64,000 nt of DNA from Hirundichthys speculiger. Its lineage: Eukaryota; Chordata; Actinopteri; Beloniformes; Exocoetidae. The first letter of the stretch is position 1; each line of letters opens with the position of its first letter. Location of the stretch: the NCBI GenBank assembly GCA_018398805.1, contig JAGFBZ010002829.1:1538001-1602000 (forward strand), in the 5' to 3' direction. Shown here in pieces: positions 1-64,000 of this stretch. The notes below the pieces were generated by a model. That model was given only the letters and a program-made list of their open reading frames with translations, ran no database searches and was not told the origin of the DNA. The translations under genes and the position numbers were made by a program.

Positions 1-960
1 ACTTGGCCGTTCTAACACCTGGATACGTTTATTTGTGAACCGTTCCATTGTAGATTTGTCTTTATGTTTTGGATCATTGTCCTGTTGGAAGATAAATCTC
101 CGTCCCAGTCTCAGGTCTTCTGCAGACTCCAACTGGTTTTCTCCCAGAATGCTCCTGTATTTGGCTCCATCCATCTTCCCATCAATTTTAACCATCTTCC
201 CTGTCCCTGCTGAAGAAAAGCAGGCCCAGACCATGATGCTGCCACCACCATGTCTGACAGTGGGGATGGTGTGTTCAGGGTGATGAGCTGTGTTGCTTTT
301 ACTCCAAACACATCGTTTTGCATTGTGGCCAAAAAGTTTGAATTTGGTTTCATCTGACCAGAGCTCCTTCTTCCACATGTTTGGTGTGTCTCCCAGGTGG
401 CTTGTGGCAAAGTTTAAACAAGACTTTTTACAGACATCTTTGAGAAATGGCTTTCTTCTTGCCACTCTTCCATAAAGGCCAGATTTGTCCAGTGTAGACT
501 GACTGTTGTCCTCTGGACAGACTGTCCCACCTCAGCTGTAGATCAGTTCATCCAGAGTGATCATGGGCCTCTTGGCTGCATCTCTGATCAGTCTTCTCCT
601 TGTTCCAGATGAAAGTTTAGAGGGCTGGGTCTTGGTAGATTTGCAGTGGTCTAATACTCTTTCCGTTTCAGTCTGATTGCTTGCTCAGTGCTCCTTGAGA
701 TGTTGAAAGCTTGGGAAATCTTTTTGTATCCTCATCCAGCTTTAAACTTCTCCACAACAGTATCTTGGACCTGCCTGGTGTGTTCCTTGGTCTTCATGAT
801 GCTCTCTGAAGTATGGATACTAACTGTTTAACATTTACATGACTGCAGACGCAGTCTCATAAACAAGACCCCAAGATATCCAACACCTCGCCACAAACCC
901 TGAGAGGGCTGTGATTTATTTCCACCAACATGAAGTCACCTCTAAAAAAATAAATAAATA
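1..960 (-). mobile_element. Tc1/mariner transposon relic, cut by the window edge
   Basis: The minus strand reads as a decayed Tc1-type transposase. A start codon lies at 797-795, and the first residues (MKTKEHTRQVQDTVVEKF) fit the Tc1 N-terminal helix-turn-helix region. Downstream, the 111-410 frame contains the Tc1 pieces SSGQMKPN (around the first catalytic Asp), NDVFGVKATQ and the MVVAASWSGPAF block (GGG.V..WG-type core). Several in-frame stops and frameshifts break the gene, for example a stop soon after the start codon. The 798-960 stretch should be the untranslated and inverted-repeat part; the left end lies outside the window. It sits in an upstream intron of col14a1 in antisense orientation. 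It is inactive. Confidence 0.85.
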
Positions 961-2523
961 AAATAAAGTGTGACATTTATCACTTCCAAAAGCTCCAAAA
1001 ACAATAAAATGGAGCTTTCATGTTTCTGTCAAACAAAAGATAAACATCCCCATGTCAACTTGAGCAACAATTTGTAATTATACTTGTCAGGAAACAAGCA
1101 CAGTATAATGAGTCACTTTTATAAACTCCCCCGTGGACATGATGGAAGCTGAAGAGGGTTCAAAGGTGTGAATGTGCTTGTGCCAGCACCATAAAAGCAG
1201 AGTGGCTTTCCAGGAGCTTGGTGGTGTGTGGCATTTATGCAACAACGGGATTGATTGTTTAGTAGGATTGTTCAGCACAGACTGGCGGCATCTCATCCAG
1301 ATCAGTTTAGTTCTTGACTGTCCATGATTGAGACACTTATAACTGCATCTGTAATTATAAATAACAGAACCACTCAGAGCTAGTTTACTCTCTGACGTAT
1401 GTCCTGGTTCTAGATCCAGTGCAGGTTGTGAAGCATTTTAGTCCATAACGTTTAGACTGTTTGTGGGAAACAAACAGTGCCTTACAATGAGTTTTAATGC
1501 ATCAACATCAGCACCAGTTCACTTGTCTGCACAGAACTACTCATTACATTTTTCTGAACAACATACCAACATGCCTGGGCCCATGGAGTTTCATTGAAAC
1601 ATATGAAAAAATGAAAATAACAGTTTAGAAAACAAGAGAGAAGAAAAAAAACAGTTGCTGGGATGTTTTTTTTTTTCTGTCATCTTCTATTCTTAAGTAA
1701 TCATGATCTCTAATGTTTCTGCTCTATCATTTGAATTTAGGGTAGTTCTTAGAAGCTCTTGCTCTCTTTTTTTGTTTCATTATTATCAGTTTTACTTTAG
1801 GACTTCCAACATGAGTCCAGACCTCCCAGGACTTTTCGATGCAGCTGCTCTGTTTACACGGGTTTTTATATTTAAAACAAGCATCAGCATTTATTTTTGT
1901 TTGAGGAGTTCTTGTTAAATGTTATTTCTCTGCCAATATCTCAATGCATTAAAGATTTACCTATAAACAATAGAAGAGATGACATTTACATTTCTGTCAT
2001 TACCACTATTGATGTTTTAAATTTTTAATGTTTAATACAGAATCCATTTGTTCAGAGATTGCAAATATAAGAATAAAAAAATAGTCTTAATATCATGTTA
2101 AGCTATCTTATCCCTTAGAAATAAATTTGTGCTGTCATGAAAATGAGAATTCATGGCATTGCCTGTCCATCGTACCCAGTAGCCAGTTGTCAGATTTGAA
2201 GGGAAATCTCCTCAGTGACGTTGCAGCTCTGCACAGACAGAGGGAGCTGTTCTCCTGCAGGATGAAGAGCAGAAAACCTTCAGAAATTTCTGTTCATTTG
2301 ATCTAAGACTTCCTCACAGCTACAAAGACAGTATTACATTTTGTTATCTTTGATGCTGGGAAAAATTGAAACTGATAAACTTCTGAAGAAAATATGTCCA
2401 ATCTATTACACGCCAGCCAATCAGTGCTGACGATGATTGATAATTATGGTGATGAATAACAATTATATTATCAGATCTTAGTCCTGAACCTCTAAAATAT
2501 AACTTCTTTTTTTTTGGATACAG
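961..2523 (+). other. col14a1: col14a1 intron sequence, no gene seen
   Basis: AT-rich sequence without a convincing exon. I searched it for the preceding collagen XIV TSPN exon (the part that ends just before IHIAIS) and did not find it, so that exon is probably left of the window. Open frames at 1087-1296 (-) and 1703-1918 (+) show no splice context or recognisable domain. Confidence 0.5.
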
Positions 2524-4618
2524 ATTCATATTGCAATCAGTAAGACGAGCGCCAAAGTGTTTATTGATTGCAAAATGGTGGCAGAGAAAACCATCAACGC
2601 AGCAGGAAACATCACCACAGATGGACTGGAAGTCCTGGGCAGAATGGTTCGCTCCAGGGGGAACAAGGACAACTCTGCACCGGTAGAAAGAAGCTTGTGC
2701 ACACTTACACTTACACACAAACCCTTAATATCGACACAAGTTTCTGCACAGATACATATTAACAAAGAGATTATAATATTGCAAAAAGAATCACTAAATG
2801 TCCAAGGTGTCCAAGTGTAAGTCCAACATCAAATGGCATTTTAGTAGAAGAAATGAAATGAAATGAAATGAATGAATGAAATGATATGAAATGAAATGAA
2901 AAATACTTTATTTATCCCATAAAGAGAAATTCAATAATAAAAAGATTGCATGTATCTGCTATGGATCTATTCAGCAGAGGTACACACCTTGTCACCCCTG
3001 CAAGAGTGAGAACAGCTAATTTTTTCTCCATAGAATCACACATTTACCAACTTCATCATCTCATGTGAACGCTCTAAAATTGACAACAGCCACCTGAAGA
3101 CACTTTTTTTTTTTTTTTAGCAAGGCTAACATCTGCAGTTCAGTCACAAATAATGAGCTTGTTATGTCAGAACGTTTAGGAGACACTGGGGTCCAGTACA
3201 TTCTGCAGGGGATAGAGGGGTTATGGTAGTTACTGGGCGCACTTCCAGTCCTGTGTTCTGTTTGTTAAAGAACTGCAGAAAAACATTAATTTTAATGGTA
3301 ATAGGAAAGGGTTTAATTACCGTGTTTTAGCAGGTGTTTCCATTATTCAATAATCTTTTTAAACAGGTTTAAACAATGTAAATTTCAAGTGTCTTCATAC
3401 ACCTCAAGACATAATGATAATTTGACTCCCTGTTGGCCAGGTTCTGAATGTCAATTTAGAGAAAAGCCAAAAATGAAAAAAGAAAAAAAAAAACTGCATA
3501 TCTGAGTCTAGACAGTGTCCCCCAGGAGGCCGTTATTATAGCTGCTAATCTCTTTCATTTTATCTCTAAATGTTACCTGTTCATTATGTAAAAATATTAC
3601 CACAGTAAACTCACAGTTGAATAATGTTTGTGAGGGTAAAATAAGTAGTAGAATAAGTATTTAAATAGTAAAAAAAACATTTAATTTAAGTTTTTTTAAA
3701 AAAGTAGATTTGAACGTGATGGAAAATAAAAATACACCATGAAGTCTTACTAAAAAGTGCCTTTTTTGTTTTGCATACGTGATATTCTCCACATCACTGT
3801 AGCACATCAGCATAGGTGAGATCCATTTTTAATTCAAATATGTAAAAATTGCTGTATGTTTGTTCCTCCTCCTGCAGTTCCAGCTCCAGAACTTTGATAT
3901 TATCTGCAGCACTTCATGGGCCAACAGAGACAAGTGCTGTGAACTTCCTGGTCTGGTAAGATCAAGATTCATGTACACATACACTCTTATTTTCTTCATT
4001 TTGCTCCCCTGAACACATTTTTGCAGCATTAAAATTGCTCAAAGCAATAACAGCAGATCTGAGATACTTGAACTTTATGAGGTGGCTATCTCTAGATTTA
4101 TGGCAAAATCTGTTTCAAAGCATTTCACATCCTGTTTGTCCCCTATAAAGAGACTTTAAACATTTACTGTGCTACAATTTCACCAAGACATACAGTGGCA
4201 GGAAAAAGTATGTGAAACCCCATCGAATTGACAGTTTTTTTGCAATAATTTGCCATAAAATGTTGTCTGATCATCATCTAAATTATAATTATAGACAAAC
4301 ATCATGTCCTTCAGCTGATAGCATGCAAATATGAATCATCAAGTTTATTAAAATATTCTTACCCAGATGAAGTTAAGTAGCAGTTGACTATGACCCTAAG
4401 TAAAAGATTTACATTTTAAAGGGACTTATAAGTCGTATTTGGATTTTGTTCACTATGTTCTACAACATTTCATGCCATTCCATTATATCACATTTCTTTT
4501 TTGTCATTTACGTGGTGCTGTGGTCATCCAGAGGAAGGAGGTTGACTGTCCAGCCTTGCCCAAAGCCTGCACCTGCACACAGGACAGCAAAGGCCCCCCT
4601 GGCCCTCCTGGGACACCC
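2524..4618 (+). CDS. col14a1: col14a1 exons: end of TSPN domain and cysteine linker
   Basis: Three phase-0 exons. 2524-2682 (53 codons) holds the last strands of the TSPN/LamG fold, with one cysteine (FIDCKMV) and a glycosylation sequon (GNITTDG). 3878-3955 (26 codons) encodes [20 protein letters not shown], with three cysteines that should close the domain. 4532-4618 (29 codons) adds [13 protein letters not shown] and then starts the helix with the first Gly-X-Y triplets ([10 protein letters not shown]). The domain mediates matrix interactions at the N-terminal side of the helices. Confidence 0.93.
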
Positions 4619-7600
4619 GTGAGCCACACAAAAATGCACACAATTCTTTACATACACAACAGTGCATTGCTATTATCCTCAATAAACATCAACCTTAATG
4701 CACTTTTCTCTTGATTAAAAAATTCGTGTCCAAAAACTGAAGCTTGGATAAAATTATCAGTACAGAAAAGTAGACACAGACACATATTTAGTAAACAAAT
4801 GGATGAAGACAGACAATCGCCTTTCTATATTTAGTTCTTATTACATTTTGAGTTACTTTTGCATGATTCAGTACAATGGGATTTTTTTAATGTTTCAGTT
4901 GTATTTCTTTTATCATCTTTTTTTTGTCCACTTTTTGTGTTTTCAGATCATCTGTCTAACCATTCATGAGCACACAGAGTCTTATAGTTGTAAAAATTGT
5001 TTATTATCATACTGTGTTTCTAACAGGGAGGCCCTGGAATCAGAGGGGCCAGAGGTGACCGAGGAGAGCCAGGCCCAGTGGTACGTTTTGTTGGTTTACA
5101 TCTTGTAAATTCCCTGCTGCGCACACAAAATCAGACACCCATCAAGGGGCAGCCTCCGGATTTGTTTTTTGAGGCCTTCCTATAATTTGGAAAACATGCA
5201 TTACCTCAAATGACCACAGGGGGCCGACTCCAAAAGGAAGCTAATTTCCACTGACCCCCATGCTCAAATATTCACCGTTACAGCAGGAATAAACAGAGTA
5301 AGAGGTCAGTACAAAAATGGTTTAGGCTTCCCTAGCTTATTTTCACATCTATGACAACTCTACAAGTGGTGTTTTTTATGTATCTCACCAGGTAAAATTT
5401 TAAAACCATAAATTTGGCTTTCCTGTTTTTGTTTTTTGCTGTTTTGTTTCTCTGCAGTCTGTGGTGTCGTTAGCTGTCGTTAGCTTTGCTACTTAGGTCT
5501 TTGAAAACTGAAACGTCTACCAAAAGTTCAAAGAGAGCATAATCTCTTATTTTAAAGATTAGATGGGTTATTGTGCTGTTTATTGGAAAGACCAATTAAG
5601 TGTTTCAACTTAATGTTAATTTATATGTTAACTTAATGTTACCTTATAATCTTAGTTATTATAATAGATTTCTACATGCTCTCATTTGATTATCCAAAAC
5701 ATCCATGGTTTCAAAAGAAAAAGCCATGTCTTTGTGTGTGTTCTTTTTTATCAGCTATTTAGACTTTATTCCATAGTTTAAAATAAATTGAATGCACTGT
5801 GCTTAAGGAGAGAGATGAGTCCTTAAAATCACTGAGGTCTAATACATTGCAGTTAGAAGGTACTGGACGTGTTAGTCAGCAAGGTCACCAGGTAACTTAA
5901 TATATCTTCCTCTCACAGATCCAGTACTTTGATCCATTTCTGCTGTACGTCCAGTTTCCATCTAGATCCATGTATGCTTTGGATGTAGGCTCGGCGTTTA
6001 CATTCACACCCACTTTCCAGGACCTTTTGAAGAAGCAACATACTGTTAGAAGTAAAGAATAGAAAACACAATCGATTATCCCTGTGGGACAAAGACATGC
6101 TCAAAACCCCCAAAAAAATTCTGGACTGACAAACAAAACATCGAGACTATTATTTTAGCTGGTTTCTTTGCTGTATTTATTAATAGTGCTTGTTGGATTG
6201 ATTTGATCATGAGTTGTTGCAGGAGACAACAGGTTTGTCCTGATTATCCAAGATTCTTGATCAGATCAATTTCTTGTTTCTTGACACTTGACTTCTCAAT
6301 TAAAACTCCTCACGCTAAGAGTTTAGTGGCAAAGCATTTAAGAAAGAGTACCACTTCACTGTATGTCTTAGAGCTCCTGTATACTGCACAACTTCTGGAG
6401 TCATATAAGGTCATAACTTGTCACACTGTACGATTTACATTTGCCCAATCTTGGGTACGATGTCCAGAATGGTATGTGCCGACTGTACGTTGATGAGCCC
6501 TCTTGAATTGTAGGGTACTACTGATGAGAGGTGCAAATAGATGTAGAATTACGTCATCTGCATGAGCTGATTAAAGACAATAAAGGAGAAGAATGTGTTC
6601 CGGTCATAGTTAGAAAGAAGAAACCAATTTTGGATTCTTATGTTTTTTGGAATGACGCCATGCGGCCCTATCTTGCGCCAAACCTCCAAGAACCTGCTAT
6701 TAAGGGATAGCAGGTATTAGGAGGGGCGTTCCCCCACAAAGAACGCAATCTTCCACCTCCCAAAACCCACGATCTTACCTGCAAAAACCACTATATTATG
6801 CACACATTATGCATTGGAGTGGTTAGGGCGTTCCACCTGTTTAACCAATCAGTGCGTCAGTAGCCATTGCCTTTAAGAGCAGGTTGCGGTACCTGCAAAC
6901 TGCTATGGAGCGTCTTTTCATCCAGATCAGAGCAGCTCGCCCAGAGGATCACTGGCTGCTCTCTGCCCAGCCTGGAGGACATTGCCAGCTCTCGCTACCG
7001 CAGCAGAGCTGCCAGCATCATCAGGGATGCATCCCACCCTGGCAACCACCTGTTTGACCTGCTACCCTCAGGCAGGCGGTACAGGTCACACAAAACCCGG
7101 ACAAACAGACTCAGAGACAGTTTCTTTCCGCAAGCCATCACTGCAATGAACAATCACAAATGACCAATACTGAACTGCACTACTACTGCAATATTTTACA
7201 AATGGACTTATGTGCAATAAGATTCATCCACCATTTCAAGTGAATGTCTACTGTACAGCTTTTGAATGTACATATATTTACATAGCACCTGCCACTTTTA
7301 TATCTTATATTTATATTTTATATCTTATTCCTATTTTATTTTATTTTACACAAATGCACCAGGAGTTGCACTCAAATTTCGTTGTATGCAATACAATGAC
7401 AATAAAGGCGATTCTGATTCTGATTCTCTCATGGGCAGCTGGTCTGGGACTCTGCTGTAGAGCTTCCTCCTCTTTTTTCCTCCTCCTCCTCTGCAAATGA
7501 TTTAATCATTTCTTTTGTACTCCAAGAAGTTACAACAAACTGTTCAGAAAAAATAGAGCCAGTGAGCTTCCAGGAAAGCATTTCTTAACTAGAAAAGCAC

Positions 7601-9532
7601 TCAGAGAGCGCAGACCTCCGCCAAGCACAACAGTTCTCCCATACAGCGATTTATAGAGGTTTTCAGTGTCAATACCTGAGTGAAATTTAATGAGCTGTGG
7701 GCAATAATTAACGGAGATGTTGAGAAACAAAATTTCCGGCTCCATTGAGCGTGTGTTATGGTCTCAAGCCGGGTTGTGAACCGCAACCTTCCACCTCTGG
7801 GGCTCCTGAGCACAACCAACTGCACCACCTTCAATCCTCTACATAGACACTCAGATCCACCTATGTTTCACCTTCCCATCCGACGAGCAGCCCAGGTGTG
7901 GCACTGCACACCTGTACCTATTCAGTCATCATTCAACCAGACTCGTCTCCAGATCTTCCCATAGAAACGCCTGATCCAGCCATTCGCAGTGCCACCTCCT
8001 TACATTCGTCGTCCCCTGGATTGTTGGTTTGGCTGCCAACCCTCGAATCCTCCTTTTTTACATCTGAGAAAATTAAACTCTTAAAATTCCAGAACTCCCT
8101 TCCTGTCTCCATTGTGGTTGCTTTAGGGTTCAAGAAACAACTAAACAGCGCAATGTTATCGAAAATTTGAAAGTGATCCAGAATCCAGGATTTCTTCCGG
8201 ATCACACCCAAAATAAAATCAGTTCTTCCTTTTCACATTTCTGACAACTCCTGAAAATGTCATCAAAATCCATCCATAACTTTTTGAGTTATTTTGAACA
8301 TATCCCCTGCGCAAAGACGCACAGCTGCGCCAAGACGCATAGCCGCTGGAAGCGGTGCTTTTTAAAATACTGCAGAACGGATCATTGGATGAGCATTGAG
8401 CCAGAGGAACACGTATGATGACATCTACCTTCTACCAGTGAGCACATCTCGGGTGCTTCCGGTGCACAAGGAGAGGATCAGAGGGATACGAGCACAGTAC
8501 AAGAAACTCCACAACAGAGTTCTGTGATCTCCTCGTTTCCTCCACAGCAAACATCTGAATGAGATCATGCCACAGCTGTACAGAAATCACCTGCCCTTAA
8601 GAGAATAATAACGTAAGAAAGTAATACAGTGATGCGTAATCGAGAGGTAGAGCCGGTTGTGCAGTCCACATGTGACTGGGTGGACGCGCAATGACCCGAT
8701 TTGGACGCGCTCTTTTACGCGCCAGTTGGGTAATGGGTGGTCAGACCACCCATTACCCAATACCCAAAATCTGCGAGATACAGGTACCGCAAGATACCGA
8801 ATTTGTGGAAAGCGCAAGAGACACGCCCATTGCCGCGCCCACAATGTGCTTAAGGGAGACGGCAAAATGGGTAGCAGGTTTTGGGAGGTGGAAGATTGCA
8901 TTTCGGTTGGCAGAGGCTCCTAAATCTGAGATTTGCAGGTAATGGGTATTGGGTATTGGGTATTGGGAGGTGCAAGATAGGGCCCCATGTCTTAATTATC
9001 AATGCGTCATTTCAAGCTGCTTTATTTGGCTGGTAAGTAGACAGAATTGTTGGATTTGCTCGCAAGGCTGGTGTGACGGCCGTCGACAAACCACTCATAT
9101 TGTAGGATGTAGGACAGTCGATTTTGGCCAAAGACCAAAGTTATTTCCATGATTCTTTTACAATATTGATCTTTGGTCTGCAACAGCAGATGAATGAACG
9201 GGTCACATTATCTGCTTGGCTTCGAGGTTTGCAGATGTCTGTCCATGACCCCTTAATTGGAAACTGGTATGCTGCAGCAGTGAAACATTTAAGACAAACA
9301 GGGCAGTGGTTCTTGAGGACCAGGATTGAGAAACATTGATCTGTATTATTTATTTATTTAAAATTGTAATATATTTCACCTGTAATTTAGTTCTGATCCG
9401 TCTACCCATTTCCATTCATCTTTCCAAGCCTTTGTTGTTACTGCCTCCAGACCGATCCAGTAGTCTCCATGTCTATCCAGTCCACGAACAAATTCCTGAT
9501 CATTTTTCAAATTAAAAGATTATTATATTCTC

Positions 9533-9568
<36 letters not shown>

Positions 9569-12500
9569 AATTTTTCAGGCTTTGAATAATTTCTTTTTAG
9601 TTACGGTGTGTAAAGCCAGATGTGAACAATAAAAGCAAGGTTTAACCAATATATAACAATACACAGTAATTGTAAAGCACCACAACATTTAATTTAACAG
9701 TATTAATGATCTAATTATGACTGAAGCTGTAAAAGACAGAAAAATATGTGTGAATGATTGAAAAGTCTGTTTGAATTATGAAAAAATTGTCTAATCTTAA
9801 TTTAACCAAGATATTTAACAAGGACGAGGATCTGATAGTGAGGAACAAGTCAGAGCGTCCACAACAGAAGATCTTGTGGGATAATCTCAGACAAATCTCG
9901 TTATAGATTAACAGTCGAGGACTAAGGAAGGAAAACTCCTCAGTCCTTTCTGCAGGAGTCATGTTACAATTCCAGCCTCAGAGATTTAACCCTGGCTAAT
10001 GTGAGCTGTCTTTCTGTTTTTGTTGTTTTTTTTGTTTTTTTTTTGGTTGGTCACCATTATTTTATTTCATTTGCTGTAACATGATCATTTTAGATTTTGA
10101 AATCAAGTCATGTTAGTTACAGTTACTTTAAATGTAGAGAAATCAACTGAAACACAGCTTGCTTTTTGTACTGTCGAGTTTTTATTTATTGCACGATTAG
10201 AATGGATCTATTTTTATCTTTTTCATTAAGTTTTTTTTCCTCCCAGTTAGAAAATCTTTGAAGCTGCTGGCCTGGCATGTCCACCCCTGACAACACCTAT
10301 GTTCACATATACATGCTTACACATCAAAGCAGGAACAGATTAAACTCTTTCTCCTGGAACCCATGTATTACCCCGTCCATAAATGTCACGAGTTAAAGTT
10401 AATAGCTTACATAATCAGACACTTACTTGTTTTTCTTGGCTATTTATTATCACCAGATTGGCCCCTCTCATCCTGCAGTCTTCCTTGCTCTCTGTCCAAG
10501 TCTTCTTCTCAGTAGATGTGTAGTAACAATTGCACTGAAACTTCCTCCATTCTTTAAGAAATGTTTTTTGTCAGTTAGGTATTTCAGCATATTTTGCAGT
10601 TCATGCATTCATACTTACGTGAGAAACATTTCTCACCATTTTTTTGTCTGCTTATCTGCTTCTCTTCTTCCGACAGGCAGTAACTGTTCTCAGATAGTTT
10701 TGTTAGATAATGAGAAAAGTTTTTCTTCTGCTCCTCAAATTTGATACTTTGCTCTTTCCCTTTCAAACGAACAGCTTCATCTAGGAAAGAACCATAAAAG
10801 AAATGCACATGATGATGATCTACAAATACCCTATTTAAGGCCACTTATTCAGGCGACTCAGGATGTGGCGTCAGAATGAAGGCGAAGTCCTCACAGAAAA
10901 TGTACAGGACAGTGATCCCCACTAACAGCAGGAGACACAGGAGACCCAGAAACAGTGCAACGGCCTTGAAAGGATTTCTCTTGTCAGCTGGACGATAGTT
11001 TTGAGAGCGTGCTCCTGCAAGGGCAAAGCAAAGGATACAGTGTAAACAAATTCCTCGTCAGGGACAGAAAAACAATTTCACATATAAAAACACTGATGCT
11101 GATTTCCTTTGGTCATCTGCTTCTTTGATTATGAACGACTAAACAACAGTAGAATGGTAAAACAAGAAGCAGGCAAGCTAGAGTCTGAAAAAATGAGTTT
11201 GGATTTAAAAGTTACTGAAGACTTGGAAAAAAACAGCAACTGGCAAACAGAAATGTAGCAAATGTAATAAATGGGAAAAGGACAAGTAATTAAAAGAAAA
11301 GCAATAAACATGAGAACGTAATATACACTGGGAAGGATAATTAAATGATCACAGCTGTTAAGAAGAACGTCTATGCAAAAAAAGCAAGCGCGGAAGTAAA
11401 TTACCTAATAAAAACCACATTGAATATTGCTGAAGCTGATGTAGAGATTATTTCACATGACAGTTTCACAGCAGTTTATGAAACTTGTGAATTATAATCT
11501 ATCAATCTGTGATCTTTAGTAAAAATCTTTTTTCTGTATACACAGAAGTGAAAAAGTCTTTACGTTTTAGACCAGTAATAAAGGCTGATCATAAGCAGAT
11601 CTAATGTCCAGTGGAAGCTTGTTCCACAATTTAGGTGCTACAACTTTAAAAGCTCAATTGTTTCTGGGCACCTCTGAAAGCAACTGATTAGTTGACCTTA
11701 ATGCTCTGTCTGGAGCATGAGCGTGAAATAGCTCAGTCAGCTATGGAGGTGCCAGCCCATTCTTGACTGTGTGACCACAACTCACACTATCCCAAATGGC
11801 TCTACCCTGCCCCCCGCTTTCTCCTGTTCAACACCTCTCCTTCTGCCCCACCTCCACCTGTGAAGACATCAGTACCATCTGTGCTCTCTCCCTTCCTCTT
11901 CACCTTATACACCACTAATTTTCAGTACAACTCTGAGTCATGTCACCTGCAGAAGTTTTCTGATGACTCAGCTGTTGTTGGGCGTGTAAGAGGGGGAGGT
12001 GAGAGTGAGTACAGGGCACTGGTGGACAACTTTGTAGAGTGGACGGAGCAGAATCACCTGAGGCTGAACGTCAACAAGACCAGAGAGATGGTGATCAACT
12101 TCAGGAGGAAGAAGAAGCCTGCACAGCCTCTACAGATCAGAGGGGAGGTGGTAGAGGAGGTGGAGGACTACAAATACCTGTCAGCAGTCTGGACTGGAAA
12201 TCTAACACGGATGCTGTGTACAAGAAGGTGATGAGCAGACTCTATTTCCTGAGGAAGCTGAGATCCTTCAACGTGTGCAGCAAGATGTTAGAGATCTTCT
12301 ACCAGTCTGTTGTTGCCAGCGCCCTTTTCTTTGCTTTTGTTGCCTTACTTATCTTTTCAGTTGCTGCTTGCTTTTCAAAACAAGCAGACGTCTTTTAATC
12401 AGGTTATATAATAATGTGTTCTAATTTGGTTTTACTTTGAAAATACTTTAAACAGGAATTCTGAGTAGGTTGAGTCTAGTGAATCAGGATGACATATGAC

Positions 12501-15500
12501 TCTGGGAATAATGATTGATTACATTTAGATATAAAAAGCACATTAGAGACACAACCAGTATGTTAACGTTTCCTGTCTGGTGAAGAGGAAGTACTGATTC
12601 TGATGGTATCTGTTTGTATCAAGGTTCAATGTTTACCGTATATACAGTAGTTAAAAAGCTAACATGGCACCTTGCTTCTCAGGCTGAACTTGAGAGCAAG
12701 TTCTTAACACATCAAAAAGGAAGAGCAGGCTCAGAAATGTTTATTTCGCTCATCAAATGTACATTTCTTTTACTTCGGTAAAATGATTTGGCTTTAAAAG
12801 TTGCTATCACCAATGTTACAACTTTAAGTTAAAAGCATGAGAAAATACTAAACCCAGTGTAAATTGGCCGCAGCTTAAAGAAAACAATAAAATTATTTCA
12901 TAACATGTTCTGATCTTTTAGCATTATTTTATTAGTATCAAATTTATATCATGAAGATGTAGTTTATGGCAAAGGCTTAATTTGAAAAGAAAAAAAACCC
13001 CTAATTGTCAGGTATATTTAGTTTGAATTCTACAGTTATTGATATTTACCTCCACGGTGCATTGAAGGAATAACCCGGCGGTCTGTAAAAGTGTCGGTGC
13101 TCTCGTAAATGTCGACCACTCTTTCCATTCTCTCCCTTCCATCATCTCCTTTACTGTATCTCATGGTTAAGGCACAGTTTGGTTCCTCATAAATGTTAAA
13201 AGACATCTTAAGATGTGCAACATCTGGGAGTTTCGTTTATTTCACCCAGTGCTGTCACTCTAATACTCTACCAGTACTGCAAAGTAAAATTTTGACAGAT
13301 TTTTTTTTTCTCCTAAAATGCAACTAGACCCTCAGTATTCTGATGCTGCTGCCTGGATTTGCTTTACTGCTTACTGTTTGTCTCTCTTTATGTTGCTGTT
13401 AACTGTTGGTGATAACTGAGCCTAAAAAGGAAGTATTCAGGATGTTGTGACAGGAAAGCATGCACGCATTCAGTGCTTTATCTCTGTTTATCTCTGAACA
13501 GAGATAACTAAAAGGGCAATAGATTTTTTTTATTATTAGACCTATAGGGGAGTCTACATTTATATGGCGTAAAAGGTGTCTTCATTTACTTTGTTTTTGC
13601 TTCTCTGAGAGCAACATTTTGTAAATACGAGTACAATTTTACTGCAGATGTGCTTTGTTGTGTTCTTATCGATGCAGTTTTTCTTTTTTTCCTTTTTGGC
13701 ATCATCTTACAATCTCAGATACTCTCAGGAAAGGAAGCTGAACTACCTTCATCCATCAGTCTGTCACACAGATGGGTTTGCTACTTTTGTTTTTTATTTT
13801 ATTCAGATATGCTAGTTTTTAGTAGACATATACATTATGGGCCTAAGTTTATAAAAAGTGTATAAAATATGAATGAAGTTCTGAATATAAATAGAGATTT
13901 AAATCTTACCCTCATCAAAGTATAGGACTGCTAATGGAAATGTTTTATTTCTGTCTGCATTGTTTTCTTAGCACAGTTTAAAGATAAGGCAGAAATATAC
14001 AACATAAGCCCTCAAAAAAGATTCCCTGTTAATGTCTGTGTTATTTCTCTGATATTCCACAACACCTTGAGTTGTTTGTTTCTAAAATGGATATTAACTT
14101 GCAGAATCGTAGACAGATTACCATTTCATAAACGGTAGCATTCAATGGAAATCAAAGTCGGCTTCAGTGTGGAGCACTGTCGTGGGTGTCATTTATCCAG
14201 CACCCCTCAGTGCCCCTGTTTGTCCCACAGTTAGGACTCTGGTCTGGCTCCATCTCTATAAACCATCTATAAATATGTATCTGACGCCCGGGTCTATCTA
14301 CAGTTTCATGTATTGATCATTTGTTCATTGCTGCTATTCTGTGACAGCCAAGGTCTCTGGGAATGAGCCTTGGCTTCCACTCACGAAATGATATGCCTGC
14401 AGAACACACAACATAAAGTGAAAAGCCTGATGAGTCCATTTGAGAGCCATTGTATACTGTATACTCATTTGCTGTGCTTGATCACAAACCTGCTGAAGAA
14501 AATGTAACTGCACTGTGTGAAGCTGACCAAAGGGGTTTTGGGAAACTGTCTCTAATGACCACTCACAGCAGTATCCTCATATCAGGCTGCAGCAACTGAT
14601 GAGCAACTTTTCTGTCACTCTTCTCTTTCAGGGGCCAGCTGGTCCCGTTGGAGATACAGGTGTACCGGGACCACAGGGACCTCCTGGGCGACAAGGACCC
14701 AGCGGCCGCTCCATTCTTGGGCCCCCGGTAGCCTTCTGTCTCCAGCTTTTCAACTGCACTGTTGCCATTTTTCTTTTTTATAAAAACTTGGACTTAACAT
14801 GTGTTGACATTTTATCTGCAGGGTGCTGCAGGAGAGAGGGGTCAAAAAGGTGAAGTAGGACAACAAGGATCACAGGTAAAAGAAAAAAAAAAAAACCAAC
14901 TGTCCATTCACCATTTTCTGTCTATTCTGGGGTTACATTAAAATATTGAAATTAAACTGATGTCAAACAACTTGACAGTTCTTAAAGCATTTTTTTTTAC
15001 TTTCAACTCACTGTTAGTAAGATACCAAACATCTAAATGTGTAGAAAACTAAAAAAAGAAATAAAATAAATTAAAAAAAATCAATTTCATGGTAATATGA
15101 CCTTGTGGAAAAGAATTGTTGTAATTCTTTTTCCATATAGTGCAGGCTGATTGCTGTTCCTGAGTTTGTCCATGAAGCATAAATAGAGTGAAAAGTAAAG
15201 TCAGGTTGTTGTTTTGAAAAGTATCTTAATTATGCCTTCAACCCGAACAAGTCCCTAACTGTGAGATTAAATCATTAATGGCTTGTTGAATTTATTAAAG
15301 GCAAGAATTTTTGAAATATTATCTTTTTCTGTGCTCAAGAACATACATAAATTGATGTCTAAAATGACTATCGTCTCAAAAACTTCAGAAAACTAAACAG
15401 CCCTTTCATTTTTTTTAATCATAGCCTCCTAATTTTGAAAATGTACCTTTGGTGAGCCGTTCAGATTTAAAGACATTATGACATTACAGACTGAGAGCAG

Positions 15501-18500
15501 AGTAAATTATGCATACCTTGTACCTTGGAAATTGTATCTACTTTGAAATAAGGGAAACATCTCCTTTAGAACATTGACTTTTAGAACTGAGTCTGACTTT
15601 TCCTTCTCCTGCTATTTCAGGGAGTTCCTGGGAGACCTGGAACTCAAGGGAGGGAAGGACCGCCAGGACCCCGAGTGAGTCAACTTTATGTTTATATTTA
15701 ACCTGCCACTGTTAACCAGGAGCTACATCCAGTTTACTAGTCTGGATTAAACTCTGAAAAAAAAATGAAATTAAAGTTTTGACCACTAGGGGCAGTTTCC
15801 AAAAGCAAGACAACCTGCACTGACACGCATGTTCAATTACCCAAATATAGTTACAGCCTGGTTTAAAAAATTGTTTTGGTCTGAACAGTTAGAAAGATAA
15901 AATTTCATAAAGTCATAAATGCATGCATAATTAGGGTGTGATCTTTTGTTGATGGCTGTTTCTAGTTAATGGCTGACTTCTGATCTGCTAATCATTCTTG
16001 CTGTAAAGTGTGGATTGTTGGGATGTTAATGGTAATAAAAGATCACTGTGACCAGTTTTGGTTGGTCTGGAAGGATTCTGGGAAAAGCTTAGCAAAGCAG
16101 CCTCAAGCAGCAGCAGTTTCTGCATTTAAAATGTACAGCATTTGCATAATACTTTGATGTTGAATTTAAAAACTAAAGACAAACACTGAAGTCATTAGTA
16201 AAATGAAGAAATCCAAAAAACAAAACAAAACAAAAAAAAAAAACCTATCAACCAGCTATCACACTTTTATTGACACAAAACATCTCGTTTTACATTTACA
16301 GGGCCTCCTTGGCAAAGATGGGCCAGCGGGCAGACCGGGCCCCCCAGGGTCTATGGTAAGTCATTGTAAAACTTATGAAATGATAATGGAAAAAAGAAGG
16401 TACACCCTCCTTCAACAATGTACATCCCAAAATCCTACATTCAGTCTTGTTGTGGAACTTACAGCTTTAAATACTTCATACAAGTTTTGTTTGTTTGTCC
16501 TAAAACATATATAATTTGTACTCAAGCTACAATATAAATAATTATAAATGTTATTTGTTGTTTAGAGACTTTTCAGTTATCTGTAGACATTCATTACTTT
16601 TTTCTGTTTTTGTTTTTTTTTTTTTGTTAGTTGTGTTTGTGGTTTTTAATAAAACTGAACCGCATGATTTATCTGTAAGAGTAGAACTGAAATGTGGATA
16701 TAATGCAGTGCATTTCAGAAGATACTGTCAGATATGAATCAGCACCTCTCCAAGTCAGGTTAAGTGAGACTGCACTTTTTTTAGGACCGTTGTTGAGCTA
16801 ACTGGAATTATTTTTATTTATTCTTATTTTTTTGCTTTGTCTTTTTAGGGGACACCAGGAGCTCCAGGATCCCCAGGAAGTACTGGCACTCCAGGAAAAC
16901 AGGGAGAACTGGGACCACCGGTGAGTCAGTAAACATAGCTCTTTTCTTCACCAATCTGGGATTTATCTTTTTATGTGCATTTTTCAGCACCTTTCTCACA
17001 AATGCTGCTTTGGTAAGAAACCTTGCCCACTGTGTAAATATCCAGGAGGCAACAGGATATGGTGTCAGACAAACAGAGACAGCACACGTTGACTAATGCG
17101 TCTGTCAGCAGGTTTAACAGTTGCTTGTTCAGTCTGACGCTCGGTTGGCTTGTTTGACACCGACACACACTCACACACGAGGACATGAGTAAAGTGAATT
17201 CATGTTGGCATAGCAGTGGAGATTTAGATAAAAGAAAAACTTGTCTGACCCTGAAACATAGATAATTTAACCCATTTCGTGCTGCTGAAACAACATCAAA
17301 CCCGTCAGTGCAATTATTTTTTTTTCCTTCATTAAAAACCAATAATCATATTTCCCATTTTCATTATTCCTAACAGAATTTCTGATGGCTCATAATTCTC
17401 CTTTTCAGAACTCAGAACTGGTACCAGCTTCCTAAATAGGTGCCCCCCCCAGTCTCTGTCACACTCACAGTCTCAGCTCACCATCTCTGCACGCTGGCTT
17501 TGACTTTAAGACAATATTAAAGTGCACCTCATGAATGGACTGTGCAGTGCAGCTCTGCCTCCATTACCCTATATTTATGAGAGTAAGGCTTTCATTGGTG
17601 TAAATAATCACTAAATGTTTGTTGACAATGTTGCTGTTCAGCTTGGCAGTACTGAACATATTTTTGAGTTTTGCTCACACATTGACTTTTGCTTAAGCAA
17701 AAGTAATTCTCATTTCGAAGCCATCTCCAAAGATGAAGTGACATTAATGTGGAAGGTGATAAACATCATTGCTGTGATGAAATACTGTGAAGCGTGTATT
17801 TGCATGTGCGTGGGTGGACCACAGATAATACTTCTCAGCCAAATAACACGCTGTTTTCACTGCTGGTCGCAGTGACCGCAGGTTTCCCTGGTGATTTAAT
17901 AGATAAAAATGTACAGTAGCAAGTTTTTCTGCAAAACATTATTACGTGACAGAAGAAAGTTTTATAACAGTACAAGGTTTTACTTATGCAGCCTTTTTAC
18001 CATCTGTTGTATTTCTTCTCATATTTGCATAATGTACAAATCCCATATATTTTTGGATGAATCTGAAAATTTCCTTTATAGATTTATCTTTATCCACTTT
18101 TTTACGTGTTTTTCATTATTTTTTGTCTTGGATCTGTTATAAGTGTGTATTTATTGAAAGACTGGCTGCAAATACGTGTGCTTTTCTTTGAGTTCGTGTT
18201 TCTCCGTTTCTTCTTTTACTCTGCTTTTAAGACGATAGCTTGATTTGGTACTGAAGGATTTATCACTGTGGTGATAAAATTAGTCAGTGTAAGTCAGTAA
18301 AAACATCTAAAAAGGTTTTATTCAGACAATCTAAACACACATGGTGAGAGATGAAATTAAAAAGAGAAATGTAGGTATTTATATATGCTTTCATAGCCTT
18401 TCTTAGTTTGATCAATGTGCCAAATTTTATAGTTAGCTTTTATAATCAACTCTCTTCTGTTGCAGGGTCCTCCTGGAAGCAAAGGGGAGAAGGGTGAACG

Positions 18501-21500
18501 GGTGAGTGTCTCTGTCCTTTAGGCACTAATGGTCTTTATGTCTGAATTACTAAACAAGAAAAAAGTACTCCACGCAGAAACTGGTCATCGGGTTAGTTTC
18601 TGTTCATGCTTGGTATTAAAATAGATATAAGCGTTTTCAGTCATTATTTTATGGGCTTCAATCCACACAAACCCACCGCCATAAACTTTTGTGAATGATT
18701 TCTGCTGTTGATATTTATGACAGATTCTGACAGGATGTCCGACTCAGGGTTCAAAGAGATTTCTGAAGGAGGACCATGATAAATCCTCGAGAATAGCTAT
18801 TTGTGCACAAGTTTTAAATGTAAGACGTTACTATTACATCACGCAAAGGAGTCTGATCTGATCTGAGCCCGTTTATGGTCAAAATCGACTGATGAATGCT
18901 GTAATGTGGCTCATGTTAGGGAACCCAGTATATGATGTCATGTTTGTCCATGAATATATTTTTCCATAAATGAATGTAAAAAAAAGTTCAAATCTGAACC
19001 ACTTCATCTGTTTAAAATACCTAGAGCTAGGTGTGGATTCACATGTTAACAACATCAGCAGTACAGCAATGATCACAGCTGGAAAAATGGCAGATAGAAA
19101 ACATGGGATGAACAGTATAACCATCCTGCTCCCAGTTTATAAAGTTCTTCAGGACATGAGATAAACTGGGAATAACAGTATTTTGTTTCCGTCTTCAGGG
19201 TGACCTCCAGTCAACAGCATCAGTTCAGGCCATCGCCAGGCAGGTCTGCGAGCAGCTGATCCAAAGTGGGTGTCAACGTTTATAGTGTCACCATGACCCT
19301 TTTAAAGTGTTGTTTAAAAAGTTTATCAGAATTAGGGATAATCTGCACAAAACAATTTAAGATTACTCGTCAAGTGTGACTAGTCTGCCTAGTAAATGGT
19401 CTTGAGCAGTGGTTCTTTTTACTTTTAATACTGCGTACCACCTGAGAAACTGTTCAGCTCTCTGAGTACCACCATGATGACCAATTTTGAAATATAGCCA
19501 TATATGCCTTCTCAATTAGCTTTAAACAAACAGAGATATTTATTTCTTATTGTGGTTATTTATTGTTGCCTGAATTGTTACTTTACTGAATCAGACATTT
19601 ACAACTCTATCCAACAATTCTCACATACTCATATATTTACATACTTATATATATGTATACATATTTATAATATATCGTATGTTTCCGATTTTTTTAAAGT
19701 GAAAATGTGGAAAGTCATGACCTTCCCCCGCGTACCACCAGAGAGCCCTCGCGTACTGGTGGTATGCGAGTGAAGTACAAATCCGGTTTGTTACCAAATC
19801 ATCAAATGTCTTCAAGTTTTAGAGGACATGCAGTTGGGGAATTTATACCCATTCTATGTGCTGTTTCCACCATCTAACATACAAGGTAGTCAATCCACTT
19901 CAAGGTCCGACATGTTTTGCCTCTTTAGCGTGATTTAGAATACTAGATATAATGTCTCCTTTCATTTGTTGTTCATTCACTATATCCTGTCCGAAATCAT
20001 TCAAGTGCAAATTCTTCCATTTTGGGTCAAATGATGGAAATACATCTTTTTTCTTTTTCCTGTTACAGGCCACATGGCACGCTACAACTCCATTCTGAAC
20101 CAAGTACCCAGTCCACCAGTGTCCATTCGCACAGTACCCGGACCCCCAGGTGAGCCTGGTCGACAGGGATCCCCAGGGCCCCAGGGAGAACAGGGACCAC
20201 CAGGAAGACCAGGCTTTCCAGGACAAAACGGGCAGAATGGAAACCCAGGAGAAAGAGGTAAAGCAGTCAATAAAGACTGCCAATAAAGGAGATGCACTGT
20301 GATGAGCACAATTTGGAGAGCAACTTCAGATATATTCTGTTTTCTGTTATCAACCAGTTGTGGATGTGCTAAAACCACATCACAGCTGCACAAAGTGTAG
20401 AAGAGACTCATCAGCTACTACTGACATTGCAGTCTGGATTACTAGACTTTGTGTAGATACTCATGAAAGACAATTCACTTCTTTCACTTCTTCTCATTGC
20501 ACACTTTTAAAAGTGTTCCATGCCTTGTTGTTCAAAAGGCATGTAATATTGGCTGAGTGATCTATCAGTGGTTATCTGTAGTGTGAAAATTTGAGCTTCA
20601 GAAAGTGTAAACTTAGCTTTCTGTATGTCTGTGGGAGGTCTTACCCATGTAGAAAGAAAAAAACAGATGTACCAACTGCTTCAAAGAGACATCTTGATTA
20701 AGATGTTTATCTTGTCTACAGGCAGAAATCAAAATCAGCTGTGTTTCTGTCAAAAATGTCAGCATCTTTTAGCACTTTTATTAACGCCTGTGTCCAGGGC
20801 AACCAGGGGAGAAGGGTGAGAAAGGATCTTCAGGGGTTGGTGTCCAAGGCCCCAGAGGACCACCAGGACCTCCTGGTAAGTGGACCCATCACCAAGGCAT
20901 TCCATATGAATCCAGTCTGATCTCAGTCTGGTCTTGATTAGGGGTGAGTATTGGCAAGGACCTCGCAATATGATATGTATCATGATACTTGGGTCACAAT
21001 ACGATATTATCACAATATGGTGATATCATGATACATTGCGATATTCTACCCAGTTAATATCAAAATTAAAAGTAGAGATGAAAAATCAAGTTGCTGTATA
21101 TGTTCAGATGACACTGATCATTCAGAGGACAAATTGAGTCAAAACTATTTGCTTCAAAACAACCTATTTATTGTTTATTAGTGTTTTTGCACATTTAAGT
21201 ATTCATAATGCGTCTAATACACGTCTAATACATGAATACATGAATTTTCCTAAAAAATCGATTTTAGGAGCTGAAAAATCCATATTATATATATATATAT
21301 CTCTATATATATATAGAGATATATATATCTCTATATATATATCTATATATATATATATATATATGAAACTATAATATATATTATGTGAATGAAATCTTAG
21401 ATACCAAGTTTAGACTTCTAAAATCTCTTTCCGACATCTTACCAGGTGTCCAAGGACAAGGCAGACCAGGAAGCCAGGGCCCATCAGGGAGACCTGGAAA

Positions 21501-24500
21501 TCCTGGAGCCCCTGGTCGATCAGGAGTTCCTGGACCAATCGGCCCTCCAGGACCTCCAGGATACTGCGACCAGAACTCCTGTGTGGGCTACAATGTCGGA
21601 GGTATGTCTGGTCCAAAGTAATCCCTACAGTGATTGTAAGTCTATTACATTTGCATCACTTAAGAATCTTGATGCCGAACTACAACTGAGTTGATCTTTG
21701 TGTCAACCATATTATTAGTCAACACAGGCATTCACAGTGATTGCTGTAATGACAGCAATAGACCAAGTTTCTAGTAACACTTACATAAAACCTCAAATTT
21801 TGTAATAAACAGACATTTAATGTTTTCTTCCACTGATGATAACAGCAAATAACTTACTTAAAATGCATATAAGTGTAAACTGTATAACTGAGCATGAAAG
21901 CACCTGAATGCTGTTAATACCTTTTGGTTTGAGGGTCATCAGGTGTAACATCTAATTCATTTGGTTGCTTTTCATGTGTTAAAGCTCCCATTGAATTAAA
22001 CGGGTTGCATGCCAATGAAGTCATCCATCCCACACTCAGTGTATTTGAAGGTGAAACGCCCTGAAATACACTCACAGTTAAGATACTGAATTCCATTTTA
22101 CTACCACCAGCTCCTCTGTGTGTGTCTTCGGGTTGCATGTCTGAAACACACAATAAATTCATATTGAGACAACAATTTTTAAAATTTTGCTCAATTTTCA
22201 ATATCTCAGTACACTGAGCTTGTTTCGGAGAGCAAACATCCAAACAACAAGGTGTCCTGAAAGATCAACTGTGAGGAAAATGAGCTTCTTCAGTATTTGA
22301 GTCCTCAGAATTGTCTGTCAGTCACTACCCTTAAAACATTAGACACACAAACAAGCAAACATTTGTTGGGTCCAATTTTTAAACCTACATTTAAATGGTA
22401 ATTAGTGCAATTTCAGCATCAATGCTCCAAACCTCAGAATGTTTGTCTTTAAAATAGCTCAATTTGGTACCAGGTGGGGTTTTAAAAAAAAATTCATTCG
22501 GGGGTCTGAAAAGGGACTAAATATGCCAGATAAACTGTGTGACAGTATTACTTTAGAGTTTTTATGTTGCACATTCATCAGTTGAAAATTAGCTTTCTAC
22601 TTCACAAGAAAATGAAATGTGGAGAAAGAGGAAAGTGATTTAGAAAACAAAACAAAACAAAGTATTTACATCAAAGTAAAATATTTCCCAAACTGCTTAA
22701 TGTGAGATGTTACATAAGATTTTGATTGAGCTAGCCAAGAGGAGCACTGGCTTTTACCAACATTTGTTAGCTCAGAATTCAATTCAATTCAATTCAATTT
22801 TATTTATATAGCGTCTGTTACAATGTCAATTGTCTCTAGGCACTTTACAGAGACCCAGAGCATGAAGACAACACAGAGATTAATCATGAGTAATTAGACA
22901 TCAACTGTAATAATTTGCAAATTAAACCAAGTTTTCACTTGATTACATCCCTAAGAAAAATATATCTCGTAATGAATTGGGTGGACCAACCTTCTAATCC
23001 ATTAAGCCCTGATGCAGTATTAAGGGCACTGCAGTTTTCATGCTTAGAGGGGTTATGAATGGCTTCAGCTGTCTTGACATTCTTGAGTACTCTTCTGCAG
23101 TATGCACCTGCATGATTTATCTGCAGCCAAATCACTACTGAATTCTGCATCTTAACATGTTGGTGTTCAGCTATTTAGGTGTCGGGAGTGTGGGATTGGT
23201 CAAATACTGAAAAGATGCTCTTTGAAGGGTTTTCTTGACATAAATTTGAACAACTTCAAATCAAGTGAGCAGACCTCGATGGAAATATTTACGCCATTCT
23301 GTTTTAATACGGATAACTGGATTCATCTGAGCTACATGTAGAAACCAGTAAATATTCAAATTGCAGAAAACCCCTCAGGAGTTGTCTTTAGCCATTAAAT
23401 GCATGATTGTGTTCGTGTTTGATGTGTGTCGAGGTTAAACGTTGCATGGTACTAGTTCACACTGTAGAACTCGTAGCCGGCCGGGTTGTCATGTGAGTAA
23501 CACCTGCACTTTGTAATCATTCTTTTTATGTTTTTGTTTGTGTCTGTCCATCTCTGTCTGTTCGCCATCCTCTTGTTTTGCATTTTTATGTATTTATTTT
23601 TCTTAACCAGCACAGCATTATAGTGACTACTGAGCCACATTTCACAAACACCCAAAGCAACAACTGCATCGTGGCTTTAACCGTTTCAAAAGCTGCAAAA
23701 TACTCAGTCAGTGCATCAGTTGATTAGCTGCTCCAGACATAAACATTGTTATATACCTAGAGTTGCTGTGATTGTTTACTTAAAATGATTTTTTTTTTAC
23801 TTGTCTTTGTCACAAATGTATAGTTAATCACACATCTTTATACTTTAAACTATTGATCAGACCAGAAATAACACTTTTACTCATAAAGTGCAAAAAGTAT
23901 AAGAATATTATCTTTTGGCCTCTTATAGTTACAGCAGTCGATGTATCATTTTGAAGAATAACATGTTCATTAATTGATACTAAAACCAATTATGAATTGC
24001 ATATTGAACCAATCATAAAGCGGTATATCATAAAGCATTGGATTAAATAAGATTGCACAGAGGTCCATCCATCCATCATCTATCCGTGCTTCCATATTAT
24101 TCAGAGAACAGGGGTCTGCTATCTCAGTCTTTTGGGTGTGAGGCAGGAGCACACCCTGGACAGGCTGAGGTCACAGTCATTTTAGGGAGTATATGATGGT
24201 CATAATAAAGCAGTCATACCTTTACAGTGTTTTTGGCATTTCCCAAAAGAAGGCTGTAACTGAATATGTCTTTGTCTAATTCATCATCTCTTTATCCTCT
24301 GACTCTTATAATCAGTCTGCATCATGAACTTGGAACTTGTTTCATGAAAAAGATAATAGTAATTCAAAAAAACAAAGTATCAAGAAGCCTAGAGAACATT
24401 TGTACTCGTGGGACTGTTTTAAGCACTGGGTGAAAAACAAGAATGCAACTATTTGGGATATTTCAGGTTTTCAAGAATGAGTCAAAATAAAATCAGGTTT

Positions 24501-25862
24501 TGTCCTCATAACACCAGAATACAAAACAGTTTACAAATGTGTTATGATGGTAAATTATTATTATTATTATTATTATTTTTACTTTTTATTTTTTTGTGGA
24601 ATGGATTCCAGGGTGAAGCCGGTATAGAAATGGATGGCTGGATAGGTTCAGTGTTCTTTAAAATCATTTTTGAGAGTTGTTGTAAGTAAGACAAATCTGG
24701 AAATGTTAAATTTTTTATATTGCAATTCGATGAGCTGTAGTGAGTACAAAGACCCTTCAAACCTGCACTGACACAATCATCCTTTCCTGACTTTTTCTTC
24801 TAGATCATCATTATCCAGCACCTCTTTTTTAACCTGTAGGCTTCACTGACTATTTCAAATGCCTTTAACAGAAATCACCTGTGTAAGAGGAATTAAAAGC
24901 TCCTTTGTGATGCACTTTTTGACATATCCTGCACGCTTTTTTAACATATTGTCAAGATTCGTTGATTATTAAAGTTAACACTTGAAGACACTGAAGGCAG
25001 GGTAAGGGATTATGCACGGCTTCTAACCCAGAACACTTTTTGTCACAGTGAATATCTCCTCATCATCCACTAACTGTCCATCTCATAGTACACGGGGATG
25101 TGTTTTCTCAGGGAACACTGGAGGTAGGGAGAGGGAGGACAGATGTGATATTATTCAGAAATCCCTTACCCTGTCTTTAAATGACTTTTAATAATGATAG
25201 TTTGAATGTCAGCTAATCTAGTACTTGCTATGTAAAACTTAGACATTTGCACAACATGTTTCAAATTAAACTCAAACATTGTTGTTTATTCTAACTTTTA
25301 ACTTGAAGCCATTTGTCTTGAGCTTCTTACTTCATTCAGTATCCAGATGTCACTCCATAACCTTTGTAACCTCGGTAACTAATGTCCCTCTGTTTCTTGC
25401 TTCTTTCTTCTTTTCCAACCCCCTCTTCCCGCTAACCCAATCAATACCCAACAAATCACTGTTTCCTACGCTGGTGGGGGTCGGCCATCTTTGTTCTGGG
25501 CTTTAAATGTCCGTCCACTTGTCTGACTGGGTGCCGGTGGGCTCATTGGCTGGTTGGTTGACAACACAGAAGGTGAGGATGTCACTGATGGTGGCGCTAT
25601 CCCCCCAGTCCAACTGCCTCCCGGCGTCTTCCAAAACTACGGTGAGGTTGAGGAGGACGACCCATACCGGTACTATCAACCCAACTACCCGGCACCACAA
25701 CCAGTGTCGCCTGACGACCCCGCGCTCGCACTTGACAATGTCGAGCTGAGGTCCTCCAGCGTATACCGAAGCGCCCGGAGCGTAGGGGAGGAAGGAGGGA
25801 AAGTTGGGTCAAAGAGGAGGCTAAAGAGAGGAGCAGAGATGGTGCCTGGACTAACTAACTGA
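2524..25862 (+). CDS. col14a1: Collagen alpha-1(XIV) chain (undulin), 3' half, 15 exons
   Basis: This is a FACIT collagen that coats fibrillar collagen in the extracellular matrix. Exons: 2524-2682, 3878-3955, 4532-4618, 5027-5080, 14632-14727, 14822-14875, 15621-15674, 16302-16355, 16849-16920, 18466-18501, 19199-19265, 20069-20257, 20798-20875, 21446-21601, 25570-25862. All have AG/GT borders and consistent phases, and they sum to 1527 nt (508 residues plus stop). The triple-helix exons are multiples of 9 nt (mostly 54). Domain order: end of the TSPN domain ([16 protein letters not shown]), a cysteine-rich linker ([12 protein letters not shown]), COL2, NC2 ([16 protein letters not shown]), COL1, the C-x4-C FACIT junction (GYCDQNSC), and a tail. 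[14 protein letters not shown] and [14 protein letters not shown] separate XIV from XII. The exons run colinear with mammalian COL14A1 as I know it. The 5' part (FNIII and VWA domains) is outside the window. I cannot tell whether it is the a or b paralogue. Confidence 0.95.
2845..2945 (-). mobile_element. LINE 3' tail with (TTTCA)n, minus orientation
   Basis: A run of GAAAT/GAATG units is followed by a stretch reading TTTATTTATCCCATAAAG. Its reverse complement matches the 3' end of the LINE at 59964-61031 and of the fragment at 52437-52803. Only about 100 bp is left, as is usual for severe 5' truncation. Confidence 0.75.
4192..4330. mobile_element. Tc1-like inverted-repeat fragment
   Basis: Starts ACAGTGGCAGGAAAAAGTAT, a sequence style seen at the ends of fish Tc1-like elements. 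No transposase or second end is found nearby, so it is probably a solo end or short fragment inside the col14a1 intron. Confidence 0.4.
5027..18501 (+). CDS. col14a1: col14a1 exons: COL2 triple helix
   Basis: Seven exons (54, 96, 54, 54, 54, 72, 36 nt), each starting with a Gly codon and keeping phase 0. Gly-X-Y is unbroken except for one short interruption after GPSGRS (IL inserted before GPP), the same place where mammalian collagen XIV has one. The splice sites are strong; for example, 14632 is preceded by a pyrimidine tract ending CTTTCAG. The first intron in this block (5081-14631) is unusually long and holds the antisense lectin gene. Confidence 0.93.
5190..5340. repeat. Dispersed repeat, copy 1 (partner near 15.8 kb)
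   Basis: Shares the order of motifs 'TGACCAC..GGGG..', 'CACTGAC.C.CATG' and a 'ACAAAAATGGTTT'-like block with 15775-15900. This suggests two diverged copies of one dispersed repeat in col14a1 introns. Class unknown. Confidence 0.4.
5765..5770 (-). promoter_or_regulatory. Candidate poly(A) signal of the antisense lectin gene
   Basis: AATAAA on the minus strand (TTTATT on +), about 130 nt beyond the lectin stop codon at 5899-5897. A short 3' UTR would fit, and the transcript would end inside the collagen intron. Confidence 0.5.
5897..6023 (-). CDS. Lectin receptor exon 6: end of the lectin domain
   Basis: Lies 3.36 kb from exon 5. It encodes [24 protein letters not shown] and [11 protein letters not shown], then TAA. 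It aligns with the last lectin exon (FW..GEPN ... GNW ... WICE). Two sequons (NWT, NGS) take the place of the usual WND region. A second, stronger-looking acceptor 20 nt upstream (TTCTAACAG) would break the frame. Confidence 0.75.
5897..13206 (-). CDS. Type II transmembrane C-type lectin receptor, 6 exons, nested antisense in col14a1
   Basis: Exons in transcript order: 13206-13050, 11014-10895, 10780-10637, 10551-10427, 9495-9380, 6023-5897. They total 789 nt (262 residues plus TAA at 5899-5897), with AG/GT borders and matching phases. Residues 1-68: cytoplasmic tail with three tyrosines in IYEEP, MRYSK and DIYES. 70-92: hydrophobic signal anchor ([20 protein letters not shown]). 93-140: charged stalk with a possible coiled coil, sequon NFS and Cys127. 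141-258: C-type lectin domain with [40 protein letters not shown] and YWICE. The layout (tail, TM, stalk, three lectin exons) is that of CD209/CLEC4/asialoglycoprotein-receptor-like immune receptors of fish. The inner Cys pair and the EPN/QPD and WND motifs are missing, so Ca2+-dependent sugar binding is doubtful. The exact orthologue is unknown. The last acceptor (AAAAG before 6023) is weak and was chosen for phase and family fit. Confidence 0.85.
6860..7428 (+). mobile_element. L2/CR1-type LINE 3' fragment
   Basis: The open frame 6867-7163 ends with the C-terminal LINE segment [17 protein letters not shown] and [12 protein letters not shown]. The 3' UTR ends with CAATGACAATAAAGGCGATTCT and the short tail repeat (GATTCT)n at 7411-7428, which is typical of fish L2-type elements. 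It is strongly 5'-truncated and lies inside the 6663-8984 element. Confidence 0.75.
7588..8290. repeat. Dispersed repeat (RTE/Rex3-like 3' region?), long copy
   Basis: The start ACTAGAAAAGCACTCAGAGA..CAGACCTCCGCCAAGC and the end ATCGAAAATTTGAAAGTGATCCAG...TCTTCCTTTTCACATTT also occur at 48757-48920, where they are adjacent. Here about 520 bp separates them. The style fits 3' ends of fish RTE-type LINEs, but I am not certain of the class. Confidence 0.45.
8726..8760. repeat. Perfect palindrome, 17-bp arms
   Basis: Left arm TTGGGTAATGGGTGGTC, one central A, and right arm its exact reverse complement. It lies in the right half of the 6663-8984 transposon, near further GGGTATT repeats (8943-8966). 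Confidence 0.95.
9380..9495 (-). CDS. Lectin receptor exon 5: middle of the lectin domain
   Basis: Encodes [16 protein letters not shown] through [12 protein letters not shown], the WIGL core and the W.W.DG loop of C-type lectins. The acceptor follows TGATCAG and the donor is GTGAAA, phase 2. On this strand a 32-T tract (9536-9567) lies about 40 nt before the acceptor. Confidence 0.88.
9536..9567 (+). repeat. Poly-A tract (32 A)
   Basis: Uninterrupted A run. On the lectin-gene strand it is a T tract about 40 nt upstream of the exon 5 acceptor. Confidence 0.95.
10427..10551 (-). CDS. Lectin receptor exon 4: first third of the lectin domain
   Basis: Encodes [20 protein letters not shown], then [19 protein letters not shown]; the donor is a consensus GTAAGT. 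W..A/S..C...GA.LV.I.S is the hallmark first half of the C-type lectin fold, with helix 1 and its conserved Cys166. Confidence 0.88.
10637..10780 (-). CDS. Lectin receptor exon 3: stalk
   Basis: The acceptor is TTTCCTAG and the donor GTGAGA. It encodes a charged helical stalk ([18 protein letters not shown]) with sequon NFS and a lone Cys (NSYCLSEEE) that could link a dimer. Phase 1 at both ends. Confidence 0.8.
10895..11014 (-). CDS. Lectin receptor exon 2: membrane anchor
   Basis: The acceptor is TTGCAG and the donor is GTGAGG inside TTTCTGTGAGG. The codes are [16 protein letters not shown] and then about 23 hydrophobic residues. Positive charges (KR, K) on the cytoplasmic side predict type II topology. 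Reading past the donor meets a stop 15 codons later, so the donor is needed. Confidence 0.83.
11580..11850 (+). repeat. Dispersed repeat fragment ahead of a LINE piece
   Basis: Contains CCAGTGGAAGCTTGTTCCAC and ATGCTCTGTCTGGAGCATGA, which look like fragments of common fish interspersed repeats. No open frame. It lies in an intron of both genes: lectin intron 1 and the large col14a1 intron. Confidence 0.35.
11860..12340 (+). mobile_element. L2/Rex-like LINE reverse transcriptase fragment
   Basis: The frame encodes [11 protein letters not shown], then the RT catalytic block [10 protein letters not shown] (FSDD in place of YADD), [19 protein letters not shown] and VEDYKYL. After a frameshift near 12200 it continues with [19 protein letters not shown] in another frame. 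Both ends are missing. It is related to the better-kept copy at 59964-61031 ([30 protein letters not shown]) but clearly diverged. Confidence 0.85.
12341..13049. other. Intron sequence, nothing recognised
   Basis: AT-rich, no open frame or repeat that I recognise, between the LINE fragment and lectin exon 1. Confidence 0.4.
13050..13206 (-). CDS. Lectin receptor exon 1: cytoplasmic tail
   Basis: ATG at 13206-13204, followed by [19 protein letters not shown] and a second tyrosine block [11 protein letters not shown]; donor GTAAAT after 13050, phase 1. No perfect ITIM, ITAM or hemITAM is present, but the Tyr sites in acidic context could bind SH2 proteins (inference). No in-frame ATG is evident just upstream. 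Confidence 0.82.
15775..15900. repeat. Dispersed repeat, copy 2
   Basis: Diverged match to 5190-5340: same motif order (GACCACTAGGGGCAG, CACTGACACGCATG, AAATTGTTTTGGTCT). No coding potential. Confidence 0.4.
16921..18465 (+). other. col14a1: col14a1 intron, nothing recognised
   Basis: Open frames at 16971-17342 (-), 17615-17875 (+) and 17909-18142 (+) lack domain content or splice context. No repeat boundary is visible. Confidence 0.4.
19199..20257 (+). CDS. col14a1: col14a1 exons: NC2 segment and start of COL1
   Basis: Exon 19199-19265 ends in phase 1 and splits a Ser codon with exon 20069-20257. Together they encode [23 protein letters not shown], then [16 protein letters not shown], then the restart of Gly-X-Y at [10 protein letters not shown]. 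The QVCEQL cysteine is in the position expected for an inter-chain bond of the trimer. The agreement of QSHMARY across the split codon is a strong check on both splice sites. Confidence 0.94.
19407..19790. mobile_element. Probable non-autonomous hAT-like fragment
   Basis: The left part CAGTGGTTCT...GCGTACCACCTGAGA and the right part with CGCGTACCACCAGAGAG resemble the inverted ends of common fish hAT-derived elements. The far end is degraded and no target duplication could be fixed. Confidence 0.4.
20798..21601 (+). CDS. col14a1: col14a1 exons: COL1 helix and FACIT C-x4-C
   Basis: Exon 20798-20875 starts [10 protein letters not shown] and contains the short helix break at GVGVQGPRG. Exon 21446-21601 continues with another break (GVQGQGRPG), then a run of perfect triplets to [14 protein letters not shown]. 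The two cysteines four residues apart at the end of COL1 are the FACIT signature used for inter-chain bonding. Both introns are phase 1. Confidence 0.93.
20938..21060. repeat. Repeat with alternating ATATGATAT/ATCATGATAC blocks
   Basis: Contains CAATATGATATGTATCATGA and a related inverted block TGATATCATGATACATTGCG. The style is that of degenerate ends of fish hAT-like elements. No coding sequence. Confidence 0.35.
21283..21364. repeat. TA-rich microsatellite with CTCTATATATAGAG units
   Basis: (TA)n interrupted by paired TCTCTATA/TATAGAGA blocks, just upstream of col14a1 exon 21446-21601. Confidence 0.9.
22775..22900 (-). repeat. Fish interspersed repeat with (AATTC)n tail
   Basis: AATTCAATTCAATTCAATTC is followed by TTTTATTTATATAGCGTCTG and CTAGGCACTTTACAGAGACC. 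This matches the reverse complement of a 3' tail common in fish genomes. Fragment only. Confidence 0.6.
24553..24580. repeat. (TTA)n microsatellite
   Basis: About nine TTA units inside the last col14a1 intron. Confidence 0.9.
25570..25862 (+). CDS. col14a1: col14a1 last coding exon: long C-terminal tail (NC1)
   Basis: The acceptor follows GACAACACAG. The split codon (G plus AA) gives Glu and the frame runs 96 more codons to TGA at 25860-25862. The tail is acidic and Tyr/Pro-rich at first ([15 protein letters not shown]), then ends basic (GSKRRLKRG). Mammalian collagen XIV ends with a shorter acidic tail, so this is longer and different. It is separated from the previous exon by a 4-kb intron. 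The frame match and strong acceptor make the exon likely, but transcript evidence would settle whether a different or extra terminal exon is used. Confidence 0.8.
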
Positions 25863-27420
25863 GAGGAAGTGATTGGAAGGCAGAGGGCGGCTTGCTGTTT
25901 CTGATTAGATGGCTTTGAGCCGTTATGAACTCATCAACAAGTGCCTGATGTAGAGGATTTCTTATGGACATTGTAGAGGGAACGGAATGGGTTTTGAGGT
26001 TGGGACTATTTAAACTCATTTATGGTATTGAATTAACTTCAAGAAAATGGTTTTATGTAGTTTTATTTGTTTTTCTCACAGTCTAGTAAACTGCTCTAAA
26101 AAGGTACTGAGCTGAACTGGGGTTTATATTTCACAAGACCACTGTCTGCAAGTTTTCAGCTGAGTGATCTTTACCCTCTTTGGTTTCAGTTTTTCCCACC
26201 TGGTTGGTTAAGTGCCTCTGAATGTTCTAGAGACTACCACAATCTACTACAATCTTTTTATTTTTCTTTGATGTTTTTTCTTTCTTCATTAAGTCTCATT
26301 TCTGAAGGTCCCATAGCAAACCAAATATTTAAATTCCTGTGGTGTTTGACAGTTTTACTTCAGCCTTTCATCTTTTTTGATTGACCAGTAAAAATGTAAA
26401 AAGGGTTTTGATTTGATACCATCTGTTGTGAAGTACATATTTCCTAGAAATCTTTGTAATCTGGTATTTTGTTCAAGTTTGCCTCATGTTGTGTAATTAT
26501 TACCTCTATCTTTGTTACAAAGGCTCCTAAATGTTACTGCCATTTTTTTTCAGTCATCAAAATGTTATTTATGTAAGTTTTGCATGTTCTTTTTTTTCCC
26601 ACATTGACCATGTCAGGAACTATTTCCTGATCTCATAGAGCCACATACATGTTTTACTGATTTAAGATTTGTTTTTGATTTTTTGTTGTTTTTTTTTTTA
26701 GTTTTCTGAGCAGTCATTGATACAGTATTAAATCCTTTGTGGTGTTCTGTGTATGATAAAGCTGATAAAAATATAAGTTGTAAAAATCACAAAATCATGT
26801 TTTCCTTCAGGAGAGGTGTTTTTGTCTGTGTTTTATGTTTATCGGGTCTGTCAAGCGTGATTAGATATAATCAGTGATGCAGATGTCAAACTTGACCGTT
26901 CATTTAAGGGTAAATCATTTTTAAGTCCGCCACCTGCTTCTCATCCTGTGCTTTTGATCATCACTCTTTTTTTATTTCAACAAATCTTTTTTCTTAAGCT
27001 AATTTAGATTAAAGTTAACACCATGTGTTCCAGAGCAAAACTGGATTTACATTATTTCTCTTATATTTTATGCAGCAACAATCGACTGATTTGATATAAG
27101 AAACTTTACGGTTCACCATTTGAAGTTGAAATGAATTAAAACATGTTAACATCTTTAATTACTTTTTTAGAGCTAAATGCCTATTTTCAATTCCAGCTAT
27201 TTGGAAGACCGTGCATTTATTCACCTCTGGTTTTCTCTGTCAGAGTGAATTGAGCCAACATTTTAGCACACTTTCAACTTTTCCAAAAGTCTCTTTTTGA
27301 AATCTTGCCATCTGACCAGGATATTTAAAAAAATAAAAATAGAATAAAATCAAGAGCATAAGTTTTTTTTATACTTGATTTTGATTTTCCCAGAATAATA
27401 AAGCTGAAGTACAAGCGCGG
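25863..27420 (+). other. col14a1: Probable col14a1 3' UTR
   Basis: T-rich non-coding sequence after the stop codon with no open frame of interest. The first good AATAAA I see downstream is at 27397-27402, which would give a 3' UTR of about 1.5 kb. The extent is inferred. Confidence 0.5.
27397..27402 (+). promoter_or_regulatory. col14a1: Candidate poly(A) signal of col14a1
   Basis: AATAAA on the + strand, 1.5 kb after the stop codon, followed about 20 nt on by a GT-rich stretch (GTGTGTGTGG) that suits a downstream element. Confidence 0.5.
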
Positions 27421-28270
27421 GTGTGTGTGGACTGGTAAATGTTTTGCTGTCCCTCAGCAGGAGATGTGTCTAAACTGCGAGGTCTAATTAACCTGAAACT
27501 AGAAGCAGGAAGCATTCAAATGAGTTACAGGCAGCAGGAAGCTGATTGGAAACCCACAGGATAGTTTGACCGCCTGGTTCAGCTCCTGATGGTTGTGACT
27601 GAAATGTATATTTACCTCATCTTTTGTTTTAATCTCCAGTGTATCACCGTCACATCAAAATGCACCCGGCCAACTTTCCAGCTCGGAACAACACAAACGT
27701 CCTTCTTGTCTAACCCTGCATGCACTATTACTTAGGAAATTTTATTTCTCAGTATTTATTTTATTGTTAAAACAGATTAATTGTGCTACAAAATATTGAC
27801 CACCTCCGAAGCTCAATGTTTGATAAAGGTGGGTTTTGTCTCAGAGTAGAAAATAATAGATAATGCTTTTTTCCATCACCAAAGCAAGATTATATTGTTG
27901 CAAGAGTGAAAGAAAAATGACAAATCAGTGCACAGACTGTTGGAAAATTAGAATGGTAGAAGAAAGCAAGTTTAAATATCAGTTTGTCATTTAGAAGAAA
28001 TAATTCACTTTCAGAAAGTATTGCCATGCTTTGCTAGGCTCCTGTCCCGATTATCAGCAAAAAGGGAAATCAGAAACTCTGGACTCCGGTCCTGCTCAAC
28101 TCTGGTGACAACTGCGTAAAATCTGGCATCACGATATCACACATCCACGACGAATGAAGCTAGCTCACAGAGTTACACTTAACAGCATCTCTGAGGTGAC
28201 GAAGATGACAGAAGAACTGCCGTCAACTAGACCATAGTCCGTTGAAGCTACTGGCAAAGAGTAACCGTAA

Positions 28271-28570
28271 GTACAGTCATGGCCAAAAGTTTTGAGAATG
28301 ACACAAATATTACATTTTCACAAAGTCTGCTGCTTCAGAGTTATATGTTTTTGTCAGGTGTTCCTATGTTATAATGAAATACAATTAGAAGCCTTTCATC
28401 AGTTTCAAAAGCTTTTTTTGAGAATTACACCTAATTCATGCAATAAGTCAATATTTGCAGTGCTGACCCTTCTTTTTCAAGACATCTGCAATTCTCCCTG
28501 GCATGCTGTTAATCAACTTCTGGACCAAATCCTGACTGATGGCAGTCCATTCTTGCATAATCAATGCAAA
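28271..28570 (-). mobile_element. Tc1 fragment: one end and transposase C-terminus
   Basis: Begins ACAGTCATGGCCAAAAGTTT, a typical Tc1 end in fish. The minus strand then reads backwards into a transposase C-terminus: LIMQEWTAISQDLVQKLINS, SMPGRIADVLKKKGQ and a stop (28450-28448). Only about 40 codons of the gene remain; the rest and the other end are missing. Confidence 0.8.
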
Positions 28571-28719
28571 GTCATGTATCTGCTAATGTTAACATGGTGC
28601 CGATCGAAAACATAGAATTGGTGTCAATTCCCCGTCCTCCAAAAGTCTACTTAGTGCGATGTGATTGTGGTGTTAACCATAACAATCTGATAAAATAAAA
28701 ACTGTCATTAACTTGTAAT

Positions 28720-29600
28720 TAGATGTGGACTACTGAATGTAATATCTCTTGGCTCTAAGTCTCTGTTATCTTCTGCGATATCTTCTGCTTATCAGAAACA
28801 TGGCTAGAAGAGGGAGAGTATGTGAGCTTAAAGGTGAGGTAGGTGTTCTTTTTTTGCAGCACTTTTTACAATATTGCCTGAAAACCTTTTCACATTCCCA
28901 TTGCACCCACTGAAATAAAATGGTTGCAAAAAAAAAACAAAACGTTTTGGTCCGGTCTAGAGGGTATAATCAGAAAAAAACTCTGACCAATCAAAATAGT
29001 GATCATCGTTACTTTCATTGGCTGCCTAATACGTCCATCAAATATCAATGCAGTCCCACCCACCCCTCCCTCCCTCCCTGCGGTTCTTGTAGTTGTGAAT
29101 CGTGTGAAGGCGTGGTTTCCAGGGGTGAGCTGAAGAGGAGGAGGCAGAGCCTTTGGGAGGAGGGAGGGAGTTGTATATTTTCAAAATCTCACTTGAGTTG
29201 GATTGCTGGAACCGTTTTTTCAAAGAACACCTACCCCACCTTTAAATGAGGCCACGCCACCAGGTTATATTAATTATCATATTTCCCAGAGTACGGATTG
29301 AAGTGGAGGTGTAGCAGTCGTCTACAACTCCAGTCTACGAGTTAAAAACAAAACCCAAATGCAATTATAATACATTTGAAAGCCTTACCCTTACTCTAAC
29401 TATTCAGAGCTGGAAATCAGAAAAGCCAGTCATGTTGGTGGTAGTGTACCAGCCACCTGCTGGTGCTTATCTGGAGTTTCTGTCTCCGATTTTTTAGCTG
29501 ATTTAGTGCTCAGCTCAGACAAAGTCGTCATAGTGGGTGACTTCAACATTCATGTGGATGTTGACAGTGACCAGAGGCGTCATCTGGCCTGGGCATCCGT
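28720..29600 (+). mobile_element. LINE endonuclease relic, split by a MITE
   Basis: The + strand encodes CLSETWLEEGEYVSL up to 28831 and resumes at 29242 with NEATPPGYINYH, SGGVAVVYNSSL and, after frameshifts, VMLVVVYQPPAGAYLEF and the GDFNIHVDVDSD motif. This order (ETW, GG.A..., YRPP, GDFN) is that of the AP-endonuclease domain of L2/Rex-type LINEs. The two halves join exactly at a TTAA that is duplicated around the inserted MITE. Confidence 0.8.
28832..29241. mobile_element. piggyBac-like MITE, 410 bp, TTAA target duplication
   Basis: The terminal inverted repeats are AGGTGAGGTAGGTGTTCTTT and its near-complement (AAAGAACACCTACCCCACCT), flanked on both sides by TTAA (28828-28831, 29242-29245). 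It sits inside the LINE endonuclease frame, and removing one TTAA copy restores that frame, which confirms the boundaries. No coding capacity. It contains CCCTCC runs. Confidence 0.8.
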
Positions 29601-29939
29601 GGTTTCAGCCCCAGATGTTTTTTTCTCTCGCCCAGAATGTTCCGATGTGACAGGCTGACAAAAATTATAGGCATTAAAAAAGTTTTTCCAATTTCATCAG
29701 CGAATACAACACAAGATGACGTCTTAACATGAGACCAATCAGAGAGTGGTTGCGTATGCTCGTCTCAACCTCTGGCGCCAAGTGGTTTTCACTTCAAGAG
29801 AGACAACAAGGAACGAAAAAAAAACAACAACAATTAATATACGTGTTTTTTTCTTTCCAAAAAGGACGTGGAGGCTGACTTGGCTGGGGCTCTCGTCTCC
29901 GAGGAACCACCACCAGAAGCAGGTAAATAAATGAATGCC

Positions 29940-30330
29940 CAATTCACATTCAGTTTGTGAAACATGAAGTTACTAAAGGGGCTGTGGGACAGGCTAGCAT
30001 CCCCAGGAGTAGGCTACATTCTGAAAAAGGAGGAAAACAAAAAAGTCAGTGGAAAGCAGCAAGTGATGGAGGGAAGGAAGCAAGTGAAATGGAAGAAAGC
30101 AAACAAGTGAAACAGAGAAAGACACAAGTGAATAAAGTAAAGCAAACAAGTGAAAGCAAGTGAATAAAGGAAAACAATCAAGAGAGAATCAAGTGAATGA
30201 ATGAAAACATGCAAGTCAATCAAAAGCAGCAAGTGATGGAAGGAGAGAATCAATTGAAAAGGATGGTGCAGGAAAGATGGAGGGATATTGGAGCAAGAGA
30301 AAGAAAAAGCAGAGAGTGAATAAGAAGGAG
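29940..30330 (+). repeat. Purine-rich degenerate minisatellite, GCAAGTGA-type units
   Basis: Many variants of 'AGCAAGTGAAA', 'ACAAGTGAATAAAG' and 'CAAGTGATGGAAGG' recur between about 30020 and 30250. The + strand is almost entirely purine. No function can be assigned. Confidence 0.6.
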
Positions 30331-33226
30331 AGGTTAATCCTCTACATAATAATGATTTGACTTCATCTGAAAATACTTTCTGCTTTTTTCCTAAGATGTG
30401 TGATGTAGAATAAGTCCTGGTAAATCAACGGCAGTAGTCTGAAAAAGTGAAAGGTGCAGTAAAATGGCAAGATATTATCTGAAAATTGTTTGATTGAAAT
30501 AAGAAAATGTTTATTCAACGACACCACAGCCTGTATCAGAAAGTACAATACAGGGTCACACAATAACACCTAACACCATATGTTAGTTGAAAAGGGGTTA
30601 CAGCAGACTCAGGAGAGATGTTACTGATTAGAAAAAATATCCTGCAATAATCAATAAGTGCATCCAAATATCGGCTCACCTTCCAATATCTGTACTCCAC
30701 AACCTTTAGAAAACTGTCCATGCTGTTATAATGTTAACTTCAAAAACTTTGTGCAGAAACATTCAGTATGTGTGTTAGAAATGATAGAAAAACATGTTGA
30801 AAATAAACTAATCAATAAAGTGGTAAGCTTGTTGTAAATTCATTACGGTGAATATAAATTTTGAATAGTAACTCACTTCTTCCCTCTTTTATCACCTACA
30901 AAAGCCTTTTCACTCACTTACAATTATCTTTCCTTTATTATGTTTCACTTTTCATCACCTCCATCCTCCTTTTTTCTACTCATGTCCTTCAAATATATAA
31001 ATGTCTTCACATACTTTCTCTGTCCTTCTTTAATGCATTCATATTTTTCTTATTTCCCTCTTTCTCCTCTCTTTCAAAAAAAAGAAAGAAAAGAAAAAAA
31101 ATGCCACACACCCTCATTAGGAAGTGATACCTCAGATTGTCCCTAATATATACAAAAAAACAATTGAATCATTAAAACAAGGATGAGAGAGAGACATTAT
31201 CAGGAGATAAATAAATGTCACAGAGCCCAGCTCCACCCCCTCTCTCAAAGCAGCATCAGTCAACTATGAACGCCAGACATCACAGCTCCCTCTTCATTGT
31301 TGTTCCCTCAAACAGCAGTGTCTTGATATCAGAGTTGCCAGCCATAAAAGTTCTTTGAACAGTCTTTGTGTCCATCAGCGAGAGTCCACCTCACTTTAAA
31401 TGCCTTTTGGAGATCAAGCAGCAGCAGAGAGGAGGTCTTGAGAAAAACTCTGTGTTCTTGGTCTGAGAGTTGAAGATATCTTCTTTAGAGGAAACTTGAT
31501 GGATAAGGGATGGCCATAAAATCCAGAACCCACAGAGATCAAATACAGCCATAAAAAGGGAAGCAGAAGCAGAGTCCACAAACGTTAGACATCCCCCAAC
31601 TAACAGCCCCTCTAGGTCGCAAATCTCTCCACCACTTTATGGCACTATGTAAAGTGAATGTAAGCACCAAAACAGAAAACATGTAATGTTCTGCTCACAG
31701 CAGAAAAAAAATAAAAAGACACAAATAAACCTGTGAAACTTAATATCCTAAAAATTATAACAATAAAACTCCATGCTTCACAGGAAATGAGTTCCAGAAA
31801 CAAAAATCACCAACTTGTCTAACTCCACAAAAAAGTTCCAACAGCATTTAGGCAACCCCCCAAAAAAAAAAATAAAAAATAAAAAACTGCTAACAGTCAT
31901 ACACAGAAATAACTATAACTTCCCTTATCATATTATTCAAGTATCATTTATCAATTAAAATATAATCAATTTGATCCACCTTTATATTCACCGTATCAAA
32001 TAAAAATGTATAGATAAAATAGATCAAGGCCTCCTGACCAGCCAATTTATTAATCAGAGACCCCTTATATATTCCTATAAAATCAATATGAGTGAGAGAC
32101 TCTGCATAACATTAAACCCATCACATCTTATCCCACAGATGAAAGAAACACAGAATTAACAGGCAAAGACATGTCAAACAGAGTAAAAACTTCACCACAA
32201 CCAAAGGGCAAAATGTTAGTTCTGACGACAGCATCAATAACATCAAACCTTGTATCAAAACACTCATATACAATGAAATTCTCCCACATATTCATCTCAG
32301 TACACCAACCCTCTGGTATACCTTATCATTATAACATGTTCTATATACTATATCATATAACATTATTTTAATATCAAATTAAAGCAAATCAATAATACCC
32401 AATATAAAATTCCTGGTATGAGGAACCATCAGGCTCCGCAGGCGTAAATGAAGTCGTTGGGTATAGTCATATTTCTGTCCTTTCGTCAGGTAAAGAGGCC
32501 CATAGTCAGTCTCGGACCTTTAAGTCAGTTCCTGTCAGCAACCAGAATATAACATGGGTCATATCCAGTATTGTCATTTTAGTCTTTGTAGGCCAACACA
32601 CACACACACAAAATAAAATAAAAAAATGACCATGGTCTTTAAAGAACTCAGAGAAAGAATGAGGAGGAACACATGAGAGAAAAGAAAGGGAGGGTGCCGA
32701 GGGAGGAAGCCCAAAGAAAAAAGGAGGGGTTGAGCTGAGTGAGAAAAAGTTTTTTTAACTTCCAGTAATGCTCTGTATCTGTAAACTTCTTCAAGGCCTT
32801 ATTTGTTATTTTGTTCATGAGATACCTACTCCATCATTTTCAATTTAGCCACCTATAAGCACCTTGCTGCAATTGATTAAATATTTCCACATCCTTAACC
32901 CCCCTAACTGCCGCGGGACAAAGGATCACTTCTCTGCTGTCTGTCCTTTGATTTCCACAATTTAGCAACTAAACCTTTTTCACCACCTTAACAACAAAAT
33001 ACCGATCCAAAAAAACGGATTCACTGTCCGACCAAATGTCACGATAAACAAATTCACCAAATACCCACATCAGATATAAAACCCAAAGAACGTGACAATA
33101 TTGTAGTTACAATGAAGTACTTGGCTCCCATATCAACCATATGCATGCATGCTTGATCAGCAACCAGCAATGCAATCAACATTTCAGGAAACAAATTATT
33201 CTGGATAGACTATGAGTCACCCGTTG
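30331..33226. other. Intergenic AT-rich stretch, possible decayed part of the retroviral relic
   Basis: No recognisable gene. If the gag remnant at 33227-34079 belongs to a minus-strand retrovirus-like element, pol and env should lie here, but I see no RT, protease or envelope motif. A CA run sits at about 32595-32611. Confidence 0.4.
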
Positions 33227-34079
33227 TCAGTTCTTCTGCAGCATCTGCCGTTGACCTGGAGGCTGCCAACAGGTCAAAGATTGTCGGGTGAGCTGAGAAG
33301 AAGGGGGAGGATAATGCTGATAATTATAGTGCATTAGACCATCACGATCAGATCGAGCAAAACCCGTAATATTGCAGTCTCTGGCCCATTGTCCCTGCTG
33401 TCCGCAACGAAAACATGAATTCTGAAGACGTCGAGAATTAGCCTTTTGGTTTTTCTTACATCCCCAATCTGGGACACCATGTCCAATCAAAAATGCTACA
33501 TCGGAGGGACAGGGGGGTTTAGAAACACATATAAATTCTTTCTTATAAATCCTTTCACCACATATAAATTTTCATCATCTTCCTTTGATTTGTGTGGAGA
33601 ATAAACTGCTGCAGTCTGAAGCATTTGAGGTGATTTGAGGCATTGTACTACCATTGTACTTGAAAGAAGTCTGCGTCAGAAGCATGTGATTAACGGGGGC
33701 AGCTCTCGTCTGTTGCGCAATTGTCAAGCGTATTTCGTCCAAAAAACAGTGACAATCCGAATAAAATCTCTCTGCCTTACCTAGGGCCTTAATGGTTTTA
33801 ATCTTCTGAAAGACACTTGCCTGATCATTCTGCAAATCGGCTGCTTTCAAACTCTGCAGCTTGTTGTATAATTGATGTAAACTTTTCAGGATCGACTGCC
33901 CCTCCCTCTACTACTGACTGTGCATGAGGAAAGAGACCGTGTCTCTGCATTTCTTTGACCCACCAAATGAATCTCTCCTCAGCTTTCCCATGTTCCAATC
34001 TCGGAACCTTATTCGACCATCTAAACAAAGTCATATGAAGTACCGATCTCAAAACACCAGGTTCACTTTTTTTGACCAC
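33227..34079 (-). pseudogene. Retrovirus-like gag remnant (nucleocapsid region)
   Basis: Three minus-strand frames follow one another (34079-33825, 33850-33575, 33490-33227). They look like one broken gag: a capsid-type stretch (RWSNKVPRLEHGKAEERF, SIIQQAAEFESS), a linker, then a zinc knuckle CFRCGQQGQWARDC. In that knuckle the usual His is Gln. A Tyr/Pro/Gln-rich tail follows. The frameshifts and the altered knuckle show it is dead. The leader and probable primer-binding site would lie at higher coordinates. The retrovirus class is uncertain. Confidence 0.6.
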
Positions 34080-34733
34080 TTTCTACTCATTTTATCAAGT
34101 TACGACACACACGGACAAATAAAAAACATATACAGCACAATTATACACACAATATATCCAGCTGTGAACAATATCCCAGACAAGAGATCCGATTAAGAAG
34201 CTTCTACACAGAGCATTCCTGTGCGCTTAATCATTGAGGGTCATCTCAATCTCTTAACTGATCTTTAATTCAACAGGCCGAACATATCACCCTAAAAAAA
34301 AAAACATTCCCGTTTCCTATGCCAACCCAAAAAACCCCAACAGAACTTTATCCGATGATCCGGCCAGGTGCAGGAATTCTGCACACAATGGGCCTGATTT
34401 ACTAAAGGTTTGCGTGCGTAAAACGTGTGCAAACTTGACACCACCCGCAAACCAATGTGCAAGCTGATCTACTAACAGCGTGCAAAGAGGACTGCGCCTC
34501 TCAAATGAGCAAAATAGCACACGCTGTTCATTTAGTACTTTTGCCCTGATGAATAATCAATATGGGGCGTACCCGCCAGAAAGCGCTAAATACTGTAGGG
34601 GAAAATGCAAATAGGGCCATTTACCACACGCAATGAGATTTACCAACCCTGAAAGTAATTGCGGGGATTGTGATTGCGTCTGTATTTAATACGTTCGAAA
34701 GGAAGGTGCTAATCTGCCCAGCATTACGCACCG

Positions 34734-34856
34734 ATGGCTGCTGTTATTGTGGCAAGGAGGCGACATCGCCAAAATCAAAGAATACGCAGAGAGAGAGTCT
34801 TTCGGACTCGTGTAAATTTGTTTGGAATGAATGAAAACCAGATAGTTGAAACTTAA
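34734..34856 (+). pseudogene. Harbinger transposase N-terminal stub
   Basis: ATG followed by VARRRHRQNQRIRRERVFR and VNLFGMNENQIVET, then TAA. An Arg-rich start followed by 'RVNLFGM..' is typical of HARBI1-like transposases of fish. After about 40 residues the frame ends, and no DDE domain is found in the element. This is a deletion derivative. Confidence 0.7.
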
Positions 34857-35049
34857 GGGCTGATTTGGAGCCGGTCACAAGCACATGCAAAAGGAGAAAT
34901 ATTTTATTTGAATGTTAAATCGAGTATTATTCAGCAAAAGGTTGCCACAGGAGGCACATTCATTTTTTTTATTTGTGATAATAAATAAATCACGTGTTTT
35001 CATGGAGAAAAAAGTGTTTCTTATTGTGCGCCTACCTTGTTCTGCAGGT

Positions 35050-35409
35050 TCAGGTTGGTTCTAGCGTGTCATACCCCAGTATCCCAGTTATCTGCTCCTC
35101 GCAGAAGGTGAGCTGCACCTGCTGCTCAATGCTGGTTAGAGGCATCTCTTCCGCAGGCCCTCCACCTGTCTTGTTTGCCGAAGTTTTATTAAAGGCCACT
35201 TTTTCTTTAGTTCTTTGCCTTATATCTTGCCACCTTCTTTTAACCTCATCTGCCGTTCTTTTTGTTTTACCAACTGCATTTATTCTATCGCAGATTTTCT
35301 CCCATATTGCGTTTCTTTTGGTAATGTTTAAATTTCTTTGCTGTAGTTCATGAATGTGTTTATTTGCCTCTTCCACTAATATCTCTAACTCCAACTCGTC
35401 AAATTTCAT
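35050..35409 (-). CDS. Myb/SANT-like DNA-binding protein of the Harbinger element
   Basis: 119 residues, intact frame. The N-terminal half is a Myb/SANT-like trihelix: ELEILVEEANKHIHELQQ, then RNAIWEKICDRINAVG, then RTADEVKRRWQDIRQRTKEK with the conserved W spacing. This resembles NAIF1/MSANTD-type proteins, which derive from Harbinger ORF1. In active elements the protein binds the transposon ends and carries the transposase into the nucleus. The C-terminal half is short for the family. It could still supply protein to related elements in trans (inference). Confidence 0.75.
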   Translation of the reverse strand: MKFDELELEILVEEANKHIHELQQRNLNITKRNAIWEKICDRINAVGKTKRTADEVKRRWQDIRQRTKEKVAFNKTSANKTGGGPAEEMPLTSIEQQVQLTFCEEQITGILGYDTLEPT

Positions 35410-35764
35410 TTTGTGCTTGCGTCTATCCTGCTTTCCATCCAGACTCTCAATGGCGCAAACCGTAAGACACCCAACACCTCATTTAAATACTGCGGTTTGC
35501 ACCCGTTATCAATTGCGTGAGCATTCTTAGTTGATCACCCGCAAAACACACAACAACAGCACGCGCAAACTTTTTCAGTGCACACGCAATTTAGTACTCT
35601 TTATTTAGGATCTTAGTAAATCAGGCCCAATGTGTAGTGTACACTGCAGCCTCCCAGTTAATTTATCAAATCGGATAAGAAAAGCCACCCACATTAATTT
35701 TCCATAACTACTTTGGTACCACATCGATCAGTCAGTACTGTATCCTTGACCAAAAAATTCAGTC

Positions 35765-35964
35765 AATCAGTCCCCGACTTATTTTACAGGTCCCATACCC
35801 AACCAGTCCCACACTGGATTCTCAGCTGACCAGTCCCCCTACTGGATTTTCCTACCAACCATCGGCCGTACTCTCCATCAGTCCCCTACTGATTTCACAG
35901 GTGCACTCTCCCTTTAACACAGTATTCTGAGGTCCCCCGACCCGAACCAGTCCCCCACTGGATT
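35765..35964 (-). repeat. Array of five short hairpins in a retroviral-type leader
   Basis: Five units of the form (C)CAGT-loop-ACTG(G), at about 35765, 35803, 35830, 35878 and 35947. Read on the minus strand, four have G-rich 5-6 nt loops between 5-6 bp stems. The stem of the fourth changes to ATCAGT/ACTGAT while still pairing. The fifth (35765) is imperfect. The array lies upstream of the gag remnant in its transcription direction, where retroviruses keep dimerisation and packaging signals. Confidence 0.7.
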
Positions 35965-36010
35965 TTAGCGCTCTTCAGCTCACTTAGCTGGTATTTAAAT
36001 ATTGTGCATG

Positions 36011-37030
36011 TGTGACACCTACAAATGTATGGTCACAATTGTTAAATTGTTTGAATTATTGTGTAATTTGCTGTGAAAAGGGCCCAATTTAAATGTGTTT
36101 CTGGATGTGTTTTAGTAAGGTGCGTTTCCTCAACCCCACCACAAGAGGGAGTATCGTCAAAAATGAGCGCTGGTTGTAGTAATATGCGCCAGGCTTCCAT
36201 CCCTCAAACAGAGGACAGCCTGTCGAAGCAATACAACTGATGGCTCTTGTCTGTACTTTTCCTGTACAACACAGGTTAGTAATGTGTGTAAAGTTGTCAC
36301 AATGTATCCCGAAGGACTTATAAAGCCTTTTTGATGTTGTTTGAGTTAAGTTTGAGACAGAAAATGGGGTGTTAGAAACTTTAAGGGACGTAGCAATATA
36401 GCTTTCTTTTCCACGGTAAATAATGAAGCAAAATGGCGGCCGTACTGTCGATGTTTTCATTTGGTTGTATAGAGCTCCTGGGCATTTCCATTTCATTTCA
36501 AATGTGATTTTGATTAAAACTGTTAACTCATTGTACTGTGTTTATAAGGTAAACATGTTAAACAAGGTATTTTTGTATGGTTAAAAGACTGACATTTGTT
36601 AATATAAGGTCGGCATTATGGTTTAGAAATGTGTAAATGTGTTCAGACATGCAGTAGAAGCGAGAAGCTGCTAAGCGGGCTGTAAACACAGTGTAGTATC
36701 ACTGGTGGGATATTTTAGCTAGGTTGGTTAAAGCAGCATGTGTAAAATGTGTGTTTTAGAGCACATTAGTTATCTACAGTGATTTGTAGTTAAGCTGTTA
36801 CTGGTAATGACAGATGGATGTTATGTTAACAGTATTAAGTTAATTAAGATGTGATGTTTATTGGAAGATATGATGTTTAACATTGTGAGAAGAAATATAA
36901 AAGCCTGTTATTAATAAAACAGAGGACAGCCTGTCGAAGCAATACAACTGATGGCTCTTGTCTGTACTTTTCCTGTACAACACAGGACATATCTTCTGCT
37001 TACAGGTAACTCATGCTGAGGCCTGTAACA
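36011..37030 (+). repeat. 5' LTR of the Ty3/gypsy element
   Basis: Begins TGTGACACC and ends CTGTAACA. It differs from the 3' LTR by two substitutions and one T indel in about 1020 bp. TATAAAAG lies at 36896-36903, and AATAAA a few bases on (36913-36918). A 70-bp segment occurs twice (36206-36275 and 36917-36986). The target duplication CATG is at 36007-36010. Confidence 0.93.
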
Positions 37031-37060
37031 GAATTTTGGAGGCACCGCTGGGATCGGCGT
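37031..37060 (+). other. Probable primer-binding site region of the gypsy element
   Basis: Directly after the LTR, after a few bases, comes TTTTGGAGGCACCGCTGGGA, which starts with the TGG expected opposite a tRNA 3' CCA. I have not assigned the tRNA. Confidence 0.6.
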
Positions 37061-37256
37061 CATATGCGAGGCGATGCTGATCCATTAATCCACGAACCCA
37101 AGGCAGACATCACAGGATTGGCGTAGTGGAGCAGCAGATGCGTGACTGAGGCAGCTACGGGACCACAGAGTGTGAGAGGGACCCCAGCTGGAGGAGTGCG
37201 GCACTGCTTGCTCAAGATTACTGTACTGTGAGACGCTGCTAGCCGAGGAAACCGAC

Positions 37257-37622
37257 ATGGAGGACGTTGAAAGGAAAGAACTGGCATGGGAGATAAAGAA
37301 AAGTCTTCACACGCTGACGGCAGAGGAACTCTTTCAAGTCGACAGGAACATCACACCAGTACCTGATCTGGATCCTTTAACTGTCATCCAGAGTGATGAG
37401 GAGAGTTGTGTTGATTACATATGCACATACGTGAGTTGCAAAACATTGCTTGATTTAGAGGACCAGGGATTGTCTCATTTGTTGTGTTTGAAAGATGTGA
37501 TTACTGGACTTATTGCTATTCGTGCTACTGAAGTCAGCCAACCTGTAGTATCAGGGGGTGAGGTTGTTATACTGACATCAACACCATCTTCACCCACCAC
37601 AGTAGCACAGCAGAGTAAGTAA
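37257..37622 (+). CDS. Small ORF upstream of gypsy gag
   Basis: 121 residues starting [20 protein letters not shown]; the first 90 look like a compact helical domain ([53 protein letters not shown]) and the end is a Ser/Thr/Pro linker. It lies between the leader and gag in another frame. Similar N-terminal helical segments precede gag in other fish gypsy elements as far as I recall, but I cannot name the fold. It may be fused to gag by a 52-nt intron (GTAAGT at 37615, CTGCAG ending 37666), which brings the two frames together, or by frameshifting. Confidence 0.6.
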
Positions 37623-37674
37623 CACAGAAAGTAAGTCAGCAGACACACTTACCATCGATTCTGCAGATCCACAA

Positions 37675-40600
37675 TTGGCAGAGTATCAAATGCTAATGGC
37701 TAATTATGAGGCTTTGGGTAAAAAGTTAACTGAGTTTAAAACAGCTCCTGTTCAAAATGCACCTACCTCCATTGCCACACAGCGGCCACATTCGAGAGCA
37801 GGAAGTCGAGCCAATAGCTACCTGACAACAGATTTAACACACAACAAACCTGATGACATGGTTTCCTTAAGAGACTTGTCATTTCTGCAGCGCAGAGAAT
37901 TCAAAGTTCACGGGGGTCAGGTCGGGGACAGTACATCAGACATCAGCTACCATGGACTGTGTAAGCAGATTGATGAGGGACTGATAGCAAAGTATACAGA
38001 GAGTGAGATAATCCAAGGTGTACTACGCATCATCAAATCAGGACAATTTAAGGACATGCTGATAAACAAAGATGACCTAACCCTCAGTGAACTCAGAAGC
38101 TTCATGCGTTCACACCTGAGTGAAAAGAGTGGAAGTGAGCTATTCCAGGAGCTAATGAGCACAAAGCAACATGAGCATGAGAGTCCCCAACAGTTTTTAT
38201 ACAGAATGATAGGACTAAAGCAGAAAGTCATGTTCGCTTCCAGACAAGACCACATGGACATAGAGTATGAGCCCCGCACAGTTCAGAATGTGTTTCTGCG
38301 AACTGTTCATCAGGGTCTCCTTCCCAAATACAGTGACATTCGTAACGAACTCAAGCCTCTTCTCTCTGACTGCTCAGTAACAGATGAAGCGCTGATACGA
38401 CAGGTGAACAGAGTATCCAGTGAGGAGAGTGAGCGACAGCGAAGACTCGGATATTCTTCCCGCCAAAAGGTAACCCATGCTCACACTGTTCAACTTGAAA
38501 CTGATAAAAACACTGAAAAACCACCAGACTCCAAAGCAAAAAATAAAAACAAAGAGATAGAAGAACTGAGCTCAAAAGTCGATGCTCTGACCAGAATGGT
38601 TGAAGCTCTCACAGCCACTAAGACTGTGGAACAATCCTGTCAGTGTGTCCACACCCAACCAAAACACAGACAGACAGCAAAGAGATATGGTTGTCCTAAG
38701 TGTGTTGAAAAGGGCACAGACTCATGTAACCACTGCTTCATTTGTGGAGATGCAGGCCACAGAGCAGCTGGTTGTCTTAAGAGGTGGCAAGCAAAGAACT
38801 CAAGCCAGCCCTCTGCTGATGTACATGCGCTAAGCAATAGTGAGTGGCAGTACACCACAAAGGCAGAGCCACGACTAGAAAACCAGACTGATGTACAAAC
38901 CAACGGTTTCACTTGTCCACTCACAAACCAAGAGGCTGAAACTAATGTAAAGGTGGCTCAGTTAGTGGGAAGGAAATGTAAGATCAAGTGCTACATTAAT
39001 AGCTATGCAGTGGACTGTTTAATGGACACTGGTGCCCAAGTGAGCATCCTCGATCACCAATGGGTAAAGACTTATCTCCCTGACCACAAGTTGCGTCCAT
39101 TGGCTGAACTGATCGGTCGGAAGACTCTCAGTGTGCTGGCTGCCAATGGTACCATCTTGCCATATGATGGTTGGGTGGGAGCGATGGTGAGCCTCCCAAA
39201 CAACAGCGATCCAAACCTGGTAATACAAGTGCCCTTCCTGGTGAGCAGTGTGTCCTTGGACCGCCCCCTGATTGGTTTCAATGTGGTTGAGCAACTAATA
39301 CTGGGATCAGAAGACGATGCTGCTCTCATCCCGACCCTTGTGAGCCTCATTCGTGGGGCGATGAACCTGCAGGATGACAAAGCAACTGCCTTGGTCAACT
39401 TCATCCAGACCAAACTCACCAATGAGGATGACCTCAGTCAGGGTGTGTTGAAGGTGGGTCCGCATGATGTGGTTATCCCAGCAGGTCAGGTCAGGCATGT
39501 TAAGTGTAAAGTACCATCCACATTTGACACATCAAAACCACTCGTACTCTTTGAACCCAGTGAGATCAGCCCTCAGTTACAACAGCTGGATGTTGGTGAT
39601 AGCCTCATAGAGATTTGCCAGGCAAAAGTCCCCTATGTGCGAGTTCCCATAGGTAACCACACAAAACATGATGTGACCCTGCCCAGTAGGACTGCACTAG
39701 GGAGCATTGAGTCAGTAGTTAAAGTGGTGCAAACTGATGAGCTAGATCAAGCCACACCAAGTGTCATTCAGGTAGCTGATGGTGATGGGCCCCCCATAGC
39801 GCAGCTGGACAAGGGTGACAAGAGAGGCAGTGTGGTAGAACAATGGGACCCGCCAGTCGACATTAGCCACTTAAGTGAGGAACAGCAGAAAATGGCGAAG
39901 GAAATGTTGCAAGAGGAGTCAGGAGCATTCGCACGAGACGACAATGACATGGGGTGTATAAAAGGCTTGGAAATGTCTATCACACTCAATGACAACACTC
40001 CCATTCAGAAATCATATACCTCCATCCCAAAACCCCTTTACAAGGAGGTAAAGGAGTATATTGAGGACCTTCTGGCAAGAGGGTGGAATTTGAAGTCTAA
40101 ATCCCCTTACTCAGCACCTGTCGTCTGCGTGCGTAAGAAAGACGGAACGCTCAGACTCTGTATCGATTACCATCTCCTGAACCAACGGACAGTCCCAGAT
40201 CGCCACCCCTTACCAAGAATCCAAGACCTCACAGACACTCTGGGTGGGTACAGTTGGTTTTCCATTCTAGATCAAGGGAAGGCGTACCACCAGGGGTTCA
40301 TAGCAGAGGGGTCACGCCACCTGACTGCATTTATTACCCCCTGGGGTCTTTATGAGTGGGTGCGTATACCCTTCGGACTCACCAATGCACCTGCTGCATT
40401 TCAACGCAGCATGGAAGAAATGCTCTCACCCCTGCGAGATGAGTGTTGCATTCCATATTTGGATGACATTCTGTGCTATGCCCGCACATTCGAGGAGCAC
40501 GTGGAAGGGCTGAGAAAAGTCCTGAGAGCCCTGCAGGACCACGGGGTCAAACTCAGGCCCACAAAATGTGACCTGTTCAGACGAGAGGTCCGATATGTAG

Positions 40601-41709
40601 GTCGTTTGGTCTCAGCTGAGGGCGTGCGCATGGATCCGAAGGATCTGGAGGCAGTGTATGTGCTGAGGAAGGAAAAACCTACTACTGTCGGAGAGGTAAG
40701 GAGGATCGTTGGCTTTTTGAGCTACTATCGCTCATATATTCAAGATTTCTCAAGGCTAGCGAAACCCATCTATGAACTTTTGCAACAAAAGAAGAGCCCA
40801 GAGCAGTCTCAGGGGAGGTGTGGGGGGCCGAAGGGAAAGGGAACCCAATTACCATCCAAGACCCCAGTCCAATGGACTGAGACACACCAAGAGACGCTGT
40901 GCAAGCTGATTGACATGCTGGCGAACCCCCCTGTTCTCGCCTATCCGGACTTTGAGCTGCCGTTTGTACTCCACATGGATGCCTCTGATAAAGGACTGGG
41001 AGCAGTCCTTTACCAGAACCAGGGTGGCACACTCCGAGTGATCGGATATGGCTCGAGGACCCTCACACCCGCTGAAAGAAACTACAAGCTCCACTCAGGC
41101 AAACTTGAGTTTCTCGCTCTGAAGTGGGCCGTCTGCGAGAAATTCAGGGATTACTTGTTCTATGCCCCACATTTTACCATCTTCACAGACAATAATCCCT
41201 TGACGTATATAATGCGGACTGCTAAATTGAATGCTGTTGGCTTCCGGTGGGTGGGTGAACTGTCCGATTTTAGGTTTGACATACGCTACCGGCCCGGCAA
41301 AGTGAATGTTGATGCGGACACTCTGTCAAGATGCCCACTCGACATTAGTGTGTTTGTTTCAGAGTGCACAGAGGAGCTCCCTAGAGAGACTGTCACTGCC
41401 ACGTGGGAAGGCTGTAGAGCAGACAAGGATGGGGACATCGCCTGGGTTGCTGCCCTGGCTCTGTCACAAAGTGAGCAGGCTGAATTAAGCAGTAGGGAAC
41501 CCATACAACCCATTGACCTTGCTGAACTGCAAAAGGCTCAAAGGACAGACCCAGTGATAGGTGAGATCCTAAAGATGAAAGGCTCTAGCCAAACTCTCAC
41601 AGAGGACATGAAGCGGAATGTGACAGGCACAGTGAGAAAAATGATGCACGAATGGACCAGACTTCACATTGAGGACGGGATCTTGTATCGTAAGACAACG
41701 GAGAGATGA
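37675..41709 (+). CDS. Gypsy Gag-Pol: gag, protease, reverse transcriptase, RNase H
   Basis: The open frame runs from 37675 (a TTG codon; first ATG 37690) to TGA at 41707-41709. Residues counted from 37675: gag to about 370, with an alpha-helical capsid-like part and a zinc knuckle [14 protein letters not shown] (about 354-367); aspartic protease around 446-456 ([13 protein letters not shown], active Asp in DTGA); reverse transcriptase about 760-1010 with [23 protein letters not shown] and the catalytic YLDD near 928; RNase H from about 1098 ([30 protein letters not shown]). All catalytic residues I can check are present. The true N-terminus may lie in the small upstream ORF. The stop falls between RNase H and integrase. 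Confidence 0.92.
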
Positions 41710-43557
41710 CAGCTAGTCTTACCTACTAGCTTTAAACTGCTGGTCCTCAAACATTTACATGATGACATGGGTCATGTCGGGACTGAAAGGGTCCTCAACC
41801 TGGCAAGACAACGGTTCTACTGGCCCTACATGAGGCGTGAGATTGAAGCCTATGTGACCAAGCGATGCCCATGTATAAAGCGAAAGAAACCAGTGACTCA
41901 CATAAGAGCCCCAATGTCCAGCATCAGCACAAGCTCACCAATGGAGCTTGTGTCCATTGATTATCTGCATCTGGAACCTAGCAAAGGAGGCTACCAATAC
42001 ATTCTGGTTGTGGTAGACCACTTTACTAGATACGCACAAGCCTACCCGACCCGCAACAAGTCTGGTAGAACGGCAGCAGAGAAGATTTTCAGTGATTATA
42101 TCCCCAGGTTCGGCTACCCCTCAAAGCTGCACCACGACCAGGGGCGCGAGTTCGAAAATGAGCTCTTCCGAACTCTGCAACATATGAGTGGAGTGGGACA
42201 CTCACGCACGACCCCTTATCACCCCCAGGGTAACCCAGCTGAACGGTTTAACAGAACTGTATTGCAGATGCTGCGGACCCTGGGTGAGAAAGAAAAGGAA
42301 AGGTGGAAAGAGTACCTTCCCCAGATTGTGCATGCGTACAATTGTACGCGCCATGAAGCCACCGGGTACTCACCTTTCTTTTTGCTATTCGGCCGACACC
42401 CACGGTTGCCCATAGACCTGTTGCTCAGGCTGTCAACAAGCAAGGAGCCCCAGACAGCGAGGAGTTATGCTGAGAAGTGGGCGGAGCGGATGACTGAGGC
42501 ATACCGCATAGCTTCAGAAAACAGCAAAAACTCGAGTACACGGGGAAAAAGGTATTATGACATGCACACAAGAGGAGTCGTGTTGCAACCTGGAGACCGG
42601 GTGCTGGTACGAAATCTAAGTGAAAGAGGTGGTCCGGGCAAACTGAGGGCATATTGGGAAAATGCTGTGTATGTCGTGGAAGAGCAAATCAGAGACAGCC
42701 CAGTCTATAAGGTCATCTCAGAGAGGGACAGGAAGAAGTCACGTGTCCTGCATCGTAACCTGTTACACCTCGTCAACGACTTACCAGTCGACCTGCCTGA
42801 AACAGGGGAGAAAGCAAAGACAACCCCAGAGGAGACAAAAGGGAAAAGAACTGTAAGAGGGACACAACTGCAACAAAACAGTGAAACAAGCTCTGGTGAG
42901 GATGACGATTCCACCTATTACCAACTAAGATATAACCTGAGAACTGGAAACAGAAAGAACGTCATACCTACCGATGAACTCACCTGTGTTCCACAGAGGA
43001 ATTCAGCTCCTGCTGAATCGAGTCACATGGCCAGTTCTGGAAAACCTGCAGAGGAAAGAGAATTAAGACAGACCAAGGAGACACCTGTAAGACTGACACG
43101 AGGGCAAAGAGAAACCGAACAAGAGTGGTGTGACAAACAAAGCATGGAACCTGACGTGTTTGTTGAAGAGGGGAAAAATGTGAGTGATATGGAGTCAGGG
43201 GTCATTCACGCGCCAGTCACAGAGAGTGAAAGTGAAACTGGACAGCCTGTGTCAGAAGAGACTCATGCTGGACCCGGCCTGGCCCCTCAGTCAGATGAAC
43301 AAACACTCAGAAGGTCCAGTAGAGATAGGCGACCAGCAGCACTGTTCACCTACAACGCTTTAGGCCAGCCTTCACTTCAGATTCAACCATCGGTTGATAG
43401 TGTAGAGGTTTTTGAGGCGCCACACATGACATTTTGGAACATGCAATCATACACTCCGACACCTTACTCTGTTCCAATCGCACCTCACATTCCATCACCA
43501 TACCTGTCACCACCATACACATGGCCAGTATATTATAACATGCCTATGTACACTTAA
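41710..43557 (+). CDS. Gypsy integrase and C-terminal tail
   Basis: Same frame as Gag-Pol, directly after the TGA. Order: zinc-binding segment ([12 protein letters not shown] ... [13 protein letters not shown] type), integrase core with DDE residues in [20 protein letters not shown] and [12 protein letters not shown], then a Pol C-terminal region ([12 protein letters not shown]) and a low-complexity acidic/Pro/Tyr tail ending YYNMPMYT. No envelope or chromodomain was recognised. The first in-frame ATG is 41767. The upstream TGA is probably a mutation of an Arg CGA codon (C-to-T), although readthrough cannot be excluded from sequence. Confidence 0.9.
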
Positions 43558-43664
43558 GAGATTAAGAAGGAAGCAAAGATAGCACTGAGAGTTGAATGAT
43601 ATTGAGTAAATGAGTTAAAGAGAGTAAAATGTCAGGAGCCATTTTATTTTTTTGTTGGGGAATG

Positions 43665-44685
43665 TGTGACACCTACAAATGTATGGTCACAATTGTTAAG
43701 TTGTTTGAATTATTGTGTAATTTGCTGTGAAAAGGGCCCAATTTAAATGTGTTTTCTGGATGTGTTTTAGTAAGGTGCGTTTCCTCAACCCCACCACAAG
43801 AGGGAGTATCGTCAAAAATGAGCGCTGGTTGTAGTAATATGCGCCAGGCTTCCGTCCCTCAAACAGAGGACAGCCTGTCGAAGCAATACAACTGATGGCT
43901 CTTGTCTGTACTTTTCCTGTACAACACAGGTTAGTAATGTGTGTAAAGTTGTCACAATGTATCCCGAAGGACTTATAAAGCCTTTTTGATGTTGTTTGAG
44001 TTAAGTTTGAGACAGAAAATGGGGTGTTAGAAACTTTAAGGGACGTAGCAATATAGCTTTCTTTTCCACGGTAAATAATGAAGCAAAATGGCGGCCGTAC
44101 TGTCGATGTTTTCATTTGGTTGTATAGAGCTCCTGGGCATTTCCATTTCATTTCAAATGTGATTTTGATTAAAACTGTTAACTCATTGTACTGTGTTTAT
44201 AAGGTAAACATGTTAAACAAGGTATTTTTGTATGGTTAAAAGACTGACATTTGTTAATATAAGGTCGGCATTATGGTTTAGAAATGTGTAAATGTGTTCA
44301 GACATGCAGTAGAAGCGAGAAGCTGCTAAGCGGGCTGTAAACACAGTGTAGTATCACTGGTGGGATATTTTAGCTAGGTTGGTTAAAGCAGCATGTGTAA
44401 AATGTGTGTTTTAGAGCACATTAGTTATCTACAGTGATTTGTAGTTAAGCTGTTACTGGTAATGACAGATGGATGTTATGTTAACAGTATTAAGTTAATT
44501 AAGATGTGATGTTTATTGGAAGATATGATGTTTAACATTGTGAGAAGAAATATAAAAGCCTGTTATTAATAAAACAGAGGACAGCCTGTCGAAGCAATAC
44601 AACTGATGGCTCTTGTCTGTACTTTTCCTGTACAACACAGGACATATCTTCTGCTTACAGGTAACTCATGCTGAGGCCTGTAACA
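43665..44685 (+). repeat. 3' LTR of the Ty3/gypsy element
   Basis: Starts TGTGACACC after TTGTTGGGGAATG (a short purine-rich tract candidate) and ends TGTAACA before CATG. It carries the same internal 70-bp duplication as the 5' LTR. Confidence 0.93.
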
Positions 44686-44945
44686 CATGGCCTAAAAAAT
44701 TACATAAACATAATACAAATTTATCAAACGGTATTTGTTACAAAATTCATTCATGAATTTATGAACGTGAGGAAGATCCTTTCAGAGAACCAATTATACT
44801 TCAATAGTAAATTTGCAGAAAGTTTCTATTTATTCAAAAGCGGTTTCCTGCTCACCGTGCGCTGACCAGCATTGGATGTCTGATCCGATCTCCCAGCGTT
44901 CTGGTCACAAAGCCTCACAATCAGAGACTTTAGAGACGGCCAGAT

Positions 44946-44963
44946 TCAACGTTGGGGTCACCA
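44946..44963 (-). other. Primer-binding-site-like sequence of the minus-strand retrovirus-like relic
   Basis: The minus strand reads TGGTGACCCCAACGTTGA. TGGTGACCCC at a leader start is common among retroviral and BEL-type PBS sequences. Downstream on that strand come the leader, the gypsy insertion, the hairpin array and the gag remnant. If this is right, the 5' LTR would lie just above 44970, but I could not find a second LTR to confirm it. Confidence 0.35.
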
Positions 44964-45811
44964 TTTAAAAGTAATTCTCTGTGTTCTTTTATCTGGCGCC
45001 TATTGACAAGACTAGAAACAAAGGTCAATTAAAGAGTTTAATACAATCATGAATACAAAGAATCAATATGCCATGCAGAATATTTCGGCCGATGGTACAC
45101 TTCCTAACATCACAAGAGATGCCAGGGAAATGCACGCTGGACGTCAGATTCTGCCCGTCTTTAAAAGATCCAGAGGAGGCGGATCCTTGGTTCTTCTGAG
45201 TTTTATGGCCCTTTGTCTTCGAGTTCAGATGACCAACAGCTATCCAATCTTACAGTCCAGGTTAATAAACAAACTGTTTATCTGGGGGTTGCAAACAGTT
45301 GGTGGGGGTCGGGGAGGATGTTACAGTAATTTAAGTCATAAACCTAATCTGAGGAAATCACTGTCATAAAAGGAGACAGCATTCCTTCACGTCATAAAGT
45401 TTTAGTTTTAACAATTAAACAGTCCTCAGATATTTTAATCATAACACTTCTCTTCTACAGCAACACTTCAGTCCCTTAAAAGTCCATTCTTACTGTTCTG
45501 TCTGTCTTTCCACCTTCTCTGAAATCTATATAGACAAGCATGGGCGTGGTAGTGGGGGGAAAAGTGGACCTGACTACCCAGGGCACGAGTTTTTTTTTTT
45601 TTTCAGAATGATCTGGGCCCTCTAATTAATCGGTGTCATGCTTTATTTCATATATTGATAACATCAGCTGAGAGAATGAACTTTATGTCACAGTCCTCCC
45701 AACATATTGGATATTCTAGGGACCCAGTCTTGGAGGAATAAAATGGTTTAGTCCGCCCGACAGCGACCGGCAACTAGTGTAACATTAGTGAACCCACATT
45801 GAATTGGCATC

Positions 45812-46294
45812 ATGCTGCCCAAAAAGCGGAAATTGGGCTATTGCAAGAAGAAAGAGAGAGAAGAAAAACAAAGAAGGCAGAATGAGGGGAGGCAGCTGTT
45901 GACTGCTTTCTTTCCCAAAGGTAAACCGAGTTTGCTTGTTATGCAAAGTCCAATTAAAGTTAACGTAGTCCACTCCAGACAGCTGCTGCTGATGTCTGTA
46001 TGCTCACGTCAATTCTTTAGCTTAGCTAGTTGGCAACCAGGCTGCTTGCGGCTGTAGTATAAAGACAGTTATGGGCCAGCTAATGTTAGTTGTCAACATG
46101 AACCAGTTTCAGAAACAAACAGTGGCGCAGCCGCAGCAGCAGGATCAGTAGTGGCCAGTCCTGGCGGCTCTTCTGAACATGAGGCTGAGATAATAGATGA
46201 GCAAGGACAAAGTGAGATCGTTGTTCAAGTTTTCAAGGACGAGCTCCCCCTTCCGACTCTCCCTTACGGTGGTATGATGGTTTTGCGCCTGTGA
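45812..46294 (+). pseudogene. hAT transposase N-terminal remnant, two exons
   Basis: Exon 45812-45920: MLPKKRKLGYCKKKEREEK and LLTAFFPK, a basic start seen in TTF/MYM-zinc-finger-type hAT proteins. The donor is GTAAAC. The second part starts at 46113 after CAGTTTCAG, with a matching phase: TNSGAAAAAG, SEHEAEIIDEQGQSEI, LPLPTLPYGG, ending in a TGA at 46292-46294. The zinc finger and the DDE/dimerisation domains that should follow are absent. Confidence 0.6.
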
Positions 46295-46728
46295 GAGAGT
46301 AAGAGGGAGAGAGGGAGAAAGAGAGAGCGAGCAAGCGAGCTGCTGACTGGTAGATTGCTGCCTAAATGCGAGTTGTTTACCTTATGTTTAAAGTAAGTCA
46401 TCCTTTTATACTAACATAGCTGAAAGTGAAACTCTGTGCTGAGACTTGATAAATGATCCACCTAGCAATATTTCTGCTGCATATATCAACATGTAAATAG
46501 CCTACCAATATCACTGTAGGCTCAAGTGCACACTAGTAATATATTAATTGAGCAATAAAGCAATTTATTATTTTTGTCTGGTAAAAAGCCTTAGCATTGC
46601 AGTGCAGTGCTTAAAAGCTATTGTCAATGCTCAATAAATGCATGATGTTACCAAAGCCAAAGAATAATCATGTTGAATAACTGTGATCTCAATATCAATC
46701 AAAAATAATTGTGATTATGTTTTTTGCC

Positions 46729-46732
<4 letters not shown>

Positions 46733-46794
<62 letters not shown>
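46733..46794. repeat. (ATAG)n microsatellite followed by (AG)n
   Basis: About twelve ATAG units, then a short GA run, inside the hAT element. Confidence 0.95.
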
Positions 46795-46795
<1 letters not shown>

Positions 46796-47295
46796 TGGGT
46801 AGTGAGAACATAGAATAACAATTAGCTATTCCTCTCAATCTGGCTGAAAAATGGCTTAAAACATTTTTGCCTCTGCAACTTGCTGACCATGATGAATACT
46901 GAGTGTTATAGCAAATAATTAGGCTAGTCTAAGCATCCATTGTAGGAAAGCATATCTGATGTTTACTTCACATTTGACTTTTAATGATCATATTTGCAAC
47001 CTTTCACATTATCTTAGTACTTGTTTAAATGGTAGATGTCAACCGCTGTCAAGTGCCCTCTTGTGGATACTAACCAGTTATGACTCTTTGGTTGAAATAA
47101 CTACTCATCAATATAATCTGATCTGATTGTAGCTTAAAACCGTATTTATGCTTTTTTATTTTAAATAAATACCCCTTTTTTCCCATTTTCCTTTTTTATT
47201 TTTGCTCATGTGCATCGTGCACTGGCATGGATAGAGGCCCCTGACATTGAGAACGTACAGGGCCCAGAATTTGGTGCTACGCCCCTGTAGACAAG

Positions 47296-48756
47296 TGCTT
47301 AGAATCTGGAATATTTTACCGCAGCCAGGGCTCGAACAGATAATACTGGAATAATGATTATCTTGGTGGGACCTCATCAGTCCAATTTACATTCTCCATC
47401 CTGATCGAGGGAGGGAAAAAAATGGTTTGAACTTCCTTCTCCATGTTCTCCATTTTTGTTCTTTCAACATCCCTTGATGTTGTTTTAACAGTTAAATGTG
47501 CACAATTATTTGGTCATATATGAGAAAGACCCCACCCCCCCCCAAAAAAAAACAAAAAAACAATTTTTTTCCAATTTTTAGAGTCAGTTGAGGCATTCAC
47601 ATTCAGATGGCAATTGAAATGTTCAAAATGTTAAGATTTTATGAAAACTTCCCATTCCTTTGATGTGTGACTGCATTGTTAAAAGAAAAATACAAAAACA
47701 ACAGAAACCTTAGCAAAACTGAAACTGGAGAGGTTAATGAGAAAAGAAAAAGCTCCTATTAAGGCAAGATAGGAAGAGTTAAGAGAGCAATGGAGCATCA
47801 CTGCTTTTAAATCCACTCCAGAAATGATAGGTCTCATTTAGGACCAATGATTTTTCATTCACTTGTCCACATATGCTGTTTAATAGTTTTAGAAGGATTT
47901 CTCCTCAGTATGCTGTAATTATCTCCCCAGGCAAAACACAATCTGCAGCTCCATTTTTATTTATTTATTTTATTTTTTTCATGTAATGTGTGATGTTCGG
48001 AGCAGGAACACTGTGGTAACACAGACACCATCCGAGGTGAAATCACTGAAGTCGCAGCATCACAGAGTTCAAGTTCAGACCTGCCTCTGGTTGACGATGG
48101 GAAACTGCAGGGATGCATAATAATCATCACCTCTCAGAGAGTGAGATGAGGAGTGAGCAGCCGACCACATGCAGGTGCCAGAGCATGGAGATTTCCCTCT
48201 TTTTCATCCCTTCCTTCACACATTCCCGAAAGCTGATTGCAGAAAAATGAGAGATGAGCACAACCTCAAACAACACAAAATATGCAGTTATTGAGATACT
48301 TCAGTAATGTTAATTCCCTCTGTCATCTCTTCAGGCCCAGTGTAAAAATGTCTGCCATAAAACTGTTTTGTATTAAGGTATATTTACCTGCACTAGATTT
48401 ACCCCTCAGTTTTCTTCAACTACTTTCATTTGACTTAAAACCTCTCTGCTGATATCTGTTTTTATACATGTAAAGGCAATGTTCCTGCTTTACCACTTCA
48501 GATTTGTTGCTTTTTGATGTTTTAAAACACCATTGTCATTTAACATATTTTAATTTCCAAACTGCAATCATTAAACATTTGAGAGGTTATAACTTCTGCT
48601 AATATCATAAATTACTTACGCCAGCACAATAAATGATTATAGATTGGAGTCTTAAAAATGGTGACGTGTGCACAGTTGCACAGATGCTGAAACCATCATA
48701 AACAATCAGCTGGAGATGTCAAAGTATTTACAAAAGGTTGACTATATCAAATACAA
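47296..48756. other. Intergenic stretch, nothing recognised
   Basis: No gene or element boundary seen. There is a homopolymer patch CCCCCCCCCC then A runs near 47533-47563. Confidence 0.4.
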
Positions 48757-49015
48757 ACTAGAAAAGCGCTCAGAGATCGCAGACCTCCGCCAAGCGCAAC
48801 AATTATCGAAAATTTGAAAGTGATCCAGAACACAGGATTTCTTCCGGATCACACCCAAAACGAAATCAGTTCTTCCTTTTCACATTTTCGACAACTCCTG
48901 AAAATTTTATCAAAATACATCCATAACTATCTTGTACACAGACAGACAAACAGAAAAATAGACAGACAGACAGATAAACGCCAGCAAAAACATAACCTCC
49001 TTGGCAGAGGTAAAT
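48757..49015. repeat. Dispersed repeat (RTE/Rex3-like 3' region?), short copy
   Basis: Same family as 7588-8290. Here CCGCCAAGCGCAACAA runs straight into TTATCGAAAATTTGAAAG. The copy ends with (CAGA)n and AACATAACCTCCTTGGCAGA, a typical 3' tail in fish RTE-type LINEs. Confidence 0.5.
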
Positions 49016-49202
49016 ATTTCAGCAGCTGTTTTGTCACATAACTTGGCAGGAGCAGCCAATTTAAATGTTTCAAATGATCAAATCACTTGTTTGTTTCGCT
49101 TAGAATGGATCACCAGCTGTTCTTTATCTCCCTGAATATTTAGATGTTATTTTTTGAGAGGTAGACATTCTTCATTGTCTCATTATCATCATTCAAGGTC
49201 TG

Positions 49203-50990
49203 AGTCATTACAAGATTCAAGATTCAAGATTCAAGACAACTTTATTTATCCCTTGGAGGGCAATTCGATTCGGCAGCTCGCTCCCCAACACACACATAAA
49301 AAAAACATACAATAAAAACACAGGGAGAAAAGTTGGCAGCTATGTGCAAAATCTGCAATTTGTTGCATAAGAAAAAAGTGCTAATACCAATAAATACATC
49401 ATATATATATATATAAAAATTAAAAATAATAAAAAAAATGAAAACAAATAAAAGCCTATACAAACACCGGATGAAATCTTTCCAAGAACGTACACAGTAA
49501 CTAGTTGCACAGTACAGACAGACCAAACAGATTCACAAGGATAAATTTAACAACCGGACAGCAGAGGGGATAAAAGACTTGGAAAAGCGATTGCCCTTAC
49601 ACAAAGGTTGGGCATAACGACGTCCTGAAGGCAACAGTGAAAATTCTTTTGCTAAAACATGTCCAGAGGTACCCAGAATACTGTGAGTCTTCCTCAAGAC
49701 CTGTTGTTGCCATAGGGAACCTAGGTCTTTCTGCTTGAGTCCAATAATCTTGGAACAGATTTTCACCACACTGTTAAGACTGTTTCTGTCCCTGAGTGAC
49801 AGGTTGTTGAACCAACAGATAAAAGAATAAGTTAAAAGGCTCTCAATGAAGGACTGATAAAAACGACAGAGAATCACTGGACTGACAGAAAAGGAATTCA
49901 ACACACGAAGGAGATGAATCCTCTGCTGTCCACGTTTGACCAATGCTTCAGTGTTGACATCAAATTTAAGCTGGTTGTCAAACACAGTGCCCAGGTATTT
50001 GTAGGAACTAACAATTTCAATCTTCTCTCCATCTATGATACTCTCAGTGAAGGCCTGCTTGTTATGTCTAAAATCTATCAACATTTCTTTAGTTTTGGAT
50101 GCATTCAACTCTAAAAAGTTGTCCTTACACCAGTCTACAAATGCAGGGAGAGCCACACCATGGTTCTGTTGGGCCCTCTGAAGGAGAGACAACAACACAG
50201 TATCATCCGAAAACTTGACAAGGAAGCTGCCCTCACAAAATGATCTGCAGCTGTCAGTAAATAGGATGTAAAGAAGAGGTGACAGTACGCACCCTTGTGG
50301 TGAACCTGTGTTTGTCTATCTACTGTAAATCTAAAATCAATAAAACAAGTTGATTTGATAGTTTAAAATCAGAAATAAGTCTCTCGATTAGAAGACAAGG
50401 TTGCATGTGGTTAAAAGCAGAGGAGAAATCTCCAAACAACAGTCTAGCATGGGAATTAGGTTTCTCTAAATGTTTGTACAAGGTGTTAAGAATAAAAATC
50501 TTAGCATCCTCGACACCCTTTCCAGCCTGGTACGCAAACTGCAGAGGATCAAGTTTACCCTCGATGGCAGTGAGAATCTCATTTTTGATTAATTTCTCCA
50601 GGATTTTCATAATCAATGAAGTGAGGGCAATTGGCCTAAAATCATTAGGCTGTCTAGGGTTGCTACACTTTGGTAGTGGCACAATATGTGATATTTTCCA
50701 AATGTCAGGATATTTAAAAGAATCTACTATTATTTGAAAAATATATGTAAAAACACCACTAAGCTGCATGGCGCAGTGATGCAGTGTTCAGCCACATATA
50801 CCATCAGGACCTGGGGCCCAGGTCCTGCATCAATTAAAGAACTTAAGTTCTGATGTTGTTGATTATAATTATATCTAAAACAGGCTTTGAAGTACAACAA
50901 TGGATAAAGATGTTTGTCTAGTTTCTGTTTTAGACACAGTCCAAATGTAAAGTTAGAAAAGTTGCATGGAAATAAACATCTCATAACTTT
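49203..50990 (-). mobile_element. L2/CR1-type LINE, 5'-truncated, minus strand
   Basis: The minus strand runs from a decayed RT start (APGPDG-type region near 50830) through MQLSGVFTYIFQIIVDSF, DIWKISHIVPLPKCSNPRQP, DFRPIALTSLIMKILEKL, DPLQFAYQAGKGVEDA (RT blocks), GCVLSPLLYILFTD, KFSDDTVLL (FSDD), ELNASKTKEMLIDFR, YKYLGTVFD and [12 protein letters not shown] to a stop at 49535-49533. It then has a 3' UTR ending in GATAAATAAAGT and the tail (TTGAATC)n at 49213-49236. Frameshifts near 50770 and 50320 make it inactive. It has a different tail and sequence from the (ATTTC)n family. Confidence 0.88.
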
Positions 50991-51000
50991 ATTTTAGACG

Positions 51001-52436
51001 CTCTGCGGAAACATGTTTTGATGACATCCCAGGCTACAAGATCTGGGAAGAGAAAAAGATGAAAATAATTAGTATAAAGGTGCCCAGTTATTCCTTAAAC
51101 TATAGAATACACAACACAACAGCACAACACAACATTTTTCTTTTCCTTTTTCTAACATCTGTTCTCTTCTCTGTCACATCTTATCTCAAAGCAGGCTGTT
51201 GAATTATGCCAGAAATCTATTTAAATCTGCAGCAATCTGCTTTGAAAGACTCTAAATGCTACCACCTTGTGGCTAAAGTGACAACATTCTTAAAAGTGCA
51301 GTCACATGTTGAGATAAGCTGCTTTTCTGAGAAACCTGATTCAAGAGTCACGGCTTTTTCAGGTTTAATCATATTGTGGTCATGAAATTTACTCAAAGAA
51401 TTGTTGGGCATGAACGAGCTTTAAATTATGACTCTGTAAGCAAAGAACCTACAAAGAAGCTTTTAAATGTTCCATTTTTGTTCCATGTTTTCTTTATTTC
51501 TTTCTGACAGATGGACAGTTGGTTTCTGACAACATCCATTAAGTTACTTGACTATGAAGATATTAGATTATATTGATGCACTTGTAATTCATTACCAGCT
51601 AATCAATATAAATGAAAATCTTCTTTGATAAAAAATACCAGTGCAGTACACCCCCTCAGCTCCAGGCTGACAGAGTCTGGAAAAGTACCACTTATATTTG
51701 ATATTTCCTTTTATCATTTTTGGGTCTTTTTGTTGTTGTTGTTGTTGTTGTTTCACATCACTGAAGATAAACTCAATGGGATCCAATGATTAAAATAAAA
51801 TAAATAAAAATGTTGATCACCCTGCACTGAAATTGAAGAAAAAAGACTCACATAAAAGACTGCTGGGTTATTCTGATCACCCAAATAAAGCAGGCTGCTC
51901 AGTCATATGTTGGGTTGGTTTGACCAAACACTGAGTCCAAGATTTTGGCCCAGCTTTTTCAGATAGAATGGAGACTTGAAAGGAGCCTCATCACTCTTTG
52001 CATTCTCCCATTTTTAACAAGAAGACCTGATCAGACCTCCCTGGACCTCTGCCATATGATGTAATAAGAAACAGTCAGTTGATGGAGCCAAACTGAATCA
52101 AGATGCTGTCATGAGTTGATGCTACCACTTCTTTTTCTCTCTTTTGTCTTGTGTGAGTGAGTGTAGGAGAACCAGTCTGAGTGGAAAACGTATTTTCTGG
52201 ATTTACAATCAGAGCAGCAGTTCCATATTTCTAGTCCTCTTCATCACTCTTTCATTAATTTTCATTTTATTGATTCATTCCAGACATGTCAAAACAATTT
52301 TTTAAAGCATGACAATTTTAACACCAGCATGAATCTATGTATCTGAAAATAAATAAATGCATAAATCAGTAATCACAAACACATGTGCATAATCATAATT
52401 TGAAACATATAGAACCTCTTGTAAATAAATCTAAAA
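51001..52436. other. Intergenic stretch, nothing recognised
   Basis: AT-rich sequence with a (TTG)n run at about 51730-51751. No open frame with domain content. Confidence 0.4.
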
Positions 52437-52803
52437 TAATGAAATGAAAATGAAATGAAAAATATTTTATTCATCCCAGAAAGGGAAATTCAACACTGTT
52501 TTTTTTCAACAACAGATAAATGACAGCAAAAACAATAATATTAATTGATAATAATAATAGTAGGTTTTATGTCTTGTTGTGGAGGCTGATGGCTGCTGGC
52601 AGGAATGATCTTCTGTATCTTTCTGTCTTGCAACGGACCTGAAGAAGCCTCTCACTGAACACACTCTGTTGTTTGATCACTGTGTCGTGGAGAGGGTGTG
52701 AAGAGTCCTCCATCATCTTCATCAGCTTGTGCAGCATTCTTTTTTGAACAATCAGCTCCAGTGGCTCCAGAGTTACACCCAGCACACCCATGTCCAATAC
52801 AAA
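52437..52803 (-). mobile_element. LINE 3' end, (ATTTC)n family, minus strand
   Basis: The frame 52797-52567 encodes LGVTLEPLELIVQKRMLHKL through SFLPAAISLHNKT and a stop. It is nearly identical to the C-terminus of the LINE at 59964-61031 (a few differences, e.g. MEDSSHPLHD for RKDSSHPLHN). The tail is (TTTCA)n/(GAAAT)n. 5'-truncated, next to a poly-C tract. Confidence 0.9.
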
Positions 52804-52811
52804 TGGACATG

Positions 52812-52817
52812 CCCCCC

Positions 52818-52848
<31 letters not shown>

Positions 52849-52850
52849 AA
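52812..52850. repeat. Poly-C (27) followed by poly-A (12)
   Basis: Long C homopolymer abutting the 5' end of the truncated LINE. The length is prone to sequencing error. Confidence 0.9.
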
Positions 52851-52955
52851 TAAATAAAAATCAACAAATTTATACCCAATGTATACACACCTATCTATAT
52901 ACATATTTATTCACACACACATACATATGTATATATATACATATATATACATATA

Positions 52956-54538
52956 CAGAGGAGGAAATAAGTATTTGATCCCCCGCTGATTTTGGCAATT
53001 GTCATACTAAGAAATAAATGAACAGTCTCCGATTTTTATGGCAGCTTTATTTTAACAATTATAGAAATAATATAGAAAAAAAATGAGAAAATTACATGAA
53101 ATGAAAAATAAAAATTTCTTTGTAAGTTATTAAGGGAAATAAGTATTTGATCCCCGACCAACCTTGACCAGTGTTGGTTCCCACAGACCACTGGCATACT
53201 CCTAATCTCACTGAAGTAATTACCTGCATGAGAGACACCTGTTCCAAATAGTCACCTGTATAAAAAGCCATCTGCCCACAGACTCAGTAATACTCCACCA
53301 TCTCCACCATGGGCAAGACTAAAGAGCTGTCAAAAGATGTCAGGGACAAAGTTGTTAAATTCCACAAGGCTGGAATGGGCTACAAAACCATAAGTAAGAA
53401 GCTGAATGAGAAGCTGACAACTGTTGGTGCAATTATTTGGAAGTGGAAGAAGTACAACATGACTGTTAATCAACCTAGGCTGGGGGCTCCATGGAAGATA
53501 TTATCACCTCGTGGGGTCTCAATGATCATGAGAAAGGTTAGAGATCAACTGAGAACTACACGGGAGGAACTGGTTAAGGATCTCAAGGCAGCTGGGACCA
53601 CAGTCACCAAGAAAACTATTGGTAATACACTGAGACGCAATGGTTTAAAATCCTGCAGTGGTCCAAGGTCCCTCTGCTCAAGAAGGCTCACGTCCAGGCC
53701 CGACTCAGGTTTGCCATCGAACATATTAATGACTCAGAAAGAGACTGGGAGAAGGTGCTGTGGTCAGATGAGACCAAAATTGAGCTCTTTGGCCTCAACT
53801 CAACTCGACCTGTTTGGAGGAAGAAAAATGCTTAATATGACCCCAAAAACACCATCCCTACTGTCAGGCATGGCAGTGGAAGCCTTATGCTTTGGGGGTG
53901 TTTCTCTTCTAAGGGGACAGGTCGACTTCACCGCATCGATGGGAAGATGAACAGGGCCAAAATCTTGGGTGACAACCTCCTTGCCTCCACAAGGACATTG
54001 AAAATGGGTCATGGATGGGTCTTCCAGCATGACAACGACAAAACATACAGCCAAGGAAACAAAGGAGTGGCTCCATAAGAAGCACATCAAGGTCATGGAA
54101 TGGCCTAGCCAGTCTCCTGACTTTAATCCTATTAAACATCTATGGAGAGAGTTGAAGCTGCGAGTTTCCAAGTGCAAGTCTCAAAACCTTCAGGATTTGG
54201 AGATGATCTACAGAGAGGAGTGGACGAAAATTACATTCCTATGTGTGTGCAAACCTAGTAAGCAACTACAAGAAATGTCTGACAGCTGTACTTGCCAACA
54301 AGGGTTTTGCCACCAAGTATTAGATCATGTTTTGCTAGGAGATCAAATACTTATTTCCCTCAGTGACTTGCAAATTAATTTTTATTTTTCATTTCATGTA
54401 ATTTTCTCAATTTTTTTTCAATATTCCTTCTATAACTGTTAAAATAAAGCTGCCATATAAGTCTGAGACTGTTCATTTATTTCTTAGTATGACAACTGCC
54501 ACAATCAGCGGGGGATCAAAGACTTATTTCCTCCACTG
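52956..54538 (+). mobile_element. Tc1/mariner transposon with both ends
   Basis: The ends CAGAGGAGGAAATAAGTATT and its inverted copy at 54510-54538 lie next to TA on both sides (52954-52955, 54539-54540). The inverted repeats are about 200 bp, with an inner direct-repeat copy of GGGAAATAAGTATTTGATCC (53137 and, inverted, 54338), the IR/DR layout of Tc1-like elements. They surround a degenerate transposase. Confidence 0.92.
53309..54340 (+). pseudogene. Tc1-type transposase, frameshifted
   Basis: Starts [20 protein letters not shown], with an N-terminal helix-turn-helix ([13 protein letters not shown]) and GRPR-like hinge remnant, then [20 protein letters not shown] and [11 protein letters not shown]. 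After about residue 120 the reading moves between frames: [10 protein letters not shown] (first Asp block) is in a frame other than the first ORF, the [18 protein letters not shown] block is at 53870-53930, and the QHDNDKTYS / [11 protein letters not shown] part (third acidic region) is in the 54011-54442 frame. At least two frameshifts make it non-functional. Confidence 0.88.
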
Positions 54539-54540
54539 TA

Positions 54541-54845
54541 TCTGGTTTAACATGTCTCAAAAGGGGTAGGAAGAAGTAAAACTTATTTAATCCTACTCCT
54601 TCTCCAATGTCCCATGATTGCCCTTTAAATTTATCTGGATTTGAGGCCTAATCCTAAATTTTAGAGTTGAAATTTCATATCCAGATAGACATAGACATCT
54701 AACCACATACATACTGATACACACACATTCACTCCACAGTACATGCTACTTATACTTCACCCTGCAACATTCACACCCACACACACAGTGCACCCGAAAT
54801 CACCTAGATACCCCCCATCTCACCATGCTGCACCCTGATACCAAA

Positions 54846-54881
<36 letters not shown>

Positions 54882-57800
54882 TTCTTTTTTTTTTTTTTTT
54901 TTTTAAAAGGTCATTTTTTTTTAAATTTGCACCAACACACATGCAAAACAGTTCATACAAAACAGGAAATGTTGCTTTCACACCTACTTTGATGCTGTTT
55001 TTTTTTTTTCTTTTACATTGGCATTTATTGTTCTCAGCCAGGCTGTATCTTTCACAAAGTTAGGTTGTGAACTTTGACAAATGAAACAGGGTATAAGATC
55101 TCTGACCATCTTGTCTGTTTATTGTCTAACAACAACATGCTTTCATGGTATCTGGGGCTTTTCAATGCTACTGCAACCACCAGACCAAATCCTGTAACGC
55201 TGAAAAAAAGACAAAATTTAAAGAAAACGTCAGGCAAATACTGGGGGCTCTGAGGGCTGACAAAGTTTTAAACTATAGCAATTCATAGTTGCAATGAAAG
55301 TTGGATAAAAGACCTCCCTAATTTGCCACCACCTGACTCCATTCTATCTTGGTGTGGTGACAACACTAAAAGAAAGCTTCTCATCATCTTTGGTGACTTG
55401 CTATCTCTTCATGAGCAAAAATTAAAGGCAAACAAGGTAAGTAGAGAAATAAGAGACACTGGTAAGCAGAGCAGATAATAAGAATTAGTTGTTTTTAAAT
55501 GTATTGAGTTTTGCCTTAAAACAGAGGAGGCGATGCTTGAGCCTTCACTTTATTTCGGCTAATATGAAAACACTTTCGCAGAGTTCCTCTCGGCTCATGT
55601 GGGGAAAGAATGTATAACTGCTTGCTGATTCAAAGTCTGTGCTCAGAGTTCAGTAAATTTCAAAAATGTTATAGTGTGTACCCTCATACTTGAAAAATAA
55701 AATTAAGGCCCAGTTTTGCTATCTGTCCCCACAGATTTGTAAACTGTGGACACAGATTTCTTTATTGCATTGGGGATTTTACTCCTGGCTGGATTTATAC
55801 TGTACAATCAATGGCATCAGAATCATCAGAGGTTATTTTATTGAATCTATAGTTGAGGATTGGTGAATATCTGTGTACTGAGGTTAGATATGGGGAGAGA
55901 AATTGCTCTGCTCAGACATGCTGCTATATCACAGTGATGATGGTCTGGGTGAGAGAGGATTCATTCCTGGTAGACGCATATCCAGTCAGGAGAGCTGGTG
56001 GGGCTGAAGGATGGTGACATGTTGAACAAGAACTCTGTGTTATTAGTTGTCTTTAATGATAAACTTATACAGGCAAACATTGACTCAAAATGCAAATTGT
56101 TTATTTGTTTTTCCTTTGAAACAAAGTTGTGTCACTCCTCCCCACAGTCACTCACAGTTACTTTAATCCACATACCAGTAGCAGGTGATTCAGCCTGAGG
56201 TCCTGGTTGCGATCACCTGTTGTTGCTGAGGAAGTGTTGGAGCTCAGCATCACTGTTTTATGTCTCTCTTCTGGACTGCTTAAACTCTGGTGTGAACTAA
56301 GTGGTAACATTCAACATCACAACACATCTGCTGCAAGAGCAAACTGAATATAGAAAAAGGGGTTTTGCCATTCTTGGCAAAAACCTTCTTGAAGACAGTT
56401 GTTAAAGATGAAGGATACGAAAATAATGATGTTCACACTGATGCCAGGTTTTAGATTTTCCCAGCAAAACTTTGTATTTCAACAAGATGAGTTGTGTTTG
56501 ACAGGTTATGTGAGTTTATAATGTCATGGAACCTCTTACAACTGAATGTTGTCAGAGTTTGAGAGGGTGACATTCTTGATTACTACAGATAATCATCACA
56601 TGAACAGTAATTAAAGCACTTCAGATCTTCTGTCCACCTTGCAGTGACATTATATCTTTAGCTGAACCACTTATCACGTTAATGAGATCTAATCAAGTGA
56701 ATGTTCACAAATAGGTTTCTAAACCGACTAAATGCCGCCATCTCGTGGTTAAAGTGATATCACACAAAAAGAAATGAATTATGTTTATTTGCATGTATTT
56801 CTCATTTAATCACCCTTCTTTTTATGCAAAAATCCCTCAGAGACTCCAGACAAAACACCTCACTTAGATTTTTCTGACTTTTCAGTCACTTTTATTTTAT
56901 TTCTTTTTTTCTTTCCTATTCTTGTTTTTTAAATAACAGCAGAGTCAGTGAGAATTTGAAAGCTATTCACAATTTCTGTCTTGAAATGAGATGGATGATC
57001 TTGATGACCCTGATAAAGGCCACAAGTTAAAGTTTAAATAAAGATTTTGAAGTCCAGATGCCTTGATAGATTGAGGTTAAGGAGCTCTCAGTAAGTTACT
57101 GATGTGGACATGGGTTATACTATAATTCCAGCCATTTTGAATCAAGACTTTCAGTGTAAATGCAGTCTTTGAACCTCTGTTCTTTCTTGAATTTAGCATA
57201 ATCTTTGCCTCATCTCCTGTGTTGTAGTTTATTTCCTGTTTTTCTTGGTGTGTGAGTCTTGGTCCTGACAGCTCACAGCTGTGTCCCATCAGCTCCGGTG
57301 AGAAAATCTACTTTTATTGCTCCTCAGCTCTATTTTCTTGTTTTGTTCACCTTTTCCCTGGCATTGTCAGCTTTGTGGTCTTTTTTAGATGACAGTTGAA
57401 AGTGTGAGAGATTTATTTTTGTACCACAAGTCATACCACATAAATGACAGCACTGGCAGTACAGACTAATGATTTTGTGCTTTTAAACTTGTTTTCAGTG
57501 ACTTTAAACATTTTTCAAAGTTTCCTGTTCACACAATCAGCTCTTCTCAATAAATGATATCTCAGGAGACTGATGATTTTTGTTTGCAGAATTAAAGTCA
57601 TGGGGTGCATTCCATGCTCTTTTTTACATCAGGTTGCACAACACCTGAGGCAGAAAGCCAAGCCTTAGTAATTAAGCTGATGATCACCATCTTGGTTCCA
57701 ATTTTTTTTTTCTGATCCTTACTTTTTTTTTTTTCTATAGCTGAATCTCCAAAGGGAGCCTGGCTTTGTTTGAACTCAGGCTGTGGTACAGACTCCTGTA

Positions 57801-58370
57801 CTTGGGTCTGTAACTCTTCCATACCTCTTCTGATATCAGGGCTTTTCACCGGACCCACAAAAAAAAAAAAAATCTCTTTTGAACACTGTAGATGTGTCAG
57901 CACTATTATGTAATCACATGAATCATGTAGCATTTTGAGTAAAGAATCTCATGATATCTGTAACTTAGATGGTGACTATAGAAGATAGGTTTCAAACTGA
58001 GGAACCTTGTAAGGAACATACAAATGTTTCTTTCCAACGTTATATTTGAACAGAAAATGCAGATTAACTGTGGTTAACGTTAAACCAAAACACACGAAAT
58101 GAAGCTGACTTTTTTTTTTTTTTAAACACAATGACAATCCCTGAATTTTGATTTAATATCAACACTAGACTTTGTGTGTCCAACAGAACCATTCAATCCA
58201 AGAGTCATTCTCGGGACTATTTGGAGTATTTCATACCTTCAGGCTAAAATGCACTTTGAATTTTGCTCGTTCGTTGTTTATTTCAGTCAATGTGCAAATG
58301 AAGCAGGAGCATAAACTTAAAAGGAGGATGTTTTTACTTGATGAGTCTTCAACGATTTTGCACATATCAA
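54541..58370. other. Intergenic stretch with simple repeats only
   Basis: Contains (TA)n at about 54849-54878 and T runs near 54885-54905. No gene or transposase was recognised, and the open frames at 55998-56198, 57598-57933 and 58172-58390 carry no motif. Confidence 0.4.
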
Positions 58371-58373
58371 ATT

Positions 58374-58460
58374 ACAACCCCAATTCCTGAAAAGTTGGGA
58401 TGCCATGTAAAACAAATAAAATCAAAATACACTGATTTGAAAATCATATAATTATTCCCA
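58374..58460. mobile_element. DNA-transposon end fragment
   Basis: ACAACCCCAATTCCTGAAAA with GTTGGGATGCCATGTAAAAC resembles a widespread end sequence of fish DNA transposons. No partner end nearby. Confidence 0.4.
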
Positions 58461-58465
58461 ATAGA

Positions 58466-58710
58466 ACAGGGGTGTGAAACTGATCTGTGAAAGGGCCGTG
58501 TGGCTGCAGGTTTTTGTTCCAACCATGCAGAAACACACCTGACTTGTTTCATTTAATCAAATGAACTGGTTCAGACCTTAAGTGAAGACAGCTAGTTGGT
58601 GACTAAAACAAGTCAGCTGTGCTGCTGCATGGTTGGAACAAAAACCTGCAGCCACATTGTAATGGGTGCGGCTTATAACAGGTGCACTTTATAGTCCAGA
58701 AAATACGGTA
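58466..58710. mobile_element. MITE-like element with 32-bp inverted repeats
   Basis: 58499-58530 and 58625-58656 are perfect reverse complements (32 bp, core GGCTGCAGGTTTTTGTTCC), separated by 94 bp. The right side runs into GCGGCTTATAACAGGTGCAC...AATACGGTA, which looks like the end of another fish repeat, so the unit is probably chimeric. Confidence 0.65.
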
Positions 58711-58977
58711 TTTACAGTGGAAAAACTTTCATTTGCAGAGTCCCTTGCTGGTCTTTTCTCCAACTCTGTTAATTGCACTGTTGAATGATTAGTTTGAATA
58801 TGCCTGTGCAGGTTGTTTGTGGAGCCTGCTCGATATGAAATTTGTATTTTACAAAGTGTACACTCTGCCTTTCTGGAGTCCAACACTTCAAAATGTGTCC
58901 AAATTTTACTCCTTTTTCTGTTGTCACTCATCTTTGGTGAAATGGTCAAATCCTCAACGTCTATGTGACTACACTGA

Positions 58978-58987
58978 GTGTGTGTGT

Positions 58988-59018
<31 letters not shown>

Positions 59019-59022
59019 GGGG
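58978..59022. repeat. (TG)n followed by poly-G
   Basis: About 12 TG units and then about 20 G. Confidence 0.95.
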
Positions 59023-59120
59023 GTTACAGACACACCCACAGCGGCGCACACGACCAGGAGGCAGAGAGACGAGAGCGAGAGAGTCAATCGTTGAGCTCCG
59101 CCGGCTCAAGGTGGGCGGAG

Positions 59121-59162
59121 TTATATATATATATATATATTATATATATATATATATATATA
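59121..59162. repeat. (TA)n microsatellite, left flank of the hAT element
   Basis: The TA run ends exactly at the hAT end (CAGGGGTCG at 59164), and another TA run starts right after its right end. The element therefore landed within a TA tract. Confidence 0.95.
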
Positions 59163-59963
59163 GCAGGGGTCGACAACCTTTTTGACATGGAGTGCCAGTG
59201 TGAAATTTTCTTGTCAATGAATGTGCCATAATTAACAGTAGGCTAAAACAAAGTTAAATCAAGGTATGACACAAAATACAAAAACATTTCCAACATATCT
59301 GGAATTTTATTCCATACAAGCCACATGCAAGCATATTTTATATATCTTTTTTCTGTTATTCACAACAGGGGCTTACAAATTATGCATGGATCCCATTTCA
59401 AAACACTGCTTTCAGTAACTCATTTAAAACATATTGCACTGAGAGAGTAACAAAACAAAGAATACAGTGCACCAAAAAATCTGTAACCAGCCACATATTT
59501 AGACAACCAAGTGTAGGCTGAGGCAACAACAAACAGATATTTTTCTGTTATTCACAACAGGGGCTTGGGATAAAGTCAGTACAAAATTATTTCAAAACAC
59601 TGTTTTCAGTAGCCTAACATCCTTTAAACATCTTACACTGGGAGGAAATGTCAAAAACACTACAGTGCATCAAAAAACTGCATTATATTATAATAAAACA
59701 TCCACATCAACATTTTAAGGAAGTGGGCAAACAGCCACATATTTAGACTACAACCAAGTGTAGGCTGAGGCTACTAAACAGGTGCCTGCCAGTTAGTGTG
59801 ATCCTTAGCCCTGCTTTGCTTGGCTGAGCTCCATTATTTGGGGCTTGTAGTTCGTCACTTTAAGCTGCAAACATGCCTCCGAGTGGTCCGTCGTTAAACG
59901 ACTGTGGGAGGGGCTGAGCACATTTTTCATGTGTGAGAATATCTGCTCACAGAGGTATGTTAT

Positions 59964-61031
59964 ACAATTCAGCCTGCGTTGTTATGTGAGAAGCTCCATA
60001 AGTTCCAGGTGGATTCCTCCACAACCTCCTGGATTTATGACTACCTCACAAACAGACCACAGTTTGTGAGACTGAAAGGTTGTGTGTCTGAGATGGAGGT
60101 CAGCAGCATTGGAGCACCACAAGGAACTGTTCTCTCACCATTTCTCTTCACGCTCTACACCTCTGACTTCCAGTACAACTCTGAGTCCTGTCATCTGCAG
60201 AAATACTCTGATGACTCTGCAGTTGTTGGGTGTATCAGCAACGGACAGGAAGCAGAGTACAGAGAACTGATCTGTCAGTTTGTGAAATGGTGTAGTAACA
60301 ATCATCTCGTATTAAATACCAGCAAAACTAAGGAGATGATTGTCGATTTCAGGAGGAGCAAGAATCAACAAAGCAGTGTTTCCATCCTGGGAAAGGAGGT
60401 GGAGGTGGTGGAGGAATACAAGTATCTTGGAGTTCAGCTTGACAACAGACTGAAGTGGAAATGCAACACAGAATACATCTACAAGAAAGGTCAGAGCAGA
60501 CTCTACTTTTTAAGAAAGTTGAGATCTTTTAATGTCTGCACCAAGATGTTGCACATCTTCTATAGGTCTGTTGAAAGTGCAATCAGCTTTGCAGCCATCT
60601 GCTGGGGCAGCAGCATCAGAACCAGAGACCTGAAGAGAATCAACAAACTGATCAGGAAAGCTGGATCTGTGCTGGGTGTAACTCTGGAGCCGCTGGAACT
60701 GATTGTACAAAAAAGAATGCTGCACAAGCTGATGAAGATGAGGAAGGACTCTTCACACCCTCTCCACAACACAGTGATCAAACAACAGAGTGTGTTCAGT
60801 GAGAGGCTTCTTCAGGTCCGTTGCAAGACGGAAAGATACAGAAGATCATTCCTGCCAGCAGCCATCAGCCTCCACAACAAGACCTAACACCTGTTATTAT
60901 ATTATTATTTCTGTCTGTTTTTTTATAAAAAAAAAAAAAAAAAAAAAAAGAGAGAGAGCCCTTACTCCATTGAATTTCCCTTTATGGGATAAATAAAGTA
61001 TTTTTCATTTCATTTCATTTCATTTCATTTC
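59964..61031 (+). mobile_element. LINE with (ATTTC)n tail, 5'-truncated, inserted in the hAT transposase
   Basis: Target duplication ATGTT (59959-59963 and 61032-61036). Open frame 59979-60887 (302 codons): [40 protein letters not shown], then the catalytic [10 protein letters not shown] (YSDD), [57 protein letters not shown] and a C-terminus ending SFLPAAISLHNKT. The 3' UTR has an internal A run (60928-60949) and ends GATAAATAAAGTATTTTTC plus (ATTTC)n. The frame is intact for its whole length, so it is recent, though not autonomous because endonuclease and early RT are missing. Confidence 0.92.
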
Positions 61032-61616
61032 ATGTTGAACCGAAGACTGACAACAGAGCCTGTGCAACGTTCCGTAGACAGCCGAACTTCTCTGGTACAG
61101 ATGTCCAGCAGGTGAGGATACAGGCTCCGTGATCTTGCACTGCTGTGGTTTCTAGCTGTTTTCGGAGTTCTGCAAACTTCTGCACCCACAGTGTTGAGCT
61201 TTTCAGCTCGATCAGCTGCATTTCCATGTCCTGTATATCCATCCAGTCCATCAGAGATACATCCAAATCATGTCCATCAAAGCTGTCGGGCTTGATCAAG
61301 AAGGAAAACATTGGTCCGTACCTCTTAAAATCCCCAAATCACGTTGTGAACTCCGACTCAAGCTCACGCATGTATGCGGCGATTAGAGCGGTGCTGATGT
61401 TGCGCTCAGAGGACAGCTCTCTCAAGTGTCTGAAGTAGCGGAAAGTGGAGGTAGCAATATCCTTTGAGAATACTGCCAGCTTACCGACAAAAGCCGTCCA
61501 TGTATCAAACATGTCCAAAACAGTTTGTCCTGCACCTTGCAGTTTGAGGTTAAATTCACTGAGGTGTCCCGTAATGTCCGTGAGAAACATAAGTTTCCCA
61601 ATCCACCTCTCGTCCT

Positions 61617-61678
61617 CCAGTTCTGGATAGTTTTGGCCTTTTTCCTGGCGGAAAAAGGCCAAAACTATCCAGAACTGG
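61617..61678. repeat. Perfect inverted repeat, 27-bp arms, 8-bp spacer
   Basis: 61617-61643 and 61652-61678 are exact reverse complements; the spacer is CCTGGCGG. It lies inside the hAT transposase, where the right-hand side of the coding strand should read a normal hAT segment (EKGQNYPELEDERW) and its mirror copy replaces the adjoining codons (FWIVLAFF). Confidence 0.95.
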
Positions 61679-62603
61679 CCTTGATAGCAGCTGACAAATC
61701 TCTCCAAAACTTTACCGCTGCTCAGCCATCTGACTGCTGAGTGGAGAGGGAGATCTTTGTACGCGCTGTCCATCTCCTCGAGCAGGGACTGAAACTGTCG
61801 GTGTGTCAGAGCAGATCGTTTTACTATGAAGTTAACAACCTTTGCCACCGTAGCCATAACTTCACCCAGATCTGAATTTGACATTTTTGCACACAGATTT
61901 TCTTGGTGTATAATGCAGTGGAGTTTCATGATGGGGTGGCCGACTTTTTCTTCAATCAATTTGACAGCTCCCTTTTGTCTCCCAACCATAGCGGGGGCGC
62001 CATCTGTAGTCACCGCAAACACTTTGCTCATGTCAATCCCCCGTTCCTCAAAATGTTCAATTGACGCCTTAGCTATGTCTTCGCCTTTTGTTGTGTCAGG
62101 CATTGGCTTTAAGCAGCAGAGTTCCTCTCTTACAGATAAATCACAGTACCTTGCCATGACTGCCAAACACGGGATGTCGTTTACGTCCACGCTCTCATCA
62201 AGTGCAATGCTAAATACCGTAGCATCTTTTAACCCCGCTGTTTGCTGAGCTCTGATATTTTCTGCCATTTCATCGACACGTCGCTGAACACTTCTAGCTG
62301 ACGTAGGAATGTCCTTGATTCTTGACTTGATTGTTTCTTTGTTTGGCAAGTTTCCAAAAAGCACATCTGAGCAACTGAGAAAAGCGTCCTTAATATATTC
62401 TCCATCGGTGAACGGCTTTCCATGCTTAGCAATGCAATGAGCAATGCGATAACTAGCTTCAGTGGCGTGATTTTTAGCAGTGGCAAAGTCTTTGAGGGCG
62501 CTGGCTTGTTTCCCATACCTGGACACAGCGCGTTTAATCGACTCTGCTTTATCTGCTTGGTCTTTGAAGGCCGTCTCGTGCTTTGTCTCAAAATGTCTTT
62601 TAA

Positions 62604-62634
62604 CACTTGACGTTCGGCACACGAACGTCAAGTG
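62604..62634. repeat. Perfect inverted repeat, 13-bp arms, 5-bp spacer
   Basis: 62604-62616 (CACTTGACGTTCG) and 62622-62634 are exact reverse complements around GCACA. It sits in the zinc-finger part of the hAT transposase and shifts the frame between the N-terminal codons and SSVKRHFETKH. Confidence 0.95.
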
Positions 62635-63401
62635 CACACGGCACGGTCCTTCTGAGACACAAAACCAAACTCCTCTGTCCAAGAGGGCTGGAATGCCCTA
62701 ACTTTAGCTTTCTTAGCAGGCGGCGTTGCCATCAGCAAGATAACGTTACGGTTTCCACATCTGAAGCACAGAGGCGGCGCTGGGGGGTAGTTTGCAGTTG
62801 CTATAGCAACTCCAAAATATGGCCTAGCAACCTCAAAGCAACCCCAAGAATGGAGACTATTAAAAATGAAAAAATCTTAATTGTGTTAAATAAAATAAAA
62901 ATGGTGACAATTTAATTTAAAATTAATTTCATGTGTTTTTGTTTTAAATTAAAATAAAAGGAAGACAATTAAAAACGATGAGAGAGAGACTCATCTCGCG
63001 AAAGCTGGCCATCAGGGGTCACGTGAAGTCAGCTTGGGAAAAAAAAAACAGGCCGTTAGAAAAGTGACATCAAAATGGATCACTATTTGTAAGTCTGCCA
63101 GATCTCTTCTGATGTGTACTTATGTGAAAATTAACTGGTTAAAATGTGATGAACAAGTTATTGTTAAGTGAAGCATGCATCTCTGTGGTAAATGTGGGCA
63201 GGGCAGCATGACAGCGGCTGCACCTGCAAGCTGTGTTGTGTGGGCGGGCGTTCGCGCTGTCACTCAAACTCACACTGTCACCACAACCCTTGAGGGGTGA
63301 TTTTAAACGATAGGCCGACCGAGCGGGCCTTTTCCAGTGTGCCAATGATTATGCCGCTGCGTGCCAATCGTGGCACGGGTGCCTGAGGTTGCCGACCCCT
63401 G

Positions 63402-64000
<599 letters not shown>

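Follow-up and report, generated by a model that had tools for sequence, protein, structure and literature searches.

Nested genes on the strand opposite to their host are described as common in animals, as far as the excerpted parts of two reports go (PMC13309782; PMC12274878), and since this is so the locus described here, a C-type-lectin-like receptor gene lying within an intron of the collagen gene col14a1b, is a new instance and not a new kind. A close parallel in layout is the NF1 gene, for which the available portion of PMC7692384 places EVI2A, EVI2B and OMGP inside one intron, on the strand opposite to their large host; the proteins and the host are unrelated to those of our locus, and three genes are nested there as opposed to one. 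No description of a lectin nested in col14a1 was among the papers listed from the open literature searched, which shows such an absence weakly, most subscription journals lying outside its scope. EVI2B is a leukocyte surface protein. Amongst fish receptors, the cichlid cKLR (Sato et al. 2003, via the excerpted PMC514892) possesses a lectin domain without calcium/sugar residues and has been disputed between groups II and V; it is like the receptor reported here in being a teleost receptor without these residues, a likeness by description alone, and the same excerpt called the existence of NK-type lectin receptors in fish an open question in 2004. The croaker receptor LycCTLR (Larimichthys; PMC4691118, in excerpt) is likewise built of a tail at the N-terminus, a membrane segment and a lectin-like domain at the C-terminus but, as compared by description, differs in its exons (five), its sugar motifs (EPD and WYD) and its cysteines (six conserved). 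Two zebrafish lectin genes have been put on chromosome 16 by synteny in PMC6400144, the available part of which states no link to col14a1.

In the window (the whole 64-kb stretch of DNA analysed), the exons joined from the sequence form a minus-strand gene (13206-5897) of six exons with one frame of 262 residues: the coding total of 789 nt corresponds to 262 codons and one stop, and the introns are GT...AG in 5/5 cases with phases 1, 1, 1, 0 and 2 (Table 1). The exon coordinates and frame proposed in an earlier note on this DNA match ours base for base. The start codon aligns with the first methionine of family members and is preceded by AAG, with a purine at -3. Downstream of the gene, a further AATAAA begins at 5584, 312 nt past the stop. 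A retrocopy can be rejected because the gene retains five introns. When 130 lectin proteins, including that of the window, were used as tblastn queries, 418 matches fell within the gene and one elsewhere (P0199, 24% identity, E 0.002, 50312-50644), which we judged to be chance; a second lectin gene was thus not found in the 64 kb, and a lectin cluster within the window was rejected.

The host was identified as the col14a1b paralogue through sequence comparison and exon alignments using the proteins of Menidia, Oryzias melastigma and Poecilia mexicana. Exon 5027-5080 is directly followed by exon 14632-14727, with no residue missing across the junction for 3/3 proteins tried, which bears out the 9.55-kb col14a1 intron described previously between them; the whole lectin coding region lies within this one intron on the opposite strand, i.e. 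as a nested antisense gene. For the collagen search and tree, a joined collagen of 388 residues was used that omitted exon 19196-19279, itself recovered in the three-protein alignment; at a support of 0.978 the tree groups the window with Poecilia, Kryptolebias, Oryzias, Menidia and Cololabis. It served only for a rough placement of the species, an atherinomorph-like fish. For 2/3 queries an extra 64% collagen match appeared at 40482-40553, beyond the gene, and was dropped as chance.

Table 1. Features of the lectin receptor gene and its col14a1b host in the window.
Feature	Position	Strand	Basis or detail
Lectin exon 1, cytoplasmic tail including VDIYEST	13050..13206	-	start codon 13206; donor GTAAAT
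Lectin exon 2, juxtamembrane tail and transmembrane helix	10895..11014	-	acceptor TTGCAG, donor GTGAGG
Lectin exon 3, stem with Cys127	10637..10780	-	frame and family alignment
Lectin exon 4	10427..10551	-	frame, Lectin_C profile, family alignment
Lectin exon 5, mid-domain, WIGL and W-W-D core	9380..9495	-	frame and family alignment
Lectin exon 6, domain end (WICE) and stop codon	5897..6023	-	frame and Cys comparison
AATAAA, candidate poly(A) signal	5765..5770	-	126 nt past stop; motif match only
Inverted-repeat-ended insert, ~2.3 kb, mobile-element-like, lectin intron 5	6651..8997		inverted-repeat pairs I3 and I7
LINE reverse-transcriptase remnant, lectin intron 1	11767..12228	+	RVT_1 E 0.00019, under curated cut-off
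col14a1b exon upstream of host intron	5027..5080	+	100% to Menidia, Oryzias, Poecilia col14a1b
col14a1b host intron, 9,551 nt, contains entire lectin coding region	5081..14631	+	collagen protein alignments
col14a1b exon downstream of host intron	14632..14727	+	collagen protein alignments
col14a1b part in window, 15 aligned exon blocks in order to C-terminus	2524..25859	+	

The gene encodes a type II receptor that carries a Lectin_C domain (55.2 bits against a curated cut-off of 22.6, E 1.4e-14, profile positions 1-107 of 107) and a transmembrane helix at residues 71-91 that contains no charged residues. Frame, splice sites, Lectin_C domain and collagen alignments together uphold the earlier claim of a complete antisense type II receptor in a col14a1 intron. 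At E 0.001 or better we found 48 homologs, 26 of them spanning 100% of the query; the best two (E 4.8e-78 and 6.2e-78) do so with the N-terminal tail included. The domain and homolog matches lie far outside what chance would give. Percomorph receptors annotated automatically as CD209-like, CD94-like, KLRB1-like or CLEC2D-like align with the window protein at 43-54% identity, the best listed relatives being 51-52% identical in one comparison and 54% in another, and the homology runs end to end through a common tail, transmembrane segment, stem and domain. Siniperca chuatsi P0003, Odontesthes bonariensis P0002 and Perca flavescens P0004, for example, align over their full length with similar tail motifs and have, as in the window, a transmembrane segment, a stem cysteine and a lectin domain without its second disulfide. 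The suggestion that automatic annotation could miss such a gene fails for the family, whose members carry annotations, under scattered names, in dozens of fish species. One member, P0026 (239 residues), sits on a contig of 927 nt, a length from which the contig appears to resemble a spliced transcript of a family member.

In the domain tree, for which 3/130 sequences (P0037, P0038 and P0229) were dropped as too short, the window falls in a group of 21 members (support 0.983) made up of rainbowfish, damselfish, cichlid, silverside and killifish/livebearer sequences and the window itself; support is only 0.554 at the node that unites the window with rainbowfish and damselfishes. The group of relatives that we term subfamily A was hand-listed from the part of the tree that was displayed (68 members with the window), to which the common ancestor in the tree adds P0034 to give 69; support for this clade is only 0.327, and that for the larger family of subfamilies A and B is 0.992.

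Residues W142, Y150, W159, C166, W195, G197, L198 and C257 are kept in 68/68 listed subfamily A members. Cysteines between W223 and C257 are absent in 68/69 tree members, window included, a count to be read with the fact that the list was drawn by eye from a tree display also showing this feature; P0034, which departs from the rest, is an isoform whose C-terminus is divergent. Amongst 57 other sequences, two cysteines are found here in 42, none in seven, one in four, three in three and four in one. The second disulfide of the lectin domain is hence missing across subfamily A. Cys127 is matched by a cysteine in 59/67 members with a residue at this site, and the membrane core is uncharged in 62/66 members with a clear membrane segment. 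Neither an EPN/QPD-like nor a WND-like calcium/sugar motif was found in the window protein, and a sugar-binding CD209 proper (group II, CD209/DC-SIGN type) was rejected on these missing motifs; most otophysan and clupeid relatives carry one or both. The window protein shares the loss of these motifs with group V NK-cell receptors and lacks the second domain disulfide, which group V receptors retain. Its sequence matches among solved structures are a mixture of groups, which we take to be II, V and VI. For the relative P0003, and not the window protein itself, a lectin-domain fold was predicted with pLDDT mostly >90; the nearest Foldseek neighbour was CD23 (E 1.1e-09, TM-score 0.81 by target), with NKR-P1B (E 3.7e-09) among others. 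CD23 and NKR-P1B share the lectin-like fold and retain the second domain disulfide, whereas subfamily A is without it; the NKR-P1B structure matched is, by its title, a complex with the protein ligand Clr-b. Judged from sequence, the disulfide missing throughout the subfamily and the absent sugar/calcium motifs of the window protein would make a protein a likelier ligand than a sugar. No ITIM or hemITAM was found in the cytoplasmic tail: an ITIM-like pattern occurs in 0/62 sequences (first 70 residues) and in 1/69 (first 60 residues), and the single match in the window (IFYEAV) starts at the membrane segment's far end, away from the tail. Signalling via an ITIM or a charged-membrane adaptor thus finds no support in tail motif counts or membrane charge.

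In order to analyse linkage in other fishes, we compared the best 120 of 492 lectins and a list of 48 lectins with the best 120 of 2,186 collagens, using hand-entered rows and equal record size as proxy for an identical record; 115 lectin rows and 84 collagen species gave 0 cross-species coincidences. Lectin and collagen share a record in 19/25 species with both among the matches listed, and all testable subfamily A species (13/13) carry the lectin and col14a1b on one record, which in one case is only 357 kb long; for lectin rows outside the family the count is 0/6. In most of the other spiny-rayed fishes open to this comparison, relatives of the receptor share a chromosome or scaffold with the collagen. 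Non-sharing species with out-of-family lectins are Clarias, Trichomycterus, Carassius gibelio and Astyanax; Oreochromis niloticus involves a subfamily B lectin (P0237) from a cluster over three contigs, and Dicentrarchus labrax was set aside, as its sole listed collagen with a contig (77%) resembles the col14a1a paralogue. In Acanthopagrus latus a subfamily B lectin lies on the collagen record and an out-of-family lectin off it. P0229 (Kryptolebias), though absent from the tree, shares its record with the collagen; sharing in Pholidichthys carries little weight given a record of 481 Mb. These shared records display linkage, with nesting known from the window species alone. The link between lectin and col14a1b is old, and the percomorph CD209-like, CD94-like and KLRB1-like receptors, linked to col14a1b where testable, have only 43-54% identity to the window protein, which is probably their orthologue. 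We hold with high confidence that the window contains a genuine, intact minus-strand gene for a type II C-type-lectin-like receptor, which lies wholly inside one col14a1b intron and belongs to the col14a1b-linked percomorph family.

It is possible, though we do not favour it, that linkage is percomorph-wide whilst nesting is specific to a lineage, one copy of a local cluster having moved or been duplicated into the intron. Such a cluster exists, as two subfamilies lie on one record in 7/8 species compared (e.g. Epinephelus fuscoguttatus, Melanotaenia and, at the adjacent locus tags VZT92_015787 and 015788, Zoarces), and the single lectin gene found in the 64-kb window would also fit; indirectly against this, the gene tree, as read by eye from the part displayed, broadly tracks the fish tree, as one ancestral locus would, the low support of 0.554 noted above notwithstanding. 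We consider it rather improbable that the nesting is regulatory, with receptor transcription lowering or truncating that of col14a1b, or the reverse, by transcriptional interference: excerpts describe interference at H13/Mcts2 (PMC13309782) and a nested gene that induces its host in C. elegans (PMC12274878), and conserved linkage would fit, but it also follows from inertia because a gene within an intron is hard to move. A recently silenced pseudogene, its frame intact as too little time has elapsed, appears very unlikely: polypyrimidine tracts ahead of exons 5 and 6 are weak as judged by eye, and in simulated neutral substitution a frame free of stops has a probability of 0.45 with 0.02 changes per site and of 0.14 with 0.05, yet this falls to 0.0215 with 0.1 and to 0.005 with 0.2, the gene's own terminal branch has 0.44 residue changes per site without damage, and splice pairs, start, stop, poly(A) motif and domain core are all intact. 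A recent loss of function or expression could nonetheless have occurred, since the closest listed relatives reach ~51-54% identity. To the assembly error that the earlier note had entertained, a lectin contig misplaced inside col14a1b, we give practically no credence: the window contains no N, the collagen exons are ordered on both sides with nothing missing, and linkage in other species (19/25 listed, 13/13 in subfamily A) makes such an error unlikely.

For the intact nested receptor gene that we favour, its sequence suggests a receptor that would probably form a dimer, disulfide-linked through stem Cys127, would probably bind a protein and not a sugar, and would probably signal by tail tyrosines in [ND]IY[ED] motifs and not through a charged-transmembrane adaptor. 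Its own promoter would probably drive it in leukocytes, with the host collagen expressed in fibroblasts. That the two genes are "transcribed through each other", as the earlier note had it, is something we infer. A broader proposal, which we offer as speculative and on the whole improbable, is that a receptor arising early in percomorphs settled in col14a1b and was kept nested antisense, that the lost disulfide and sugar site left it protein-binding and NK-receptor-like, and that receptor and collagen transcription constrain each other, for example in wounds, sites of joint matrix and leukocyte gene activity.

The subfamily-wide loss of the second disulfide offers a clean structural case within the lectin-like domain. 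With col14a1b as a stable reference point, a single locus could be tracked across percomorphs, replacing scattered names, and if the nesting is conserved, the pair would offer a natural experiment on whether a matrix gene and an immune gene interfere with each other.

The earlier note had proposed that six minus-strand exons (13206-5897) build a complete type II C-type lectin receptor inside a col14a1 intron, and our checks bear this out: upon translation the exons join into one frame of 262 residues and a stop codon, all five introns are bounded by GT-AG with agreeing phases, and the gene lies entirely within a collagen intron of 9,551 nt. The lectin start codon, an ATG, is preceded by a purine at -3, and the stop is followed after 126 nt by an AATAAA. 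Collagens from Menidia, Oryzias and Poecilia align without a gap over the junction of the two exons that bound this intron and run on in exon order to the C-terminus at 25859. Among the matches listed for the first 160 collagen residues, the best was from Poecilia mexicana (96%), with many other percomorph collagens at ~90-93%, some of them named 'Collagen, type XIV, alpha 1b', and a second set at ~76-77%; both sets are present in Chaetodon auriga and Siganus. In the collagen tree, the window sequence falls with Poecilia, Kryptolebias, Oryzias, Menidia, Cololabis and one further sequence (support 0.978), which makes an atherinomorph fish the probable source of the DNA. Judged by its sequence, the host is type XIV collagen alpha 1, paralogue b (col14a1b), and the set at lower identity looks like the other col14a1 paralogue.

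Several mobile elements and other open frames were found in the window. The long plus-strand frames of the apparent LTR retrotransposon contain, by eye, zinc-knuckle, reverse-transcriptase-like and integrase-like stretches, and near-identical minus-strand frames stand on either side of both. The Myb/SANT-like frame is possibly derived from a Harbinger-type element. A fragment in lectin intron 1 (11767-12228) resembles, by eye, the LINE of the window.

Features of the window around the nested gene
Feature	Positions	Strand	Profile match
col14a1b exons bounding the lectin-bearing intron	5027-5080; 14632-14727
Myb/SANT-like DNA-binding frame	35053-35478	minus	E 1.7e-15
LTR retrotransposon (apparent)	36089-44196
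Flanking frames of this element	36089-36541; 43696-44196	minus
Long frames of this element	37606-41709; 41710-43557	plus
Tc1/Sleeping-Beauty-type transposase remnant	53291-53947		HTH_SB, E 9.1e-24
LINE reverse transcriptase	59937-60884		RVT_1, E 2.3e-13
452-residue open frame, ZBED/hAT-type transposase-derived-like by eye	61342-62697	minus	no Pfam match at E 0.001

The window protein consists of an N-terminal tail of ~70 residues, an uncharged membrane segment (residues 71-91), a stem containing Cys127 and a lectin domain, matched by the Lectin_C profile at residues 155-259 (E 1.4e-14); no sugar- or calcium-binding motifs were found in it. In the structure model of its Siniperca chuatsi homologue (P0003), the lectin-like domain has a pLDDT mostly above 90, with a mean of 74.5 for the whole protein and values below 50 in the tail, and the nearest solved folds include CD23, the scavenger receptor C-type lectin, CLEC5A, CLEC9A and NKR-P1B.

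Homologues of the lectin are spread over many spiny-rayed fishes, where they are annotated with unrelated names. The subfamily of the window gene (A) forms, together with a sister subfamily B, a family with a support of 0.992, the values for A alone and for B being 0.327 and 0.774. Within A, the window gene belongs to a group of 21 members from rainbowfish, damselfish, cichlid, silverside and killifish/livebearer (support 0.983), its closest grouping being with damselfishes and rainbowfish (0.554). W142, C166, W195 and C257, among other core residues, are conserved in all 68 listed members of A, and the motif [DNH]IY[DEY] occurs twice within the first 70 residues in 48 of the 62 full-length ones. 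VDIYE is present in 39/69 sequences of A, and since it is also common in B (23/32) and in sequences from outside (12/24), it predates subfamily A.

Between W223 and C257, most otophysan and clupeid relatives carry two cysteines, whereas 68 of the 69 A members in the tree have none, indicating that one disulfide has been lost in A; the remaining one, P0034, is an isoform whose C-terminus diverges. This loss is not exclusive to A: an adjacent cysteine pair is present in this interval in 22/34 members of B, and 7/34 have no cysteine there. The frame of the lectin gene has stayed intact despite a long branch, which argues for selection on it. A dimeric, protein-binding receptor that acts like NK-type lectin receptors is suggested by the lack of a sugar site, the conservation of the stem cysteine and the tyrosines of the tail. 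We do not assign it to the group V NK-cell receptors, for which a second disulfide, lacking here, is a criterion.

Linkage in other species was taken as the presence of lectin and collagen on one sequence record, judged by equal record size; such a shared record denotes linkage, nesting itself being seen in the window. In subfamily A, lectin and col14a1b share a record in 13/13 species with a listed col14a1b record: Perca flavescens, two Sebastes, Trematomus, Etheostoma cragini, Pelmatolapia, Larimichthys, Chaetodon auriga, Chelmon, Cheilinus, Clinocottus, Cebidichthys (record of 1,066,771 nt) and Poecilia mexicana, whose record of only 357,261 nt implies that the linkage is close. Kryptolebias also has both on one record and stands outside the 13, its short lectin sequence being absent from the tree; Dicentrarchus labrax was left out of the count, since the only collagen listed for it looks like the other paralogue. 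Among the matches listed, linkage was found for subfamily B in 9/10 rows and 5/6 species, and for lectins outside both subfamilies in 0/6 rows; as a control, no coincidences of record size occurred across species. In Zoarces viviparus, one protein of each subfamily (P0191 and P0202) is encoded under adjacent locus tags (VZT92_015787 and 015788), and the A and B genes are therefore probably neighbours in this species. The linkage of the lectin to col14a1b is old.

As described in PMC7692384, NF1 holds three opposite-strand genes within one intron. No description of a lectin nested in col14a1b was found in the literature searched, which shows absence only weakly. The col14a1b lectin is a well-formed new instance of a nested antisense gene, and its linkage to the collagen is broad among percomorphs.
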